NCBI RefSeq assembly: GCF_007970665.1
Contig: NZ_CP042430.1
Span: 1,426,001-1,490,000 of the forward strand
Direction: 5' to 3'
DNA: 64,000 nucleotides
DNA from: Baekduia soli
Lineage (GTDB): Bacteria; Actinomycetota; Thermoleophilia; Solirubrobacterales; Solirubrobacteraceae
The position numbers and the translations under genes are program-made. Every line of letters starts with the position of its first letter. Within the stretch, counting starts at the first letter, position 1. The notes under the pieces were generated by a model. The model was given only the letters and a program-made list of their open reading frames with translations. It searched no databases and was not told the origin of the DNA. Positions 1-64,000 of this stretch are shown piece by piece.

Positions 1-3000
1 TCGAACGCGTGAGGCACCAGCCACGATGGAAGCCCTCCGCGGGAGGAGTACGACCGAACGTCTCTGGAACGCTCTGCACGACTCCGCAGTACCGACACGT
101 TTCGAACCGGGACGCACGAATATCGTCGCGCCCCCCGAGGCTCACGCTGTCGCCCGGCTTGTCGCGGTGACCGACGTTCAGCCAGCGCAAAGTCGCCACG
201 GCATACTCGAACCCGAACGGCTGGTCCTCGTTTCTTGCGCGCCAGGCACGCTCGGGACGGACATCATCGGGGTCGACGTCGACGGTTGTGACGATCGTGA
301 ACGGTGTTCGCTCACGGTCTTCGGTGTCGTCGCTGATTCGGGCGTTCTCCTCGCTCGACTGCGCAGAGGAGCCGGTGAACGGGAGGACCAAGTGGCGTGA
401 TTGCGCGTCGGCGATCGAGGGGCTCGAGCAACGCGGGCAAGTACCAGGTGCGCCCTGGTCTGCGGTGCCGTACCCACATTCGGGACAGAGCCACCATCGC
501 TCATACGCCGGCTCGCTCGCCGGACCGAGGTCGAGGGCATCCACGATCACACGATGTCCACCCGCGTAGAACCGCGCCCCCGGCGCGAGCTCGCGGATCG
601 CGAGCGTCGCCGGCCGCTTGTACTCGATGTTTTCCGTCCTGTAGTCACCGTCGGCGGTCGGCGCCCAAAGCGCGACGTTCAGGGTGACGCCATGGTCGAC
701 GAGCGTGTAGTTTGGGAGCAGCCCGAGTCGCTCGAGCGCCGTCGGCGTGTACTCCTCACGCAGCTTCTGAAACCGGCCGATCGTCGCCTTTCGCTCACCC
801 AAGAGCGACTTAAGCTCGAACTCCTCGTCCTCAGTCCTGGTCGACCTTGCTTGCAGGTCTTTGATGCGCTTGGTGAGCCGATCGCGGCGAAGCTGGAGGT
901 CCTTGTACTCGGCATCCCACTCACCCAGCCGACCCAGCACGCGGTCGTCGAACCCGTCCTTGGCAAAGTCACGGAGTCGCTCAGCGGTCGCCTTCGATAC
1001 GTGTCTGCCGAACCCTTTGAGGAACGTATTGACGTACGAGGCGGGATCGGCATGGTGCGTCGCGAGGATCGTTCTGAGGACGCCATTCATGTCCGCGGAG
1101 TCCTTCACAAGCCCACCGATACGCTGCGGCATCGCCGCCACCGGAATGCTGCCGTCGGCGGCACGATCCAGCACGAACGCGACGTACTGGCGGCGCAGGA
1201 TCTCGATCGCGTCAAGCCAGCAACTCGGCGGGCGCACGACGCCGGCGATCATGTGCCGGGGATCGGTGAGGAAGTACAGGCTCCGAGGTTCCGTCCGCAC
1301 GAAGGTCGTCACGAGCGCGTTCCCGCTCGCGCGACCGGCGCGACCCACACGCTGCACGTACGACGCGGACGATCTCGGAACAGAAGTCAGCATCACCGCG
1401 GACAGATCCCCGATATCGACTCCCATCTCGAGCGTCGGTGTACATGCGAGCACGTTTGGCGTCCCGGGCGCATGCCCGTGCTTGAACGCATTCTCTAGTC
1501 TTTCCCGCGTCTGGCGGTCAAGCCCCCCAGTGTGCTCGGCGGCCACCGTTCGCCGCGGCGTGCCGCTTCGATAGAGCCGCCGGTAATAGGCGCTGGCCTC
1601 GCGTGCGATCGGCTCGTACCGTCCGGGACAGCGGTAGCGCAGACACGGCGCGTTGTCCCATATCGCGACGTTCTGCAGCGGGGCGGCATGGCGGTGAGCG
1701 CAGACTCGGCATCGGAGCACTGGGCTGTCGCCGGTGGGGACGTCGTGCACGGCGATCCCGGATGGCTCAAGTCCGTAAATCGTATTGCCCTTCGTGCTCT
1801 TCTGCGTGGAGATCACGTCCTCCGCGGCGAGCAGCGTGAGCACGACGCGAGTGAAGTCGCGGGCATAGCCCAACGGAAGTCTCAGCGTCCGGCTGGCCCA
1901 GTCCGCGGTCCAGACAGGACTGCCACCTCGACTCTCAAGCGCGTCAAACGGCGATCCTTGCGCGTCGATCAGAAACGTCGGCGCGCTTTGGCCACTCGGG
2001 AACGCCGGCAACCCATCCGGACGCCCGCCCCAGATCAGGTAGCGACGCCCTTCGTCTTTCACGTAGCTCTTGAGCCAAGGATGGAAGATCGCTCCTTGAA
2101 GTCGTGTCCGCTCGAGGAGGCCGCGCAAGTAGACCTTCGGATCCTCGAAGCTCTCCGTCTCAGGGACCAGCTCGATCTGTGCGACCAGGTCGTCTCGTGC
2201 TTCGATCACCAGGGCGGCCAGGTGATCAATGTCAGTGACCGGCACCTCCGCGGCGAGTGCCCCCGTGAGTTCAATTGTCCGTCCGAGCCGTGCCCGCAGT
2301 CCGAACTCGAGGTGGGTTTCGAACTCAACGCGTCGGCCGAGAATCTGACTTGCCCCCGGCGCCTTGGGCTCGCCATCCCACAGCGTTCGGATGCCGAAGT
2401 GACGCAGGAGATCCGGCGGAACGAGTTCGTAAAACTCCTCCGCTGGCGTCGAGGAACTCGCCGCCGCGCGCATTAGCTCGGGACCAAGTTCCGCCAGAGT
2501 AAGCCGGCCATCCTGCGAATCCTTGACGATCGATGTGATCGCGATGCGCTGGTTGAAGCGATGTGTTCGCCCGTTGAAGAACGCTGCTCGATGCGCTGCG
2601 TCTTGAACGGAATCGGTGAAGGCGAGCAGCTTGCGCTCGCCGTCGTCGACGAGCTCCGAGCCGAACAGCTGCGAGATCGACACCGAGGCGAGGCTCGCGA
2701 CACGACTTCCGACAAACCGGATCCCTTCGATGCCGCCGCATGACGGACACTCGCTCCGGCGTGCCTCGTCGTCGCCGGGCGTCACAAGAACGGGCAAGCA
2801 CGCCGGCCGCGGTTTGACGTGCAGCGCGACATGATCGGGGTCGAGGTACTGCACGCCTGCCTCCTCGGATGAAGACCGGATCAGCGCCCGGAGCCGTGGA
2901 CTGCTGCGGACGCTGTCCTCGTAGACACCGGACTCGACGAACGACAAGGAGGCATTCATCTCCGACGAACGCGCCATCCAACCCGTTCTGCCGCACAGCC

Positions 3001-4465
3001 GGCAGTAGATCGCGGGCGCCGTCGGTGGCGGCTCCTCCTCCGGGAGCTCCTCTGGTTCGGGCGCGGCGCCGTCGAGCCAACGAAATTCGGGTGCTGCCTG
3101 AACGAGCCGCGTTACGCGTGAGACCTCTCGGATCCACAGCTGGACCTCAACCGAGAACAAGGGAACCGGAGATCCCCCAGAGGGCCCGGGCCGACGAGCT
3201 ACCGATAGCAGCCCCAAGTAGAGAGCGACGGCGTGCTCCACGGCTCGGCGATCGCGACCGAGATGCGGACCCCACTCCGAGACGCGAAGGGCGATCTCTT
3301 CGATTGCGTCTGCGACTGGCGTCGGCCGCCCGCCGACAGCTCCGAGGACCGCGCGCGTCATGCGGTGGGCAAGGAGCGTGTCACCCAGGTCGACCGCGCT
3401 TCCCGGCGTGCGCCCGATGAACGCTGCGGCAACGTCATCCATGTCCGTACCGTCAAGGGTGCGCAAGTCATCGATTTCCGGGGCGGGCAAGTCCCAGTCG
3501 ACGGGCTTGCAGCAGTCGTTGACCGACTCTCTGCGCTCGACGATGACCGAGTCGGTTTGGAACGGGCGCCCGAACACGGACTCCGCGAATTCACGGAGAG
3601 CGTCCGCGCCGGCGGCAGAGTCGCCGAGGGTCGCCGACGTCGCCACTGGGGCGACCGAACCCAAGGGTCCATGCGAGGAATCGCCGAGGCCTAGAGTCAC
3701 ACCGAGGCGGCGGAGCAGCATGGCGACATCGGTCCCCTGTGCGCCGTCGTATGTGTGGAACTCGTCAAGGACGAGGTAACGCAGCACCCCCGCTCCAGTC
3801 TCCGCCCACAGCTCACGGTCTGTGTCCCGCAGTAGCAGGAAATCCAGCATCTTGTAGTTCGTCAGCAGGATGTCGGGCGGGGCCGACCGCAGGGTGTGCT
3901 GGTCGTCGATGATGCGCGACTCCGTCATCACCGAGGTGCCGCTGCTCTCCCCGCCGACGAAGATCCCCGCGCGCACCCCCGCGAGCTCCGAGTGCTCATG
4001 AATTGTGCGCGCAATGCGACCCGCCTGGTCAGAGGCGAGCGCGTTCATCGGATACAGGATCAGCGCTTTGATCCCGGGCTGACCGGCGTGGACCGCGCGC
4101 GCACAGTGGTCGAGGATCGGCGTCAGGAAGCACTCGGTCTTGCCGGAGCCCGTCCCCGTTGTAACCAGCGTCGGCTGTGGCTCACCGTCGCGAGATCCCA
4201 GCCGTTCGAACGCCTTCGCCTGATGCTCGAATGGCTGGAAGTCCTTTGGCATCCAATCAAGTGGCGATCGCTGAAGCCACGCCGGATCAACGCGCTTGAA
4301 CGGCGTCCGCACCCGCAGGAAGGGACCGCGGAAGATCCCGTCGGTGTCATCCGTGAGAAAGTCGATCAGCGCGCCCCGCGTCTCCTCGTCTCCGATTGCA
4401 AACGTCGTGGACAGGTACTCGACGATAGCTTCCCGCAATTCCGTCGCCGCCAGACTCGGAATCAT
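1..4465 (-). CDS. Large DEAD/DEAH-box helicase with Cys pairs, DISARM DrmA/DrmB-like (3' end cut by window)
   Basis: One frame is open from an ATG at 4465 to the window edge, giving at least 1488 codons with no stop; the end of the gene lies to the left. Residues 104-110 are a Walker A (GTGSGKT). YPMNALASDQ follows near 139-148, and DEFH with the family-typical TYDGAQGTD lies at 234-246. A second RecA-like half near residues 1000-1045 holds TPTLEMGVDIGDL and QRVGRAGR. Cys pairs occur near residues 487 (CRLC), 575 (CPSC), 1323 (CPEC...CPRC) and 1458 (CRYC), as in helicases carrying a DUF1998/MZB zinc-binding domain. The start overlaps the methyltransferase stop as ATGA, so translation is probably coupled. 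The likely role is DNA translocation in an anti-phage complex. The family call is firm; the DISARM assignment is inferred from its neighbours. Confidence 0.85.
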   Translation of the reverse strand, partial: MIPSLAATELREAIVEYLSTTFAIGDEETRGALIDFLTDDTDGIFRGPFLRVRTPFKRVDPAWLQRSPLDWMPKDFQPFEHQAKAFERLGSRDGEPQPTLVTTGTGSGKTECFLTPILDHCARAVHAGQPGIKALILYPMNALASDQAGRIARTIHEHSELAGVRAGIFVGGESSGTSVMTESRIIDDQHTLRSAPPDILLTNYKMLDFLLLRDTDRELWAETGAGVLRYLVLDEFHTYDGAQGTDVAMLLRRLGVTLGLGDSSHGPLGSVAPVATSATLGDSAAGADALREFAESVFGRPFQTDSVIVERRESVNDCCKPVDWDLPAPEIDDLRTLDGTDMDDVAAAFIGRTPGSAVDLGDTLLAHRMTRAVLGAVGGRPTPVADAIEEIALRVSEWGPHLGRDRRAVEHAVALYLGLLSVARRPGPSGGSPVPLFSVEVQLWIREVSRVTRLVQAAPEFRWLDGAAPEPEELPEEEPPPTAPAIYCRLCGRTGWMARSSEMNASLSFVESGVYEDSVRSSPRLRALIRSSSEEAGVQYLDPDHVALHVKPRPACLPVLVTPGDDEARRSECPSCGGIEGIRFVGSRVASLASVSISQLFGSELVDDGERKLLAFTDSVQDAAHRAAFFNGRTHRFNQRIAITSIVKDSQDGRLTLAELGPELMRAAASSSTPAEEFYELVPPDLLRHFGIRTLWDGEPKAPGASQILGRRVEFETHLEFGLRARLGRTIELTGALAAEVPVTDIDHLAALVIEARDDLVAQIELVPETESFEDPKVYLRGLLERTRLQGAIFHPWLKSYVKDEGRRYLIWGGRPDGLPAFPSGQSAPTFLIDAQGSPFDALESRGGSPVWTADWASRTLRLPLGYARDFTRVVLTLLAAEDVISTQKSTKGNTIYGLEPSGIAVHDVPTGDSPVLRCRVCAHRHAAPLQNVAIWDNAPCLRYRCPGRYEPIAREASAYYRRLYRSGTPRRTVAAEHTGGLDRQTRERLENAFKHGHAPGTPNVLACTPTLEMGVDIGDLSAVMLTSVPRSSASYVQRVGRAGRASGNALVTTFVRTEPRSLYFLTDPRHMIAGVVRPPSCWLDAIEILRRQYVAFVLDRAADGSIPVAAMPQRIGGLVKDSADMNGVLRTILATHHADPASYVNTFLKGFGRHVSKATAERLRDFAKDGFDDRVLGRLGEWDAEYKDLQLRRDRLTKRIKDLQARSTRTEDEEFELKSLLGERKATIGRFQKLREEYTPTALERLGLLPNYTLVDHGVTLNVALWAPTADGDYRTENIEYKRPATLAIRELAPGARFYAGGHRVIVDALDLGPASEPAYERWWLCPECGYGTADQGAPGTCPRCSSPSIADAQSRHLVLPFTGSSAQSSEENARISDDTEDRERTPFTIVTTVDVDPDDVRPERAWRARNEDQPFGFEYAVATLRWLNVGHRDKPGDSVSLGGRDDIRASRFETCRYCGVVQSVPETFGRTPPAEGFHRGWCLTRS

Positions 4466-7400
4466 TCGACACCGCCCCCGTACCGTTCGGCGAATACGAC
4501 GTATGCCCGGCGCATGTCAGCCTCACGGTCTGGCTTCGTGAACGGTGGATCGAAGCGCCCAACGCTAGTGCCATCCGGGTCGGCCGCGTACGCTCGCCAG
4601 ACGTCACGGGGCACCTCGCGTCCGCTCTGGTCATACCGCATGAGGTGCTCGTACTTGCGGAGTACACCGAAGGTCGTGCGATAGATCCCGCAGAGCTGGT
4701 CGGCAGACAGGCCAAGCAACAGTGCCGACAGGGCATCGAGTTCAACCAGCGCATGCCGACGCGCGTAGGCCATCCGTAGCGGAGTGTTGACGGACCACGA
4801 CCTCGAGGCGTCTTCGAATGTTGGGAGGCGTGCGTCGTCACTTGTCCAGGCGTCCTGTGCGAAGTTTGCCTCGGCGAAGAGGTCCGCCCAAATCTCGCCA
4901 AAGTCGGCCGTGAGACAGTTAAGTCGCAAGGTGCGCGCCATGAGCGGACGAAACAATGCGTCGTCCGTGGGTAGAGGGAAGGGCCGGATCAGCTCGCCGC
5001 GGACGTTGTCCTTACCGGACGCTTTGACGAGAAAATCGAGGGGCAGCGACGACCAAAGACCGACGATTCTGACAGTCCACGCATCATCGCGCCCCACCAG
5101 CGAGTTGCACACGTCGACGTGAAGAGGCCCGGGGGGAATCAGCGCGGCTTGGAGCGTTCGCTCACCCAGAGGATCGACTCGGCGACTGAAGCAGCACCGA
5201 TACCGCTCAGTCGATGGGCGACCGTCCCAATCCTCCGCCAGCGACACGGTCGACTTGTGTCCAACAAGCGCGAAGTTTGTTCGTGGGACATGCGTAGCTG
5301 GAAGCGATTCGAGATCGGTTGCGGTGTAGTCGCGGTGGTTCCGGCACGGGACATTGGGCTCCTTGTAGAACGGAAGCGATACGTGAATGTGTGGCCCTTG
5401 GAGAATGGCCTCGTGCCACGACGCCGGACTCGTGCTCGTCCGAACGATGTCACCGTCTCGGACTGCACCAGTTTCGTCCAATCCACGACTGAGCCAAAAA
5501 TGATGTTGCCCTAGTCGACTGGGACTCCTGGCTAGAGTTGCAAGCACTTCCAGGTCGTCAATCGTGTACGGCAATACCAGCCGGGCGTCGAGCGCATCGC
5601 TCTCCTCGGAGAAGAGTTCAGCCCACGAGCGGATGACTCCCTCATCAACGTGGATTACTCGAGCCGAATGCGGCCGACGATCGGGGTCGCCCTCGGCGGT
5701 CTTCATGCCCGGCGGCTCGCCTTCTCCGTCGTGGACCAACGATAGGTCGACTGTGGAAGGCACACGCGCGTTTGCGATGAACCTGAACCCAACTGGCCCC
5801 GCGTCCCCGTATACCATCAACGCATAGGGTCGCGTGTTGCCTATCTCTTCAAACAGCTTGTCGCCGTTGTTGAAGTGCCAGAACCTGCGGATCCGCTCGT
5901 ACGCGGCGGCTCTGAGTCGAGCGCCATGGGGATCGAAGAAGAATCCGCTCGGATGCACCAGACCCGAGATTCCCGATGCGCGCTGGTGGCGCCAAGCCGC
6001 CACAAGAAAGCCCAGGAAGAGATTGTTGTGAAGCCCGACCGTGAGCGGTGACAGAGGCGGATCGGACAAGAACGTTGCTGTCGCCTCGACAGAGGCAACC
6101 TCCTCCAAGTACGCCCGCCGGTCTTCTTCCACCGCTAGCGTCAGCCCTCGGCGCTGCTTGATGACGTCGGCGGCTGGGCGATTGGTCAATCCGAACCACG
6201 GATCGAACTCGGCTAGTGCATCGATGTCATTCCATTCGGGTCTTACCCAGGGCGGGTTTCCGACCTGCAGGTCAAAGCCGCCTCGCTGAAACACGGGCGC
6301 AAATTCAAGCTCCCAGTGAAAGAAGCCTTCACGGCTGGCGATGTCGCACGCGATCCCGAGCCATGAATGCTGTTGACGTACTTGATCGACCGTCGGCATC
6401 AACAACCCGGCCGCGAGCTCAGCCTCGCGCGCCTCGAGCGCGTCGAGATCAGCAAACAGGTCGATTTGTGCTGGCCGAGCCACAGCATGGTCAGCTGGGT
6501 CGATGCCAAGAAGCCCCTCGAGCGCTGACAGCCACTCGGTGCGTGTAGGCGGGGAGATCTCGCCGGTTGGCTCAAGTGGCCAGAACCACATTGCGCACCA
6601 GGCGTCCATCGCCAGCCGCAGTCGCGCCAGCGGGGTGTTCTCGTCGCCCAGCGAGACCTCGAGTGCAGCCCGCGTCGTCCGTCCACCGCCCTCTCCTGCT
6701 TTGGTGTCCGGGTAGAGCGCGAGCGGTCGGCGCAGGTCTTGCTCAGCGAGCTTGAGCCGTACGGTCGCGAGCTCCCACAGCGCTTCAACGCGGCCGGCCA
6801 GCGCGGCATATCGAGCGATGTCGTTCTCGCTGAGTTTGTCGGTGACGCCCTTGTGCCATTGCTTGAGCGTCTCAACTGCGTCGGCTCGCAGCTCCTGCGC
6901 TTCCCTCGTGCCCGCCACGGCGCCCCACCCCTCGGCGGGCAACAGGAAGTGGTGGACTTCCCCTGAGGCCAATGCGTCGGCCGCTAGGGCGCGATCCTCA
7001 GGGATCGCCTTGAGCCACTTCCTCCCCTCGAGCTGGGCACCGGAATAGACCGCGCGACGCGCGCCGATGAGCGAGTTACCGCGACGCAAGTGCAGGCCAA
7101 ACCATGGCGCGCGCAATCCCGGGTGCATAGCGTTGAGCCACAGCGAGACCTCCGCGAGTTCGACCGCGGTGGCATTGAGGTCCACGCCATAGCTCTGGTG
7201 TAGTGCAAAGTGCGTTTTGACCTTCTGGAGCTCGGTCGCGTATTTTTCTGGATCGATCGTGTCCTCGAGCTCGGTCTGCTTACGCGCCAGGTACTCGGCC
7301 GAGAGCTGGTTGATCGCCTCGTTTAGGAAGGCGCCGGAGCCGAGCGCCGGCTCGCAGATCGTGAGATCGAGAACGGCGTCAGCGCTTGTCGTCTGCCCGT

Positions 7401-9051
7401 TCTGATCGAGGAGTTCCTCAAGCGCGTGCTTGACGACGCAGCGCGTCAGAACTTCCGGCGTGTAATACGAGGCCGAGCGCTGGCGATCACGACCCGAGAG
7501 GCGATAGACAAACGAGCCTTTCTTGTGGGTGACGCGGCGTGAGACGCCGTCTTCGCCGATCTCGGTGACGAACACGTCGTCGTCGTACTTGTCGGACATG
7601 CCGACGGGCACAACCCACGTGCCGTGTTTCTCCTCCGACCCGGGCTTGCGGACTTCGTGCAGGTCCTCGTCCGCCAAGAAGCCGGTGTATGCCATGAGTC
7701 CCTCGTAGACGGCACCGAGTTGGTTGATCCCGAGCGTCGCGTAGGAGACGAAGCGCCGTTCCCGGCCCCCTTTCTCCTCAGTCAGCAACAGCCGCGCGAG
7801 GATGCGCTGTACGACCTCGTTGCGCACCCTGATGGAGTCGAGCAGCGGTGTGGCGTTCGGTCCGAACAGCTCAGAGTTCAGCGGCTCAAAGATCAGGCCC
7901 GTGTCGTCGATCGCGTCGCCGGGCTCGGTGAACTGCTGCTGCGCGAACTCGTAGTGATAGCCATCGTTTACTAGCTCGAACAGGATGTCGAGCGAGTCGT
8001 GCAGGTGGGTGCCATCGTTTGCGTGGTCGGTCGTGAGTTCGGTGAGCGCGAGCTCGCGAAGGCGGTCGAGGCCGTATCCATCCCGATAGCCCTCGCCAAG
8101 GCTGGGAACGATGCCCAAATCGGGCCGTGCCTCGGCATAGAGAAGGAAGAGGATTCGGTAGAGGAAGCGGAGGGACTCGCGGGTGAGGCGACGCGCCACG
8201 TCCGGCTCGTTGTAGATCCTGAGGTTCTTCGCGAGGCGCTGTGTAACGATCTCGTTTGCCACGTCTTCGATGGAGCGTCGGACGCCCTCACGCAAATCCT
8301 CCGAGACGCCGATCGCTTGCTTGAGGGAACTCGTCCCGAGTTCATCGATGATCGCCTCACCGGTCTCCCCGGGAACGAGGGCGTCGCGCGAGAACAGCGC
8401 CGCAATGGTGTCGAGCTCGCCTTTGGGCCTGACGTCGTTGCGACCTAGAGCGAGGTCGAGATCGACAGCGAGGAACCGTCCTTCGGGCCAAGAGTCCCTC
8501 GCGCACAGCACCAGAGTCGCGCCGGCCAGCAGGAGAATATGGCGCGGCGGATCGTCGACCGTGAATGCAAGACTGATCGCCTTCGTGGGCTCCGCGATCT
8601 CGGCCCCGTCCAGGATGAGCGGCTCAACGAGCCTCGAGTCGGCCCCGAGTGCTTCATCCGGCGATGTCGCGTACAGCGCTTCGAGCGCAACAAGGCGCAA
8701 ACCCGTGGGCAGAGTGGTGTCGTGCGCCACCGGGAGAGCGACGGGGACCACCTCTCCCCGCGTAGTCTCGATCGCGTGGCGCGCTGGCTTGAACCCAAGA
8801 GATGTGAGGACGGCGTCGTGGAGGGCCCGAAGTGGCTCCAAGTCGCGGCCTACCTCGGCTGTCTCGGCGTCCAGCTTGAGCTTGGCGAACGGGGCACGGA
8901 GTGAGCGAACGCCACGGCGCGATGTCTGCTCGTCGAGTTGCTCCCGCGCGTCCCAGTCGGCGCGCAAGCCCTTGAGATCGGTCGCGATGATCGCCTCGAG
9001 GTAATGATCGGAGAAGAACTCCTGGTTGTTGGTGATCGACGGGAAGCTCAT
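4462..9051 (-). CDS. Giant DNA adenine methyltransferase (DrmMI/PglX/Eco57I-like), 1529 aa
   Basis: This is a gamma-type N6-adenine DNA methyltransferase embedded in a very long protein. Residues near 529 read SASYYTPEVL, a typical entry to the catalytic domain. Near 567 lies motif I (CEPALGSGAFL), which binds S-adenosylmethionine. Near 932 is NPPW, the catalytic motif IV. About 500 residues precede the catalytic core and about 550 follow it, the latter probably holding target recognition, as in PglX of BREX and DrmMI of DISARM. The gene overlaps the upstream helicase stop and the downstream helicase start by 4 nt each (ATGA), so the three are translated as a unit. The inferred role is to mark self DNA while the helicases act on unmodified DNA. 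No separate endonuclease is visible in the window. Confidence 0.88.
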   Translation of the reverse strand: MSFPSITNNQEFFSDHYLEAIIATDLKGLRADWDAREQLDEQTSRRGVRSLRAPFAKLKLDAETAEVGRDLEPLRALHDAVLTSLGFKPARHAIETTRGEVVPVALPVAHDTTLPTGLRLVALEALYATSPDEALGADSRLVEPLILDGAEIAEPTKAISLAFTVDDPPRHILLLAGATLVLCARDSWPEGRFLAVDLDLALGRNDVRPKGELDTIAALFSRDALVPGETGEAIIDELGTSSLKQAIGVSEDLREGVRRSIEDVANEIVTQRLAKNLRIYNEPDVARRLTRESLRFLYRILFLLYAEARPDLGIVPSLGEGYRDGYGLDRLRELALTELTTDHANDGTHLHDSLDILFELVNDGYHYEFAQQQFTEPGDAIDDTGLIFEPLNSELFGPNATPLLDSIRVRNEVVQRILARLLLTEEKGGRERRFVSYATLGINQLGAVYEGLMAYTGFLADEDLHEVRKPGSEEKHGTWVVPVGMSDKYDDDVFVTEIGEDGVSRRVTHKKGSFVYRLSGRDRQRSASYYTPEVLTRCVVKHALEELLDQNGQTTSADAVLDLTICEPALGSGAFLNEAINQLSAEYLARKQTELEDTIDPEKYATELQKVKTHFALHQSYGVDLNATAVELAEVSLWLNAMHPGLRAPWFGLHLRRGNSLIGARRAVYSGAQLEGRKWLKAIPEDRALAADALASGEVHHFLLPAEGWGAVAGTREAQELRADAVETLKQWHKGVTDKLSENDIARYAALAGRVEALWELATVRLKLAEQDLRRPLALYPDTKAGEGGGRTTRAALEVSLGDENTPLARLRLAMDAWCAMWFWPLEPTGEISPPTRTEWLSALEGLLGIDPADHAVARPAQIDLFADLDALEAREAELAAGLLMPTVDQVRQQHSWLGIACDIASREGFFHWELEFAPVFQRGGFDLQVGNPPWVRPEWNDIDALAEFDPWFGLTNRPAADVIKQRRGLTLAVEEDRRAYLEEVASVEATATFLSDPPLSPLTVGLHNNLFLGFLVAAWRHQRASGISGLVHPSGFFFDPHGARLRAAAYERIRRFWHFNNGDKLFEEIGNTRPYALMVYGDAGPVGFRFIANARVPSTVDLSLVHDGEGEPPGMKTAEGDPDRRPHSARVIHVDEGVIRSWAELFSEESDALDARLVLPYTIDDLEVLATLARSPSRLGQHHFWLSRGLDETGAVRDGDIVRTSTSPASWHEAILQGPHIHVSLPFYKEPNVPCRNHRDYTATDLESLPATHVPRTNFALVGHKSTVSLAEDWDGRPSTERYRCCFSRRVDPLGERTLQAALIPPGPLHVDVCNSLVGRDDAWTVRIVGLWSSLPLDFLVKASGKDNVRGELIRPFPLPTDDALFRPLMARTLRLNCLTADFGEIWADLFAEANFAQDAWTSDDARLPTFEDASRSWSVNTPLRMAYARRHALVELDALSALLLGLSADQLCGIYRTTFGVLRKYEHLMRYDQSGREVPRDVWRAYAADPDGTSVGRFDPPFTKPDREADMRRAYVVFAERYGGGVE

Positions 9052-11858
9052 GCGGCTGGGAGGATCGCGCCGACCACGCGAAGCAGCGGTTGGCCGTGAC
9101 TGGACATCCGGTCAGCCAGCAGCTCGGCATCGGTGCGCACCTGAGCGGCCTTTTCGCGCTCGGTCGTCTTCGTGGCGAGCTCGAGGGTGAGTTGCTCCCA
9201 CGACTGGGCTCGGGCGCGCATCCGCGCGAGCTCCTGCTCGAGTCGTGATTCTTGCTCGGCGCGACGCTCGATCACGTACGCCTTGGCCTTATCGACGGCC
9301 TTTGGGATCAGCGCCTGCGCCGCCGTGATGTCGAGCTCGGCACCGGTGTTCACCATGCTTGGGCCGATGCCGGCGGCCTTCAGGACGGCCGGCAAGGGTT
9401 CAACGTGCACATCTCCTGACGCTGTTCGCTCAGCCGCGAGCCACTCGACGACCGTGGCCTGCCCGCGTTGATTGGAACACATCGCCAGCAGAAGCACGAC
9501 AGGGCTGGCGACGTCACCGATAAATACAGGAGCTTCACCGCGCCCGAAGTTGGCGAGCACCTTGTCGACCAGCCATTCGACGACCGGGTGCTGCTCGCCG
9601 AGGTATCCCGTCTCTGGCCACATCGTGCCCTCGGCCCGCTGCGCTGCGACGAGCTGCGCTGTGGCGACGTCTTTGTCGGTCGTAAGCTTGAGACGCTGCG
9701 TGATCTTGCGCTCGTTGAGGTAGCTCTGCGGGAGCACGCTCAGACGACGCTGAAGGTCACGCGGGGGATCGAATGCCAAGAACGAGTTCTCGGGTTCGAT
9801 CGCGATATTCAGTTCCGTGTGGGGCTTCTTCGACTCCTCCTCAAGAGCCTCGTGGACGAACGTGGCGTGGTCCTCGACCAGCGTGATCGGCTCTGCGACC
9901 TCGACGGGCCCGCTGTCGGTTCCGCCTGCCATGAGAGCCAGAAGGTCGAAGCTGTCGAGGTCGGGCTCCTCAGGGACCGCGCTCTCCGCGCTCTCGCCGG
10001 CAGCCAGCGCCTTGGCTATCGCGTCCTCCTCGAGGTCGACCGCGTGCAACCCCATGAGGGCGGCGGCCTCGCCGAGCGTCTGATGGATCTCGTGTTCCTT
10101 CTCGAGCAGCCGTTTCAGGACAGCGAGGTCGCCCCGGACCTTGTCGTGGTCGGGTTGGAGCAGGAGCGCGCGGATCTCAGGCGCGTGTCGCTGCCCGTAG
10201 CGATCGATCCGCCCGTTGCGCTGATCGATGCGGATCACGCTCCAGGGAAGGTCGAAGTGGATCAAGTGATGGCAGGACTTGTGAAGGTTCACACCCTCGG
10301 AGGCAACGTCGCCCGTGAACAGTAGGCGAAGCGGTCTGGAGTCCTGGCCAAACTCCTCGACGATTCGCATCTGCTCGGTGTCGGGCAGGCCGCCGTGCAT
10401 GACAGCCACGGCCTTGTCGGGCAGTTTCAAGGCCTTCGACACGGTTTCGGCGAGCCAGTGCAGCGTGGCGATCCGTTCGGAGAACACGACGACTCGTTCC
10501 GTCGATCGAGGACCCACTCCGAGCGTCTTGAGTTCGTCAATGAGGCGCCGAAGCTTGGCGCTGGAGTCATCGTCGATCTGGTCGTTGAGGGCGGCGAGCT
10601 CGGCGAGAGCGCCATCCTCGCGCTCTTGTTCCTCGGTCTGCCCCACCGCTGGGCTCAGTTTCTTGCGCCGCTCGAGAATGGTGTCTCGCAGAGCGACGTG
10701 GGACGACAGGAATGCCTTTAGGAGGGTCCACGGAAATAGGCGGCTTCCTTTGCCGCTCACCGGCGACCCGCCGGCGCCGGGGTACAGCCAGGCGCCCGCC
10801 AGCTCGGCGATCACAGCGTTCTCGCGTGGGCTCGCGGGCACTGCAATCGGCTTCGGCGGAAGGCGATCGGGGAACTGGTGGCCAACCTCCGCTGCAACGT
10901 CCTTCTTGAAGCGACGGATGTAGAGGTGCTCAATGTCCTCGCGCTTGTACGACTTCGGGTCGGCGATGGCAGTCGGATCAAGCATGCGGATCAGCTCAGC
11001 GAACGACTCGCGCTTGCCGTTGTGCGGCGTGGCACTCGTCAACAGCAGTGCATCCGTGCGCGGCGCCAAGAGGCGGGCGAGGCGGTTTCGAAACGCCGAG
11101 CGGTTCGCCACGTTGTGGCATTCATCGATCACGACCGCGTCCCAGTGGATTCGCTCGAGGTGCGGTCCGTACTGCCCAGGATTCTTCAGGGTGTCGATCG
11201 AGACGATCACCCGCTTGTAGAAGCTGAACGGGTTCCGCGTTCGCGGGATCTTCTGCCACACGCGCTCAACGCCCTGGGAGTCCAAGCGGACGAGGGGGAG
11301 GCAAAACCGCGTCCAGAGCTCATGCTGGAACTGCTCGAGAATGTGCCTCGGCGTGACGACGAGGATCCGCTCGCCGCGGCCGCGCCGGATGAGCTCGGAC
11401 AGAATCATCCCGACCTCGAGCGTCTTGCCGAGCCCCACCGCGTCAGCGATGAGCAGCCGAGGGCGCGGCTGCTCCAGCGCCAGAGCTACCGCGCGCTCCT
11501 GGTAGTCGAGTGGGTCGAGCAGCTGGCGATGCCCAATCGCCGGGCGGATCTCGGTGACGGGCAGGGGAGTCCGTCGCAATAGCGCCTCGAGGTAAAGGCG
11601 TCCGCGGCGAAAGCCGGGCGAATCGTCATGGACGAGCGTTGTATCCTCGGGCCGCAGCGGCTTGATGTCGTCGAGGTTCGTGAAGAACGTCGCCTCCTGG
11701 TCGCGCACAAGCTCGGAGAGACCGGTGGCGCGGACCAAGAGACCATCCGCTTTCGTCTGCTGGACGCGGGTGATCAGCCAGTCCTCGTCGCGCACCTCAA
11801 CACGCGCGCCGGCGGCAAGGAGAGGGATCGCAGCTGTAGGGGTACTCAACCTCGACAC
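9048..11858 (-). CDS. SNF2-family helicase/translocase (DrmD-like), first gene of the defence operon
   Basis: This 936-aa protein has a complete SNF2/RapA-type superfamily 2 core. Residues 141-146 are motif I (VGLGKT), 245-248 are DECH (motif II) and 274-279 are TSATPH (motif III). Near residue 550 are the C-terminal helicase motifs, including DVASEGVNL and QRNGRIDRYGQ. The C-terminal third has a charged, probably coiled-coil stretch rich in Glu and Arg. The start is GTG at 11858, preceded by AGGAGAGG; an ATG at 11869 is out of frame and stops after seven codons. The last codons overlap the methyltransferase start. SNF2 proteins beside PglX-like methylases are the DrmD component of class 1 DISARM, but SNF2/methylase pairs also occur in other defence loci. 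Confidence 0.85.
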   Translation of the reverse strand: MSRLSTPTAAIPLLAAGARVEVRDEDWLITRVQQTKADGLLVRATGLSELVRDQEATFFTNLDDIKPLRPEDTTLVHDDSPGFRRGRLYLEALLRRTPLPVTEIRPAIGHRQLLDPLDYQERAVALALEQPRPRLLIADAVGLGKTLEVGMILSELIRRGRGERILVVTPRHILEQFQHELWTRFCLPLVRLDSQGVERVWQKIPRTRNPFSFYKRVIVSIDTLKNPGQYGPHLERIHWDAVVIDECHNVANRSAFRNRLARLLAPRTDALLLTSATPHNGKRESFAELIRMLDPTAIADPKSYKREDIEHLYIRRFKKDVAAEVGHQFPDRLPPKPIAVPASPRENAVIAELAGAWLYPGAGGSPVSGKGSRLFPWTLLKAFLSSHVALRDTILERRKKLSPAVGQTEEQEREDGALAELAALNDQIDDDSSAKLRRLIDELKTLGVGPRSTERVVVFSERIATLHWLAETVSKALKLPDKAVAVMHGGLPDTEQMRIVEEFGQDSRPLRLLFTGDVASEGVNLHKSCHHLIHFDLPWSVIRIDQRNGRIDRYGQRHAPEIRALLLQPDHDKVRGDLAVLKRLLEKEHEIHQTLGEAAALMGLHAVDLEEDAIAKALAAGESAESAVPEEPDLDSFDLLALMAGGTDSGPVEVAEPITLVEDHATFVHEALEEESKKPHTELNIAIEPENSFLAFDPPRDLQRRLSVLPQSYLNERKITQRLKLTTDKDVATAQLVAAQRAEGTMWPETGYLGEQHPVVEWLVDKVLANFGRGEAPVFIGDVASPVVLLLAMCSNQRGQATVVEWLAAERTASGDVHVEPLPAVLKAAGIGPSMVNTGAELDITAAQALIPKAVDKAKAYVIERRAEQESRLEQELARMRARAQSWEQLTLELATKTTEREKAAQVRTDAELLADRMSSHGQPLLRVVGAILPAA

Positions 11859-12854
11859 GGGCCTAGCATCCTCTCCTAGTTTCGAACTTGCTCGCGTGTC
11901 TTGGCCCTGGCCTCGCGCCCATGCATCTCCACCCGCTAAGACGTCCCGCCGTCACTCCTCTCGGAGCGCCGGCGGTGCGCGTCGTATCCAGTCGTGTCAT
12001 GGGCAGCAGACCTGACGCGCCACGTCACGCCACGTCGGCACCAGCGCGCTGTTGTTCAGCCGATGTGAGCTGTTAGACCCGGCAGTGGCCGCAGCTTCCG
12101 CCATCAGTCGATCGGCATTTTGGTGGACCTCCGTGCGCGAACCGAGGTGCCGGCAGTCCGAAATAAGCGAGTGGCGCAGTGGCAACCACCGCTAACGATC
12201 GGGGCGCGTGCAGGGGCGTAAGGCCAACTCAAGCCGTGACGGCCGCGAAACAGGGTCGTGGTGTCCCGCGTGGGGGCAAGCATCTGAGTCGCTGGCGTGG
12301 CACGGCCGAACATGTCTGTGTGTCTTCGTAGCCTTGGGTGCTCTCAGTACCGAGTATCGCCGGCGCTAACGGGCGATCGATTCGCGGGCCACCGGTGCCA
12401 CCAGTCCGCTGCCGCAGGCCGTCAGCACGGCGCGGGAAGCCTATCTCGCCAGCGCCCACGGTCGACTGACTGGTGTCCGTGCCAGGATGAGCCCTTGCTT
12501 GGGTTCGGGTTGAACGGTTTGGGCTTCTCGCCTGCTCGCTGCTCCTCCGCACCTGGTTACGGGTGAGGGCTGTCCTTTCGTTGACTCCTTTCGTCTGTCG
12601 AGGGGCCCACCACTGCGGATCGCCCAGTGTTCACAGGGTTCTTGGACCTGGGCCTGACCCCGACCACCCGCGCCCTCCATGAGAACAGAGACGAGCGGGC
12701 TCGGGTGGTCGGACTCAGTCCCAGGGATGGCAGGAGGCCAGGGGCTTGCGGTGGTGGGCCCAGCAGGACTAGAGGTCAGTACGAGTACCAGACCAGGAAC
12801 CCAGGAGACAGAGAGAACAGAACAACAACATGAACAACAGGCGGGAAGCGGCGC
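11859..12854. other. Non-coding stretch of about 1 kb between the defence operon and the island replication/transfer gene
   Basis: No reading frame here has convincing protein character on either strand. The interval contains the presumed promoter of the leftward operon, whose AGGAG-type ribosome site is just upstream of 11858, an imperfect 26-bp inverted repeat near 12650-12722, and an A-rich leader (12815-12840) before the rightward gene at 12855. Its position between two divergent island genes suits a control region or an origin, but no origin family is recognised. Confidence 0.5.
12650..12722. repeat. Imperfect 26-bp inverted repeat with 21-nt spacer
   Basis: The left arm (12650-12675) and the reverse complement of the right arm (12697-12722) agree at 22 of 26 positions. 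The core CCGACCACCCG / CGGGTGGTCGG is perfectly paired over 11 bp. The spacer is 12676-12696. There is no T-run after the right arm, so it is not a typical intrinsic terminator. It lies about 130 bp upstream of the replication-relaxation-like gene and could be an operator, an origin hairpin or an RNA structure. Confidence 0.6.
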
Positions 12855-13676
12855 ATGGACGCGAGGGGACGGGCGACGGCGCAGGAGCGAGCGGACGCTG
12901 CGGTGGCGGCGGGTGAGGGGTGGCCGGTTCAGCGCGGTCGGCGTGACGTAGTAGAGGCAGAGCGGGATCAGGAGTGGCTTGGGTGGACGGGCCGGTTTCG
13001 GTTTGTCACGACGGACCTGTTGGCGTTGCGGTTCGGGGTCAGCGTGCAGGCCGCGCGGGGACGGGTCAGGCGCCTGGAGGGCGAGGGGCTGGTAGTCGCG
13101 GTGCGCGAGCATGTCTCGCAGACCCGGGCGATCTACCTGAGCACGAAGGGCGCGCGGCTGATCGGCCGGCGGCCGAAGCGCAAGCCGCCGCGCGTCGCGG
13201 TGCAGCGCGAGCACGAGCTGGCCATCGTCGAGCTCGCCGCCCAGCTTGAGCTCGCCGCCGACGGGCGAGTGGAGGTCTTGACCGAGCGTGATTGCCGTGG
13301 CCGCGAGGTCGACGGCCTGGGCCGCTACAGCGTCGACATCGTCGATGACCGCGGGATCACGAGTCGCCGCTGGCCCGATCTCATCGTCGGTCATGAAGGG
13401 CGAAGGGTGGCGATCGAGATCGAGTTCGCGAGTAAGGCTGCTAGCCGTCTAGCGAGCATCGTTGCTAGCTATCTCGCTAGCTCGCTAGCCGAGGTCCGGT
13501 TCCTCGTGGCCTCGCCGGCGTTGGCCGCACGGCTCGCGAGCCTCGTTGTCATCGAACGCGGTCGCCTAGTGAATCAGCGCATCACGCCGAGCACGGCCGT
13601 GACGATCGCCGCCTGGCACGGCGCCCCCGAACCCGTGCGCAACGAGATTCATCGGCGCCTGCAGCTCGGGCGCTGA
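12855..13676 (+). CDS. Winged-helix protein resembling replication-relaxation proteins of mobile elements
   Basis: The 273-aa protein has an N-terminal winged-helix region at about residues 45-110 (FVTTDLLALRFGVSVQAARG, then GEGLVVAV). Its C-terminal half shows PDLIVGHEGRRVAIEIEFASK at about residues 172-193, an arrangement like a PD-(D/E)XK nuclease core. Replication-relaxation family proteins of Gram-positive conjugative elements combine such a winged helix with a similar C-terminal domain, so a role in element replication or transfer is the best guess. The ATG has GGGAAG about 10 nt upstream. A cluster of GCTAGC hexamers lies inside the coding sequence (13440-13489), where Leu is written CTA, a codon otherwise avoided at this GC content. 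Function is not proven. Confidence 0.55.
   Translation: MDARGRATAQERADAAVAAGEGWPVQRGRRDVVEAERDQEWLGWTGRFRFVTTDLLALRFGVSVQAARGRVRRLEGEGLVVAVREHVSQTRAIYLSTKGARLIGRRPKRKPPRVAVQREHELAIVELAAQLELAADGRVEVLTERDCRGREVDGLGRYSVDIVDDRGITSRRWPDLIVGHEGRRVAIEIEFASKAASRLASIVASYLASSLAEVRFLVASPALAARLASLVVIERGRLVNQRITPSTAVTIAAWHGAPEPVRNEIHRRLQLGR
13440..13489. repeat. Cluster of four GCTAGC palindromes inside a coding region
   Basis: GCTAGC occurs at 13440-13445, 13464-13469, 13476-13481 and 13484-13489, with a related TCTAGCGAG at 13448. Spacings are 24, 12 and 8 nt. Within the reading frame the hexamers sit in more than one register, so a simple amino-acid repeat does not explain them. Iteron-like binding by an island protein is possible. 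Confidence 0.6.
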
Positions 13677-13878
13677 ACTGCGTCCGAGTGGTGCCCAGCG
13701 CGCCGTGCCGTAGGGCTGCGAGCCGGCGCGGGGGCAGCGAGGGAGGGCATCGGGCTTCCGCGCCCGAGGGGTGCCCGGTGATCCAGCGTTGCCCGGGCGC
13801 GGGGGACGACGCCACGCCGATTCACGTGCGAGCGTGGAGCCCGTGCGGGACCCTGCGGCCCGCAGCGCCCTACCGGGC

Positions 13879-14103
13879 ATGCCCACCCCCACCCACTTCG
13901 ACGAGACCATCGCCGTCTCCGTCAACCTCACTGAGCCGCTGCTGACCGCCGACCAGGTCGCCGACCTGCTCGCTGTCCCGCGGTCCAGCGTCTATGAGTA
14001 CGCGCGGCGCGCCCACAACCCGCTCCCGTCGATCGGCGTCGGCCGCCACCGCCGCTTCTATCGCAGCGACGTCGGCACCTGGCTCGCGTCGATGCGCTCG
14101 TGA
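13879..14103 (+). CDS. Excisionase-like helix-turn-helix protein (HTH_17/MerR-like)
   Basis: This 74-aa protein starts at an ATG (MPTPTHFDE). It carries one compact DNA-binding domain: LLTADQVADLLAVPRSSVYEY is the helix-turn-helix, and GRHRRFYRSDVGTWL is the wing and following helix typical of Xis/AlpA-type excisionases. It runs towards the integrase and their 3' ends overlap (14058-14103). Such proteins usually bend DNA at attachment sites to favour excision, and may also regulate element genes. A longer in-frame start at 13771 exists, but the extra residues are low-complexity and unlike the family. Confidence 0.75.
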   Translation: MPTPTHFDETIAVSVNLTEPLLTADQVADLLAVPRSSVYEYARRAHNPLPSIGVGRHRRFYRSDVGTWLASMRS

Positions 14104-15335
14104 AGCGGCGGCAGCTCGAGGCGCGCGGTCGCGGGCGCGAACGCCGCGTCGACGATCAGCGCGTCCTCGGGCCGCGGTGCGTAGTGCAGGTAGCGCATCG
14201 TGGTCTGCACGTCGGCGTGGCCCATCCACTCCTTGACGCGCAGGATGTCGGCCTTGGCGATCAGCGTCGTGCCGAACGTGTGGCGCAGGTCATGAAAGCG
14301 CAGCGGTCTCAGACCGGCGCGCTCCAGGGCATCCAGGTAGCGCCGGCGCAGCGCCGACCCGTCCAGATAGCCGCCGGTCTCACCCGGGAAGACAAGGTCG
14401 TCCTCGCCGGTCCACCGCCGGCGCTGGCCCAGCGAGGCCAGCGCGGCGGCGACCTCGCCGGCCATCGGCACGCCGCGGACCTTGCCGCTCTTGGGTGTCG
14501 TCAGGGCGTTGGCGGCATAGCTGGCCCGCACCCGCACCACCGAGCCCACGAAGTCGACGTCGCGCCAGCGCAGCGCCAGCAGCTCGCCACGCCGCAACCC
14601 GGTGAACGCCGCCGTCAGGAAGATCGCGGCGTCTTGCTTGCCGGCGGCGGCACGCACCAGCGCCCGGACCTCGTCGGGCGAGAAGACGTCGATCTCGAGC
14701 TTGCGCGCCACGCGCAGGGGCTCGACCTGGGCGGCCGGGTTGTGCTCCAGCCCATACATGCGCTGCGCACGGCGGAAGATCCCGTACAGCTCGACCAGCA
14801 GCTTGTTGCGCGTCCGCGGCCCCGTGGTCAGCGACGCGCGCCAGCGCTCGATGTGCACCGAGGTGATGTCGCGCACCGCCATCTCCCCGAACGCCGGGAT
14901 GAGCTGGTTCTGCACGCTGTTGCGATAGCCGCGCAGCGTCGAGGGCTTGCAGCCCCGGTCCTGCTCGACATAGCGCAGCCACTCACGCGCCGCCTGCACG
15001 AACGTCGCATCCGCGCCGGTCGACCCACCACATAAGAAACCGAATCGCGCCTGCTCCAAGCGGTCCTCCAACCACGCCTCAGCGGAGCGCTTGTCAAAGA
15101 AGCCCGGCGCCGGCCGCCCCTGGCCCGTCCACGCCGGCCCGATCTTCTTCTTGGTCTGTCGTCCACCCGGTGGGCGGTACTTGGCAAACCACGCCGGCCC
15201 GCTGGCCCGGTCCACGCGAAACACATGACCCGAACCACGCGGGACCTCATCGAACGCCACTTGTCCTTCACCTCGCTGAATCTTGGGACCCGTTTGGGGA
15301 CCTTTTTGCCTTCCAGCGAGAGGGCGATAGAACAC
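14058..15335 (-). CDS. int: Site-specific tyrosine recombinase (island integrase)
   Basis: The protein has an N-terminal arm-binding region, a SAM-like core-binding domain (VRDITSVHIERW, about residues 155-215) and a C-terminal catalytic domain. TGLRRGEL holds the first catalytic Arg, HDLRHTFGT holds the His-x-x-Arg pair, GHADVQTTMRYLHY holds the second His and the nucleophilic Tyr. The gene starts 30 bp from the tRNA-Arg 3' end, the classical arrangement for tRNA-targeting integrases. The GTG at 15335 gives 425 aa, but it lies next to a terminator hairpin. An internal GTG at 15260, preceded by GGTGAAGGA, would give about 400 aa and is a serious alternative. The catalytic residues are complete, so it may be active. 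Confidence 0.9.
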   Translation of the reverse strand: MFYRPLAGRQKGPQTGPKIQRGEGQVAFDEVPRGSGHVFRVDRASGPAWFAKYRPPGGRQTKKKIGPAWTGQGRPAPGFFDKRSAEAWLEDRLEQARFGFLCGGSTGADATFVQAAREWLRYVEQDRGCKPSTLRGYRNSVQNQLIPAFGEMAVRDITSVHIERWRASLTTGPRTRNKLLVELYGIFRRAQRMYGLEHNPAAQVEPLRVARKLEIDVFSPDEVRALVRAAAGKQDAAIFLTAAFTGLRRGELLALRWRDVDFVGSVVRVRASYAANALTTPKSGKVRGVPMAGEVAAALASLGQRRRWTGEDDLVFPGETGGYLDGSALRRRYLDALERAGLRPLRFHDLRHTFGTTLIAKADILRVKEWMGHADVQTTMRYLHYAPRPEDALIVDAAFAPATARLELPPLHERIDASQVPTSLR

Positions 15336-15337
15336 GA

Positions 15338-15354
15338 AAAGCCCCGCATGCGGG

Positions 15355-15359
<5 letters not shown>
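15338..15359 (-). terminator. Intrinsic terminator downstream of tRNA-Arg
   Basis: Read leftward, an almost perfect hairpin centred on CCCGCATGCGGG, flanked by AAAG and CTTTT, ends in a short T-run. It follows the tRNA 3' end by about 6 nt and precedes the integrase start. As it lies on the island side of the tRNA, it may have been brought in with the element. Confidence 0.65.
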
Positions 15360-15439
<80 letters not shown>

Positions 15440-15580
15440 AGCGACCCCGCAGTCTAGCCGGGTGCCCCGGGCCTTGCGGAGCCGTCCGCGCGACCGCCGG
15501 ACCGCGCCCCCGCTTGCCTCCGACCGACACCCGTCCTCCGCCGCTCAAGCCCCCCGCCTCCTGGCCGACCTCAGGAAGGC

Positions 15581-16934
15581 ATGGCTGAACGTCAGATTGC
15601 GGACATCGCTGAGGAACCGCGGGTCGCGGTCGCTCGGGCGATCGCGGATCTGGGCGAGCTGCCCGTGCTCCGGCGCAGCGTCATCAAGGTCCGCGAGATC
15701 GCCGAGGACCCGGCCGCCACCACGGCCGACATCGTCTCGGCCCTCGAGGAGGACCCCAACCTCGCGGTCAACGTCCTGCGCTACGCCAACTCGGCGATGA
15801 ACGCGCGGCCCGTCCGCGCCGCGACGCTCCACCAGGCCGTCACGCTCGTCGGCCGCCGCGCGGTCGGCCGCCTGGCCATGGAGGCCGCCGTCTGCGACTT
15901 CTTCGAGCAGGCCCCCGGCGCCGGCGGCGTCGCGCGCGGCCAGCTGCACGTCCATGCCGTCCAGGTCGCCGCCTGCTCGGCCGAGATGGCCCGTCGCGCC
16001 GGCGTCGACGCCGGCGCCGCCCACCTGGCCGGCCTCCTGCACGACCTCGGCAAGCTCGTCCTCCCGGCCGCCTTCGGCGCCGACCGGGTCGACGCCCTGT
16101 CGGTCAACGCCCCCGCGGGCCCGCTGCGCGTCCGTGCCGAGCGCGAGCAGCTCGGCATCGACCACGGCGAGGCCGGCGCGCTCTTCGCCACCGACGCGGG
16201 CCTCGACGCCGACGTCGCCCGTGCCATCGGCGCCCACCACGCGCCCGACGCCCCCGACGACGCCGTCACCCTCTGCGTCCAGGCCGCCAACGCCGCCGTG
16301 GCCCTGCTCAACGGCCACCACGCCGATGCCACCCTGCTGCAGCACGCCCTCGAGATCCTGGACATCGACCACGTCCAGCTCGAGGAGATCACGATGTCCG
16401 TGCTGCCGGCGATGGCCGCGAGCGCGACGGGCGCCGGCCACGGCCTGGCCGCCCAGGTCGAGCGCCTGGAGCGCGAGGCCCGCGAGGACGAGCTCACCGG
16501 CCTGCTCAACCGCCGCTACTGGTCGCAGGTCGCCCGCTCGTGTCTGGCCGACGCCGGCGCGACCGTCCTCATCTGCGACGTCGACCACTTCAAGGGCATC
16601 AACGACTTCCACGGCCACCACACGGGCGACTTCGTGCTCGGCGAGATCGGCCGCATCCTGCAGCGCGAGGGCGTCGCCGGGCGCCTGGGCGGCGACGAGT
16701 TCGCCCTCCTGGTCGCCGCGCCGCGCAGCGGCGAGGAGGCCGCGCACGCCCTCCAGGACGCGATGCGCGAGGCCTTCGCCGACTCCGCCCTGGGCGTCAC
16801 GCTGTCGATCGGGATCGCCGAGTCGACCGTCGCCGGCGCCCGAGCTCAGCGAGCTGCTGCGCAGCGCCGACACCGCGCTGTACCGCGCCAAGGTCGCCGG
16901 CCGCGGCATCGCGCGCTCCGGCGCCAACGTCTGA
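15581..16934 (+). CDS. HDOD-GGDEF signalling protein (predicted diguanylate cyclase), apparent frameshift
   Basis: An HDOD domain spans about residues 20-215 and contains LLHDLGK. A GGDEF domain covers about residues 300-450, with LTGLLNRRYW and the active-site RLGGDEF. After GIAESTVAGA the reading frame breaks at the C-run near 16839-16841. The next frame supplies the missing end, ELSELLRSADTALYRAK through GARSGANV-like residues, stopping at 16934. The total length is a multiple of three plus one, so one extra base or two missing bases would explain it. An intact product would be about 451 aa and would make c-di-GMP. AGGAAGGC lies just before the ATG. The break is probably a base-call error, though a young mutation cannot be excluded. 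Confidence 0.8.
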
Positions 16935-17022
16935 CCCGCCTCGCACGCACCCGGCCGCCGCGCCAAGATGTGGGCTCCTGCCGGGTTCACCTCCGGCGCC
17001 CTGGGGAAGGAAAGCCGATCAC

Positions 17023-19143
17023 ATGGTCGATGCGGGACGACGCGACATCGAACGGGCCGTCAGCGGGCTCGCCGCCCGGCTGCCCGCCGAGCTGGCACCC
17101 CTGGCGAGCATCGCCTATGACTACTCCTGGTGCTGGCACGCCGACGGCCCGGCGCTCTTCGAAGCCGTCGACGCCGAGCGGTGGGCGGCCTGCGGCCACA
17201 ACCCCGTGCGCCTGCTGCGCGAGGCCCCGCAGGAGAGCCTGGACCGCACGGCGGCCGACGACGCGCTCCTGGCTCGCGCCGCCGACATCGACGCCCGCCT
17301 GCGCGCCCACCGCGAGGGCGGCCCCGACGGCGCCGTCGACCCCGTCGCCTACTTCTGCGCCGAGTACGCCGTCCACGTCTCGCTGCCCGTCTACTCCGGC
17401 GGCCTGGGCGCGCTGGCCGGCGACCTCATCAAGGAGGCTGCGGACCGCTCCCTGCCGATGGTCGCCGTCGGCCTGCTCTACCGCCAGGGCTACTTCCGTC
17501 AGCGCATCGACCTCACCGGCTGGCAGCGCGAGTACTGGCTGGAGAACGACCCGGCGCTGCTGCCGATGGCGCTCGTGCGCGGCGAGGACGGCGAGCCCGT
17601 CACCGTCTCCGTGCCCGTCCGCGACGAGACGATCGTCGTGCAGATCTGGCGCGTTGACGTCGGCCGCGTTCCGCTCTTCCTCCTGGACGCCGACCGGCCC
17701 GAGAACTCCGCGTTCGCCCGTTTCTCCACCGCCCAGCTCTACGTCGGCGACCCCGCCGTGCGCCTGACCCAGTACGCGCTGCTGGGCATCGGCGGCGCCC
17801 GCGCGCTGGGCGCCCTCGGGGTCGATCCCGTAGTCGTGCACCTCAACGAGGGCCACGCGGCCTACGCGGCGCTCGACGGCCCCGGCGCGACGCTGCAGGA
17901 CGTCGTCGAGCACGCGCGCCGGCGCACGGTCTTCACGACCCACACCCCGGTGCCGGCGGGCAACGACGCCTACGCGGGCCCCGAGATCGCCGAGCTGCTC
18001 GAGCCGCTGGCCCGCGAGCGCGGCTTCGACCTCGACGAGATCCTGCGCCTGGGCCGCACGCACCCCGAGGCCGAGCACGAGCCGTTCGGCATCACCCAGC
18101 TGGCGCTGCGCACGTCGCGCGCGGCCAATGCGGTGAGCCGCCGCCACGGCGACGTCGCGCGGGAGATGTGGGCCGACATCTGGCCCGACCGCCTCACCCA
18201 GGACATTCCCATCGGCCACGTCACCAACGGCGTGCACGTGCCGACGTGGGTCGGCGGGCCGATGCGCGCGCTGCTGGACGAGCACCTGGGCCCGCGGTGG
18301 ATCGAGCACGCCGCCGACCCGGCGACGTGGGCGTCGATCGACGCGCTCGACGGCGCCGAGCTGCGCGCGGTGCGCCGCCGCCAGCGCGAGGCGCTCATCG
18401 CGATGATCCGCGAGCGCATCCCGCGCGACCGCCTGGCCCGCGGCGAGGAGCGAGGGTTCGCCCAGGCCGGCGCCGAGGCCTTCGAGCCCGACGTGCTGAC
18501 GATCGGCTTCGCCCGCCGCGTGGCGACCTACAAGCGCATGGGGTTGCTCGTCCACGACGTCGAGCGCGCGGTCGGCATCGTCGGCGGCCACCAGCCGCTG
18601 CAGCTCGTCGTCGCCGGCAAGGCCCATCCCAAGGACGACCCCGGCAAGGAGCTGATCCAGCACCTGCTGCACGTCCGCGGCGCCCCCGGCACCGCGACGC
18701 GCGTGGTGTTCGTCGCCGACTACGACGTCGCGATCGCGGCCAAGCTCGTGCAGGGCTGCGACGTCTGGGTCAACCTCCCGCGCCCGCCGATGGAGGCCAG
18801 CGGCACGAGCGGCATGAAGTCCGTGCTCAACGGCGGGCTGCAGCTCAGCGTCCTGGACGGCTGGTGGGCCGAGGCCTACGACGGCACGAACGGCTGGGCG
18901 CTGCCCGGCGACGTCGACGCCGACCACCAGGCCCAGGACGCCCGCGACGCCGCGCGCCTCTACGAGCTGCTGGAGGGCGAGATCCTGCCGTCGTTCTACG
19001 ACACCGAGAACGGCTGGGTCGACATGATGCGCGCCTCGCTGCGCACGCTGGCGCCGCGGTTCTCAGCCACCCGCATGCTCGCCGACTACGCGCGCCTGCT
19101 CTACGACCCCGGCCGTCAGGCGCGGCCGGTGTCGCGCCGGTAG
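17023..19143 (+). CDS. glgP: Alpha-glucan (glycogen) phosphorylase, short DUF3417 type
   Basis: This 706-aa GT35 enzyme would release glucose-1-phosphate from glycogen or maltodextrins. It begins with the DUF3417 segment (IAYDYSWCWHADG), continues with the AEYAVHVSLPVYSGGLGALAGD region typical of the short bacterial/archaeal phosphorylases, and has TTHTPVPAGNDA, FARRVATYKRM and RPPMEASGTSGMK. The last lysine lies in the pyridoxal-phosphate region. The ATG at 17023 follows GGGGAAGGAAAG, one of the few strong Shine-Dalgarno sequences here. It stands alone between the HDOD-GGDEF gene and a convergent ABC exporter, so no operon partner is evident. Confidence 0.93.
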   Translation: MVDAGRRDIERAVSGLAARLPAELAPLASIAYDYSWCWHADGPALFEAVDAERWAACGHNPVRLLREAPQESLDRTAADDALLARAADIDARLRAHREGGPDGAVDPVAYFCAEYAVHVSLPVYSGGLGALAGDLIKEAADRSLPMVAVGLLYRQGYFRQRIDLTGWQREYWLENDPALLPMALVRGEDGEPVTVSVPVRDETIVVQIWRVDVGRVPLFLLDADRPENSAFARFSTAQLYVGDPAVRLTQYALLGIGGARALGALGVDPVVVHLNEGHAAYAALDGPGATLQDVVEHARRRTVFTTHTPVPAGNDAYAGPEIAELLEPLARERGFDLDEILRLGRTHPEAEHEPFGITQLALRTSRAANAVSRRHGDVAREMWADIWPDRLTQDIPIGHVTNGVHVPTWVGGPMRALLDEHLGPRWIEHAADPATWASIDALDGAELRAVRRRQREALIAMIRERIPRDRLARGEERGFAQAGAEAFEPDVLTIGFARRVATYKRMGLLVHDVERAVGIVGGHQPLQLVVAGKAHPKDDPGKELIQHLLHVRGAPGTATRVVFVADYDVAIAAKLVQGCDVWVNLPRPPMEASGTSGMKSVLNGGLQLSVLDGWWAEAYDGTNGWALPGDVDADHQAQDARDAARLYELLEGEILPSFYDTENGWVDMMRASLRTLAPRFSATRMLADYARLLYDPGRQARPVSRR

Positions 19144-19856
19144 GCGCGCATCGCCAGCACGCCGAGCACCGCGGTCCACACGGCCACGACGGCCCAGGCG
19201 TGTGCGCTCCAGGCGTGCCCGCCCAGCGCGACGCGGTTGGCCTGCACGAGCCAGTAGGACGGCAGGTACTGCGCGACGCCGTGGATGAACCCGTGGTCGC
19301 TCAGCGGGAACCACGTGCCGCTGAGGATCGCCAGCAGCGCCGTGCCGCCGCCGAGCACCGGGCCCATCGAGTCCGTGGTCAGCACGTGGCCGAGCAGGAT
19401 CCCCGCCGCGCCGAACGGGATGAGCCCGACGATGATCAACCCTGTCATGCCCAGCCACTCGCCGGCGGGCAGGCGCACGCCGAGGATCACCCCCGACACG
19501 TACAACAGCCCGAGGCTGAGCAGGGCCATGCAGTAGGCGGTCAGCACCTTGGCGCGCAGGTAGGCGTGCGGGCTCAGGGGGGAGATGCGCAGCTGGCGGT
19601 TCCAGCCCGCCTGGCGCTCGCCGGCGATGCGCGCGCCCGTGCTGAGCATGGAGGTCATCGTGCCCCACGACGCCATGCTCACCATGAAGTACAACGGCGC
19701 CGACAGGCCCGTGCTCTGGAGGTCGCGGTCGCCGCGGTTGGGGCCGGCGATCAGGAAGAACAGGGCCAGCGGGAAGCACAGCGAGAAGATGAGGAAGCGC
19801 CGGTTGCGCAACGTCCGCAGCAGCTCGAAGCGGGTGTAGGTCAGCGCGGTGCTCAT
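19116..19856 (-). CDS. ABC-2 type transporter permease
   Basis: This 246-aa integral membrane protein has six hydrophobic segments. The first (FLIFSLCFPLALFFLIAG) follows a basic start (FELLRTLRNRRF), as is usual for ABC-2 exporters of the DrrB/NodJ class. Its ATG overlaps the ATPase stop as ATGA, so the two form one exporter. The substrate cannot be told from sequence. Its 3' end overlaps the end of glgP on the other strand by 28 nt. Confidence 0.88.
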   Translation of the reverse strand: MSTALTYTRFELLRTLRNRRFLIFSLCFPLALFFLIAGPNRGDRDLQSTGLSAPLYFMVSMASWGTMTSMLSTGARIAGERQAGWNRQLRISPLSPHAYLRAKVLTAYCMALLSLGLLYVSGVILGVRLPAGEWLGMTGLIIVGLIPFGAAGILLGHVLTTDSMGPVLGGGTALLAILSGTWFPLSDHGFIHGVAQYLPSYWLVQANRVALGGHAWSAHAWAVVAVWTAVLGVLAMRAYRRDTGRA

Positions 19857-20800
19857 GCCGCCAGCTCCTCGTCGTCGTGGTCGTCGCCGCCCGTCAGCTC
19901 CAGGAAGGCCTCCTCGAGGCCCGCGCCGCTGATCTCGATGTCGCTCGCCTGCGGCTCGCGGGCCAGCAGCGCGCGGATCGCCGTGTCGGAGTCCGTGCAG
20001 CTCAGGATCACCGCCGCGCCGCGCAGCTCGGCGGCGGCCACGCCGGGCAGCGCGCGCAGCGTGTCGCGGTCGGCGCCGGGCAGCGTGGCGCGGATCGTGC
20101 GCCGGCCGACGCGCGCCTTGATCTCCGTCGTCGGCCCGTCGGCCACGACCCGGCCGTGGGCCATCAGGACCGCCCGGTCGGCGAAGTCGTCGGCCTCCTC
20201 GAGGTAGTGCGTGGCGAAGACGATGGTCTTGCCCCGTGAGGCGAAGCCGCGCATCGTCTGCCAGAAGGCGTGGCGGCCCTCGACGTCCATGGCGACCGTC
20301 GGCTCGTCGAGGACGAGCAGGTCGGGGTTGCTGACCAGCGCCACGGCGAAGCGCACCCGCTGGGTCTCGCCGCCCGAGAGCTTCTGCGTGCGCTGGCCCA
20401 CCAGGGCGCCCAGGCCCGTGAGCTCGACGACCTCGTCGACGTCGAGCGGGTCGGGGTACAGCGAGGCCATCATCGCGATGAGCTCGCGCACGTTGAGGTC
20501 GCGCAGCAGCGAGCCGGTCTGCAGCATCGCCCCGACGCGCCCGGCGGCCACCGCGTCCTCCGGCGTGCCGCCGAAGAGCGAGACGCTGCCCGCGTCGGGC
20601 CGGGCCAGGCCGAGCAGCATGTCGATGGTGGTGGACTTGCCCGCGCCGTTGGGGCCCAGCAGCGCGACGGTCTCGCCCGGGGCGATCGCGACGTCGATGC
20701 CGCGCACGGCGCGGACGGGGCCGTTGGGGGTGCGGAACGTCTTCGTCAGGCCGTGGAGGTCGATGCCCGCCTGAGGCGGAGCGGCAGCGCTGGCGATCAT
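19853..20800 (-). CDS. ABC-2 type transporter ATP-binding protein
   Basis: This 315-aa ATPase of the DrrA/CcmA class has GPNGAGKST (Walker A), an LQTGSLL Q-loop, LSGGETQRV (signature; Thr replaces the usual Gln), LLVLDEPTVAMD (Walker B) and ATHYLEEAD (H-loop). It has the usual C-terminal extension ending in EEAFLELTG. The ATG at 20800 (MIASAAAPP) is preferred over an upstream GTG at 20845, which adds only low-complexity residues. It is coupled to the permease by a 4-nt overlap. Lipid or drug export are family-level possibilities only. Confidence 0.9.
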   Translation of the reverse strand: MIASAAAPPQAGIDLHGLTKTFRTPNGPVRAVRGIDVAIAPGETVALLGPNGAGKSTTIDMLLGLARPDAGSVSLFGGTPEDAVAAGRVGAMLQTGSLLRDLNVRELIAMMASLYPDPLDVDEVVELTGLGALVGQRTQKLSGGETQRVRFAVALVSNPDLLVLDEPTVAMDVEGRHAFWQTMRGFASRGKTIVFATHYLEEADDFADRAVLMAHGRVVADGPTTEIKARVGRRTIRATLPGADRDTLRALPGVAAAELRGAAVILSCTDSDTAIRALLAREPQASDIEISGAGLEEAFLELTGGDDHDDEELAA

Positions 20801-20892
20801 GTGCTGCAGGTTGGCGCACCGCGGGCGCGCCGGGGCGGGGGCCACCCCCCGGCGCCGCGGTGACGTCTGTCATCGCCCACGCCGGGCGCGCG

Positions 20893-21795
20893 TCATGGCG
20901 CGGGCGTGCGCTCCGGCTCGGCCTCGGACTGAAGCGCCGCGGTGCGGGCGCTCATCGACCGGCCCAGCGCCGCGACCTCCTGGTCCATGAGCGGCACGAT
21001 CTCCGGGGCGTGGCGGCGCGCCTCGCGCTCGCCCAGCGTCGTCGTCATCGCCGGCTTGAGCCAGCGGATCGCGTTGACCCAGCGCGGCACGCTGACCCGC
21101 GTGGCGCGCCGGCCGATGCCCGCCACGAACGCGTCGGCGCACGCCTCGACCGACGTCGTCTGCCCGAGCGGCCCCGGCAGGCGGTCGAGCATCATCCGGA
21201 ACGCCGACAGGTCCTGCTTGGCGTCCCGGACCAGCGGCGTGTCGATCCACGACATGTGCGCGCTGCCGACCTTGACGCCGCGGTGGGCGACCTCGATGCG
21301 CAGCGCGTTGGCGAAGTGCTCGGCCCCGGCCTTGCTCGCGTTGTAGGCCACGAGCCCCGGGGCGGCGGCGTAGGCCGCCAGCGAGGAGACGACGAGGACG
21401 TAGCCCCGGCGCTCGATGAGCTGGGGCAGCGCGGCGCGGACGGTGTGGAAGACGCCGGTGAGGTTGACGTCGACGACCTGGCGGAACGCCGCGGGGTCGA
21501 CCGCGAGGACCGAGCCGTAGCTCGAGATGCCGGCGTTGGCCACGCACACGTCGATGCCGCCGAAGCGCTGCACGCCGTGGGCCACGGCGGCCTCCATCTG
21601 CTCCAGGCTGAGCACGTCGCCGGTGATCGACGTGGCATGGGCGCCGAGCTCGGCCTCCAGCTCGGCCAGCGGCCCGCGGTCGAGGTCGACGAGCACGACC
21701 TTCGCGCCGCGGGCGACGAGCCGGCGCGCCGTGGCGGCGCCGACGCCGCGCGCGCCGCCCGTGATGAGCACGACCTTGCCGCTCACCCGGCTCAT
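20893..21795 (-). CDS. Short-chain dehydrogenase/reductase
   Basis: This 300-aa classical SDR has ITGGARGVG near the start (cofactor binding), DLDRG after beta-2 (an Asp favouring NAD(H)), VANAGI, VVSSLA and the catalytic YNASK. The C-terminal extension with GRRATRVSVPRWVNAIRWLKP is typical of actinobacterial SDRs acting on lipid-like substrates. It overlaps the upstream alpha/beta-hydrolase stop by 4 nt, so the pair is co-translated and may act in one lipid or alkanal pathway. The substrate is unknown. Confidence 0.88.
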   Translation of the reverse strand: MSRVSGKVVLITGGARGVGAATARRLVARGAKVVLVDLDRGPLAELEAELGAHATSITGDVLSLEQMEAAVAHGVQRFGGIDVCVANAGISSYGSVLAVDPAAFRQVVDVNLTGVFHTVRAALPQLIERRGYVLVVSSLAAYAAAPGLVAYNASKAGAEHFANALRIEVAHRGVKVGSAHMSWIDTPLVRDAKQDLSAFRMMLDRLPGPLGQTTSVEACADAFVAGIGRRATRVSVPRWVNAIRWLKPAMTTTLGEREARRHAPEIVPLMDQEVAALGRSMSARTAALQSEAEPERTPAP

Positions 21796-22664
21796 GCCGC
21801 CACCGGGGCCGTGGTGGGGGGTGCGGGTGTCGCGGTCGCGGGTGGCCCGGACGCCGCGCCGGCGAAGTCGGCGATCGTCGAGGCGATGAGGGCCGCGTCA
21901 TCCCACATCGGCGTGTGCCCGATGCCGCGGTGCAGCCGGAACTCCACCCCGGGGATCTCGGCCCGCAGCCGGGCCGAGTGGCGCTCCACCGGCAGGATCC
22001 GGTCGCGGTCGCCCCAGGTCACGAGCACCGGGCAGCTGATGTCGCCCAGGCCGGTCAGCGCGGCGTTGCCGTCGCGCAGCACGGAGAAGACGTCGTCGAC
22101 GATGTCGCAGCGCAGGGAGGACCGTGCGAGGCGCAGGGCCTCGCCGGCCGGGACGAGGTGGCCGCGCGTCATGACGTCGCGCAGCGCGAGGCGGCGCAGC
22201 CCCGGCCGGCTCATGATCTGCGGCAGGTGCCGCTCGGAGGCCCGGGTGACGTTCTGCATCCGGCGGAAGACCTTCATGATGGCCTCGGCCGACCGCCGGT
22301 CGCCGGGCTCCAGGCCGCCGGCGGGGGAGATGCCGACCACGCTGCGCGCACGGCCGCGCCGGGCGAGCTCCAGGCCCAGCGCCCCGCCGAGCGAGTTGCC
22401 CGCGAAGTGCGCGGTGCCGACGCCGAGGCCGTCGAGGACCTCCTCGAGGTGGTCGGCGGCGTGGGGGATGGTGTGCGCCGTGTCGCGCGGGGGCAGCGGG
22501 CGGCCGCCGTCATGGCCGTCGAGCGTCGGCGCGATGACCTCGAAGCGCGGGACGAGCTCGGCGAGCACGGGCAGCCAGCAGCGCCACGTGGCCGTGAAGC
22601 CGTGCACCAGCACAAGCGGCTCGCCGCTGCCGGCGCGGTACAGGGCGGGGGAGATCTCGGGCAT
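21792..22664 (-). CDS. Alpha/beta-hydrolase
   Basis: This 290-aa alpha/beta-fold hydrolase has LVLVHGFTAT (oxyanion region), AGNSLGG (Ser nucleophile elbow), WGDRDRILP (acidic residue region) and GIGHTPMWD (catalytic His), so the triad is complete. No signal peptide is seen, so it is probably cytoplasmic. The tail is Ala/Pro/Thr-rich. It is the first gene of a two-gene operon with the SDR (ATGA overlap). Esterase or lipase activity is likely; the substrate cannot be named. Confidence 0.87.
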   Translation of the reverse strand: MPEISPALYRAGSGEPLVLVHGFTATWRCWLPVLAELVPRFEVIAPTLDGHDGGRPLPPRDTAHTIPHAADHLEEVLDGLGVGTAHFAGNSLGGALGLELARRGRARSVVGISPAGGLEPGDRRSAEAIMKVFRRMQNVTRASERHLPQIMSRPGLRRLALRDVMTRGHLVPAGEALRLARSSLRCDIVDDVFSVLRDGNAALTGLGDISCPVLVTWGDRDRILPVERHSARLRAEIPGVEFRLHRGIGHTPMWDDAALIASTIADFAGAASGPPATATPAPPTTAPVAA

Positions 22665-22726
22665 CAGCCCGTGATCGTAGGCGTTCAGTGGACCGGGCGC
22701 GACCCAGGTGCGCGGCGGGGCGGCGG

Positions 22727-22936
22727 TCAGGCGGCGTCGCTGTCGAGCGCGGCGCGCTCGCCGAACGGGTCGGCGATGATGTCGCGGAACCGGTCGTCGT
22801 CGCGCAGGGCGTCGAGGAACGCCCGGCCGAGCGGGGAGAGGCCGACCTCGTCGTCGGCGACCGGGCCGGGGTGGTCGTGATCGATGGGGCGGCGACGCTG
22901 CCGGGACTCGCAGCGATCGTCGGGTGGGTGGGCCAT
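22727..22936 (-). CDS. Small conserved-looking hypothetical protein
   Basis: This 69-aa hydrophilic protein is not recognised. A charged, Pro/His-rich N-terminal half is followed by SPLGRAFLDALRDDDRFRDII, which looks like an amphipathic helix pair. The ATG at 22936 is preceded by GGAAG; an upstream ATG at 22978 would add 14 residues. It could be translated from the same promoter as the hydrolase/SDR pair, 62 bp further on. It might also be a chance frame. Confidence 0.45.
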   Translation of the reverse strand: MAHPPDDRCESRQRRRPIDHDHPGPVADDEVGLSPLGRAFLDALRDDDRFRDIIADPFGERAALDSDAA

Positions 22937-23102
22937 CGGCTTCCGTCCAGTTGACGTTCGGATGTCATCGATCGTCATGGCGTCCGGTCCGCCGCAAGGC
23001 GTCCCGGCGCACAGTCCGTCGCCGCGAGCGTATCAACGGTGAAGGACCGTTCAGCAAACCTTCCTCCGGCGGGACAGGGGCGACGCCGCGGCCTTCCGTG
23101 CG

Positions 23103-23108
23103 TAGGAT
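23103..23108 (+). promoter_or_regulatory. Leaderless-type -10 element (TAGGAT) before the SDR gene
   Basis: TAGGAT is followed by exactly 7 nt and then the GTG at 23116. Transcription would begin at or next to the start codon, and no Shine-Dalgarno sequence is present. Confidence 0.6.
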
Positions 23109-23115
23109 CCCGCGC

Positions 23116-23949
23116 GTGTCCCGAACGCTCGAAGGCCAGACCCTGTTCATCTCCGGCGCCAGCCGCGGCATCGGCCTGGCGATCGCGCTGCGCGCCGCGT
23201 GCGACGGTGCGAACGTCGCGCTCATCGCCAAGACCGGCGAGCCGCATCCCAAGCTCGAGGGCACGGTGCACACCGCGGCCGCCGAGATCGAGGCCGCCGG
23301 CGGCCAGGCGCTGGCCATCGTCGGCGACATCCGCAACGACGAGCAGGTCGCCGAGGCCGTGGCCGCCACCGTCGAGCGCTTCGGCGGGATCGACATCTGC
23401 GTCAACAATGCCAGCGCGATCAGCCTGCAGGGCACCGAGGCCCTGGACATGAAGCGCTACGACCTCATGCAGGACATCAACACGCGCGGCACGTTCTCGG
23501 TGACCAAGGCGTGCGTCCCGCACCTCAAGGCCTCGTCCAACGCCCACGTCCTGACGCTGTCGCCGCCGCTGAGCCTGAAGCCCCGCTGGCTCGGCGCCCA
23601 CATCGGCTACACCATCGCCAAGTACGGCATGAGCCTGTGCACGCTCGGCATGGCCGAGGAGTTCAAGGACGACGGCATCGCCTGCAACTCGCTGTGGCCC
23701 AAGACGCTCGTGGCGACCGCGGCGGTGCAGAACCTCCTCGGCGGCGACGCCGCGATGGCCCGCTCGCGCCGGCCCGAGATCGTGGCCGACGCCGCCCACG
23801 CCGTGCTGACGCGCGACAGCCGCGAGTGCACGGGCAACCTCTACCTCGTCGAGGACGTGCTCGAGGCCGAGGGCGTCACCGACTTCGCGTCCTACGCCTA
23901 CGTGCCCGACGCCGACCTGCAGATGGACCTCTTCGTCGACGAGGAGTGA
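23116..23949 (+). CDS. SDR family oxidoreductase (HSDL2-like)
   Basis: This 277-aa SDR has ISGASRGIG (cofactor binding), NNASAIS, LTLSPPLSLKP (catalytic Ser region) and YTIAKYGMS (catalytic Tyr and Lys). The PPL motif and the end GYVxD-like tail (SYAYVPDADLQMDLFVDEE) match the HSDL2/fatty-acid-associated SDR subgroup. The GTG at 23116 is chosen because the homologous beginning (VSRTLEGQTLFI) falls there and a -10-like TAGGAT lies 7 nt upstream. It is monocistronic. The physiological substrate, possibly an acyl-CoA or 2-hydroxy acid derivative, is inferred only. Confidence 0.87.
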   Translation: MSRTLEGQTLFISGASRGIGLAIALRAACDGANVALIAKTGEPHPKLEGTVHTAAAEIEAAGGQALAIVGDIRNDEQVAEAVAATVERFGGIDICVNNASAISLQGTEALDMKRYDLMQDINTRGTFSVTKACVPHLKASSNAHVLTLSPPLSLKPRWLGAHIGYTIAKYGMSLCTLGMAEEFKDDGIACNSLWPKTLVATAAVQNLLGGDAAMARSRRPEIVADAAHAVLTRDSRECTGNLYLVEDVLEAEGVTDFASYAYVPDADLQMDLFVDEE

Positions 23950-24011
23950 GCGCGCGGACGCGCAGCTGAACGCCGACGTTTCAGCCGCGTCCATCGGGGT
24001 ACCGGATTCAG

Positions 24012-27000
24012 GTGCGTTCTGGGGAGGCTGGTCCGGGCCGGTCGGTCGTCGTGCTCGCCGCGGTGCTCGCGGCGCTCGCGGTCCTGGCCGGCGCGCCCGC
24101 CCCGGCCCGCGCCATCGGCATCACCGGCGTCACGGCGGCGCCCACCGACACCACGTCGGGCGCGCACAGCGACTTCCGCCTGGCCTTCTCGCTCACCGGC
24201 GCCACCGACGACCTGCGCGACCTCCAGGTCGACCTGCCGACGGGCCTGCTCGGCAACCCGATGGCCGTGCCCCAGTGCCCCGAGGCTGCGCTGCGCGCCG
24301 ACGCCTGCGCGCCCGACACCGAGGTCGGCACGACGTCGACGGCCATCACCGCGTCGGTGCTCGGCGTGCCCGCGCCGCTGACGGTCACGGGCACCGTCTA
24401 CAACGTGCAGCCGCCGGCCGACGAGCCCGCGCGCCTGGGCATCGTGCTGCGCCCGCTGGGCGGCGTGCTGGGCAAGATCGCGCTCATCGTCAGGATCCGC
24501 GTCCGCGACGAGAGCGACTACGGGCTGCAGACGACGATCTCCGACATCCCGCGCACGCAGGCCGGGCTCCCGTTCACCATCAACTCGCTCTCCCTGACGC
24601 TCGACGGCCGTGCGCCGGCCGGCGGCGCGTTCATGGTCAACCCGACCCAGTGCGCCCCGGCGACGACGAGGATCACCGCCGACTCCTACGCCTCGTCGCG
24701 GCCCGTCACGGCCACGGGGACGTTCCGGCCCACGGCCTGCGACAGCGAGCCGTTCGCCCCCGGGATGGAGATCGGCATCGACCAGCCGACCCCCGACACG
24801 CCGACGGCGCACTCCATCGCGCTGACCCAGCCCGCCGACGTCGGCGGGCGCCAGCCGTCGCACGTTAAGAAGGCCGTCGTGCGCCTGCCGGTCGGCACGT
24901 CGTTCAACCCGTCGCTGGCGCCGGGCCTGCAGGTCTGCTCCGACGCGCAGTTCGGCCCGCCGGGCGGCGGGCCGATCCGGTGCCCGGCGGCGTCGCTGAT
25001 CGGCCACGTCGCGTTCGACAATCCACTGCTGGGCTCCGTGCCCGGCGACGTGTACTTCGGGCGCACCGACGACGACCCCTACCGCCTGCTCATCGTCGGC
25101 GCCAAGGCGGGGGTCACGGTCAAGATCAAGGCCAGCGTCCACCCCGACGACGACACGGCCCAGATCACGACGACCTTCGACAACCTGCCGCAGGTCCCGT
25201 TCACGAAGTTCGACCTGACGTTCACCGGCGGGCCCACGGGCGTCCTGGTCACGCCCCCGGCCTGCGGGACCTACCAGGGCTCGATCACGGCCACGCCCTA
25301 CAGCGGCGGCCCGCCGCAGACGCCGACGACGACGTTCGCCATCGCCGATGACGACCAGGGCGGCTGCGCGCCGCGCGAGACGCCGGCGATCTCGGGGTCC
25401 GTCTCGACGACGCGGGCGCTGGCCAGCCCGGCGCTGACGCTCGACCTCCAGCGCGACGCCGGCTCGCGGCGGCCCGCGCGCCTGGACGTCGCGCTGCCCA
25501 AGGGCCTGCTCGGCCAGGTCGATGCCACCCCGCAGTGCCCGACGGCCCGCGCGATCGCCGCGGCGTGCCCGGCGAGCACCCAGCTCGGCACGGTGACCAG
25601 CACCATCGGCTCGGGCTCCCAGCCCATCACGCTGCGCGGCAAGGCCTTCCTCGGCACCCCGACGGCCACGGCGGTCGCGCGCCTCTGGCTGGCCATCCGC
25701 GTCGACGTCGGCCCGTTCGACTTCGGCTCCTTCGTCCTGCAGAACCCGCTGACGCTGGACCAGACCGACGGTCGCGTGCACGTCAGCGCCGTGCTGCCCG
25801 ACGCGTTCAAGGGCTTCCCGCTCGGCCTGCGGCGGCTGCAGATGACGATCGCCCGCAAGGGCTTCCTGCGCAACCCGTCGGGCTGCGACGCGCGCACGTT
25901 CGACGTGGCGATCACGGCCGTGGACGGCACGCAGGGCGCCGGCAGCGGGCCGTTCCAGGCCTCGGGCTGCGACGCCCTGCCGTTCCGGCCCGGCGCCGCG
26001 ACGTCGATCGAGGCGCCCAGGCTGCGGGCCGCGGGCACCCAGCCGCCGCTGCGCACGGCCATCACCAAGCCGCCGGCCGACACGGCGCTCAAGGACATCG
26101 AACTGCTCGTCTCCGGCGGCCTGGTCCCCAACCCCGACGCGCTGGCCTCCGTCTGCCAGCCCGACCAGCTCGCGGCCAATCGCTGCCCGCCGTCGACCCG
26201 GCTGGGCCGCGTGAGCGCGGTGACGCCGCTGCTGGGCACTCGCCTGTCGGGCCCGGTCTACCTCGCGCTGAACGGCAGCCTGCCCGACGACGAGCCCGGC
26301 ATCGAGCTGCCCTACCTCAGCGCCGTGCTCGCGGGGCCGGGCGTGCGGCTGCGCCTGGACGGCGAGCTGCGCCTGAGCCCGGAGGCCGGGCGGCTGGAGG
26401 CGCACTTCCACGACCTGCCCGACGTGCCGCTGTCGAACCTCACGCTGGACATCGACGCCGGCCGCGCGGGCCACCCAGGCCCGTTCACGGCGGCCGCCGA
26501 CCTGTGCGCGGCGGAGTTCGCGCCCTCCGACGTCACGTTCACCGGGCAGAACGGCAAGACGACGACCCAGCAGCCCGTGCTCGACGCGGCGGCCTGTCGC
26601 AAGGGCGCGCTCGTGCGCGCCGACGCCTCCGGGCTGGCGACCGCACGCCCGGTGCTGGCGGTCACGATCGCCCGCAACCCGACCGGCGCGCACGCGCTGC
26701 GCGCCGCCTCCTTTCGGCTGCCCGCGGGGCTGAGGGCGCGCCCGGCGCGGGGCGCCGGCATCGTCGTGCGCGCCGACGGGCACCGCCTGTCGCGCCGGCA
26801 CTGGGCGCTGTCGGCGCGGGGCACGATGACCGTGCACGTGCCGGGTCACGGCGGGGCGCAGCGCATCGCGGTCGCGCTGTCGAAGGGCGCGGTCGTCCCG
26901 ACGCCCGGGCTGCGCGCGGCGGGGCGCCGGGTGGCCTCGAGCCTCAGCGGCGCCGAGCCCGTGCCGCTGGACGTGTCGGTCACCACGCGCGAGCTCGGCG

Positions 27001-27044
27001 GCCGGCGGGCGCGGACGACGGTCAGCTTCGACGGGCGGCCCTGA
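24012..27044 (+). CDS. Large secreted repeat protein (1010 aa), function unknown
   Basis: A signal peptide with a hydrophobic core rich in Val, Leu and Ala ends near residue 34 (PAPARA-IG). The rest is a beta-rich, Pro/Thr/Ala-rich protein with at least four related modules. Each has a PxGLLG/LVPNP-like strand, a Cys pair in a QC...CP arrangement and a (S/T)xLGxV strand (near residues 75-115, 300-350, 495-535 and 700-750). The Cys pairs suggest intramodule disulfides outside the cell. The C-terminal 120 residues are basic and lack a membrane anchor or LPXTG. The start codon is GTG. The family is not recognised; an adhesin-like or envelope role is conceivable. Confidence 0.8.
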   Translation: MRSGEAGPGRSVVVLAAVLAALAVLAGAPAPARAIGITGVTAAPTDTTSGAHSDFRLAFSLTGATDDLRDLQVDLPTGLLGNPMAVPQCPEAALRADACAPDTEVGTTSTAITASVLGVPAPLTVTGTVYNVQPPADEPARLGIVLRPLGGVLGKIALIVRIRVRDESDYGLQTTISDIPRTQAGLPFTINSLSLTLDGRAPAGGAFMVNPTQCAPATTRITADSYASSRPVTATGTFRPTACDSEPFAPGMEIGIDQPTPDTPTAHSIALTQPADVGGRQPSHVKKAVVRLPVGTSFNPSLAPGLQVCSDAQFGPPGGGPIRCPAASLIGHVAFDNPLLGSVPGDVYFGRTDDDPYRLLIVGAKAGVTVKIKASVHPDDDTAQITTTFDNLPQVPFTKFDLTFTGGPTGVLVTPPACGTYQGSITATPYSGGPPQTPTTTFAIADDDQGGCAPRETPAISGSVSTTRALASPALTLDLQRDAGSRRPARLDVALPKGLLGQVDATPQCPTARAIAAACPASTQLGTVTSTIGSGSQPITLRGKAFLGTPTATAVARLWLAIRVDVGPFDFGSFVLQNPLTLDQTDGRVHVSAVLPDAFKGFPLGLRRLQMTIARKGFLRNPSGCDARTFDVAITAVDGTQGAGSGPFQASGCDALPFRPGAATSIEAPRLRAAGTQPPLRTAITKPPADTALKDIELLVSGGLVPNPDALASVCQPDQLAANRCPPSTRLGRVSAVTPLLGTRLSGPVYLALNGSLPDDEPGIELPYLSAVLAGPGVRLRLDGELRLSPEAGRLEAHFHDLPDVPLSNLTLDIDAGRAGHPGPFTAAADLCAAEFAPSDVTFTGQNGKTTTQQPVLDAAACRKGALVRADASGLATARPVLAVTIARNPTGAHALRAASFRLPAGLRARPARGAGIVVRADGHRLSRRHWALSARGTMTVHVPGHGGAQRIAVALSKGAVVPTPGLRAAGRRVASSLSGAEPVPLDVSVTTRELGGRRARTTVSFDGRP

Positions 27045-27053
27045 GCCGCGGGC

Positions 27054-28087
27054 TCAGATCGCGCCGACCAGGGCCGCGCAGACCCAGTTCGACGCGCCGG
27101 CGCCGTTGTCCACAACGTGGACGCGAGGCGGTCCTGCTCGGCCTTGGAGGCCTGGTAGGCCGCCGGCGTCGAGCCGCCCAGGCCGCGCCAGGTGTCGGGC
27201 ATCATCTGGTAGTAGCCCGAGGCGCCCGCGCTGTTGGGCGGCAGGTTCTGGCCGCCGGACTCGCACTGCACGATGGCCCACGGGATCGCCCACGGGCCGC
27301 CGGGGCCGGCCTTGTCCACCGCCTGGCGGGCGCGCTGGGCCAGCAGGCGCTTCAGGGTGCGCTCCGCGCTCAGGCGGTCGGCGCGCGTCGCGCGCAGCGC
27401 CGCCAGCCGGGCGGTGTGGGCCTGGGCGATCGCGGCGCGCCGCTGGGCGGCCGCGGCCTCCATGCCCGCCAGCGCGTCGCGCTCGCGCAGGACCTCGGCG
27501 GTGGCGGCGGTCCGCCGGGCCTCGAGGTCGGCCAGCACGCGCGTCTCGTGCGTCGCGTCGGCGCGGGCGCGGCGCACGACGCCGACGATCTCGGTGTCGC
27601 TGGACTCCACGCGGCGCAGGAAGTCCATGCGCTCGACGAGGTCGGCGAAGCCGTGGGCGTCCAGGACGACGGTGACGAGGTCGGGCGGCCCGTTCATGTA
27701 GCGCTGGCGCAGCAGCTCGGTGAGCTGGGTGCGGCCCTCCGCCAGCCGGGTGCGCAGGCGGCCCAGGCGGCGGCGCTCGGCGGCCAGCCGCACGCGGGTG
27801 GCGGCCAGCCGGGCGCGCGAGGCGTCGAGCTGGGCCTGGGCGTCGGCCAGGCGCCCCTCGACGATCGCGAGCTCCCGCGCGCTGGCGCGCTCGAGCCGGG
27901 CCAGGTGGGCCGCGGCGTCGGCGAGCGACCGCTCACGGGCCTTGCCGGCGGCGATCGTGCCGCGCAGCCGTCCCTCGTCGGCGCCGCGGGCTTCGCGGGG
28001 CGCCATCGTCCACGCGAGCGCCAGCCCGGCGAGCAGCAGGGCGGCGAGCGTGGCCAGGCCACGGAGGGCGGAGCGGCGGCAGGACAT
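27054..28087 (-). CDS. Coiled-coil transglycosylase-like cell-wall protein, apparent frameshift near the 3' end
   Basis: A signal peptide (residues 1-35, ending REARGAD) is followed by about 210 residues of Ala/Arg/Glu-rich coiled coil, as in PcsB/EnvC-type cell-wall hydrolase activators. A transglycosylase-like domain follows (IVQCESGGQNLPPNSAGASGYYQ, with the catalytic Glu in CESG). After AYQASKAEQDRLAS the frame breaks near 27110. The alternative frame gives NGAGASNWVCAALVGAI and a stop at 27054, the normal end of this domain. Length is a multiple of three plus two, consistent with one missing base, for example a G after TGG. It would act outside the membrane on peptidoglycan. Confidence 0.8.
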
Positions 28088-28176
28088 GCGACGGCACCGG
28101 CGCGGGAGCGCCGAACCGTCACCGTAGCGACCCCGTGTCCTGCTCCCTGCAGCCGAACTTGCAGGGCTTTCGCCGC

Positions 28177-30237
28177 TCAGGCGGCGCGCGAGCGCGTCTT
28201 CTCGCGGTACATCGCGGCGTCGGCGACGCGCAGCAGCTCCTCGGCCCCGCGGCCGTCCTGCGGCCACTGCGCCTGCCCGACGCTGACCCCGACGCGCAGC
28301 TCGCTGTCGCCGACGCGGAAGGGCTCGGCGCACACGGCGCGGACGCGGGCGGCGGCCGCGGCGATCTCGTCGGGGCTGCGGACGTCGGCGAGGATGACGG
28401 CGAACTCGTCGCCGCCCAGCCGCGCGACGGTGTCGCCGGAGCGCACGACGCTGCGCAGGCGGTCGGCGATCTCGCGCAGCAGCGCGTCGCCGCTGGTGTG
28501 GCCGTGGCGGTCGTTGATGGTCTTGAAGCCGTCGAGGTCGCAGAACAGCAGGCCGACCTCCGTGTGCCCGGCGCCGTCGAGGACGGCGTCGACGCGGCGC
28601 GAGAACCCGGTGCGGTTGGCCAGGCCGGTCAGCGGGTCATGGGAGGCCTGGTGCTGGAGCTCGTCGACGAGGCGGCCGTTCTGGATCGCCGGGGCCGCCA
28701 GCGAGGCGATGCCGTTGAGGCGCTGCAGCAGCGACGCATCGAGGTCCAGGCGCTCCGGGCGCTCGGCCACCGAGACCACGACGATGCCGAGGAACTCGCC
28801 GCGCGCGATGATGGGCACCGCGACGACCACGAGGACGTCGAGCAGCTCCATGAGCGCGTGGACCTGCGCGTCCCCGGCGTCGCCGCGCTCGACGTGCAGG
28901 GGCCCGGGATGGCCGAGCATCCGCGCCAGCGCGGGAGAGCCGCTCGGCAGCAGCATGCGGTCGTCGAGCAGCCCGATGTCCCCGTCGGCCGGCCCCGCGG
29001 TCGAGGCGACGCGCAGGCAGCCCGCCTCGTCGTCCCACAGCCACACGCTGAGGCGGTCGCAGTCGACGATGGCCGGCACCGTGCGCACGATGGAGTCCGC
29101 GACGTCCTGTCTGGACCCGCCGAGGGCCAGCGCCTGGGCCAGCGACAGCAGGGCGCTGACGTGGTCGTGACGCCGGTCGGCCTCGGCCAGCGCCGTGGCC
29201 ATGTCGAGGACCGCGGCGGCGTGGGCGGCGTAGAGCGAGAAGAGCTCCTGTTCGGACGCGAAGAAGTGGATGCCCTCGGGGTTGAGCGCGCACAGGCGCC
29301 CGTAGGCGCGGCGCTCGGAGGCGACGTCGGCGACGAGCGCCGAGCCGGGCAGCGGGTCGCCGGCCTCCAGCGCCTGCGCGATCGCGGCCGCCTCGCCGTC
29401 GGCCACGCCCTCGGCATAGATGCGCACCTCGTCGCCGGTCCGGGGGCGGACGGCGAGCACGAAGCGCGGTGCGCGCACGGTCAGCGCGGCGCGGTCGACG
29501 ATGCGGGCCAGCACGACGTCGATGTCGTCGGTCGACAGGAGCTCGGCGGCGGTGGCGAACACGCCGCGCAGACCCTCCCGGGTCGCCAGGAGCTGGGCCT
29601 CGAGGGCGGTGACGCGCTGCTGCGGGTCGGCACCCGCCGCGGCCTGCCCGGCGTCCCACGTCACGACGTAGCGGCACTCGGGGTCGCCCTTGGCCTGGCA
29701 GGAGAGCTCCCGCACGCCGGCGCGCGGGAGCCCGAAGAGCTCGGTCGGGGTGGCCAGCAGGCCGGTGGTCCACTGGCACTGCAGGGGGTGGCGGACGTGG
29801 CCCGGGCGCGCCACGGCGCGGACGACCGCCCGGCCCGGCTCGACCTCCACCGCGTCGAGGTCGCTGACCGTGCTGAGCTTGCCCGCGGCCTGGGCGATGG
29901 CGCCGAGGACCGCCTCGGGCGAGCCGAGCGAGCGCAGCAGCGTGGAGACCGACGTGCCCGCGTGCTGGCGCACGGTGTGCTCGCCGATGCGCCGCGGGAA
30001 CCCGGGGTCGCCGGTGACCTGCACGCACGCCGACAGCAGGGCGATGGCCTCGTCGAGGGTGACCCAGTTCTCCTCGTTCTCGAGGTCCTCGCGGGTCTGC
30101 TGGACGCCGGCCGCCGCCAGCAGCTCCTCGATGCCCGCCGTGCCGTGCTCCTGGCCGACGAGCCGCAGCATGACGGTCGTCATCGAGCAGCTGATGTGAC
30201 GGCCGCCGGGCATCGCCTCGGTGGGGCCTGCCTCCAT
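28177..30237 (-). CDS. V4R-like/GAF/GGDEF sensor diguanylate cyclase
   Basis: This is a 686-aa multidomain signalling protein. Residues about 20-200 end in CQAKGDPECRYVV, as in V4R (4-vinyl reductase-like) ligand-binding domains. Two GAF-like regions follow (about 215-355 and 365-505), then a GGDEF domain from about 515 with SHDPLTGLANR, CDLDGFKTIND and the active-site RLGGDEF. The catalytic residues are intact, so c-di-GMP synthesis is expected under control of a small ligand. No membrane segments are seen. The ATG at 30237 is the longest start; ATGs at residues 9 and 19 are also possible. With two other GGDEF genes and a c-di-GMP riboswitch in the window, a link to exopolysaccharide control is plausible. 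Confidence 0.87.
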   Translation of the reverse strand: MEAGPTEAMPGGRHISCSMTTVMLRLVGQEHGTAGIEELLAAAGVQQTREDLENEENWVTLDEAIALLSACVQVTGDPGFPRRIGEHTVRQHAGTSVSTLLRSLGSPEAVLGAIAQAAGKLSTVSDLDAVEVEPGRAVVRAVARPGHVRHPLQCQWTTGLLATPTELFGLPRAGVRELSCQAKGDPECRYVVTWDAGQAAAGADPQQRVTALEAQLLATREGLRGVFATAAELLSTDDIDVVLARIVDRAALTVRAPRFVLAVRPRTGDEVRIYAEGVADGEAAAIAQALEAGDPLPGSALVADVASERRAYGRLCALNPEGIHFFASEQELFSLYAAHAAAVLDMATALAEADRRHDHVSALLSLAQALALGGSRQDVADSIVRTVPAIVDCDRLSVWLWDDEAGCLRVASTAGPADGDIGLLDDRMLLPSGSPALARMLGHPGPLHVERGDAGDAQVHALMELLDVLVVVAVPIIARGEFLGIVVVSVAERPERLDLDASLLQRLNGIASLAAPAIQNGRLVDELQHQASHDPLTGLANRTGFSRRVDAVLDGAGHTEVGLLFCDLDGFKTINDRHGHTSGDALLREIADRLRSVVRSGDTVARLGGDEFAVILADVRSPDEIAAAAARVRAVCAEPFRVGDSELRVGVSVGQAQWPQDGRGAEELLRVADAAMYREKTRSRAA

Positions 30238-30274
30238 AGGCCGGTGATCGGCACCGGCGGGCGCGTCCGACGAG

Positions 30275-31767
30275 TCAGCCTGGACGTTCGTTCGACCCAG
30301 GGTCGCGCAGCTGCGCCAGGGCGGCCCCGAGCGCGTCGTGCAGGGCCGCGAACGCCGGGCGCATGCGGGCGTGGACGGCCGCGGCCGCCGGGTCGGGGTG
30401 CAGGACGTCGGCGAGCGCGGCGGGGGCCGGCGGGGCGGCCGGCAGGCCCAGCGCCTGCCGGCCCAGCAGGGCGGCGCCGAGGCCCGAGCCCTCGTAGTCG
30501 CTCGGGAAGGCCACGGGCATGTCCAGGACGTCGCAGAGGATCTGGCGCCACAGCGCGCTGCGCGCGAAGCCGCCCGTGGCGCGGACCTCCCGGACCTCGT
30601 CGCCGGCCTCGCGCATCGAGGCGAGCACCAGCGCCAGCTGCTGGCAGACGCCCTCCAGCGCGGCGCGCACGAGGTGCGCTCGTCCGTGCGCGCGGGTCAG
30701 CCCGACGTAGGCCCCGCGGGCCTCGGCGTCCCAGTCCGGGGCGCGCTCGCCGACGAGCTGGGGGAGCATGAGCAGCCCGTCGCTGCCGGCCGGGGCTTGG
30801 GCCGCGAGCGCCAGCAGCGCCTCCTCGGGATGCTCGCCCAGGTCCGGCGCCAGCGCCCGGCCCGCCCACTCCAGGACGAGCCCGCCGTTGTTGACCGCGC
30901 CGCCGACGACCCAGCGCCCGGGGTCAGGGCGTAGCAGAACAGGCGCCCGCGCTCGTCGGCGACCGGGCGGTCCACAACGAGCCGCAGGGCGCCCGACGTG
31001 CCGATGGAGCAGGCCGCCACGCCGGGGGCCGTCGCCCCGACGCCGAGGTTGGCCAGCGGCCCGTCGCCCGCGCCGGCGACGACGGGCAGCGCGGCGCCGA
31101 CCGCGGCCTCGCCCTCGGGCGTCAGCGCGAGCACCTCCGTCGCGGGGACCAGCGCGCAGAGCTGCTCGCGGGTGACGCCGGCGATCCGCAGCGCCTCCGC
31201 GTCCCAGTCCAGGCGGGCGAGGTCCAGCAGGCCCGTGCCCGAGGCCGTCGAGTGGTCGGTGACCCAGCGCCCGCAGAGGCGGTGCAGGACGAGCTCCTTG
31301 ATCCCGCACCATCGGCGCGCACGGGCGGCCAGCTGCGGGTCGCACTCGGCGAACCAGACGAGCTTGACCAGCGGCGACATCGGGTGCAGCGGCGTGCCCG
31401 TGCGCGCGTGCAGGCCGGGGTGGTCGCGGCGCAGGCGCCGGGCCTGGGCGGCGGCGCGCGTGTCGGCCCAGGTGAGCAGCGGCGTCAGCGGCGCGTCGCC
31501 GGCGTCCAGCGCGACGAGCGAGTGCATGGCGCTGCTGAACGCCAGCCCGGCGGCGGGGCGGTCGGCGGCGCGGGCCGCGGCGACGGTGCGCCCGATGGCG
31601 GCGAGCACCGCTGCGACGACGACGGCGGGGTCCTGGACGGCCTCGCCGGGCGCGGGCTCGAGCAGCGGGTAGGCGATCTCGGCGTGGCCGTGGCGGTCGC
31701 CGCCGAGCCCGAACGCGGTCGCCTTGACGCTCGTGGTGCCGATGTCGACGCCGACGACCGTGCTCAT
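30275..31767 (-). CDS. gntK: FGGY-family gluconokinase, apparent frameshift
   Basis: The N-terminal half starts with VVGVDIGTTSVKA (phosphate binding) and has SSAMHSLVALD, LTWADTRA, TGTPLHPMSP and DHSTASGTGLL. These fit gluconokinase better than xylulokinase. After LFCYALTPG the frame changes at the G-run 30920-30923. The other frame continues with GRWVVGGAVNNGG and the C-terminal ATP-binding half (VRATGGFARSALWRQIL) to the stop at 30275. Length is a multiple of three plus two, as expected for one lost base. The intact enzyme would be about 497 aa and would phosphorylate gluconate. The ATG at 31767 has a TACGTT box 6 nt upstream and is divergent from the membrane protein at 31811. Confidence 0.85.
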
Positions 31768-31797
31768 GTCCTCAACGTATCCCCAGGCGGCGGTCAC

Positions 31798-31803
31798 TAC
31801 CGT
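31798..31803 (+). promoter_or_regulatory. Leaderless-type -10 element (TACCGT) in a 43-bp divergent promoter
   Basis: TACCGT is followed by 7 nt and the ATG at 31811. The divergent gluconokinase start is only 43 bp away with its own TACGTT box, so the two promoters overlap and could compete. Confidence 0.55.
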
Positions 31804-31810
31804 TGTGGGC

Positions 31811-32143
31811 ATGCGCACCCCGCAGACATGGCCCGTGGCGGCCGGATCACTCGTCGCCGGCTTCGCCGTCGCCCAGGCCACCGGCGTGCGGCCGCTGGGC
31901 GGCATCGTGCTCGTCGCCGGCGCGGGCTGGTGCGCGCGCCACTGGCAGGCGCGCGTGGGAACGGGACGCACCGTGGGCCTGCTCGGCCTCTACCTGGCCG
32001 TGTTCGCGGGCTCCCACGGCCTGGCGCACGCCATCGGCGCCTGGCCGTCCGTGGCCGTGGCGGCGGCCGTCATGGCCGCCGGCGCCATCGCGCTCGCCGA
32101 TGCGCCTAGCGGGGCATCCGTGCCCTGGCGCCGGCCCGCCTGA
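31811..32143 (+). CDS. Small integral membrane protein
   Basis: This 110-aa protein has three or four hydrophobic segments ([68 protein letters not shown]) and a short basic tail. The family is not recognised by function; similar four-helix proteins are annotated only as hypothetical. The start is set by the -10 box 7 nt upstream; longer in-frame starts would run into the divergent gluconokinase promoter. Confidence 0.7.
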   Translation: MRTPQTWPVAAGSLVAGFAVAQATGVRPLGGIVLVAGAGWCARHWQARVGTGRTVGLLGLYLAVFAGSHGLAHAIGAWPSVAVAAAVMAAGAIALADAPSGASVPWRRPA

Positions 32144-32253
32144 CGTCCGCGCGCGGCGAGGCGCCACGCGGGCCGGCCGCCCCCTGCCACACCATCGACG
32201 TGCGGACCCGTCCTCGGCCGGCGGGCGCCTCGCGATGGTGATCAGGCGACGGC

Positions 32254-32612
32254 ATGGCGCAAACCTCGCACCCGCCCGCGGGCCCGGCGAGCGAGGTGGC
32301 CCCCGGCCCGGGGTGCGGCCTGCCGCACCCCGTCTACGCCGTCGCGAACCTCGACGACCCCGGCCAGGGCCCCGGCTTCCGCAAGGTTCGCGGCGAGCTC
32401 GGTGTGACCGTGTTCGGGATCAACGCCATCGTTTTGCCCCAGGGCCACACGACCAACCGCCACTGGCACGACCGCCAGGAGGAGGTCTGCTTCGTCCACC
32501 GCGGGCGGGCGCGCATCGCGTTCGGCGACGGGACCTCGCACGTGCTGGAGCCCGGCGGCCTGGCGGCTACGTCGGCCGCGACGGCCGCTCGGAGGACACC
32601 CCCGCGGCGTAG
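32254..32612 (+). pseudogene. Cupin-domain protein with an internal deletion/frameshift
   Basis: The first frame gives a clear cupin beginning. GVTVFGINAIVLPQG is followed by HWHDRQEEVCFVHRG, the metal-binding cupin motif 1, and then HVLEPGGLA. At this point related cupins continue with about 30 residues including motif 2. Here the sequence jumps at about 32568-32570, in another frame, straight to GYVGRDGR and a stop at 32612, which resembles the normal C-terminus. The second cupin motif is missing, so function is doubtful. If the frame is followed literally, the product is 134 aa with a nonsense tail. The expected family pattern comes from memory of such proteins; an alignment would be needed to size the gap. 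Confidence 0.6.
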
Positions 32613-33013
32613 CCGGCGAGCGCCTCGCGCACCGGGTCGGGCCACGGCGCCTTCGTGAATGCGGCGGCGTCGACGCACACGTGGCGCAGCATGCCCTCGG
32701 TGAGGGTCGTGCCGTCGCGCACGACGGTGAAGCGGCTGGTGAGCGACGAGGTCGTCGGCGGGTCGAAGGCGACGACGACGTCGAGACGGTCGTCGTAGTG
32801 CGCCGGGGCGCGGTAGCGCACGTTGGACTCGGCGACGACGAAGTCGATGCCGTGGGTGCGCAGCAGCTCGGCGTAGCTCAGGCCGGTCACCTGGTGCAGC
32901 GCGTCGGTGTGGGCCATGTCGAACCACGTCAGGTAGTGCGCGTTGAAGACGCGCCCCTGCATGTCGCACTCGACGTAGCGGACGCGCACGGGGAGGGAGA
33001 ACGGCTCGGTCAC
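32567..33013 (-). CDS. Acyl-CoA thioesterase, hotdog fold (4HBT/FadM-like)
   Basis: This protein of about 148 aa begins VTEPFSLPVRVRYVECDMQG. RVRYVECDMQGRVFNAHYL is the hallmark of 4-hydroxybenzoyl-CoA thioesterase-like enzymes, with the Asp as the usual active-site acid. It would hydrolyse acyl-CoA thioesters in the cytoplasm. An ATG at 33028 would add five residues, but it overlaps a near-perfect -10 box (TATGAT, 33024-33029), so the GTG at 33013 is preferred, 10 nt behind the box. Its 3' end overlaps the damaged cupin tail-to-tail by 46 nt. Confidence 0.85.
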   Translation of the reverse strand: MTEPFSLPVRVRYVECDMQGRVFNAHYLTWFDMAHTDALHQVTGLSYAELLRTHGIDFVVAESNVRYRAPAHYDDRLDVVVAFDPPTTSSLTSRFTVVRDGTTLTEGMLRHVCVDAAAFTKAPWPDPVREALAGYAAGVSSERPSRPT

Positions 33014-33227
33014 GGCAGCCGCGATCATAGGCCGCGGTGTGGCAGGGATCGCTCGTCCTCCAGCCGCCCGACACCTCCGACGGCCGGGGTGCAGACCTCC
33101 AGCCCGTCCCCGCGGTACACGGTCACGATCGAGGTCAAGCCGAGCCCGGCGCCCACCCCGGCTCCGACGCCCACGTCCACGCCGCTCCATGCGGGGCCCA
33201 GGCGACCCAGACCCGCGCCCCGCCGAC

Positions 33228-33233
33228 TAGCGT
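33228..33233 (+). promoter_or_regulatory. Leaderless-type -10 element (TAGCGT) before the phosphatase/kinase pair
   Basis: TAGCGT is followed by exactly 7 nt and the GTG at 33241. There is no ribosome-binding sequence. Confidence 0.6.
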
Positions 33234-33240
33234 GGACCCC

Positions 33241-33720
33241 GTGCGCCTGCTCTTCGTCTGCATGGGGAACATCTGCCGCTCGCCGACCGCGGAGGCCGTC
33301 ATGCGGCACCTCCTCGTCCAGGAGGGTCTGCAGGATGTCGTCGAGCTCGACAGCGCCGGGACCGGCTCGTGGCACATCGGGGAGCCGCCCGACGGCCGCT
33401 CGACGGCCGCGGCCCGCGCGCGGGGCATCGTGATGGAGGGCGCGGCGCGCCAGGTCGCCGCGACCGACTTCGAGGCCTATGACCTGATCCTGGCCGCCGA
33501 CCGCCAGAACCTCGAGGCGCTGCGGGCGGTCGCGCCCGGCGACGCCGCCGGCCGCGTGCGCCTGCTGCGCGAGTACGACCCGGCCGCCGTCATCGCGGGC
33601 GACCTCGAGGTGCCCGACCCCTACTTCGGCGGGGCCGACGGCTTCGACCACGTCCTCGACCTCGTCGACGCCGCCTGCCGCGGGCTGCTGGCCACGCTGC
33701 GCGCGGAGGGCCGCGTGTGA
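33241..33720 (+). CDS. Low-molecular-weight phosphotyrosine/protein-ribulosamine phosphatase
   Basis: This 159-aa protein has the LMW-PTP signature VCMGNICRSP at the N-terminus (Cys-x5-Arg loop, nucleophilic Cys first) and the general acid Asp in VPDPYFGG. The whole fold is present. It overlaps the next gene, a fructosamine-kinase family member, as GTGA. LMW-PTPs next to such kinases are known, and the human homologue is reported to act on protein-bound ribulosamine 5-phosphate, so a deglycation (repair) role is at least as likely as tyrosine signalling. The start is a leaderless GTG. Confidence 0.9.
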   Translation: MRLLFVCMGNICRSPTAEAVMRHLLVQEGLQDVVELDSAGTGSWHIGEPPDGRSTAAARARGIVMEGAARQVAATDFEAYDLILAADRQNLEALRAVAPGDAAGRVRLLREYDPAAVIAGDLEVPDPYFGGADGFDHVLDLVDAACRGLLATLRAEGRV

Positions 33721-34568
33721 GGCAGGCCCTCGCCGCGGCGCTGGGTCGGGAGGTCGCCGAGCTGGTCCCCGTCGCCGGCGGCGACCTCAACGCGGCCTAC
33801 CGCGCCACCCTGGCCGACGGGCGCGAGGTGTTCGTCAAGACCGCGCCCGACGCGGTCGCCGGCGCCTACGCGGCCGAGGCCGCCGGGCTGCGCTGGATCG
33901 CCGAGGCGCGGGGCGGTCCGCCCGTGCCGGAGGTGCTGGCCGTCGACGAGCGCTTCCTGGCGCTGGGGTGGGTGCCGGGCGGCGGGACCCTCGACGAGCA
34001 GGCCCTGGGCCGGAGCCTGGCGCTCCTGCACCGCGCCGGCGCGCCCGGCCCCGGCGCGCCGCCGCCCGGCACGGAGGGCCCGCTGCGCCTCGGGCCCCTC
34101 GAGCTGCCCAACGACCCGGCGGGGGACTGGCCCGCGTTCTACGCGCAGCGGCGCCTCCTGGAGCCCGCCGCGATCGCCGCGCGGCGCGGCGCGCTGAACG
34201 CCGCGGGCCTGCGCGCCGTCGAGGCCGTCGCGGCGCGCATCGACGTGCTGGCCGGGCCGGCCGAGCCCACCGCGCGGCTGCACGGCGACCTGTGGACGGG
34301 CAACGTGCTGGCCGGCGCCGACGGGCGGCCGTGGCTCATCGACCCCGCCGCCCACGGCGGCCACCGCGAGGTCGACCTCGCGATGCTCGAGCTGTTCGGG
34401 TCGCCGGGGCCGGCGCTGTACGCCGCCTACGACGAGGTGTGGCCGCGCGCCGAGGGCGCCCGCGAGCGGGTGGCGCTCTGGCAGCTGTTCCCGCTGCTCG
34501 TGCACGCGATCCTGTTCGGCGGGAGCTACGGCGCCGCGGTCCGGCGCGCCGCCGAGCGCTACGGCTGA
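33717..34568 (+). CDS. Fructosamine/ribulosamine kinase family protein
   Basis: This 283-aa member of the fructosamine-kinase family has an aminoglycoside-phosphotransferase-like fold. VAGGDLNAAYRA is the nucleotide loop, EVFVKTAP carries the ATP lysine, HGDLWTGNVL is the catalytic loop and LIDPAAHGGHREVDLAML is the metal-binding segment with the family-typical HREVDLAM. It would phosphorylate sugar amines on glycated proteins so that they destabilise and fall off. The GTG start overlaps the phosphatase stop, so the pair is translationally coupled and probably acts in one repair pathway. Confidence 0.9.
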   Translation: MRQALAAALGREVAELVPVAGGDLNAAYRATLADGREVFVKTAPDAVAGAYAAEAAGLRWIAEARGGPPVPEVLAVDERFLALGWVPGGGTLDEQALGRSLALLHRAGAPGPGAPPPGTEGPLRLGPLELPNDPAGDWPAFYAQRRLLEPAAIAARRGALNAAGLRAVEAVAARIDVLAGPAEPTARLHGDLWTGNVLAGADGRPWLIDPAAHGGHREVDLAMLELFGSPGPALYAAYDEVWPRAEGARERVALWQLFPLLVHAILFGGSYGAAVRRAAERYG

Positions 34569-34589
34569 CCGGACCCGGCCCCGCTGGGG

Positions 34590-34595
34590 TACGGT
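34590..34595 (+). promoter_or_regulatory. Leaderless-type -10 element (TACGGT)
   Basis: TACGGT is followed by 7 nt and the ATG at 34603. It lies 22 bp after the kinase stop, so the SRPBCC gene has its own promoter. Confidence 0.55.
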
Positions 34596-34602
34596 CCCGC
34601 CC

Positions 34603-35052
34603 ATGGGCAAGATCCACGGTGAGCGGACCGTCGACATCGAGGCGCCGATCCAGCGGTGCTTCGACATCGCGGCCGACATCCAGAACGCGCCGGCGTGGCA
34701 GGGCACGCTGCTCGACGTCGACGTGCTCGAGCGCGACGGCGCCGGGCGCGCCGCGGTCGCCGACACCAAGAGCGACGCCAAGGTCAAGCACGTCACGACG
34801 CGCCTGCGCTTCACCTACGAGGAGCCGGGCGCCATCCACTGGGTGCAGGAGAAGGGCGACGTGAAGTCCCTTCACGGCTGGTGGCGGCTCGAGGACCTCG
34901 GCAACGACCAGACCCGCGCGAGCTACGGCCTCGAGGTCGACCCGGGCCGCGTGCTGGGCCTGCTCCTGCGGGGCCCGGTCGAGCACCAGGTCCGCGACTT
35001 CCTGCTCGGCAAGGCGGCCGAGGGCCTCAAGCGTACCGCCGAGGAAGGCTGA
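34603..35052 (+). CDS. SRPBCC (START-like) family protein
   Basis: This 149-aa protein of the polyketide-cyclase/START-like superfamily begins with ERTVDIEAPIQRCFDIAADI (first strand and helix around the ligand cavity), has WQGTLLDVDVLERDG in the middle, and ends with a long helix, EHQVRDFLLGKAAEGLKRTAEE. Such proteins bind hydrophobic ligands; few have known reactions. No partner gene is coupled. Confidence 0.85.
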   Translation: MGKIHGERTVDIEAPIQRCFDIAADIQNAPAWQGTLLDVDVLERDGAGRAAVADTKSDAKVKHVTTRLRFTYEEPGAIHWVQEKGDVKSLHGWWRLEDLGNDQTRASYGLEVDPGRVLGLLLRGPVEHQVRDFLLGKAAEGLKRTAEEG

Positions 35053-35086
35053 GCAACCGCGCCCGGGAGGGCGCGTTCGCGTTCGC

Positions 35087-35092
35087 TAGCGT
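35087..35092 (+). promoter_or_regulatory. Leaderless-type -10 element (TAGCGT)
   Basis: TAGCGT is followed by 8 nt and the ATG at 35101. Confidence 0.55.
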
Positions 35093-35100
35093 CGAGGGCC

Positions 35101-35892
35101 ATGGCCGCGAAGGGTTCACCGACGCCGGTCCGGTCGGCACCGCCCACACCGCCTCCGTCCCAGGGTGGCGGGGTCGACCTCCAGACCCTGCTCATCACCG
35201 CGATCGCCTCGGCCGCGGCCGCCTATGTGACCGCGAAGGTCTGGTCCCCGGGCACGCTGGCCTCGGCGGCGTTCACGCCCGTCGTCGTCGCGCTCGTCAA
35301 GGAGGCGCTGCGCAAGCCCGCCCACGTCGTGACGTCCGCGGTGCCCGCCGTCGTCCCGCGGGTGCGTTCCCGCGGCGCGACCGGGGCGACGATCGACGCC
35401 GCCGCGCTGTCCGACGACCTGCCCGATCGCCTCCAGGCCGGCGCGCCCCCGGCGTACCCGCCGCCGCAGGCGGGAGCGGCGGCCGGGCCCGTGCGCGTGT
35501 ACTCCACCCGCAGCCGGCGCCTGCGCTGGCGGCTGGCCGTGATCACCGGCCTGCTGGGCTTCGTGATCTGCGTCGTCGTCTACACCGTTCCCGAGGTCAT
35601 CGTCGGTGGCTCCGTCGGCCGCCCGGGCCACGAGACCACGCTCTGGGGCGGCGGCCACCACACGACGAAGACCAAGACCACGACGGGCACGACCACCACG
35701 CCGACCACCACCGCCACGACCCCCGGCACGACGTCGACCGGCCCCACGAAGACCGTGACCCAGACCGTGACGACCCCGGCGCCCGCCACCCCGGCGCCCA
35801 GCGCCACGACCCCGCCGGCCACCGCGGCGCCGTCGACCGCGGCGCCCGGCGCGTCGGCCGCCCCGGCGGATCCGGCGGCGACGACGCCCTAG
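35101..35892 (+). CDS. Membrane protein with Thr/Pro-rich extracellular tail
   Basis: This 263-aa protein has a hydrophobic stretch near residues 28-65 (LLITAIASAAAAYVTAKV), a cytoplasmic linker with basic residues, a clear membrane helix near 143-165 (LAVITGLLGFVICVVVYTV) and a C-terminal tail of about 80 residues made almost only of Thr, Pro, Ala and Ser. Such tails resemble cell-wall-spanning or O-glycosylated stalks. No enzymatic motif is visible. It converges on a small gene with a 4-nt 3' overlap. Confidence 0.75.
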   Translation: MAAKGSPTPVRSAPPTPPPSQGGGVDLQTLLITAIASAAAAYVTAKVWSPGTLASAAFTPVVVALVKEALRKPAHVVTSAVPAVVPRVRSRGATGATIDAAALSDDLPDRLQAGAPPAYPPPQAGAAAGPVRVYSTRSRRLRWRLAVITGLLGFVICVVVYTVPEVIVGGSVGRPGHETTLWGGGHHTTKTKTTTGTTTTPTTTATTPGTTSTGPTKTVTQTVTTPAPATPAPSATTPPATAAPSTAAPGASAAPADPAATTP

Positions 35893-36098
35893 CCGTCGGC
35901 CTCGGCCGCCGCCTCGGCGTCGGCCTGCTCGGCCTCCTCGAGCTTGTCGCGCAGGTAGGCGGCCTTCTCGGATCGGCGCAGGTGGGCCCGCGCCTCGGCC
36001 TCCTGCGGCGTCTCGCGCGCGGCGCGCGCCTCCTCCCACGCGCGCTCGTCCTGCTCGGCCGCGAGCTCGCCCGGCCCGGGCGGGGGATCGGTCGTCAC
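35889..36098 (-). CDS. Small acidic coiled-coil hypothetical protein
   Basis: This 69-aa protein is almost entirely helix-forming and rich in Glu, Ala and Arg (DERAWEEARAARETPQEAEA), consistent with one long coiled coil. The start is GTG at 36098 and no Shine-Dalgarno sequence is evident. The function is unknown and the call rests on helix-like composition and lack of a competing gene. Confidence 0.5.
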   Translation of the reverse strand: MTTDPPPGPGELAAEQDERAWEEARAARETPQEAEARAHLRRSEKAAYLRDKLEEAEQADAEAAAEADG

Positions 36099-36190
36099 GC
36101 CGCGGTGATACCGGCGCCCCCGGCCGGCACGGGCCGCGCATGTCACCGTGCAGACATCCGCGGCGGCGGCGGGCGTGCGGGACGGCCGCC

Positions 36191-36196
36191 TAGAAT
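36191..36196 (+). promoter_or_regulatory. Leaderless-type -10 element (TAGAAT) pointing at a CTG start
   Basis: TAGAAT is followed by 7 nt and a CTG at 36204, the same spacing seen before ATG/GTG starts elsewhere in the window. Confidence 0.55.
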
Positions 36197-36203
36197 CCGA
36201 GCC

Positions 36204-36707
36204 CTGCCCGCCGCGCTGACGATCCGCGACGCCCAGCCCGCCGACGCCGAGGCGGTCGCGGCGATCTACAACGAGGGCATCGCCGAGCGCGAGGCGACGT
36301 TCGAGACGCGCCTGCGCGACGCCGACGACGTCCGGGAGTGGCTGCGCGGGCTCTACCCGGTGCTCGTCGCCGAGCTCGACGGCGAGATCGTCGGCTTCGC
36401 GCGCATCGGGCCCTACTCCGAGCGCGAGGTCTACGCCGGGATCGGCGAGCACGGCGTCTACGTCACCCGGGCCGCGCGGCGCCACGGCGTCGGCCTGGCG
36501 CTCCTGGAGGCGCTGGCCGGCGCGGCCCAGGGCATCGGGCTGCACAAGCTGACCTCGCGGATCTTCACGACGAACACGGGGAGCATCGCGCTGCACCAGG
36601 CGGCGGGCTTCACGGTCGTCGGCACGCAGCGCCGCCACGGGCTGCTCGAGGGGCGCTGGCGCGACTGCGTGCTCGTCGAGCGCCTCATCGGCGACGCCGC
36701 GGAGTGA
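36204..36707 (+). CDS. GNAT N-acetyltransferase (phosphinothricin acetyltransferase-like), non-standard start
   Basis: The protein has the complete GNAT fold. TIRDAQPADAEAVAAIYN is the first strand and helix, VAELDGEIVGFARIGPYS is motif D/A, HGVYVTRAARRHGVGLALL is the acetyl-CoA pyrophosphate loop (R-x-x-G-x-G/A type), and NTGSIALHQAAGFTVVG is motif B. It resembles the PAT/YncA group that acetylates amino-acid-like amines. No ATG, GTG or TTG is in frame near the expected beginning. The candidates are CTG at 36204 (7 nt behind the TAGAAT box) and CTG at 36216, which aligns with the Met of relatives. A base-call error or a true CTG start is possible. Confidence 0.85.
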   Translation: MPAALTIRDAQPADAEAVAAIYNEGIAEREATFETRLRDADDVREWLRGLYPVLVAELDGEIVGFARIGPYSEREVYAGIGEHGVYVTRAARRHGVGLALLEALAGAAQGIGLHKLTSRIFTTNTGSIALHQAAGFTVVGTQRRHGLLEGRWRDCVLVERLIGDAAE

Positions 36708-36724
36708 CACGCCCGCGGCCTGGC

Positions 36725-37930
36725 TCAGGCCGCGAGCGCCAGCGTGACGCGGTCGGCCAGCAGGCGCCCTCGCAGCGTCAGCACGGCCCGCCCGGCCTCC
36801 AGCGGGCCGGGCGCCAGCAGGCCGTCCGCGCCCGCCGCGCGCGCCGCGTCGCGCCCCTGCGGCGTCAGGTCGTCCAGCGCCAGGCCGTCGCGCAGCCGCA
36901 CGGCGAGCATGACGTGCTCGAGATGCGCGGCCTCGGCACCGGGCTCCTCGCGGCCCGCGGCGGGCGAGGCGCCCGCGCCGGCCAGCGCGGCCCAGCGCTG
37001 CGGGCGCAGGACGTTCCACCAGCGCACGCCGCCGACGTGGCTGTGGGCGCCGGGGCCCGCGCCCCACCAGTCCGCGCCCGACCAGTAGCCGAGGTTGTGG
37101 CGGCAGCGGTCGTCGTCGCCGCGCGCCCAGTTGGCGATCTCATACCACTGCAACCCGGCCCCGCCGAGCAGCGTCTCGGCCGCCTCGTAGCGCTCGGCCA
37201 GCACGTCGTCGTCGGGCGCCGGCAGCTCGCCGCGGCGCACCCGGGCGGCCAGGCGCGTCCCGGGCTCGACGATGAGCGAGTAGGCCGAGACGTGGTCGGG
37301 CGCGGCGTCCAGCGCGGCTTCCAGCGTGCGCTGCCAGTCCCCGGCGTCCTCGCCCGGGGTGCCGTAGATCAGGTCCAGGCTCACGTGCGCGAAGCCCGCC
37401 TCGCGCGCCTGGCGCGCGGCCTGCACGGCGCGCCCGGGGGAGTGGCGGCGCTCGAGGACCTCGAGCACGTGACCGACCGCGCTCTGCATCCCGAGCGAGA
37501 TGCGCGTGAAGCCGGCCTCGCGCAGCGCCGCCAGGGTCGCGGGGTCGACGGTCTCCGGGTTGGCCTCCGTGGTGACCTCGGCGCCCGGCGCCAGCCCGAA
37601 CTGCTCGCGGACCGCGTCCAGCACGGCGTGCAGCTCGCCGGGCGCCAGCAGCGTCGGCGTCCCGCCGCCGACGAAGACCGTCTCGGCGGGCGGCACGTCG
37701 TCGCCGAGCACCTCGCGCGCGAGCGCCAGCTCGGCGCGCACCGCGTCGACGTAGCCCGCCGTGCCGCCCGCGCCCGGCACGTAGGTGTTGAAGTCGCAGT
37801 AGCCGCAGACGTGCGCGCAGTACGGGACGTGCACGTAGACGCCGAACGGCCGGGCGCCCAGGCCCTCCAGCGCGGCGGGCGGGAGCCTGCCATCTGCGGG
37901 CGGACGTTCGCCGTCGGGGAGCCGGGCCAT
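36725..37930 (-). CDS. hemW: Radical SAM heme chaperone HemW (HemN-like)
   Basis: This 401-aa radical SAM protein has YVHVPYCAHVCGYCDF, giving the CxxxCxxC cluster motif without the extra N-terminal features of HemN. FVGGGTPTLL, TTEANPETVD and ISLGMQSAV are the SAM-binding strands, and the C-terminal HemN domain contains GYWSGADWWGAGPGAHS. HemW delivers heme to respiratory proteins rather than oxidising coproporphyrinogen. It is divergent from the lipoprotein gene and stands alone on its strand. Confidence 0.92.
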   Translation of the reverse strand: MARLPDGERPPADGRLPPAALEGLGARPFGVYVHVPYCAHVCGYCDFNTYVPGAGGTAGYVDAVRAELALAREVLGDDVPPAETVFVGGGTPTLLAPGELHAVLDAVREQFGLAPGAEVTTEANPETVDPATLAALREAGFTRISLGMQSAVGHVLEVLERRHSPGRAVQAARQAREAGFAHVSLDLIYGTPGEDAGDWQRTLEAALDAAPDHVSAYSLIVEPGTRLAARVRRGELPAPDDDVLAERYEAAETLLGGAGLQWYEIANWARGDDDRCRHNLGYWSGADWWGAGPGAHSHVGGVRWWNVLRPQRWAALAGAGASPAAGREEPGAEAAHLEHVMLAVRLRDGLALDDLTPQGRDAARAAGADGLLAPGPLEAGRAVLTLRGRLLADRVTLALAA

Positions 37931-37981
37931 GACGGTCCACAGGCTAGGCGCCGCCGGGGCCGTGGAGGCCGGTGCCCCCGC

Positions 37982-37987
37982 TATGGT
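37982..37987 (+). promoter_or_regulatory. Leaderless-type -10 element (TATGGT)
   Basis: TATGGT is followed by 8 nt and the ATG at 37996. Confidence 0.55.
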
Positions 37988-37995
37988 CGCGGGCG

Positions 37996-38460
37996 ATGCG
38001 CGCCCCGGCGGCCACCATGCTCGCGGTGCTCCTCGCCGTCCTGGCCGCGGGCTGCGGCGGCGGCGGCGGCTCCCGGGAGCGCACGGACTACGTCCAGGCG
38101 CTCAACCGCGCGCAGTCGGGGCTCGCGCAGCGCTTCGGTGCGCTCGGGCGCCGGATCACGCCGACGAGCACCCCGGCCCAGGACGCCCGCACCCTGGGGG
38201 CCTACGAGGGCGCCGTGCGGGTCGCGATCGCCGACCTGCGGTCGGTTCGCCCGCCGTCGGACCTGCGCGACCTCCACGCGCGCCTCGTCGCCGGGGTCGC
38301 CGAGTACGGCGCCGCGCTGCGGCGGGCGCGCGCCGAGCTGCGCGGCACCGACCCGCAGAAGATCCTGGCCGCGCAGGGACGTCTGCGCACGACGATCGCC
38401 GACGCGGGCCGTCGCCTGAACGCGACGATCCAGGCGATCAACGGCCGGTTGGAGAGCTAG
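37996..38460 (+). CDS. Small secreted lipoprotein
   Basis: This 154-aa protein starts with a lipoprotein signal peptide whose lipobox is LAAGC near residue 20, followed by a Gly-rich linker. The mature part is all-helical (RTDYVQALNRAQSGLAQRF and later helices rich in Ala, Arg, Leu) and looks like a small helical bundle. The function is unknown. It is followed after 2 nt by the O-antigen ligase-like gene, so it probably belongs to the exopolysaccharide operon. Confidence 0.8.
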   Translation: MRAPAATMLAVLLAVLAAGCGGGGGSRERTDYVQALNRAQSGLAQRFGALGRRITPTSTPAQDARTLGAYEGAVRVAIADLRSVRPPSDLRDLHARLVAGVAEYGAALRRARAELRGTDPQKILAAQGRLRTTIADAGRRLNATIQAINGRLES

Positions 38461-38462
38461 GG

Positions 38463-40487
38463 GTGGTCCGCTCCCTGCGCGCGGCGCCGGTCGTGGTGCC
38501 CACGCTGCTGGCGGTCGGGATCTTCCTCGCGTGGGTGCCGATCGACGGCGGCCAGCCCATCACGGGCTGGGGCCCCGGCGCGCTGGGCGTGCTGGCCCTG
38601 CTCGGCCTCGCGCTGGCGGCCGCGCCGCTGCGCTGGGCCCAGGTGCCCGTCGCGGTCCGCGTCGCGCTGGCGGCCTTCGCCGCGTTCACGGCGTGGAGCC
38701 TGCTGTCCATCGCCTGGGCCGACGACCGCGGCGCCGCGCTGGAGGGCGCCGACCGCACCCTGCTCTACCTGGCCGTCATGGTCCTGTTCGCGCTCTGGCC
38801 GCAGCGTCCGTCGACCGCCGCCGTCGTGCTCGGCACGTGGACGCTGGGCATGGGCGTGCTGGCCACGATCACGCTCGTGCGCGTCGGGACGGTCGCCGAC
38901 CCCGTGCGGCTGTTCCTCGACGGCCGCCTCGTCGACCCCGCGGGCTACGCCAACGCGGCGGCGGCGCTGTGGCTCATGCCGCTGTGGCCGGCCGTCACGC
39001 TGGCCGCCTCGCCGCGCGTGCCCTGGGCGCTGCGCGGCCTGTTGGCGGCCGCGGCCGTCGTGCTCATCGACGTCGCGCTGCTGAGCCAGAGCCGCGGCTC
39101 GGTCCTGGCGATGCCGATCTGCGCCGTCCTGTTCGTCGCCCTGGTGCCGGGACGGCTGCGCCACCTGGCCGTGCTCGTGCCCATCGCGCTGGCCGCCGGC
39201 GCCGTGGTGCCCACGGGCCTGGACGTCGGGACGGCGGTGAACGCCGGCGACGCCTCGCGGATCCACGACGCCGTGCACGCCGTGCTGCGCGGGGTGCTGA
39301 TCGCCGCGGTGCTGTGCGGCGCGGTCGTCGCGGCCGTCGCCGCCTGGGAGGTCCGTCGCCCCCTGGCCCCCGGCGCCGCGCGGACGGTGCGCCGCGCCTG
39401 GGCGGTCGCCGTGGTGACCGGGCTCATCGTGGGCGGCGCCGCCGGCCTGGTCGTCGTCGGCGGCCCGGTGCACCCGCTCAAGGACGCCTGGCATTCGTTC
39501 AAGGGCGGCTACGAGGACAACAAGGCCTCGGGCAACCGCCTCGTCGCGGGGCTGGGCTCCAACCGCTATGACTTCTATCGCGTCGCGATCGACGTGTTCG
39601 CCGACCACCCGATCGCCGGCGTCGGGGCCGACAACTTCTTCCAGGACTACCTCGTGCGCGGGACCAGCCCGGAGACCCCGAGCTACCCGCACGACCTGGC
39701 GCTGCGCACGCTGCAGCAGACCGGCATCGTCGGCGCCCTGCTGCTGCTGGCCGCGTTCGGCGCCGCGCTGGCGGCGGCCGCCCGGGCACTGCGGCTGGCC
39801 GACCCGCTCGCCGCGGCGGTCGCCGGCGGCGCGGTCATGGGCTTCGCCTACTGGGTCGTGCACGGCATGACGGACTGGTTCTGGGAATGGGCGGGCCTCG
39901 GCGCGCCCGCGTTCGCCCTGCTGGGGCTGGCGTGCGCGACGGCTCCGCGGCGCGCGGCGCCCCCGGCGGCCGGGCGCGCGCCGTCGCGCCGGCGCGCGCT
40001 CCTGGGGGGCGGCGCCGCCGCGCTCGTGCTCGTGGCCTGCGGCGTGGTCATCGCCGGGCCCTGGTTGGCCGAGCGCGACGTCGAGCGCGCCGGCGCGATC
40101 TTCGGCACCCGCCCGCTGGAGGCCTACGCCCGGCTGGACCGCGCGGGCGACCTCGACCCGTTCGGGGACCGCCCGGCGCTCGTCAAGGGCTCGATCGCCC
40201 TGCGCTACGGCGACCTCGCACGGGCACGCGCGGCCTTCGAGGATGCGCTGTCGCGCAACCGCCGCGGGGAGTACGCGACGCTCGAGCTCGGCGCGATCGC
40301 CTCCGTCCAGGGCCGGGCGGCCGACGCCCGCCGGCTGCTGGCCCGGGCGGTGGCCCTGGCCCCGCGCGACGCCACCGCGAAGGAGGCGCTGGCGGTCGTG
40401 CGCGCGGGCGGCACGGTCGACATCCCCGCCCTCAACCGGCGGATCCTCACCGAGGGCCAGCGGTTCGCCGGCGGGGGCGGCACCTGA
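38463..40487 (+). CDS. O-antigen ligase/polymerase-like membrane protein with C-terminal TPR region
   Basis: This 674-aa protein has about 12 membrane helices. The large periplasmic loop contains GLGSNRYDFYRVAIDVFADHPIAGVGADNFFQ and SPETPSYPHDLALRTLQQTG, the Wzy_C (O-antigen ligase/polymerase) signature with its His and Arg residues. After a last helix (LVLVACGVVIAGPWL) come about 130 residues of TPR-like helices (YGDLARARAAFEDALSRN, RGEYATLELGAIASVQGRA). It would join or polymerise lipid-linked sugar repeats at the outer face of the membrane. The start is GTG, 2 nt after the lipoprotein stop. A second polymerase-like gene lies at 51492. Confidence 0.87.
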   Translation: MVRSLRAAPVVVPTLLAVGIFLAWVPIDGGQPITGWGPGALGVLALLGLALAAAPLRWAQVPVAVRVALAAFAAFTAWSLLSIAWADDRGAALEGADRTLLYLAVMVLFALWPQRPSTAAVVLGTWTLGMGVLATITLVRVGTVADPVRLFLDGRLVDPAGYANAAAALWLMPLWPAVTLAASPRVPWALRGLLAAAAVVLIDVALLSQSRGSVLAMPICAVLFVALVPGRLRHLAVLVPIALAAGAVVPTGLDVGTAVNAGDASRIHDAVHAVLRGVLIAAVLCGAVVAAVAAWEVRRPLAPGAARTVRRAWAVAVVTGLIVGGAAGLVVVGGPVHPLKDAWHSFKGGYEDNKASGNRLVAGLGSNRYDFYRVAIDVFADHPIAGVGADNFFQDYLVRGTSPETPSYPHDLALRTLQQTGIVGALLLLAAFGAALAAAARALRLADPLAAAVAGGAVMGFAYWVVHGMTDWFWEWAGLGAPAFALLGLACATAPRRAAPPAAGRAPSRRRALLGGGAAALVLVACGVVIAGPWLAERDVERAGAIFGTRPLEAYARLDRAGDLDPFGDRPALVKGSIALRYGDLARARAAFEDALSRNRRGEYATLELGAIASVQGRAADARRLLARAVALAPRDATAKEALAVVRAGGTVDIPALNRRILTEGQRFAGGGGT

Positions 40488-40562
40488 TCGGAGGCCCTGC
40501 GCGGACAACGCGGCCGGTGATCACGTAAGAACTGGTGGAGTGGTCAGGGGAGGCGGTGGGGT

Positions 40563-40619
40563 CTGACGCGACACCGTGCTACGTTCGGAGCGCGATGCTC
40601 CTCACCTGAGGGGCGTCAG
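40563..40619 (+). promoter_or_regulatory. Promoter region with 7-bp inverted repeat and a four-codon leader frame
   Basis: CTGACGC (40563-40569) and GCGTCAG (40613-40619) flank a -10-like TACGTT (40580-40585). Nine nt after the box, ATG CTC CTC ACC TGA (40595-40609) forms a tiny leader frame before the gene at 40640. The arrangement could be an operator or a leader peptide; no regulator is identified. Confidence 0.35.
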
Positions 40620-40639
40620 TCCACGGACAAGGCGCAAGG

Positions 40640-41239
40640 ATGATCCGCAAGCTCGATCCGGCAGGGAATGCCTCGGCACCACTCGGACGCCACCTAGGCA
40701 CGGCTTCGAGAACCAGCGTGATGGCCCGCACCCTGTTGCTCATGCTCACCGCCGCGCTCCTGCTCCCGGCCGCGAGCCGCGCCGCGGATCCGCTGCTCAG
40801 CGGCTACGGCGGCCCCGGCGGCGGCGAGCAGGTCGTCCTGGGCTCGACGCTGGTCGATCCGCCATCCGGCGGCGGCACGAGCGGCCCGGCGGCGCCCGCC
40901 GGGACGAGCCTGCGCGCCACCGCCCCGCAGACGTCGACGTCGTCCTCGGGCTCCAGGCCCATGCGGCGCCCGCATCACAGCCCGGCCACGAAGGGCTCCG
41001 GGGCCACGACCTCGACGCCGGAGGCCACCGCTCCGGCCCCCACCGCGACGCCCACCGGTGCCCCGCCCGTGCGCGCCTACCCCTCGTCCTCCTCCTCGGA
41101 CGCCGGCGGCCTGCTGTCGGGCGGCGACGTGCTCGTCGCGCTGCTGGCGATCGGGGCGCTCGTGCTCGTCGGGCTCGCGCTGCGCCGAATGTCTGACGGC
41201 GGCCCTCGGGACCCCGGCGGCGCTCAAGTGACGGCCTGA
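40640..41239 (+). CDS. Secreted, membrane-anchored Ser/Thr/Pro-rich protein of the exopolysaccharide operon
   Basis: This 199-aa protein has a signal-peptide-like segment MARTLLLMLTAALLLPAAS at residues 28-46. A low-complexity Gly/Ser/Thr/Pro region follows, then a C-terminal membrane helix, VLVALLAIGALVLVGLAL, with a basic stop-transfer (RRMSDGG). This layout resembles surface proteins anchored by a C-terminal helix. The start at 40640 (AAGG just upstream) gives a 27-residue N-terminal extension; ATG at 40721 would begin directly with the signal peptide. It lies 16 bp upstream of the sugar transferase gene. Function unknown. Confidence 0.65.
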   Translation: MIRKLDPAGNASAPLGRHLGTASRTSVMARTLLLMLTAALLLPAASRAADPLLSGYGGPGGGEQVVLGSTLVDPPSGGGTSGPAAPAGTSLRATAPQTSTSSSGSRPMRRPHHSPATKGSGATTSTPEATAPAPTATPTGAPPVRAYPSSSSSDAGGLLSGGDVLVALLAIGALVLVGLALRRMSDGGPRDPGGAQVTA

Positions 41240-41255
41240 TGGCGCCGACATCCTG

Positions 41256-42773
41256 GTGGAGTCGGATCTCGTCGTGAACCGCATCGAGCTCAGCCGCCAG
41301 AGCGCCGAGGCCGTGCCGCTGCACGTGCCGCCCGCCGGCGTGCCCGCGAGCGCCTACGCCCCGCTGCTGCTGCGCCGCCCGGAGCGCTCCGCGGCCCACC
41401 GCCTGCTCCAGGCGACGGCCCTGCGCCCCGGCCTGGACCTCCTGGGCCTCGTCTTCGCCGTCGTCGTCGCGCTGCGCTGGCCGCAGGAGCCCGTGCCCTT
41501 CTCCGAGGGCTGGCCGCTGCTGGTCTTCCCCCCGCTGGTCATGGTGCTGCTGCTCGTGCGCGGCATGTACGAGCGGCGCCTGCGCCCCACGATCCTCGAC
41601 GGCGTGGTGCCCATCGCGGGCTCGGTCTCGGTGGCCGCCATGGCCGCCGTCGTCATCGAGTCCTACCTCGTCCGGTCCCAGTTCGCCCCGGCCGTCACCG
41701 CTCACCTGTGGGCCGTGGCCATGGTGACCGTCGGCGGCACGCGCGCCGCCCTGCTCGGCGTGCAGCGCCTGGCCCGCTCTCGCGGCCTCGATGGGCGCCC
41801 GACGCTCATCGTCGGCGCCGGCGCCGTCGGCACGCGTCTGGCCCGGCGCCTGGAGGACCAGCCCGAGTACGGCCTCACGCCGGTCGGCTTCCTGGACGCC
41901 GACCCGCTCGAGACGCTCGACGTCTCCGGCATCCCGGTGCTCGGCTCGCCCGACGACCTGGACTGGGTGGCCCAGATCACCGGCGCCGAGCACGTCGTCA
42001 TCGCCTTCTCCTCCGAGCCCGACGAGCGGCTCGTCGACCTCGTGCGCCGCTGCGAGGCCCTCGGCCTGGAGGTCTCGCTCGTGCCGCGGCTGTTCGAGTC
42101 GCTCAACCACCGCGCGACCTATGAGCCCCTCGGCGGCACGCCGCTGGTCGGCCTGCGCACGGTGCACCCCAAGGGCTGGCAGTTCGCGGTCAAGCACGGC
42201 TTCGACCGCCTCGGCGCCCTGCTGCTCATCGTGCTCTTCGGCCCGCTCATGGCCGCCATCGCGATGGCCGTGCGGCTCAGCTCGCCGGGCCCGACCATCT
42301 TCCGCCAGCGCCGCGTGGGTCGCGACGGCACGGTCTTCGACCTGTACAAGTTCCGCTCCATGCGGATGCCCGACCCCGCCGCGGCGGGCTTCCGGCCCGG
42401 TGAGGGCAGCGCCCCCGGCGGCGTCGAGGGCGCCGACCGGCGCACGCTCATCGGCCGCCTGCTGCGCCGCACCTCGCTCGATGAGCTGCCGCAGTTCTTC
42501 AACGTGCTGCGCGGCGAGATGAGCCTCATCGGCCCGCGGCCCGAGCGTCCGGAGTTCGTCGAGCTCTTCGAGACCGACATCCGGCGCTACGGCGATCGCC
42601 ACCGTGTGAAGTCCGGGCTGACCGGCTGGGCGCAGGTCCACGGCCTCCGGGGCCAGACCTCGCTGAGCGACCGGGTCGAGTGGGACAACTACTACATCGA
42701 GCACTGGTCGCTGGGCCTGGACTTCAAGATCCTGGTCCTCACCGTGCTGGCCGTGCTGCGCCCGGCCGAGTAG
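41256..42773 (+). CDS. Polyprenyl-phosphate sugar-1-phosphate transferase (WbaP/CpsE-type, initiating enzyme)
   Basis: This 505-aa polyisoprenyl-phosphate hexose-1-phosphate transferase begins exopolysaccharide repeat synthesis. Four N-terminal membrane helices are followed by a CoA-binding-like domain (LIVGAGAVGTRLARRLEDQ), another membrane helix (LGALLLIVLFGPLMAAIAMA) and the catalytic bacterial sugar transferase domain. That domain has SPGPTIFRQRRVGRDG, LYKFRSMRMP, TSLDELPQFFNVLRGEMS, LIGPRPERPEFV and SGLTGWAQVHGLRG. It transfers a sugar phosphate, probably glucose or galactose, to undecaprenyl phosphate. A 34-residue insert between KFRSM and RRTSLDE lengthens the usual loop slightly. Confidence 0.93.
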   Translation: MESDLVVNRIELSRQSAEAVPLHVPPAGVPASAYAPLLLRRPERSAAHRLLQATALRPGLDLLGLVFAVVVALRWPQEPVPFSEGWPLLVFPPLVMVLLLVRGMYERRLRPTILDGVVPIAGSVSVAAMAAVVIESYLVRSQFAPAVTAHLWAVAMVTVGGTRAALLGVQRLARSRGLDGRPTLIVGAGAVGTRLARRLEDQPEYGLTPVGFLDADPLETLDVSGIPVLGSPDDLDWVAQITGAEHVVIAFSSEPDERLVDLVRRCEALGLEVSLVPRLFESLNHRATYEPLGGTPLVGLRTVHPKGWQFAVKHGFDRLGALLLIVLFGPLMAAIAMAVRLSSPGPTIFRQRRVGRDGTVFDLYKFRSMRMPDPAAAGFRPGEGSAPGGVEGADRRTLIGRLLRRTSLDELPQFFNVLRGEMSLIGPRPERPEFVELFETDIRRYGDRHRVKSGLTGWAQVHGLRGQTSLSDRVEWDNYYIEHWSLGLDFKILVLTVLAVLRPAE

Positions 42774-42794
42774 TCCCCTCCGCGCGCACCACCC

Positions 42795-43646
42795 GTGACG
42801 GACGTCTCCATCATCGTCATCGCCCGCGACGTGCGCGACGAGGTCCTGTCCTGCCTGGCCGCGATCGCCGAGCACGCCGCTCCGGTCTCCGTGCAGCCCA
42901 TCGTGGTGGACAACGGCTCGTCCGACGGCACGGTGGCGGCGGTCCGCGAGGCCTTCCCCGGCACCGAGGTCGTCGCCCTGGACCGCAACGAGGGCGGCTC
43001 GGCGCGCAACCACGGGCTGCGCATCGCGACGGGCCGCTACCGGATGTTCCTCGACAGCGACGCGCTGCTGACGCCGGGCGCGCTGGCCGAGCTCGTCGCC
43101 TTCCTGGAGGCGCGCCCCGACGTGGGGCTCGTCGGCCCGCGCCTGCAGTACCCCGACGGTGGCTTCCAGCCGTCGGCGCGGCGGCTGCCGCCCGTGCTGC
43201 TGCCGCTCCTGCGCCGCCCGCCCTTGAGCCGGTTCTTCGAGGACGGCGCCGTCGTGCGCCGCCACCTGCAGCTCGACGCGCCGCACGACCGCACGCGCGA
43301 GGCCGAGTACGTCATCGGCGCGGCCATGATGTTCTCGCGCGAGGCCCAGGAGGCCGCGGGCGAGCTGGACCCGCGCATCCCGTTCGCCCCCGAGGACATC
43401 GACTGGTGCGTGGCGATCCGGCGCGCCGGCTACCGCATCGCCTACCACCCGGCCGCCGTCGTCATCCACGTCTACCGGCGCACGACCGCCAGCCGCCCGG
43501 TGTCCAAGGAGGCGCTGCAGCATCTGCAGGGCTTCGCCTACTTCCAGTGGAAGTGGCGGCGCCAGCGCCGCGCGCTGCGCGCCGAGGGCGACGCGATGGA
43601 GCGCCGCAACTGGGTGCTGCCCGAGCCCACGGCGCCCGGGGCCTGA
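42795..43646 (+). CDS. GT2-family glycosyltransferase (rhamnosyl-transferase-like)
   Basis: This 283-aa cytoplasmic glycosyltransferase has the GT-A fold: DVSIIVIARDVRDEV, IVVDNGSSDGTV, the LDSDALLTPGAL metal-binding Asp motif, and GAAMMFSREAQEAAGELDP followed by EDIDWCVAIRRAGY, which resemble WbbL-type rhamnosyltransferases. It starts with GTG at 42795, 22 bp after the sugar transferase, and would add the second or a later sugar to the lipid-linked repeat. The sugar donor cannot be told. Confidence 0.9.
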   Translation: MTDVSIIVIARDVRDEVLSCLAAIAEHAAPVSVQPIVVDNGSSDGTVAAVREAFPGTEVVALDRNEGGSARNHGLRIATGRYRMFLDSDALLTPGALAELVAFLEARPDVGLVGPRLQYPDGGFQPSARRLPPVLLPLLRRPPLSRFFEDGAVVRRHLQLDAPHDRTREAEYVIGAAMMFSREAQEAAGELDPRIPFAPEDIDWCVAIRRAGYRIAYHPAAVVIHVYRRTTASRPVSKEALQHLQGFAYFQWKWRRQRRALRAEGDAMERRNWVLPEPTAPGA

Positions 43647-43669
43647 CCGTGCCGCGCCCGGGCGCGGCC

Positions 43670-43675
43670 TAGGAT
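43670..43675 (+). promoter_or_regulatory. Leaderless-type -10 element (TAGGAT)
   Basis: TAGGAT is followed by 7 nt and the GTG at 43683, the start of the 28-aa membrane peptide. Confidence 0.6.
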
Positions 43676-43682
43676 GGAAGGC

Positions 43683-43769
43683 GTGTCTCCCTTCTGGATC
43701 TGGACGCAGGCCCTCATCGTCGTGTTCGTCCTGGCGGGCATCATCATCGCGGCCACCCGGTTGATCTGA
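43683..43769 (+). CDS. 28-aa single-pass membrane miniprotein
   Basis: A GTG start 7 nt behind TAGGAT opens a 28-codon frame, beginning VSPFWIWTQALIVV and ending ATRLI. Trp-rich interface residues lead into one hydrophobic helix of about 18 residues, then Arg. Its TGA overlaps the universal-stress-protein ATG (TGATG), so the two are coupled. The promoter spacing, membrane-like composition and overlap support a real gene; no family name is known to me. Confidence 0.65.
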   Translation: MSPFWIWTQALIVVFVLAGIIIAATRLI

Positions 43770-44212
43770 TGTTCTCCACCATCGTCGTCGGCACCGACGG
43801 GTCGGAGACCGCGGGACGCGCGGTCGCCGACGCCACCCAGCTCGCCGAGTCCCACGGCGGGCGGCTGCTCATCGTCTCGGCCTTCGAGCCGGTGGCCGGC
43901 GCGCGGCTGCGCCAGGAGGCCGAGCAGGTCCCGGCCGACCTGCAGTGGACGATCAACCCGCGCGAGGACGTCGACGCGACGCTGCGCGACGCGGCCCTCC
44001 CGGCGCAGGAGCGCGGCGTGCCCGTCGAGGTGTTCGCACGCCAGGGCGACCCGGCCGACGCGATCCTCGACGTCGCCGAGGAGCAGGGCGCCGACCTCAT
44101 CGTCGTCGGCAACAAGGGGATGACCGGGGCCGAGCGCTTCCTGCTGGGCTCCGTGCCCAACAAGATCAGCCATCACGCGCCGTGCAGCGTCCTCATCATC
44201 CGGACGACCTGA
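43769..44212 (+). CDS. Universal stress protein (UspA family, ATP-binding type)
   Basis: This 147-aa protein starts MFSTIVVGTDGSETAGRAV and ends with the nucleotide-binding signature VVGNKGMTGAERFLLGSVPNKI (G-2x-G-9x-G-S). ATP binding is expected. The role is general stress adaptation; a specific partner may be the miniprotein it overlaps. It is followed after 7 nt by the tandem hydrolase. Confidence 0.93.
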   Translation: MFSTIVVGTDGSETAGRAVADATQLAESHGGRLLIVSAFEPVAGARLRQEAEQVPADLQWTINPREDVDATLRDAALPAQERGVPVEVFARQGDPADAILDVAEEQGADLIVVGNKGMTGAERFLLGSVPNKISHHAPCSVLIIRTT

Positions 44213-44219
44213 CCTGACC

Positions 44220-45998
44220 GTGGCCCCGGCCAGCCGCGCCTTCTACCTCGACGCCGGCGGCGAGGCCGTCCTCGTCCGCCACGACGCGCCGGCCGGCGCG
44301 CCGAGCGGCCGCGGGGTCGTGCTCGTACCGCCGTTCGGCTGGGACGAGGTGTGCTCCTACCGCCCGCGCTGGTCGTGGGCGCGCCACCTGGCCGCGCGCG
44401 GGACCGGCGTGGTGCGCCTGGACCTGCCGGGCGGCGGCGACAGCGCCGGCGGCCCGTCCGACGACGACCGCCTCGGCGCGTGGACGACCGCCGTCACCGC
44501 CGCGTGCGCCTGGATGGCCGGCCAGGACGACGGCACCGACCGCATCACGCTCGTCGGGCTCGGGCTCGGGGGCTTCGTGGGCTGGCAGGCCGTGGCGGCC
44601 GGCGCCGCCGCCGACGACCTGGTCCTCTGGGGCGTCACCGCCCGTGGTCGCTCCCACGTGCGCGAGGTCAAGGCGTTCTCGCGCCTGGAGCGCTCGCGGC
44701 TGGCCGAGCTCAACCCGGGGCGCGAGCTGGCCGGCGACGAGGACGGCGCCATCACCGCCGGCGGCTTCGTGCTCTCGGCGGCGACGATCGCGGTCCTCGA
44801 GGCGACCGAGCTGCGGGCGCCCGGCGCGCCGTGGGCCGACCGGCGCGTGCTCGTGCTCGGCCGCGACGGCGCCCAGCCCGACGCCCGCCTGGTCGATGCG
44901 GCCCGGGCCACGGGCGCCGAGGTCGCCCACGCCGACGGCCCCGGGTGGGGGGCGATGGTCGCCGAGCCCGGCAGCTCGACGCCGCCGTGGGCGGCGATCG
45001 CCGCGGTCGACGCGTTCCTGGACGCCGGCCCGGCCGGCCCGGCGGGGCACCGCGCCCGCAGCGCGGCGCCCGCGGAGGCGGCCGAGGCGATCATCGACGG
45101 CGTGCGCGAGACGCCGGTGCGCGTCGGCGGCGTCGACGGCGTGCTGGCCGAGCCCGCGCAGGCCACGGGGCCGGCGCCCGTCACGCTGCTGCTGCTCAAC
45201 GCGGGGTCCATCCGCCGCATCGGGCCCAACCGGATGTGGGTCGAGCTCGCGCGCCGCTGGGCGGCGCGCGGCGTGCCGTCGGTGCGGCTGGACCTCCCGG
45301 GGATCGGCGAGGCCGACGGCCCCGACAGCATGGAGGGCGACGTCGGCGCCTACTACGGCCCGGAGTTCGTCGCCGCGCTGCACGAGGTCCTGGACCGCCT
45401 GGCGGCGCGCGAGGGCTCCCGGCGCTTCGGCGCCATCGGGCTGTGCTCGGGCGCGTACTGGTCGCTGCAGGCCGCGATCGAGGACGAGCGCATCGACCGC
45501 GCCTACCTGCTCAACACGCGCGCGCTGGTCTGGGACCCCGACCTGGGCACGCTGCGCGACACGCGCAAGCTCGGCTACCTGGCCAAGGCCTCCACCTACC
45601 GCCGGGTGCTGCGCGGCGACATCCCGCTGCGTCGCGGCGCCGAGATCGCCCGGGCGATGGCCTGGCGGCTCCTGCGGGCGCTGGGCCGCCAGGCCGCGCG
45701 CGCGGCCAGGCGCGAGCCTGCCGCGCCGCCGGCCGATCCCGTCGACGCCGTGCTGGACCGGCTGCGCGACGACGGCAAGCGCGGCTACCTGCTCTTCACC
45801 GGCGCCGAGCCCGTCCACGAGGAGCTGGAGCGCACGGGCCACCTGACGCGCCTGGACCGCTGGCCCAACCTCGTGCTCGAGACGCTGCCCGAGCTGCGCG
45901 ACGTCCACGAGCTCAAGCCGCGCGAGCTGCAGCGCGAGGTCCACGCCCGCCTCGACGCGGCGATCGAGCGCGACCTGCAGGCCGCCGTCAGGCCGTAG
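44220..45998 (+). CDS. Tandem alpha/beta-hydrolase-like protein, exosortase-associated-hydrolase-like
   Basis: This 592-aa protein is made of two alpha/beta-hydrolase-like halves. The first (about 1-275) has VLVPPFGWDEVCSYRPR and an elbow reading VGLGLGGFV, where the nucleophile position is Leu, so it is probably inactive. The second (about 290-592) has LLLLNAGSIRRIGPNRM and GLCSGAYW; its elbow is G-L-C-S-G, with Cys at the central position of the GxCxG motif. The pattern recalls hydrolases encoded with exosortase/exopolysaccharide loci, possibly for lipid-linked intermediates. No signal peptide is present. The start is GTG, 7 nt after the stress protein; the 3' end overlaps the convergent flippase by 11 nt. 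Confidence 0.75.
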   Translation: MAPASRAFYLDAGGEAVLVRHDAPAGAPSGRGVVLVPPFGWDEVCSYRPRWSWARHLAARGTGVVRLDLPGGGDSAGGPSDDDRLGAWTTAVTAACAWMAGQDDGTDRITLVGLGLGGFVGWQAVAAGAAADDLVLWGVTARGRSHVREVKAFSRLERSRLAELNPGRELAGDEDGAITAGGFVLSAATIAVLEATELRAPGAPWADRRVLVLGRDGAQPDARLVDAARATGAEVAHADGPGWGAMVAEPGSSTPPWAAIAAVDAFLDAGPAGPAGHRARSAAPAEAAEAIIDGVRETPVRVGGVDGVLAEPAQATGPAPVTLLLLNAGSIRRIGPNRMWVELARRWAARGVPSVRLDLPGIGEADGPDSMEGDVGAYYGPEFVAALHEVLDRLAAREGSRRFGAIGLCSGAYWSLQAAIEDERIDRAYLLNTRALVWDPDLGTLRDTRKLGYLAKASTYRRVLRGDIPLRRGAEIARAMAWRLLRALGRQAARAARREPAAPPADPVDAVLDRLRDDGKRGYLLFTGAEPVHEELERTGHLTRLDRWPNLVLETLPELRDVHELKPRELQREVHARLDAAIERDLQAAVRP

Positions 45999-47451
45999 GG
46001 GCCGGCGCCGGGGCGCGGCCGGCGACGCGCGCGACCTGGCGCAGGGCCGACGTCAGCAGCCCGCGGTCGCACATCGCCAGGCCCAGCACGAAGGCGCCGA
46101 GCCCGGCGGTCGCGCTGAGCACCAGGGCGACGAGGGCGGGCGTGGAGCCCAGGGCCTCGACGACCAGCCGCGTGACGACCCAGTCGGCCGCGCCGCACAC
46201 CGCGACCCAGCGCAGCGCCCGCCACAGGTCCAGCGCCGGCACGCCGGCGTGGCGGCGCACCAGCGCGGTCAGCACCGAGAAGGAGATCAACGTGTCGGCC
46301 AGCGGCACGCAGGCCACGAGCGCGAGCTCGTGCGAGCGCACGGCGAACACGAGGCCGACGACGAGCGGCACGAGGACGAACAGCGCGACCCAGCCCACGG
46401 CGCCCGCGCGCCCGAGCGAGTTCAGCAGCCAGCTCAGCGTCGACTCGACGGGCCGCACGGCGGCCCAGAGCCCGACGACGCCCAGCACGCCGATCATCGG
46501 TGACCAGTCGGCCCCGAAGAACGCGTGCGTGAACGGGCCGCCGGCTGCGCTGAGCAGCACGCCGGCCGGCACGGTGAACAGCGCGACGAGGCGCAGGACG
46601 GTCAGGAAGGCCGGGCGCACGTCGTCGTTGTTGGCCCGGCTGCGCGCGAAGGCGGGGAACGTGACGCGCGCGATCGGGTCGGCCAGCGCCGAGTAGGTCA
46701 GGTCGCCGAAGCGGAAGGCCATGGAGTAGTAGCCGATGGGCGCGGCGCCGAAGGTGCGCCCGACCATCACCGTGTCGGCGTTCTGGCGGATGAAGACCGT
46801 GATGCCCTGCGTGAAGAACCCTCGGCCCGTCGCGAACACCGTGCGCGCGACCGCCGGGTCCCACGCGGGCGCCACCCGGTAGGGCGCCAGCACGAACAGC
46901 ACGGCCGCGAACAGGCCCATGGAGGCGATCTGGCCGGCGACCAGGCTCCACACACCCGCGCCCAGCGCGGCCAGCGTGATGGAGACCCCCGAGAACGCCA
47001 CGGTCTGCACGGCCAGGCCGGCGAAGCGGCGGCGGAACTCGAGCTGGCTCTGCAGCAGCGACTCGTAGAACGAGCCCACGCCGCTGATGAGCACGGCGGC
47101 CGACAGCGCCAGCAGCACGCTCGTCAGGCGCGGCTGGTGCATGACGGAGGCGCCGACCGGGGCCAGCCCCGCCGCCACCGCCGTGGCGCCGGCTGCGCCG
47201 GCCAGCGCCAGCGAGAAGACCGTCCCCTGCCCGCGGCGGTCGAGCTCCTGGTGGACGACGAGCGTCGCCCCGAACGAGATGCCGCCGAACCAGAACAGGA
47301 AGTTGACGACGATGAGGCCGATGGCCATGAGCCCGAAGTCCGACGGTGCGACCAGGTGGGCCAGCACGAGCGTGGTCAGGGTGGTCACCGTCTTGCTGAC
47401 GGCCAGGCCCAGGAACGTCCAGGGCACCCCGCGGACGGCCTTCTCCTCCAT
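45988..47451 (-). CDS. Wzx-type oligosaccharide flippase (MOP superfamily)
   Basis: This 487-aa protein has 12-14 membrane helices and typical polysaccharide-transporter features: AVRGVPWTFLGLAVSKTVTT at the start, LVAPSDFGLMAIGLIVVN, QGITVFIRQNADTVMVGRTFG and IGYYSMAFRFGDLTYSAL. It would move lipid-linked repeats to the outer face of the membrane for the Wzy-like polymerases. It is the last gene of the leftward arm, 15 bp behind the deacetylase-GT2 gene, and meets the rightward arm tail-to-tail. Confidence 0.9.
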   Translation of the reverse strand: MEEKAVRGVPWTFLGLAVSKTVTTLTTLVLAHLVAPSDFGLMAIGLIVVNFLFWFGGISFGATLVVHQELDRRGQGTVFSLALAGAAGATAVAAGLAPVGASVMHQPRLTSVLLALSAAVLISGVGSFYESLLQSQLEFRRRFAGLAVQTVAFSGVSITLAALGAGVWSLVAGQIASMGLFAAVLFVLAPYRVAPAWDPAVARTVFATGRGFFTQGITVFIRQNADTVMVGRTFGAAPIGYYSMAFRFGDLTYSALADPIARVTFPAFARSRANNDDVRPAFLTVLRLVALFTVPAGVLLSAAGGPFTHAFFGADWSPMIGVLGVVGLWAAVRPVESTLSWLLNSLGRAGAVGWVALFVLVPLVVGLVFAVRSHELALVACVPLADTLISFSVLTALVRRHAGVPALDLWRALRWVAVCGAADWVVTRLVVEALGSTPALVALVLSATAGLGAFVLGLAMCDRGLLTSALRQVARVAGRAPAPAPTA

Positions 47452-47466
47452 CGACGGGCTCCGCTC

Positions 47467-49092
47467 CTACTTGCCCAGCCGGCGCTGCAGGGCCTCGCCC
47501 GCGGCCCAGGCGGCGTTGCGCAGCCCGAGCGGCGGGCGCGCGCCGAAGACGACCGGGTAGGCCAGCTTCTTCAGCGGCGACAGGCTGGAGTGGCGGCGAT
47601 GGCGCCCGATCTCGGCGAACAGCCGCGGGTGCGTCCGCTTCAGCTCGGCGTAGAGCTTGCGGTGACGGCCGATGGAGTCGCCGAGCATGCGCGGCCCGTG
47701 CAGCCGGCGGCGCACCGCGACGACGCCGGGTCCGGCGTGCAGCGCCAGGTCCCAGCGCTCGGCGAACGTCATCCAGAGGTTCCAGTCCTCGTAGCCGACC
47801 ATGCCGCCCACGTCGTTCCAGCCCCCGACGCGCACCAGCGCGTCGCGCCGGAACAGCGAGCACACGGGGTAGTCGTTCCGGAAGGCCACGCGGTAGCCCT
47901 CCAGGCGCAGCGGTACGACGCCCCGGCGCTGGCGGGTCCCGAACTCGACCACGTCGCCCCAGGTGGCCACGGCCTCGGGGTCGGCGTCCAGGCGGTCGGC
48001 CAGCCGGGTCAGCGCGCCGTCGACGAGCAGGTCGTCGGAGTCCAGCGGGAACACGTAGGGCGCCGTCGTGGCCGCCAGGCCGGTGCGCCGCGCGGCCGAG
48101 AGGCCCTGGTTGACCTCGTGGCGGATCACGCGCACGCCCTCGGCCCGCAGCTCGTCGAGCGCGACGGCGGTCTCGGGCTGGGTCGAGCAGTCGTCGATCA
48201 CGACCAGCTCGACGGCCTCGCCGGTCAGGGCGGAGGCCACGGCCTCCTTGGCCAGGACGCCATCGTTGAAGCAGGGGATGATCACAGCGACGCGGGGCGA
48301 CGCCGCACTCGGCGCATCGGGCCTGGCGGGCACGGACGCCGGGTTGGGGTCGGGCCGAGCGGGCCCCGGGCCCGTGTGCGGCGAGCGGTTGACCACGAGC
48401 TTGGTGGCGAAGCGCAGCAGGTGGTCGGACGGCGAGACGCCCAGCCGCCGCCAGTTCAGCGGCGTCGACACGGGGTGGGTGGTCGTCGGCTTGGCCGACG
48501 GGAGGCCCGCCCCGGTCCGGTAGCCCGCCTGCTGGGCGGCGGCGACGACGCGGGCGTCGACGTCGCCGAACGGGTAGGCGATGCTCAGGCACGGCCGGCC
48601 CACCTCGGCCTCGACGAGCTCGCGCGACAGCACGAGCTCGTGCGCCAGCGTCGCGTCGTCAAGCGTCGGCAGGCGGCGGTGGTCGTTGGTGTGGGAGCCG
48701 ATCTCCCACCCGTGGTCGGCCAACGACCGGATCTCGTCCCAGGTCATCAGGTCGAGCTCCTCGAGCTCGCCCTCGCGGCGCCAGGCGTCCATGTCCTCCC
48801 ACTCGGCGCGGCGGCCGACCCAGCCCGTCGGCACGTAGAGGGTCGCGGGCACGCCGAAGTGCTCGAGGACCGGCAGGGCCTCGTCGCGCACCGACCTGTA
48901 GGCGTCGTCGAAGGTGATGACGAACGTGCGCTCGTGGCGCGGGCGCAGGAGCGCGTCGGAGAACGTCGCGGGCACGTAGCCCAGCCGCAGCAGCGCCCGG
49001 AGCTGCGTGGCGAGACGATCCGGGGTGACGGTCAGCGGCACGTTCCAGCTGCGGCTGATGGCGTGGTAGCAGAGGACGATCGGCTCTCTCAT
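47467..49092 (-). CDS. Polysaccharide deacetylase fused to a GT2 glycosyltransferase
   Basis: This 541-aa fusion has an N-terminal NodB-like deacetylase (about 1-235) with LCYHAIS, TFVITFDDAYRS (metal Asp pair) and IGSHTNDHRRL (metal His pair). A Pro-rich linker of about 35 residues leads to a GT2 domain (about 265-541) with VAVIIPCFNDGVLAKEAV, VVIDDCSTQ, FPLDSDDLLVDGAL and EDWNLWM. The ATG at 49092 (MREPIVLC) overlaps the upstream GT2 stop as ATGA; a longer frame exists but is unlikely. The protein could both N-deacetylate and glycosylate repeats, but the two domains need opposite membrane sides unless the deacetylation is cytoplasmic, and no signal peptide is seen. Confidence 0.87.
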   Translation of the reverse strand: MREPIVLCYHAISRSWNVPLTVTPDRLATQLRALLRLGYVPATFSDALLRPRHERTFVITFDDAYRSVRDEALPVLEHFGVPATLYVPTGWVGRRAEWEDMDAWRREGELEELDLMTWDEIRSLADHGWEIGSHTNDHRRLPTLDDATLAHELVLSRELVEAEVGRPCLSIAYPFGDVDARVVAAAQQAGYRTGAGLPSAKPTTTHPVSTPLNWRRLGVSPSDHLLRFATKLVVNRSPHTGPGPARPDPNPASVPARPDAPSAASPRVAVIIPCFNDGVLAKEAVASALTGEAVELVVIDDCSTQPETAVALDELRAEGVRVIRHEVNQGLSAARRTGLAATTAPYVFPLDSDDLLVDGALTRLADRLDADPEAVATWGDVVEFGTRQRRGVVPLRLEGYRVAFRNDYPVCSLFRRDALVRVGGWNDVGGMVGYEDWNLWMTFAERWDLALHAGPGVVAVRRRLHGPRMLGDSIGRHRKLYAELKRTHPRLFAEIGRHRRHSSLSPLKKLAYPVVFGARPPLGLRNAAWAAGEALQRRLGK

Positions 49093-50024
49093 CCGTGCAG
49101 CTCCCGCAGGCGCGCCAGCATCTCCTGCTGCTGGACCATGCGCCACTGCAGCCGCCCGGCGAAGCGCTGCAGGGTGTAGGCGTGGGCCAGGCCCAGGGCG
49201 ACGATCGCGGCGTCGAGCAGGCGCCGGGGCCAGGACGCGACGCGGGCGCGCAGCACGAGCCAGGCGGCGGGGCGCGGCAGGTCGTCGGTCAGGACGGCGA
49301 GGTCCAGCGCGCCGAGGCGGTCGGCGTGGCGCTCGTGGGCGTCGACGAGGCCCCGTCCCGAGCTGGCCGCGTCGCGCACGAAGCCCTCGGGCGAGCGGAC
49401 GTAGTGATGGACGCTGGTCAGGGTGCGGTCGAACTCGCCGTGCAGGCCGGCCGCCTCCAGCCGCAGGCCCAGCAGCAGGTCGGTGTGGTAGGAGGCGACG
49501 TCCTGCTCGAGCTGCGGCGCGACCGCCAGGTAGGCGTCGCGGCGCACGGACAGGTGGCCGGCCCAGAGGGATCCCAGGACGGACCCGGGGGCCTCCTCCC
49601 AGCCGCGCACGTGGGCCTCGTAGGTCCGCGCGTAGGCCTCGCGCGGGTAGGAGCGGGCGTCGCGCGGCCCGGCGGCGACCGGCATGTAGCCCACGAGCAC
49701 GAGGGACGGGTCGGCGGCGTGGCGGACGGCGTGGCGGGCCACGACGCCCGGGGCCGGGACCACGTCGTCGTCGAGGAGCACGACGACCTCGCCGCGGGCG
49801 TGGCGGACGCCGGCCAGGCGCGCGGCCCCGGCGCCCTGGTTGGCCTGCGCGATCGGGCGCAGGCGCGGCTCGCGGGCCGCGCGGGCGGCCAGCATCTCGG
49901 CGGTGCCGTCGGTCGAGCCGTCGTCGACGATCACGAGCTCGGCGGGCGCGACGTTGGCCAGCAGCTCGTCGAGGACGGCGTCGAGCTGGTCGCGGCGCTG
50001 GTGCGTCGGGACCACGACCGACAC
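49089..50024 (-). CDS. GT2-family glycosyltransferase
   Basis: This 311-aa glycosyltransferase has SVVVPTHQRRDQLDAVL, LVIVDDGSTDGTAEML, VVVLLDDDVVPAPGVV (metal-binding Asp triplet) and a C-terminal part with WAGHLSVRRDAYLAV. The fold is GT-A. It ends in a basic helical stretch (LQWRMVQQQEMLARLREL) that may lie at the membrane. It overlaps the deacetylase-GT2 gene and follows the BY-kinase by 10 nt. The sugar is unknown. Confidence 0.89.
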   Translation of the reverse strand: MSVVVPTHQRRDQLDAVLDELLANVAPAELVIVDDGSTDGTAEMLAARAAREPRLRPIAQANQGAGAARLAGVRHARGEVVVLLDDDVVPAPGVVARHAVRHAADPSLVLVGYMPVAAGPRDARSYPREAYARTYEAHVRGWEEAPGSVLGSLWAGHLSVRRDAYLAVAPQLEQDVASYHTDLLLGLRLEAAGLHGEFDRTLTSVHHYVRSPEGFVRDAASSGRGLVDAHERHADRLGALDLAVLTDDLPRPAAWLVLRARVASWPRRLLDAAIVALGLAHAYTLQRFAGRLQWRMVQQQEMLARLRELHG

Positions 50025-50034
50025 GCTCGGCGGG

Positions 50035-51495
50035 TCAGTCGGCGTAGGAATAGCCGTAGGTCCGCTGCTCGGCCTGGGACGAGTTGGTCAACACGATGTG
50101 GTAGTTCTCGACGCCGAGGCCGGCGAGCCGCGAGCGCACCGACTGGGCCTCGTCGCGCGACGTCTCGCCCTCGCGGCAGACGACGATCACGAGGTCGGCG
50201 AGCTGCAGCAGGGGGAACGAGTCGCCCGACAGCAGCATCGGCGGCGTGTCGATGACGACGTACTCGCTGATCCTGCGCAGGTGGGCGACGAGCTCGCCCG
50301 TCGTGCCCAGGGACAGCAGCTCGGCGGGCAGCGGGTGCGGGGTGCCGGCGGGCAGGAGCTGCAGCCGTACCTCCTCGGCCGCGGGCGGGCGGCCGTTGCC
50401 GTTGACGGGCGCCAGCTGCACGGCGGGCACCTCGACGAGGACGTCCTCGAGCTGGCGGTGGCCGCTGAGCACGTCGGTCAGGCCCTCGCCGGCGGCCTCG
50501 ACGTCGAGCAGGCGGTGCAGGGTCGGGCGGTACATGTCGGCCTCGACGGCGATGACCCAGGCGCCGGTCCGCGCCAGGACCGAGCTGACGTGGGCGACGA
50601 CGGTGCTCTTGCCGTCCTCGGGCCGCGCACTGGTGACGACGATGACGCCGCTCTCCTTGCGCGGGCCCGAGAACCGCAGCGACGCGGCCAGCAGCTGCAC
50701 CGACTCGGCCACCTGGCCCGACAGGGCCTTGGGCAGGAACGCGACCTGGCTGGGCTTGGTGCCCAGCACGGCCGGCGGCAGCGTGGCCAGCACGGTGGCG
50801 CCGAACGCCTCGCCGGCCTCCTCCTGGCTGCGGATCCGGCCCGACAGGACGTCGCGCAGGAAGGCCAGCAGCACGCCGGCGATCACGCCGAGGATGAGCG
50901 CCAGCGCGAGCGTGCGCTTGACGTGCGGTGAGACCTGGTCGGGGTTGGGATGGGCGGGGTCGAAGACCGTCGCGCTGACGGCCGCCGACTGCGACGCCGA
51001 CGGCGTCGTGCTCGACGCGCCCGAGGAGGACGCGGTGCCCTGCTGGCGGTCGACGAGGTCGACGAAGACGCCCGCGATGGTCGCCAGCGTGCGGGTGGCG
51101 CGCCGGACGTCGGTGTCCTCGTAGGAGACCTGCAGGACCGAGGTGTCCGGGTTGCTCGTCACCGACAGGCGGCTGAGCAGCTGCTGGGGCGTCAGGTCCA
51201 GGTGACGCCGGCTGATCGTCTCCCGCGCCACGACGTCGCTCTGCAGGAGGTCGGTCATCGTCTGGGTGAACGGCTGCACGGCGCCGGAGGCGTCCGCGCC
51301 GAACAGCGCGCGGCCCTGGCCGACGACGATCTTCGTCGAGGCGGAGTACTTGGGCGTCGCCGTCTGCGTGTAGACGATCGCGGCCAGCAGCGCGACGACC
51401 GTCGTGACGGCCGGGACCCACCACTGCCGGCGCAGGATGCGCAGGTAGCTCTGCAGGGTGGTGCGCGAGGGGCTGGGGTCGAGTGCGTCGTTCAT
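50035..51495 (-). CDS. Wzz/Wzc-like chain-length determinant with BY-kinase domain
   Basis: This 486-aa bacterial tyrosine kinase of exopolysaccharide export has a Wzz domain with helices near 22-42 (WVPAVTTVVALLAAIVYT) and 220-240 (ALALILGVIAGVLLAFL). Its cytoplasmic kinase domain has SARPEDGKST (Walker A), VIAVEADMYRPTL (Walker A', with Glu before Ala-Asp) and YVVIDTPPML (Walker B). The C-terminus ends in a short Tyr cluster (YGYSYAD), the probable autophosphorylation site. A PHP-type phosphatase at 56964 is the natural counterpart. The start overlaps the polymerase stop (ATGA). Confidence 0.91.
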   Translation of the reverse strand: MNDALDPSPSRTTLQSYLRILRRQWWVPAVTTVVALLAAIVYTQTATPKYSASTKIVVGQGRALFGADASGAVQPFTQTMTDLLQSDVVARETISRRHLDLTPQQLLSRLSVTSNPDTSVLQVSYEDTDVRRATRTLATIAGVFVDLVDRQQGTASSSGASSTTPSASQSAAVSATVFDPAHPNPDQVSPHVKRTLALALILGVIAGVLLAFLRDVLSGRIRSQEEAGEAFGATVLATLPPAVLGTKPSQVAFLPKALSGQVAESVQLLAASLRFSGPRKESGVIVVTSARPEDGKSTVVAHVSSVLARTGAWVIAVEADMYRPTLHRLLDVEAAGEGLTDVLSGHRQLEDVLVEVPAVQLAPVNGNGRPPAAEEVRLQLLPAGTPHPLPAELLSLGTTGELVAHLRRISEYVVIDTPPMLLSGDSFPLLQLADLVIVVCREGETSRDEAQSVRSRLAGLGVENYHIVLTNSSQAEQRTYGYSYAD

Positions 51496-52937
51496 GATGC
51501 CGTGCGCCTCCTTGGCGCCGGGGTTGCCGCGACGATGCGCGGCAGGGTGAGGGCCAGACCCATGAGGACCCACAGGGTCCGGTCGGTCTCGGTCGACAAG
51601 AGGATGGAGGTGAGGGCGAAGCCGATCAGCGAAAGCTGTAGCGCGCGCGCCACGCCCGTCAGCAGCGGGGATCCGCGCTCGTCGGCGAGCTTCGCGCTGC
51701 GCCGGAACGATCGCAGCGTCAGCCCGAGGACGAGGAGGAAGAGCACCAGGCCCAACGGGCCGAGCTCGACGAGCGACTCGAGGTAGGCGTTGTGGACGGG
51801 CTGGCCCCCGGGGCGCAGCGCGTAGGCGCTGAAGTCCACGCCCGGGGTCATGCGCATGAGGTCGTTGGCCCGGCTCGGGAACGCCCCGAAGCCCAGGCCG
51901 GTCAGCGGGTGCTGGCCGATCCCGGTCCCGGCGGCCAGCCAGAGGTTGGCCCGGCCCGAGCCCCCGTCGGCCGTCGTGAACAGCGACGAGGTGCGGGCCG
52001 ACAGGGCGCTGAAGGACAGCGTCAGCAGGACGCCGGCGCCGACGGCCAGGGCGGCGAGGAACAGGCGCTTGCGCGCACGGGTGCGGAAGAACGCCCGCGC
52101 GGGCTGGAAGGCCAGCAGCAGGGTCAGGCCGCACAGGGCCAGGATGCCGCCGCGCGACAGGGAGGTGAAGACCGAGCCGACCGCGATGCCGACGCCCGCC
52201 AGGACGACCGCGCGCTGCAGCCCCGACCGGACGTGGCCGGCCAGCACGGCGCCGAGCGGGATCGCCACGATCTGCAGGGAGGCGAAGAAGTTCGCGTCGC
52301 CGCTGACGCCGACGGCCCGCGCGGTGCCCGTCAGGAACTCACCGATCGCGACGAGCCCCATGACCGAGGACATGAGCCAGACGACCACGACGACGGCCAG
52401 CACGTGGCGCTCGGTGCGCACGAGCGCCGCGATCGCCATGAGGTAGATCGCCGACAGCGACAGCGACAGCAGCGCGTAGGGCGTGCCCGTGCCGTTGGAG
52501 AAGCCCTCCATCGTCACGTCCACGCTCCACAGCGTGCTCGCGAACGCCCACAGCGCATAGCCCACGACGGCCGCGATGAGCGGGCGGTTCAGCCCGGCCA
52601 GCCGGGCGGGGCTGTCGTGGCGCACCTGCAGCAGCAGCAGCGCGAGGGCCAGCGGCCCGGCGACGCGCGAGATCGAGACGCCGCCGATGCTGTAGGCCTC
52701 GGCGAAGACCGTGACCACGAGCGCGACGGGCAGCCAGTCCGGGCGGGCCAGCAGCGCGACGCCGATCGGCAGCAGCGCCACCAGGATGCCGGCCTGGGCG
52801 CCGCCCAGCCCGATCGCCACGCCCATGATCGCGCCGAGGGCGACCGCGATCGCAGCCCACAGCCAGGCGCTGCCCAGGACCAGCGGCCGCCGGCGCAGCG
52901 GGAGGAAGGCGGTGTGGCCGAGGCCGGAGACGCCCAC
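51492..52937 (-). CDS. O-antigen ligase/Wzy-like polymerase
   Basis: This 481-aa membrane protein has about 12 helices and a Wzy_C-type periplasmic loop: TADGGSGRANLWLAAGTGIGQHPLTGLGFGAFPSRA, followed by PVHNAYLESLVELGPLGL, whose His is conserved in the family. It would polymerise or ligate the repeats. The start is GTG, 2 nt behind the GT4 stop, and the end overlaps the BY-kinase ATG. It lacks the TPR tail of the first polymerase-like protein of this locus. Confidence 0.9.
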   Translation of the reverse strand: MGVSGLGHTAFLPLRRRPLVLGSAWLWAAIAVALGAIMGVAIGLGGAQAGILVALLPIGVALLARPDWLPVALVVTVFAEAYSIGGVSISRVAGPLALALLLLQVRHDSPARLAGLNRPLIAAVVGYALWAFASTLWSVDVTMEGFSNGTGTPYALLSLSLSAIYLMAIAALVRTERHVLAVVVVVWLMSSVMGLVAIGEFLTGTARAVGVSGDANFFASLQIVAIPLGAVLAGHVRSGLQRAVVLAGVGIAVGSVFTSLSRGGILALCGLTLLLAFQPARAFFRTRARKRLFLAALAVGAGVLLTLSFSALSARTSSLFTTADGGSGRANLWLAAGTGIGQHPLTGLGFGAFPSRANDLMRMTPGVDFSAYALRPGGQPVHNAYLESLVELGPLGLVLFLLVLGLTLRSFRRSAKLADERGSPLLTGVARALQLSLIGFALTSILLSTETDRTLWVLMGLALTLPRIVAATPAPRRRTAS

Positions 52938-52939
52938 GC

Positions 52940-54088
52940 TCAGCGGCTCCCGGCCAGGAACGTGGCGATGCGCGCGGTCTCGCGCTCGAGGGTGTGCTCC
53001 CGTGCGCGCCGCAGGCTGCCGGCGCCCAGGCGCGCGCGCAGGCCGGCATCGCCGGCGATGCGCTGCAGGGCTGCGGAGGCCGCCCCGGCGTCGCCGGGGG
53101 CGACGAGGAGCCCGCCGTCGGAGCCGACGGCCGCCGCGACGCCACCCACGTCGGTCGCCACGACCGGAAGGCCGGCGGCCCAGGCCTCCACAAGCACCTG
53201 AGGCATCCCCTCGGTCCAGGAGACGTGCAGGAACATGTCGGCGTCACGGTACAGGTCGGCCAGCCCGTCGGACGGCCCGACGAAGCCCCGCAGATCGAGG
53301 TGCTCGGCGACGCCCAGCGCCTCCGCGCGCTCGCGCAGCGCGCCCAGCAGCGGGCCGTCGCCGCACACGGTCAGGCGCCAGTCCGCGCCGCCGGCGCGCA
53401 GGCGGGCCAGGATGTCGGCCAGCAGCAGCGGGTTCTTCTCCGTGTCGACGCGCCCGACGGTCAGGACCCGGATCGGGCCGGTGGCACCGGGCTCCTCACG
53501 CGCGGGCGCGTGGACCTGGGCATCGCGCACGAGCGAGACCCAGACCTCCAGCAGCCGCGGGGCGCGCCGGTAGCGGGCCGCCAGGCCGGCGCCGACCACG
53601 ATGGTCGGCGTGCGGCGGGCCAGCAGCCGCCAGGCCGCATCCAGGGTGCCCGCGATCCACGCCAGGGACCGGCGGCCGGGATGGCGGTGCGTCACGTAGC
53701 TGACGTAGTCCATCCGCACGCCCAGCGCCAGCCGCCGCCCGCGCAGGCGCGTGAGCAGGGCGAAGGCCACGCCGAGCGGGGAGGGGCCGAACAGCAGCAC
53801 GCCGTCGACCTCGCCCGCGACGCGCCAGAAGACCCGCAGCGAGCCGGGGAGTGCGCGGAGCATGCCGGCAGGACGCGAGAGGTCCTCCCACCAGGGCAGC
53901 TCGACGAAGCGCAGGCCGTCGGGCAGCGCCACGAGGGGCTCATGGTGGCCGGGCTGCACCCGGCCGAGCAGCACGAGGCCGTCGGCGGCGTCGCCGAGGC
54001 CGGCCAGGAACAGCGCGAAGGGCATCTCCGCGCCGACGGGGCCGTCGGCGCGCGCGTAGGGGTCGTCGCTGTAGGCGGCCAGCCGCAT
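52940..54088 (-). CDS. GT4-family glycosyltransferase
   Basis: This 382-aa GT-B enzyme has TIVVGAGLAARY, VLTVGRVDTEKNPLLLADIL (start of the C-terminal domain), VCGDGPLLGAL, FLHVSWTEGMPQVLVEAWAAG and the donor-binding region LPVVATDVGGVAAAVG. A retaining sugar transfer is expected, with an unknown donor. The ATG at 54088 has AGGGA upstream; a longer frame to 54271 would cross the regulatory region. It is the first gene of the leftward exopolysaccharide arm, so its promoter lies in 54089-54260. Confidence 0.9.
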   Translation of the reverse strand: MRLAAYSDDPYARADGPVGAEMPFALFLAGLGDAADGLVLLGRVQPGHHEPLVALPDGLRFVELPWWEDLSRPAGMLRALPGSLRVFWRVAGEVDGVLLFGPSPLGVAFALLTRLRGRRLALGVRMDYVSYVTHRHPGRRSLAWIAGTLDAAWRLLARRTPTIVVGAGLAARYRRAPRLLEVWVSLVRDAQVHAPAREEPGATGPIRVLTVGRVDTEKNPLLLADILARLRAGGADWRLTVCGDGPLLGALRERAEALGVAEHLDLRGFVGPSDGLADLYRDADMFLHVSWTEGMPQVLVEAWAAGLPVVATDVGGVAAAVGSDGGLLVAPGDAGAASAALQRIAGDAGLRARLGAGSLRRAREHTLERETARIATFLAGSR

Positions 54089-54262
54089 CGTCCCTGATGA
54101 TCGGCACGCCTGCGGACGTCCATGAATGAACAGAAACCAGTGTCTTGAGGCGGACAGCGCCTTCGGCAGACCCGAACGAATGTTGAGGGATCCGGCCACA
54201 CGCACATGGACGCTGGCAGACCGTCGATAGGAGTCATGCAACCGCCGTCCCGCTTCTCCGCC

Positions 54263-54353
54263 GGGGCGCACACCGAAAACGGCACACCCGTCGCGAGGCG
54301 GGGTCGCAAAGCCAGGGGCCTCACCGAGGCAGCCCAGCTACCGAAAGGCCCCC
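54263..54353 (+). ncRNA. c-di-GMP-I (GEMM) riboswitch
   Basis: Closing stem P1 can form between GGGGC (54263-54267) and GCCCC (54348-54352). Inside, CCCG-tc-GCGA-gg-CGGG (54287-54303) is the hairpin with a GNRA tetraloop, followed by GTCGCAAAGCC (54303-54313), the most conserved block of the class. The second hairpin, GGGGCCT...AGGCAGCCC (54315-54335), leads into AGCTACCGAAA, the tetraloop-receptor side. Only about 6 nt separate the aptamer from the ATG at 54360, and GAAAGG, the only Shine-Dalgarno-like site, is inside the 3' strand. Control of translation initiation is therefore likely. No terminator stem is seen. Confidence 0.82.
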
Positions 54354-54359
54354 ATCCAC

Positions 54360-55601
54360 ATGGTCGTTCCCCATCCTGCACGAGGGCGCTTCGCGCTGCT
54401 CGCGATCCTCTGCGCCCTCCTCGGCGCCACCGCCCTGCTCGCCGGCGTCGCCGCCGCGCAGGCCTCCACGTCATCCCGGGCCCACACCACCCAGGAGCGC
54501 CGCGTCGCCAAGGCCTGCGCCGTGGCGCAGCGCACGCACTCGGCGTTCGCGCGGCGCACCTGCTCGACGCTGCGGGCCAGGCTGGCCCGCGCGAAGCGCA
54601 GGAAGGCCAAGGTCGTCGTGCCCGCGGCCCCCGCTCCGGCCACCACCGTGGCCAGCATGGACAACACCCCCGTCGCCAACGTGCCGGCGTCGGCCACCGC
54701 GCCGGCCGCGACGGCCACGACCGCCACCGCGCCCGTCCCCCCGGCCACGACGACGACGACCGGCCCCGCGCGCCTCTACGGCGCCTCCAGCCCCTTCAAC
54801 ACGCGCATCCCCGCCACGCCGCGGATCGCCGACAACTCGGCCGCCATGGTCGGCAAGTCGCTGCTGCCCTACCTGGGCTCGGCGAACTTCGCCAACTCCG
54901 ACGACTGGGGCATCTCCATCGTCTCGGCCCGCGCCGCCGACCCGCTGCGCAACGTCGGCGTCTTCAGCTGGGGCTATGGCGCCGACCTGGCCCAGCCCGC
55001 CGTCCACATCCCCGACGGGGCCAAGCCCACGCTGGGCAGCGACCACCACCTCGTCGTCCTCGACGGCGACCGCGAGATGGACATGTGGGTCGCCGAGCAG
55101 CAGGGCGACGGCTCGTGGCTGGCCGGTGCCCGCGCGGCGACCTCGGCGTCGGGCAGCGGCATCGCCGGTCCCGTCTCGGGCAACGCCGCCGGGTTCGCGC
55201 TCGCCGCCGGCGTCATCCGGCCCGAGGAGATCAAGGCGGGCCGCATCGACCACGCGCTCGTGTTCACCTCCCCGTACGTGCGCAACACGTTCGTCGCACC
55301 GGCCGTGCACGGGGACGGCCGCCAGAGCGACCCCGACGCGATGCCCATGGGCACGCACATCCAGCTCGACCCGGCCGCCGACATCTCCCGCCTGCCGCGC
55401 CCGCAGCAGATCATGGCCCAGGCCCTGAAGGACTACGGCGCCTACCTCGTGGACTCCTCGGGCTCGCTGGCGGTCCGCGGCGAGGCCAGCATCGGCCGTG
55501 CCTCGACCGGCGGTCCGTCGGACATCTGGAGCCCCGTCGGGGTCACCGACGCCTCGCTGCGAACGATCCCGTGGGACCAGATGCGCGTCATCGCTCCCTG
55601 A
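54360..55601 (+). CDS. Secreted protein under c-di-GMP riboswitch control, function unknown
   Basis: This 413-aa protein has a signal peptide with core FALLAILCALLGATALLAG and cleavage near AAAQA (residue 35). A basic Cys-containing region (about 45-85) is followed by a Thr/Ala/Pro linker (about 90-138). The main domain (about 140-413) starts YGASSPFNTRIP, has GDREMDMWVAEQQGDGSW near the middle and ends QALKDYGAYLVDSS...WDQMRVI. That domain is known from actinobacterial secreted proteins of unknown function, perhaps polysaccharide binding or cleavage; Glu/Asp-rich loops are present but no catalytic motif is certain. It is divergent from the exopolysaccharide operon, so a matrix role is inferred. 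Confidence 0.8.
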   Translation: MVVPHPARGRFALLAILCALLGATALLAGVAAAQASTSSRAHTTQERRVAKACAVAQRTHSAFARRTCSTLRARLARAKRRKAKVVVPAAPAPATTVASMDNTPVANVPASATAPAATATTATAPVPPATTTTTGPARLYGASSPFNTRIPATPRIADNSAAMVGKSLLPYLGSANFANSDDWGISIVSARAADPLRNVGVFSWGYGADLAQPAVHIPDGAKPTLGSDHHLVVLDGDREMDMWVAEQQGDGSWLAGARAATSASGSGIAGPVSGNAAGFALAAGVIRPEEIKAGRIDHALVFTSPYVRNTFVAPAVHGDGRQSDPDAMPMGTHIQLDPAADISRLPRPQQIMAQALKDYGAYLVDSSGSLAVRGEASIGRASTGGPSDIWSPVGVTDASLRTIPWDQMRVIAP

Positions 55602-55675
55602 TGCGGTCCAGGCCCGCCCGTCCTGACGGCCGCGCGCCCCGCCTGCCTCGACGAACCGGAGTCGGGTGCGGCATC

Positions 55676-57013
55676 ATGGGGCACGTGCTAGCCACAGACG
55701 GGCGGGTCAGGACGGGGCGGCGCGCGCGGGGGATCGTCCTCGCGCTGCTCGCCGGCATGGTGACGACGCTGGCCGCGGGCGCCCCGGCGCACGCGGCTCC
55801 GCTCGTGGGCATCCAGAGCGGCGGCATCCTCTCCTCGGCCGACACGGCGGAGGCCAACGACCGCGAGCTGGCGGCCGAGGCGCGCCTGCACGTCAAGGTC
55901 GTGCGCTTCGAGGTCTCCTGGGCCGCGCTGGAGCCGCGGGCGTCGGGCGAGCGCGACCCCGCGGTGCTGGCGAAGATCGACGCGTTCGTCGACGGTGCGG
56001 CACGACGCGGCATCCGGCCCATCCTCTTCATCGACCGCACGCCGTGCTGGGCCTCCTCGGCCCCCGCCGACGTGCGCGGCGACTGCTCGGGCCCGGACGC
56101 CAACCGCGATGCCGTCTGGAGGTATGCGCCGGCCGACCCCGTCAGCGCGGTGCCCGTCGCGACGTTCCTGTCGCAGCGCTACGGGACGCGCCTGGCCGCG
56201 TTCCAGCTCTGGAACGAGCCCGACCAGTCCAACGAGAAGTACTGGGCCGGCCCGAACAAGATCGCGGGCTACGTCGCGTTCGCCAAGGCGCTGTATCCCG
56301 CGCTGAAGGCCGTCAGCCCGACGGTCCCCGTCCTCGCCGGCTCCTTCGTGGGCGCCGACGGCCGCTGGCTCACCGCGCTCTACAAGGCGGGCATCAAGGG
56401 CAGCTACGACGGGATCGCCGTCCAGTTCTACGACCTGCCGCTCTACGCGCTGCGCACCACGCGCGCGGTGCAGCGCAAGTACGGCGACACCGCGCCGCTG
56501 TGGATGACGGAGTTCGGCTACACGAGCTGCAGCGGCCGCAACGGGCGCCCGACGCACGCCGCCGACCATCCCTGCGTCACGCAGGCCGTCCAGGCCCAGA
56601 ACCTCGGCGACGTGTTCGCCGCGGTCTCGCGCACGTCGTGGGTCAAGGCCACGGTCGTCTACGCCCTGTACGACGAGTCCTCGTCCTACCAGTTCGGCGT
56701 CATCGACCGCCAGGGCCGCCACAAGCCGTCCTACTCCGTCGTCTCCAGGGCCGGCAAGGCCCGCAGGCTGCGCACACAGCGGATGCACCTGACCCGCCGG
56801 GGCCGCAGCATCCGCGTTGCGGGCACCGCGCCGGGCATCGACATCTACACGATGAAGGTCAGCATCGGCGGCGTCCTGCGCTACCGGGCCATCATCCGGC
56901 CCAACCGCCTCAACCGCTTCACGGTCACGCTGCCCGCCGTCCTGGGCACGGGCCACATGAAGGTCACGCTGCGCCGCCAGTGGGACGGGCGGACGGTCGG
57001 CGCGCGTCGCTGA
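55676..57013 (+). CDS. Secreted glycoside-hydrolase-like protein (clan GH-A type)
   Basis: This 445-aa protein has a signal peptide ending near residue 41 (GAPAHA-AP). The (beta/alpha)8-like domain has KVVRFEVSWAALEP, AAFQLWNEPDQSN (Asn-Glu pair, acid/base) and PLWMTEFGYTS (nucleophile Glu), the two-glutamate pattern of clan GH-A (GH5/GH39-like). A basic beta-rich C-terminal domain of about 90 residues follows (RMHLTRRGRSIRVAG). It probably trims an extracellular glycan, perhaps the locus's own exopolysaccharide. The ATG at 55676 is chosen because the signal peptide follows directly. Its 3' end overlaps the convergent phosphatase by 50 nt. Confidence 0.82.
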   Translation: MGHVLATDGRVRTGRRARGIVLALLAGMVTTLAAGAPAHAAPLVGIQSGGILSSADTAEANDRELAAEARLHVKVVRFEVSWAALEPRASGERDPAVLAKIDAFVDGAARRGIRPILFIDRTPCWASSAPADVRGDCSGPDANRDAVWRYAPADPVSAVPVATFLSQRYGTRLAAFQLWNEPDQSNEKYWAGPNKIAGYVAFAKALYPALKAVSPTVPVLAGSFVGADGRWLTALYKAGIKGSYDGIAVQFYDLPLYALRTTRAVQRKYGDTAPLWMTEFGYTSCSGRNGRPTHAADHPCVTQAVQAQNLGDVFAAVSRTSWVKATVVYALYDESSSYQFGVIDRQGRHKPSYSVVSRAGKARRLRTQRMHLTRRGRSIRVAGTAPGIDIYTMKVSIGGVLRYRAIIRPNRLNRFTVTLPAVLGTGHMKVTLRRQWDGRTVGARR

Positions 57014-57698
57014 GCACGGCCGCCGGCATCGCCTCGCACCAGGCCTGGACGTGATCGTCCAGGCCGGCGGCGTGCAGCTCGGCCAACAGGCGCGGGGGCC
57101 GGCGCCCCAGGCCGTGGGCGTCGGAGGCGGCGTTGTGCACCAGGCCGGACCGCACGAGGGTCCGGGCGAGCTCCTGGGCGTGGCGCCCGAACGCCCGGTT
57201 CAGCGCCGCGGCGGTGATAGACACGCGGACGCCGGCCTCGACCATGGGGCGCACCCGCTCGGGCGCGCGCAGGAACAGCGCGCAGCGCTCGGGGTGGGCC
57301 AGGACGACGCCGAAGCCCTCGTCGAGCAGCTCCTGGGCGGCGCGCTCGATCGGGAACTCCGAGGTCAGCGGCGGCTCGAGCAGGATCCAGCCCCCGCCGC
57401 CCAGCGTGAGCGCGTCGAGCTCGTCGCCGTCGAGCTCGAGGAGGTGCGCGGCGGCGATCTCGGCGCCGGGCTCGACCGTCAGGGGGATCGCGTGGTCGGC
57501 CAGCGCGGCGCGCAGCCGGACGACGCCCTCGTGCATGGTCTCCGGCGCCGTCGGGATGCGCCGGTTGACGTGCGGGGTGGCGACGACGCGGTCCACGCCG
57601 CCGTCGACGAGCGCCCGGGCCAGGTCCAGCGCGTCCTCGAGGGTCTCGGGCCCGTCGTCGACGCCGGGGAGGATGTGGCAGTGCAGGTCGGTCGGCAT
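56964..57698 (-). CDS. PHP-type protein-tyrosine phosphatase (CpsB/YwqE-like)
   Basis: This 244-aa polymerase-and-histidinol-phosphatase fold protein has DLHCHILPGVDDGPE (metal His pair and Asp), VVATPHVNRR, the EPGAEIAAAHLLEL Glu and VVLAHPERC. The arrangement matches CpsB/YwqE, the Mn-dependent phosphatases that dephosphorylate BY-kinases. It is the likely partner of the kinase at 50035 and completes the regulatory pair of the exopolysaccharide system. The ATG at 57698 lies 2 nt behind the subtilisin stop. Confidence 0.9.
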   Translation of the reverse strand: MPTDLHCHILPGVDDGPETLEDALDLARALVDGGVDRVVATPHVNRRIPTAPETMHEGVVRLRAALADHAIPLTVEPGAEIAAAHLLELDGDELDALTLGGGGWILLEPPLTSEFPIERAAQELLDEGFGVVLAHPERCALFLRAPERVRPMVEAGVRVSITAAALNRAFGRHAQELARTLVRSGLVHNAASDAHGLGRRPPRLLAELHAAGLDDHVQAWCEAMPAAVLSDARRPSARPTGGAA

Positions 57699-57700
57699 GC

Positions 57701-59014
57701 TCAGCCGACCGGCACGGCCGGGTCCGTCGCGGTGCCCGCGTTGATGAGGCCGTAGCCGTAGCGGGTGTCGTAGCCCGGCGCGCCCAGATCGCGCGCGGTG
57801 ACCTCCAGGCGGCGCTGGACGGCGTCGGGCGTCGGGTCCGGGCCGAGCACGCCGCTGGCGATGACCAGCGCCGCCGCGGCCGACACGTGCGGCACCGCCA
57901 TCGACGTGCCCTCGTAGCCGCCGGGGATGCCGAACGTGTCCCGGTGCAGGCCGATGAGCGTCATCTGGGCGATGTTGCGCCCCGGGGTGCCGTCGGGCAC
58001 GCAGCCCGGATCGGTGAGGTAGGCGTCCGGCCCGCCGCCGGGGGCGACGAGGTCCAGGCCGCTGCCCTGGTTGGAGAAGTCCGAAAGGCAGCCGTGCTCG
58101 GTCGTCGAGCCCACGGAGACCACATACGTGGCCCGCGCCGGGTAGGCGACCTTCGTCACGGCCTCGTTGCCCGAGGCGGCGACGACCATCGCGCCGCGGC
58201 GATGGGCGTAGGCGATGGCGTCCAGGAGCTGCGGGATCTCCGACGACGTCACGTCGGAGGAGAACTCGAGGCTGAGGTTGATGACCTTGGCGCCCTTGCG
58301 TGCGGCGAAGCGCACGCCGCGGGCGATCTCGGCGGCGTCGCCCGAGCCGAGGTCGTCGAGGACCTTGACGGGCATGATCGACGCTCCGTAGGCCAGGCCG
58401 GTCAGCCCGATGGCGTTGTTCGTGGACTCCGCGATCGTCGAGGCCACGTGCGTGCCGTGGCCGTTGTGGTCGTTGGCGTAGGGGTCCCGGCCGACGAAGT
58501 CGTAGCCGGCGACGAACTTCGTGGCCGCGAGGTCGGGGTCGGCCGGGGTTCGGCCGAAGCGCCGGTAGGCGACGCCCGTGTCGAGCACGGCGACGACGAC
58601 GCCCTTGCCGCCCGGGCGCCCGGCGGCGATCAGATTGCCCCAGGCATCCGGCGCGTCGACGCTCGCCGGACCCGTGAAGTTCCACTGCGTCTGCTGCCAG
58701 CCCGCTGGGTCCGGCGTGCGGCCGGGGTCGTTCGGCACGAAGGCCTCCGCGGCGTGGGCCACCACGTTGGGCACCGCGTAGCGCACGTCGGGGCGGGCGC
58801 GGAGGCGGCGGATCGTCGCGGCGACGTCGCGGACGTGCAGCACGTGCGGCGCGCGCGGCTGCGCCATCCGCGCCGCATGCGCGCCCGGTGGGTCGCGATA
58901 GGCCACGACGACCTCGCCGGCGCGCGCGGCGGGCGCCGCGTGGGCGGCCGAGGGCACGGCCAGCAGCGCCAGCAGGAGGGCGCCGAGGGCGGGGAGGCGG
59001 GGGAGGGAGGGCAA
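57701..59014 (-). CDS. Secreted subtilisin-like serine protease (S8)
   Basis: The S8 catalytic triad is complete: Asp in VVVAVLDTGVAY, His in NGHGTHVAST and Ser in YEGTSMAVPHVSAA, with the oxyanion Asn in AASGNEA. An I9-like propeptide precedes it (VVVAYRDPPGAHAARM, then VPNVVAH). The signal peptide LPALGALLLALLAVPSAAHA requires a start near 59014; a TTG there is in frame and gives 437 aa. Longer frames to 59155 run antisense into tadA and are unlikely. It may process surface proteins. The gene is co-oriented with the phosphatase, 2 nt apart. Confidence 0.87.
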   Translation of the reverse strand: MPSLPRLPALGALLLALLAVPSAAHAAPAARAGEVVVAYRDPPGAHAARMAQPRAPHVLHVRDVAATIRRLRARPDVRYAVPNVVAHAAEAFVPNDPGRTPDPAGWQQTQWNFTGPASVDAPDAWGNLIAAGRPGGKGVVVAVLDTGVAYRRFGRTPADPDLAATKFVAGYDFVGRDPYANDHNGHGTHVASTIAESTNNAIGLTGLAYGASIMPVKVLDDLGSGDAAEIARGVRFAARKGAKVINLSLEFSSDVTSSEIPQLLDAIAYAHRRGAMVVAASGNEAVTKVAYPARATYVVSVGSTTEHGCLSDFSNQGSGLDLVAPGGGPDAYLTDPGCVPDGTPGRNIAQMTLIGLHRDTFGIPGGYEGTSMAVPHVSAAAALVIASGVLGPDPTPDAVQRRLEVTARDLGAPGYDTRYGYGLINAGTATDPAVPVG

Positions 59015-59063
59015 GGACTCGCTACAGGAACGCCCGCGGAGGGCGGAAGTTCCTCCATGATGA

Positions 59064-59527
<464 letters not shown>

Positions 59528-59547
59528 TCTCTGGGCCTGCGGGCCTC

Positions 59548-59635
59548 GGAGGGGTGCCGGAGTGGTTGAACGGGGCGGTCTCGAAAACCGTTGTACGGCT
59601 TCGTCGTACCGAGGGTTCGAATCCCTCCCCCTCCG
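59548..59635 (+). tRNA. tRNA-Ser (anticodon CGA)
   Basis: The acceptor stem GGAGGGG pairs with CCCCTCC and the discriminator is G. The anticodon loop CTCGAAA gives CGA, which reads UCG. A long variable arm (TTGTACGGCTTCGTCGTACC region) marks the class II tRNA, and the T-arm has GGTTCGAATCC. CCA is not encoded. It is 88 nt long and lies 20 bp behind tadA. Confidence 0.96.
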
Positions 59636-59810
59636 CTGAGTGCCGTGGCTCGACGATGTCGGTCCCCGGCGGGAGTCGGTGACGGGTCGTGCAGACGCGC
59701 TCTTCGGCCTCGGGTCCGGGGACCGGGCGAACCCGATGGCCTTCCCGATCCCCCTGGGCTCGGGCCTGCGCTGGTTCCCGGAGCAGCCCGACACCCTCCC
59801 GGGCAGGTGG

Positions 59811-60716
59811 TCAGGCGGGCTCGCGTGGTTGCGACGTCGCCGCGCCGGTCCGCGGCGCCTGCGCCGCCGCGGCCTTCTCGTCGAGGTCGCCGAGCGTGAG
59901 CGGCCGGGCCGGCGCCTCGGGCACGGCGATCGTCGAGCGCACGGCGAGCCCGTGGTCGACGTGGAGGAGCTCGCCGGGCTCGAGCAGGCGCCAGCCGGGA
60001 TCGGCGTCCATGGGCTCGCTCGCGACGATGACCGCGGGGCGGCGGCTCAGGTGCGCCGAGCGCACGCGCACCGTGCCGCCGGCGCTCGCCGCGTCGAGGT
60101 GGCGGTCCCCGCGGGCTCCGCCGGCCGCCCGCCGCAGGACCCACAGCTCGTGCACCGCCGGGTAGCGCAGGGCCCAGAGCCCGGCGGGCGTCGCCAGGAC
60201 CAGGTTCAGCGCGTAGACCGGGAGGTGCGCGGCGACCCAGCGGGCGGCCGACGCGATGCCTGCCCCGACATCGCCGTCGTGGCGCCCGATCTCGCGGGTG
60301 ATGAGCGCGAACAGGCGCTCGGAGTCGGTGTCGCCCTGCACGAGCGCGAGGTCGTCGCCCAGCTCGCGCTCGAGCCGCGGGAGGTCCTGCACGACGCCGT
60401 TGTGGGCCATGAGCCGGCCGCGCTGGGCGAACGGATGCGTGTTGGCCGCCTGGACCGTGCCGGTGGTGGCGTAGCGGATGTGGGCGACGAACGTCGTCGA
60501 CTCCAGCTCGCGCGCCTCCCGGGCGAACGCCTGGTCGGCGTAGGCGGCCAGCGGCTGCTTGGCGACCTCCGGCCTTCCGTCGGGGCCGAACCAGCCGACC
60601 CCGGTGCCGTCGGGCTCGCGCCGGCTCTGGCGGGCCAGGCTGTCGGGGGCCTCCAGCAGCCAGAACGTCGCGCGGACCGCGCGGTCGCCGCCGGTCAGGC
60701 CGAAGAGACGACACAT
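59811..60716 (-). CDS. Class II glutamine amidotransferase (YafJ/EgtC-like)
   Basis: This 301-aa protein begins MCRLFGLTGG; after removal of Met, Cys1 would be the nucleophile of an Ntn-type glutaminase. QSRREPDGTGVGWF, FVAHIRYATTG, THPFAQRGRLMAHNGVV and GDTDSERLFALI complete the glutaminase site. No synthase domain is attached, as in YafJ and the ergothioneine enzyme EgtC. No egt genes are nearby, so EgtC itself is unlikely. The start is fixed by the Cys2 requirement. Confidence 0.9.
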   Translation of the reverse strand: MCRLFGLTGGDRAVRATFWLLEAPDSLARQSRREPDGTGVGWFGPDGRPEVAKQPLAAYADQAFAREARELESTTFVAHIRYATTGTVQAANTHPFAQRGRLMAHNGVVQDLPRLERELGDDLALVQGDTDSERLFALITREIGRHDGDVGAGIASAARWVAAHLPVYALNLVLATPAGLWALRYPAVHELWVLRRAAGGARGDRHLDAASAGGTVRVRSAHLSRRPAVIVASEPMDADPGWRLLEPGELLHVDHGLAVRSTIAVPEAPARPLTLGDLDEKAAAAQAPRTGAATSQPREPA

Positions 60717-60799
60717 GCCGGCAGGTTCCCCGATGCCCTGCCGCGTGTCGAGCGCCACCCTGCGGCGTTCCCGCGGTGCCGGAGGGTGGCGAGGGCCGG

Positions 60800-61081
60800 C
60801 GGGCCGCCGCAGGTGCCCCGGGGCCCCTGGAGATCCGCGGGCTGGTGAAGGCCTGCAGGCACGGCGCTGTCGGGTGGTCTGGCCCAGCGCCTGCAGGTGG
60901 CACGTGCCATCGCCCACCGGCCCACGATCGTCTTCCTCGACGAGCCGACCGCCGGGCTGGACCCGCAGCGCCGGGGGTCGCGCACATGCCGGTGGCGGCC
61001 GTCCCGGGTGCGCCGGCGGCCATCACGGCGGCCCTGACCATGGCCGGCACGCGCTCGTTCATCCGCCGGGTGACGGACTGA
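60800..61081 (+). pseudogene. Remnant of an ABC-2 exporter (ATPase and permease fragments)
   Basis: Three pieces survive in different frames. [10 protein letters not shown] (about 60829-60859) is the beginning of an ABC ATPase. [14 protein letters not shown] with [15 protein letters not shown] (about 60879-60975) is the signature and Walker [17 protein letters not shown], ending in TGA near 61081, is like the end of an ABC-2 permease. Walker A, the Q-loop region and nearly the whole permease are missing, so large deletions rather than a single base error are needed. The intact paralogous exporter is at 19116-20800. Confidence 0.75.
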
Positions 61082-61095
61082 CCCGGCGTCGCCGG

Positions 61096-62592
61096 TCAGC
61101 GTGCGATGCCGTGCGACACCGGGTGCAGCCCGGCCACCGCGGTGTGGTGGCAGGCCCGGTCGCGGCCGAGCTGCTTGGCCGCGTAGAGCGCGCGGTCGGC
61201 GAGCTGGCTGAGGCGCTCGGCGCTGCCCGCGGCGCCGAGGTCGCACACGCCGGCGGAGGCCGTGATCGTGCCGGCGACGTCGATCGGGTCGCCGGAGATC
61301 TCCCGGCGCAGGCGCTCGGCGGCCAGCAGCGCGCCGTCGCCGTCGGTCTCGGGCAGGATCCAGGCGAACTCCTCGCCGCCGATCCGGGCCAGCAGCTCGC
61401 CCTCCTGCAGGCGGACGCGCATGCGGCGCGCCACCTCGGCCAGGACGCGGTCGCCCACCTGGTGGCCGTGGGTGTCGTTGACGAGCTTGAAGCGGTCGAT
61501 GTCCAAGAGGACGAGGCTCAGCGCGCGGCCGTGGCGGTCGGCGCGGGCGACCTCCTGGCGCAGGCGCTCCTGGAAGGAGCGGTGGTTGGCCAGGCCGGTC
61601 AGGGCGTCCGTGCTGGCGTCGCGGCGCAGCTGCTCCCAGGCGTCGGCGTTGCCGATGGCCAGCTCGGCCAGCTCGGCGAAGTCGCCGAGGCCGGACAGCG
61701 TGTCGGGCGGCAGCTGGCCGGCCTCCGTCGTGCTGAGCACGAGGGCGCCCCACAGCCGGTCGTGCACGCGGATCGGCGCGGCGGCCGTGCGTACGACGCC
61801 CTCGTCGCGCAGCGCGGCGCCGTAGGAGCCCGGGGCCCCGCCCGGCTCCCGCAGCGCGGCGCGCGCGCTGTGCTGGACGGCGGCCAGCGCGGCGTGGCGC
61901 TCGTCGCCGTCGGCGAAGCGCACGCTGGCGGGCAGCTCGGCCGCCTGGTGCGGGGCGGCGGCGAGGACCGTCGCGCGGCCGGGGCCCTCGAAGCGGGCGA
62001 TGGCGGTGCTCGTGACGTCGAAGAGGTCGCGCAGGCTCTCGGCGAGCTGGCGGAAGACGACCGAGGGCGACGCGTTGCGCGCGACGGCCGTCGCCAGCTG
62101 GCTGAGGGCCATGTTCATGGCCTCGCCGTGGCGGACCTGGGTCACGTCGGTGCCCGAGACCATGCCGGCGAAGATCTCGCCGGCGCGGTCGCGCACCGGC
62201 CCGGCCGTCATCGTGAAGGTGCGCGTGCCGCGGCGGCACTCCCAGCTCAGCGTCCGGCCCTCCAGCGCCGCGCGGTAGCGCGGCTCGAGCTCGGCCGCGA
62301 GCTCGTCGGTCAGCGCCTCGGCGGGCGTGCGGCCCTCCAGCTGGGCCGCCGGGCCGGCGTAGGCCTCCAGGGCGCCGCCGTCGGCCATCGTGTGGCGCAG
62401 CTCGCCGTCGAACAGCAGCACGAAGCCGTTGGGCGTCTGGCGCGCCATGGCGCGGTGCAGACCGGCGCAGCGCTCGAGATCGCGCTGGAGTGCGAGCATC
62501 TCGCCGCGCAGCGCGTCGACGAGCGGGTGGCGCGCGAGGTCGTCGCCCCGATCCGCCCCGGCGGCTCGGTATGTCGGGTTGCCCATCCCCAT
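61096..62592 (-). CDS. PAS/GAF/GGDEF diguanylate cyclase
   Basis: This 498-aa protein has a PAS-like domain (about 40-145, NGFVLLFDGELRHTMADGG and FAGMVSGTDVT), a GAF-like domain (about 165-315, with DRLWGALVLSTTEAGQL) and a GGDEF domain from about 325 with STDALTGLANHR, LLDIDRFKLVNDTHGH and the active-site RIGGEEF. GGEEF variants are active, so c-di-GMP synthesis is expected. No membrane helices are seen. Two adjacent ATGs (62592 and two codons later) are possible starts; a TTG at 62619 is less likely. Confidence 0.88.
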   Translation of the reverse strand: MGMGNPTYRAAGADRGDDLARHPLVDALRGEMLALQRDLERCAGLHRAMARQTPNGFVLLFDGELRHTMADGGALEAYAGPAAQLEGRTPAEALTDELAAELEPRYRAALEGRTLSWECRRGTRTFTMTAGPVRDRAGEIFAGMVSGTDVTQVRHGEAMNMALSQLATAVARNASPSVVFRQLAESLRDLFDVTSTAIARFEGPGRATVLAAAPHQAAELPASVRFADGDERHAALAAVQHSARAALREPGGAPGSYGAALRDEGVVRTAAAPIRVHDRLWGALVLSTTEAGQLPPDTLSGLGDFAELAELAIGNADAWEQLRRDASTDALTGLANHRSFQERLRQEVARADRHGRALSLVLLDIDRFKLVNDTHGHQVGDRVLAEVARRMRVRLQEGELLARIGGEEFAWILPETDGDGALLAAERLRREISGDPIDVAGTITASAGVCDLGAAGSAERLSQLADRALYAAKQLGRDRACHHTAVAGLHPVSHGIAR

Positions 62593-62692
62593 GGCTGGGG
62601 TAGTCGGCCCGAGACGCAACTACTTGCGCCCCCTGTGACGAAATCTTGAGGTTCGGAGGCGGACCGGGTCATTCCGGTGGGCTCCGCCGCCC

Positions 62693-63544
62693 TCATCCGG
62701 CCTGCGCCGTGGCCTCCCAGGCCGACTTGCCCAGCAGCTCGTTGATGTCGTCGAAGCTGTCGAACCGGTCCAGGAGGTGTGCGGTGGTGCCCGTGGCCAG
62801 CAGCTCCCGGCAGACCTCGGTGTAGGCACGCGAGAACAGCCAGGTCTGCGTCGAGGGGAAGATCACCAGGGCGTAGCCCAGGGTCTGCAGCTCGGAGGCG
62901 GGCAGCAGCTCGGTCTTGCCGGTCTCGGTCATGTTCGCCATGAGCAGCGCCCGGTCGCCGACGTGCTGCGCGATCTCGGCGAGGTCGGCGCGGTCGCGGG
63001 GCGCGTCGACGAAGACGACGTCGGCGCCCGCGTCGGCGTAGGTCAGGCAGCGGTGCATGGCGTCGGGCAGGCCCGTGACGGCCAGCGCGTCGGTCCGCGC
63101 GATGATCACCGTCTCGGGATCACGCCGGGCGGCCACCGCGGCACGGACCTTGGCCGCCATCTCCTCGGCGGGGATGACCCGCTTGCCCTCCATGTGGCCG
63201 CAGCGCTTGGGGAAGACCTGATCCTCGATCTGCACCGCGCCGGCGCCCGCGCGCTCGAGCTCGCGGACCGCGCGGGTGACGCCGGGCTCGCTGCCGTAGC
63301 CCGTGTCGGCGTCGGCGATGATCGGCACGCCGGCCACCGCGCGGATGCGCGTGACCGACTCGACCATCTCGCTGAGCCCGACGAGGCCGAGGTCGGGCAG
63401 GCCGTACTGGTGGGCGGCCACCGCGTAGCCGCCGTGGTAGACGGCCTCGAGGTCGGCCCGCTGCGCCAGCAGCGCGGTGAGCGGATCGTGGGCGCCCATC
63501 GCGATCAGGATCTCGGGCTGGTTGAGGCGCTCGCGCAGGGTCAT
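62693..63544 (-). CDS. Isocitrate lyase/PEP mutase family enzyme
   Basis: This 283-aa member of the isocitrate lyase superfamily has VYHGGYAVAAHQYGLPDLG, ADADTGYGSEPGVTRAVREL (metal Asp pair), QIEDQVFPKRCGHMEGK (active-site Cys loop KRCGH) and IIARTDAL. The KRCGH loop and length fit methylisocitrate-lyase/carboxyvinyl-carboxyphosphonate-mutase-like or oxaloacetate-decarboxylase-like enzymes; which reaction cannot be decided. It lies 11 nt behind the MaoC hydratase on the same strand, suggesting a shared acyl-CoA or organic-acid pathway. Confidence 0.86.
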   Translation of the reverse strand: MTLRERLNQPEILIAMGAHDPLTALLAQRADLEAVYHGGYAVAAHQYGLPDLGLVGLSEMVESVTRIRAVAGVPIIADADTGYGSEPGVTRAVRELERAGAGAVQIEDQVFPKRCGHMEGKRVIPAEEMAAKVRAAVAARRDPETVIIARTDALAVTGLPDAMHRCLTYADAGADVVFVDAPRDRADLAEIAQHVGDRALLMANMTETGKTELLPASELQTLGYALVIFPSTQTWLFSRAYTEVCRELLATGTTAHLLDRFDSFDDINELLGKSAWEATAQAG

Positions 63545-63555
63545 GGGGCGGCAGG

Positions 63556-64000
63556 CTAGTCGGCGAACGTCGCCTGCACCGGCGCGATGACCGGCGTCCC
63601 CGCGGACGTCACGCGGGCCAGCGCCGTGTCCTCGCCGGTCCACCAGACCTCGGTGGTCACGTCGTCGCCGGGGAACACAGGGCTCGTGAACCGGCCGGCC
63701 AGCGACGTCAGGCGCCGGCCGGCCCCGGCGGCGCGGGCCATCCCCAGGCCGGCGATGCCCAGCGTGCACAGCCCGTGCAGGAACGGGCGCGGCTGGCCGG
63801 CGGCGCGCGCGACCTCGGGGTCGATGTGCACCGGGTTGCGGTCGCCGCTGAGGCGGTAGAGCGCCGCCTGCTCGGGTGTCGTGGCCACGGCGAGGGTGAC
63901 GTCGGGCCTGCGCTCGGGCAACACGGGTGGCGCCGACGCCGAGGGGTCGGACCGTGGCCCGCCGAAGCCCCCGGCGCCCTCGACCCACCAGGAGCTGCGC
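63556..64000 (-). CDS. MaoC-like (R)-specific enoyl-CoA hydratase, 5' end cut by window
   Basis: The frame is open to the window end, and the visible 147 codons already carry family features: GAGGFGGPRSDP, LYRLSGDRNPVHIDPEVA (hydratase-2 motif with catalytic Asp and His) and RPFLHGLCTLGIAG. This matches the C-terminal hydratase half of MFE-2/MaoC-type two-hotdog enoyl-CoA hydratases. The GTG at 63924 would cut through conserved residues, so the true start lies beyond 64000. It precedes the lyase-family gene by 11 nt. Confidence 0.87.
   Translation of the reverse strand, partial: RSSWWVEGAGGFGGPRSDPSASAPPVLPERRPDVTLAVATTPEQAALYRLSGDRNPVHIDPEVARAAGQPRPFLHGLCTLGIAGLGMARAAGAGRRLTSLAGRFTSPVFPGDDVTTEVWWTGEDTALARVTSAGTPVIAPVQATFAD

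What the first reader, a model, noticed from the sequence alone, without database searches (positions are those of the whole stretch)
1..11858. Three-gene helicase-methylase-helicase defence operon with an unusual DISARM-like architecture
A SNF2 helicase, a 1529-aa adenine methyltransferase and a helicase of at least 1488 aa are joined by two ATGA overlaps and ride on a tRNA island. Class 1 DISARM is known to combine DrmD (SNF2), DrmMI (adenine methylase), DrmA (helicase), DrmB (DUF1998) and DrmC (PLD). Here helicase core and zinc-type Cys pairs lie in one polypeptide, and no separate DrmB or DrmC is visible in the window. It may be a fused or minimal DISARM relative, or a distinct system.
Basis: partly seen in the sequence, partly recalled or inferred. 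Interest (0 to 1): 0.85.

Follow-up and report, generated by a model that had tools for sequence, protein, structure and literature searches.

The report
ARMADA Type II phage-defence operon
An actinobacterium carries, on a mobile island next to a transfer-RNA gene, a member of ARMADA, a recently described four-gene anti-virus system; it is a good new example of a known kind, with its fourth gene apparently broken, most likely by a sequencing error.

Summary
The three genes are real and overlap by ATGA as described. The window cuts the operon. In the complete genome the third gene runs on to 2064 aa, with the DUF1998 (MZB) zinc domain and a Vsr-like nuclease motif in the same chain. A fourth gene follows: a RelE-like domain fused to a UvrD helicase. 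This is the gene set and order of ARMADA Type II (ArmA-ArmB-ArmC-ArmD; Bell et al., bioRxiv, September 2025). All four proteins align over nearly their whole length with an E. coli operon (30-38% identity); all 8 residues mutated in the published test system are conserved. An ArmC tree puts the window with Type II, apart from Type I-like and Druantia III proteins. Canonical DISARM is not supported.

armD is split by a frameshift, but three more frameshifts (two of them seen by eye only) lie within about 23 kb, so an assembly error is likelier than decay. A 41-bp tRNA-Arg repeat bounds a 35-kb segment with Fic, Gabija-like genes and recBCD.

Side finding: in 22 of 69 related loci the armB-armC junction holds extra genes (GmrSD in 7 of 15 scanned); the other junctions almost never do. 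The window's own is empty.

Verdict: new member of a known kind.

The parts
9048..11858 (-). armA: SNF2/RapA-like (BrxHII/DrmD-like) helicase, 936 aa; Walker A K145, Walker B D245
4462..9051 (-). armB: PglX-like N6-adenine DNA methyltransferase, 1529 aa; GxG-type motif G571, NPPW N932; overlaps armA by ATGA
1..4465 (-). armC, first 1488 of 2064 codons in the window (the rest lies at G000:C1:1424271-1426000): YprA-family helicase; K109, D234; MZB/DUF1998 and Vsr-like nuclease motif lie beyond the window edge; overlaps armB by ATGA. armD (RelE-UvrD), outside the window at G000:C1:1422101-1424271, overlaps armC's stop codon and is frameshifted.
12855..13676 (+). Replication-relaxation-like protein of the mobile element (below Pfam's cut-off: 23.5 of 25.3 bits)
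13771..14103 (+). Excisionase-like small protein (HTH_17)
14058..15335 (-). Tyrosine-type integrase of the element
15365..15439 (-). tRNA-Arg(acg), integration target
15367..15407 (.). att-like repeat: tRNA-Arg 3' end, 41 bp, direct copy (97.6%) at G000:C1:1406080-1406120

Best explanation
The operon is an ARMADA Type II anti-phage system, carried on a tRNA-Arg-integrated segment of about 35 kb in an actinobacterium related to Candidatus Siliceabacter (Thermoleophilia). Most likely mechanism: ArmB methylates adenines in host DNA as a self mark. The two translocases ArmA (RapA/SNF2-like) and ArmC (YprA-like) engage DNA lacking the mark, or showing invader-type structure such as exposed single strands during replication. 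ArmC then destroys that DNA with its C-terminal PD-(D/E)xK (Vsr-like) nuclease domain while the cell survives. ArmD, a UvrD helicase with a RelE-like domain, is a required partner; its RelE part may add an RNA-cutting step. Shown here: gene identity, order, conserved active-site residues, RelE fold (of the nearest homologue), phylogenetic place. Published for the E. coli system, not shown here: defence activity, need for all four genes, non-abortive action. Inferred: self-marking by methylation, which DNA is recognised, that ArmC's nuclease does the cutting, what RelE does.
For: Matches to the E. coli ARMADA II proteins: ArmA 36.7% over residues 15-935 of 936; ArmB 35.0% over 1-1478 of 1529; ArmC 30.0% over 1-2037 of 2064; ArmD pieces 34.9% (3-560 of 571) and 37.7% (6-145 of 166). 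The E. coli locus is the published kind: in the O157:H7 copy ArmC is WP_000937974.1, the preprint's Type II representative, 99% identical to the copy compared. 8 of 8 residues mutated in the preprint (K136, D236; G605, N971; K110, D234; K266, D454) are the same residue in the window proteins. Of 80 related loci, 78 have armA before armB, 69 have armC after it and 56 show all four genes in order. ArmC tree: 15 Type II proteins incl. the window separate from 3 Type I-like and 2 Druantia III proteins with 100% support. MZB domain in ArmC; ArmC positions E1665, D1728, D1746, G1747, H1751, D1763 and R1767 identical in 62 of 62 aligned ArmC, K1766 in 98%. ArmD N-terminus (L008 homologue) has the RelE fold: Z 9.3, rmsd 2.2-2.4 over 82-84 residues.
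Against: armD is interrupted by a frameshift in this assembly, and in the published system loss of any gene abolishes defence; if the break is real, this copy is dead. The Vsr assignment of the ArmC C-terminus rests on motif conservation: fold searches gave only weak matches. 11 of 80 related loci show no armC: 6 end 2-2482 nt after armB, too short to tell, and 5 have 9.4-10.0 kb after armB without it. No methylome or phage data exist here for this strain. The Type I references in the tree were assigned by me from gene order.
Confidence: 0.93

Rival explanations
1. A class 1 DISARM variant (DrmD-DrmMI-DrmA with DrmB fused and DrmC lost).
For: PADLOC DrmD models hit gene 1 (309 bits) and DrmMI models hit gene 2 (177 bits); ARMADA shares these two genes with DISARM class 1 according to the preprint.
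Against: NCBIfam DrmD 330.6 of 610 bits; DrmA 30 of 999 and 14.4 of 950 bits. Gene 3 resembles DruE (319 bits) far more than DrmA (52 bits). DUF1998 is fused, and a RelE-UvrD gene follows that is not part of DISARM as the preprint describes it.
Confidence: 0.03
2. A Druantia-type system: gene 3 is DruE with unusual partners.
For: DruE3 is the best PADLOC hit of gene 3 (319 bits); ARMADA's YprA-like protein is most similar to Druantia's according to the preprint abstract.
Against: True E. coli DruE3 scores 2180 bits on the same model and E. coli ArmC only 347; gene 3 matches DruE3 only in separate stretches, and the tree separates them with 100% support. The neighbours identified are recD and a replication-relaxation-like gene; DruH was not searched for.
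Confidence: 0.01
3. ARMADA Type I with the reversed gene order reported for archaea and cyanobacteria.
For: That order (BrxHII-like, PglX-like, then YprA-like) looks alike.
Against: The RelE-UvrD gene is present, and the ArmC tree groups the window with E. coli, alphaproteobacterial and cyanobacterial four-gene systems, apart from three Type I-like ones.
Confidence: 0.02
4. A decayed ARMADA II remnant: armD truly broken, no function left (not exclusive of the identity as ARMADA II).
For: A frameshift splits armD. Of 55 other armD ORFs examined, 52 are one frame of 711 aa or more; the other 3 are cut by the end of the DNA.
Against: armA, armB and armC are open and conserved. Three further frameshifts lie within about 23 kb: one in recD by domains in different frames, a second in recD and one in a GGDEF gene by eye. 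This suggests indel errors of the assembly.
Confidence: 0.2

Closest known systems
ARMADA Type II of E. coli (ArmABCD; Bell et al. 2025, PMC12458937; ArmC WP_000937974.1)
   Same: Same four genes in the same order, same fusions (DUF1998 in ArmC, RelE in ArmD), 8 of 8 mutated residues conserved, tRNA-integrated element with integrase and excisionase.
   Different: 30-38% identity; tRNA-Arg instead of tRNA-Phe or tRNA-Leu; the other defence genes identified on the segment are Fic and Gabija-like ones (plus recBCD), not Druantia III and Zorya II, for which no dedicated search was made; armD frameshifted in the assembly.
ARMADA II locus of Candidatus Siliceabacter maunaloa (L008/L088)
   Same: Nearest relative found: ArmA 80%, ArmB 67%, ArmC 74%, ArmD 77% identity; same order with tight junctions.
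   Different: armD is uninterrupted there.
DISARM class 1 (DrmD, DrmMI, DrmA, DrmB, DrmC)
   Same: [quoted passage not shown] a YprA-family helicase at the core.
   Different: Helicase and DUF1998 in one chain, Vsr-like motif instead of a separate PLD nuclease gene in the operon, extra RelE-UvrD gene; DISARM models below cut-off.
Druantia III (DruH-DruE3)
   Same: ArmC and DruE are both YprA-family helicases with C-terminal nuclease regions.
   Different: Full-length DruE3 model not matched; the C-terminus shows a Vsr-like motif where the preprint gives PLD domains for Druantia III.

Membership tests
ARMADA Type II | First gene: BrxHII/RapA-like SNF2 helicase | tested here: met
   36.7% identity to E. 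coli ArmA over residues 15-935; BrxHII, DrmD and RapA hits
ARMADA Type II | Second gene: PglX-like adenine methyltransferase with NPPW and GxG motifs | tested here: met
   35.0% to E. coli ArmB over 1-1478; N932 and G571 aligned with N971 and G605; Eco57I domain
ARMADA Type II | Third gene: YprA-family helicase with DUF1998 in the same chain | tested here: met
   DEAD, Helicase_C and MZB over cut-off; 30.0% to E. coli ArmC over 1-2037
ARMADA Type II | C-terminal Vsr-type PD-(D/E)xK nuclease on the YprA-like protein | tested here: inconclusive
   Conserved PD, DG, H, D, KR positions in 62 ArmC. Sub-threshold profile hit to 3r3p, E 0.63. AF2 model of the L008 homologue, pLDDT 87.2, gives only weak fold matches (TnsA E 0.026; BsoBI Z 5.8, AbaSI Z 5.5, but an unrelated Mediator chain Z 6.2)
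ARMADA Type II | Fourth gene: GajB-like UvrD helicase with N-terminal RelE-like domain | tested here: met
   UvrD N and C domains on the two pieces, GajB profiles; RelE fold of the homologous N-terminus of L008. The gene is split by a frameshift in this assembly
ARMADA Type II | Strict gene order A-B-C-D | tested here: met
ARMADA Type II | YprA-like helicase falls in the Type II clade | tested here: met
   20-protein tree, 1464 columns, 100% support for the split from Type I-like and Druantia III (alignment, tree)
ARMADA Type II | BrxA-like, beta-barrel and MarR-like insertions in the YprA-like helicase | not tested
   Only CxxC motifs were listed: 7 in the window protein, 9 in the E. coli one
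ARMADA Type II | Anti-phage activity that needs all four genes | not testable with these tools
   Published for E. coli (PMC12458937)
DISARM class 1 | DrmA helicase | tested here: not met
   30 of 999 and 14.4 of 950 bits
DISARM class 1 | Separate DrmB with DUF1998 | tested here: not met
   MZB is fused inside gene 3; the next gene is a UvrD helicase
DISARM class 1 | DrmC PLD nuclease | tested here: inconclusive
   None in the four-gene operon; not every ORF of the 35-kb segment was scanned
DISARM class 1 | DrmD SNF2 helicase over curated cut-off | tested here: not met
   330.6 of 610 bits
Druantia III | Full-length DruE3 match | tested here: not met
   319 bits in separate stretches against 2180 for true DruE3
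Druantia III | DruH partner gene | not tested
   No search with DruH was made; the neighbours identified are recD and a replication-relaxation-like gene

The most novel reading that the evidence does not exclude
ARMADA Type II carries a conserved cargo slot. The junction between armB and armC, and hardly ever another, repeatedly accepts whole extra defence genes (GmrSD Type IV restriction enzymes above all; also TIR, AbiE, AIPR, Schlafen, macro-domain and helicase-nuclease genes), so the operon works as a nested defence platform in which modification-dependent enzymes may back up the methylation-based core. The window's operon is an empty-slot form.
Probability: 0.65. Interest if true: 0.45.

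Novelty: new member of a known kind. Interest (0 to 1): 0.3.

Why it matters
Members from this actinobacterial lineage, at 30-38% identity to the tested kind of E. coli proteins, show which residues and domains are constrained, including an invariant nuclease motif whose mutants are not among those named in the Results text I read. The armB-armC hotspot, if it holds up, would say that ARMADA II is assembled with interchangeable partners, and would point to combinations worth testing for synergy.

Tried and rejected
Canonical or minimal DISARM, Druantia III and Type I ARMADA were each considered and rejected (see rivals). Hma (HmaA hits gene 1 with 167 bits) was not pursued, because genes 2 to 4 fit ARMADA. 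PADLOC calls gene 2 'REase_MTase_IIG' over residues 2-1520 (961 bits); I read this as an older label of ArmB-like proteins, since the Pfam scan found only methylase domains in it and it sits in the ARMADA order in the related loci.

Empty-site test: the left flank of the island showed no match to the tRNA-Arg surroundings of three same-genus genomes, and the right flank only four weak tblastx pieces in one of them, so the empty site was not demonstrated; only the direct repeat supports the borders. A 13-mer scan for the repeat close to the operon found nothing; the copy lies farther out. recBCD inside the repeat-bounded segment: same-genus genomes carry it elsewhere, and the RecC family was found in 14 of 41 genomes, the own one included; whether it is cargo stayed open.

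Fold search of the ArmC C-terminus gave no match at E <= 0.001 and Z at most 6.2, that row being an unrelated Mediator chain; no Vsr protein stood out. PDB phmmer with ArmB found nothing at E <= 0.001. The PDB profile search with the ArmD N-terminus had only a weak RelE hit, E 0.17. The Pfam scan of it gave ParE_toxin in 2 of 32 members and ParE_like in 2 of 32, but also unrelated families; the fold search settled it. One search was run to find Type I references. A first ArmC tree without Type I proteins (32 proteins) gave the same place for the window.

Full report
WHAT IS THERE. On the minus strand the window holds three ORFs joined by two 4-base ATGA overlaps: 936 aa (11858-9048), 1529 aa (9051-4462) and at least 1488 aa (4465-2). 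The window is G000:C1:1426001-1490000 of a one-contig genome of 5.21 Mb. Reading on to the left, the third gene ends after 2064 aa at G000:C1:1424271, and a fourth gene starts in a TGATG overlap with its stop codon. The fourth gene encodes a 571-aa piece with the UvrD N-terminal domain and, in another frame, a 166-aa piece with the UvrD C-terminal domain. So it is a four-gene operon cut by the window edge.

WHAT IT IS. Gene 1 is a RapA/SNF2-like helicase. Gene 2 is a PglX-like adenine methylase with an Eco57I domain. Gene 3 is a YprA-family helicase with DEAD, Helicase_C and, at 1528-1615, the MZB/DUF1998 domain over Pfam's cut-off. Gene 4 is a GajB-like UvrD helicase. Its N-terminal part, tested on the homologue in L008 with 32 aligned sequences, has the RelE fold: pLDDT 90.6; top hits YoeB, RelE and YafQ (Foldseek E down to 7e-5; Z 9.3, rmsd 2.2-2.4 over 82-84 residues). 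This is the gene set of ARMADA Type II in Bell et al. 2025 (PMC12458937; I read the abstract, Results and Discussion, and figure legends, not the Introduction or Methods): strict order BrxHII-like, PglX-like, YprA-like, then almost always a GajB-like helicase fused to a RelE-like domain.

DIRECT COMPARISON. An E. coli plasmid locus (L006) and the E. coli O157:H7 EC4115 chromosome (L007) carry the system; the latter's ArmC is WP_000937974.1, the preprint's Type II representative. Against L006 the window proteins give: ArmA 36.7% over 15-935, ArmB 35.0% over 1-1478, ArmC 30.0% over 1-2037, ArmD pieces 34.9% and 37.7%. 8 of 8 residues mutated in the preprint are the same residue in the window proteins. 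True DruE3 of the same plasmid aligns with ArmC only in separate stretches. An ArmC tree of 20 proteins (1464 columns, IQ-TREE, LG+G4) separates 15 Type II proteins, the window included, from three Type I-like proteins (assigned by me from gene order: Deinococcus, Thermus, Dolichospermum) and two Druantia III proteins with 100% ultrafast bootstrap.

RELATED LOCI. Of the 80: 78 have armA before armB (the other two loci begin at armB), 69 have armC after armB, and 56 show all four genes in order. Of the 11 without armC, 6 end 2-2482 nt after armB, too short to tell, and 5 have 9.4-10.0 kb after armB without armC. Of the 12 with armC but no armD, 11 end within 2 nt of armC and one 728 nt after it. 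The nearest relative is Candidatus Siliceabacter maunaloa (L008; Thermoleophilia, Solirubrobacteraceae in NCBI taxonomy). Its contig equals that of handle G011 by length and match position, and G011 is listed in the window genome's own family; the window's genome itself is unnamed. ArmB-like full-length proteins are sparse: 3 of 61 genomes in the relatives search, the own one included, have a near-full-length match (11 of 61 have any at E <= 0.001), and 8 of 396 genomes across the phylum, again with the own one, have a match at E <= 1e-50. In E. coli the ArmC gene is in 518 of 5426 complete genomes.

THE BROKEN GENE. armD is split by a frameshift. Of 57 loci with armD after armC, 55 passed my score limit; 52 of these 55 have armD in a single frame of at least 711 aa, and the other 3, like the 2 dropped, are cut by the end of the fetched DNA. 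However, recD next door has its N-terminal and helicase domains in different frames and its C-terminal part in a further frame (by eye), and a GGDEF gene at 15581-16934 shifts frame near its end (by eye). Four frameshifts within about 23 kb of a high-G+C single-contig assembly point to indel errors. I cannot prove it without reads.

THE ELEMENT. A tyrosine integrase, an excisionase-like protein and a weak replication-relaxation match lie between the operon and tRNA-Arg. The 41 bp at the tRNA's 3' end (window 15367-15407) recur as a direct repeat, 97.6% identical, at G000:C1:1406080-1406120, where ARAGORN finds no tRNA gene. The segment between the repeats is 35.3 kb. It holds a Fic protein (SoFic profile 139 bits), a GajA/GajB-like pair (174 and 125 bits), recC-recB-recD and the ARMADA operon; not every ORF in it was scanned. 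This matches the preprint's description of ARMADA on tRNA-integrated elements with integrase and excisionase, though its repeats are 16-20 nt. The empty site was not shown.

MECHANISM. Published facts for the E. coli system: all four genes are needed; helicase and methylase motif mutants lose protection or part of it; infected cells stay largely intact, with lysis still apparent at the highest phage doses. A 2026 review (PMC12904381, passages only) lists ARMADA among modification-based systems whose way of restriction is unknown. From anatomy I infer self-marking by ArmB, recognition and translocation by ArmA and ArmC, and cleavage by the C-terminal nuclease of ArmC. Its residues E1665, D1728, D1746, G1747, H1751, D1763 and R1767 are identical in 62 of 62 aligned ArmC, and K1766 in 98%; fold matches of that region were weak. 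Passages of a 2026 preprint on Druantia III (PMC13192584, passages only) describe the related DruE as a helicase-nuclease loading on 3' single-stranded DNA, which makes a structure-based trigger plausible for ArmC. The role of the RelE domain is open.

SIDE FINDING. The armB-armC interval is at least 400 nt in 22 of 69 loci (0.7-9.7 kb), against 2 of 78 for armA-armB and 0 of 57 for armC-armD. On an ArmB tree of 76 tips (74 of the 80 loci, the 6 short ones dropped, plus window and E. coli), 27 labelled as carrying an insert (the 22, plus the 5 with no armC in 9.4-10.0 kb), the label changes 13 times; shuffles average 22.4, minimum 16 of 500. So the label clusters by clade but recurs. I scanned 20 hand-picked inserted ORFs from 15 of these 27 loci: GmrSD_N was found in 7 of 15 loci, TIR (ThsB) in 2, AAA/STAND-type ATPases in 2, and AbiEi/AbiEii, AIPR, Schlafen AlbA_2, macro domain and MTES_1575 nuclease-helicase in one each; 3 of the 20 ORFs had no match. 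Against independence: L018, L026, L028 and L052 share one small gene without a Pfam match (one copy scanned), and several Nocardia loci share their inserts; some of the longer inserts hold genes that do not look like defence genes (by eye). The preprint's main text has no occurrence of GmrSD, nested or accessory; a paper search on such nesting (search listing) returned no ARMADA study, but one passage of a 2026 BREX paper (PMC12839542, passages only) describes auxiliary nucleases inside BREX operons, so the principle has a precedent. The sample is the 80 best ArmB matches; by my reading of the record titles, not looked up, they are Actinomycetota except one labelled Planococcus. One cyanobacterial plasmid also has a small gene at this junction (L108). 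The window's own junction is empty.

VERDICT.

Noticed in passing
L009-L083, armB-armC junction: Hotspot of inserted genes between armB and armC in 22 of 69 loci; GmrSD in 7 of 15 loci scanned, also TIR and other defence genes; the other two junctions are almost always tight.
   Followed up: partly
G000:C1:1406080-1441407 (window about -19920 to 15407): tRNA-Arg repeat-bounded 35-kb segment with Fic (SoFic-like), a Gabija-like GajA/GajB pair, recBCD, ARMADA II, Rep-like, excisionase and integrase genes; recBCD has higher G+C (about 71-74%) than the parts beside it (about 65-68%).
   Followed up: partly
L003 8061-9898 and window 15581-16934: Frameshifts in recD (two, one of them by eye) and in an HDOD-GGDEF gene (by eye), besides armD: the assembly seems prone to single-base indels here.
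   Followed up: partly
L097:9844-10233: Just outside (and across) the left repeat lies an ORF resembling the C-terminus of the window's replication-relaxation-like protein (by eye): perhaps a remnant of an earlier element at the same site.
   Followed up: no
L005 (Tsukamurella plasmid) 2441-9146 and 16710-26903: ARMADA II with armC in two frames, preceded by UvrD, helicase and DUF1998 genes that look like a second helicase-based system, and followed by an extra UvrD gene.
   Followed up: no
L006 (E. coli conjugative plasmid): Druantia III directly upstream of ARMADA II on a plasmid; 15 of 525 ArmC places in E. coli genomes are on plasmids.
   Followed up: no
L112 (Deinococcus radiodurans pMP1) 9686-21182: YprA-like helicase, SNF2-type helicase and two methylase ORFs in the order described for ARMADA Type I.
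   Followed up: partly
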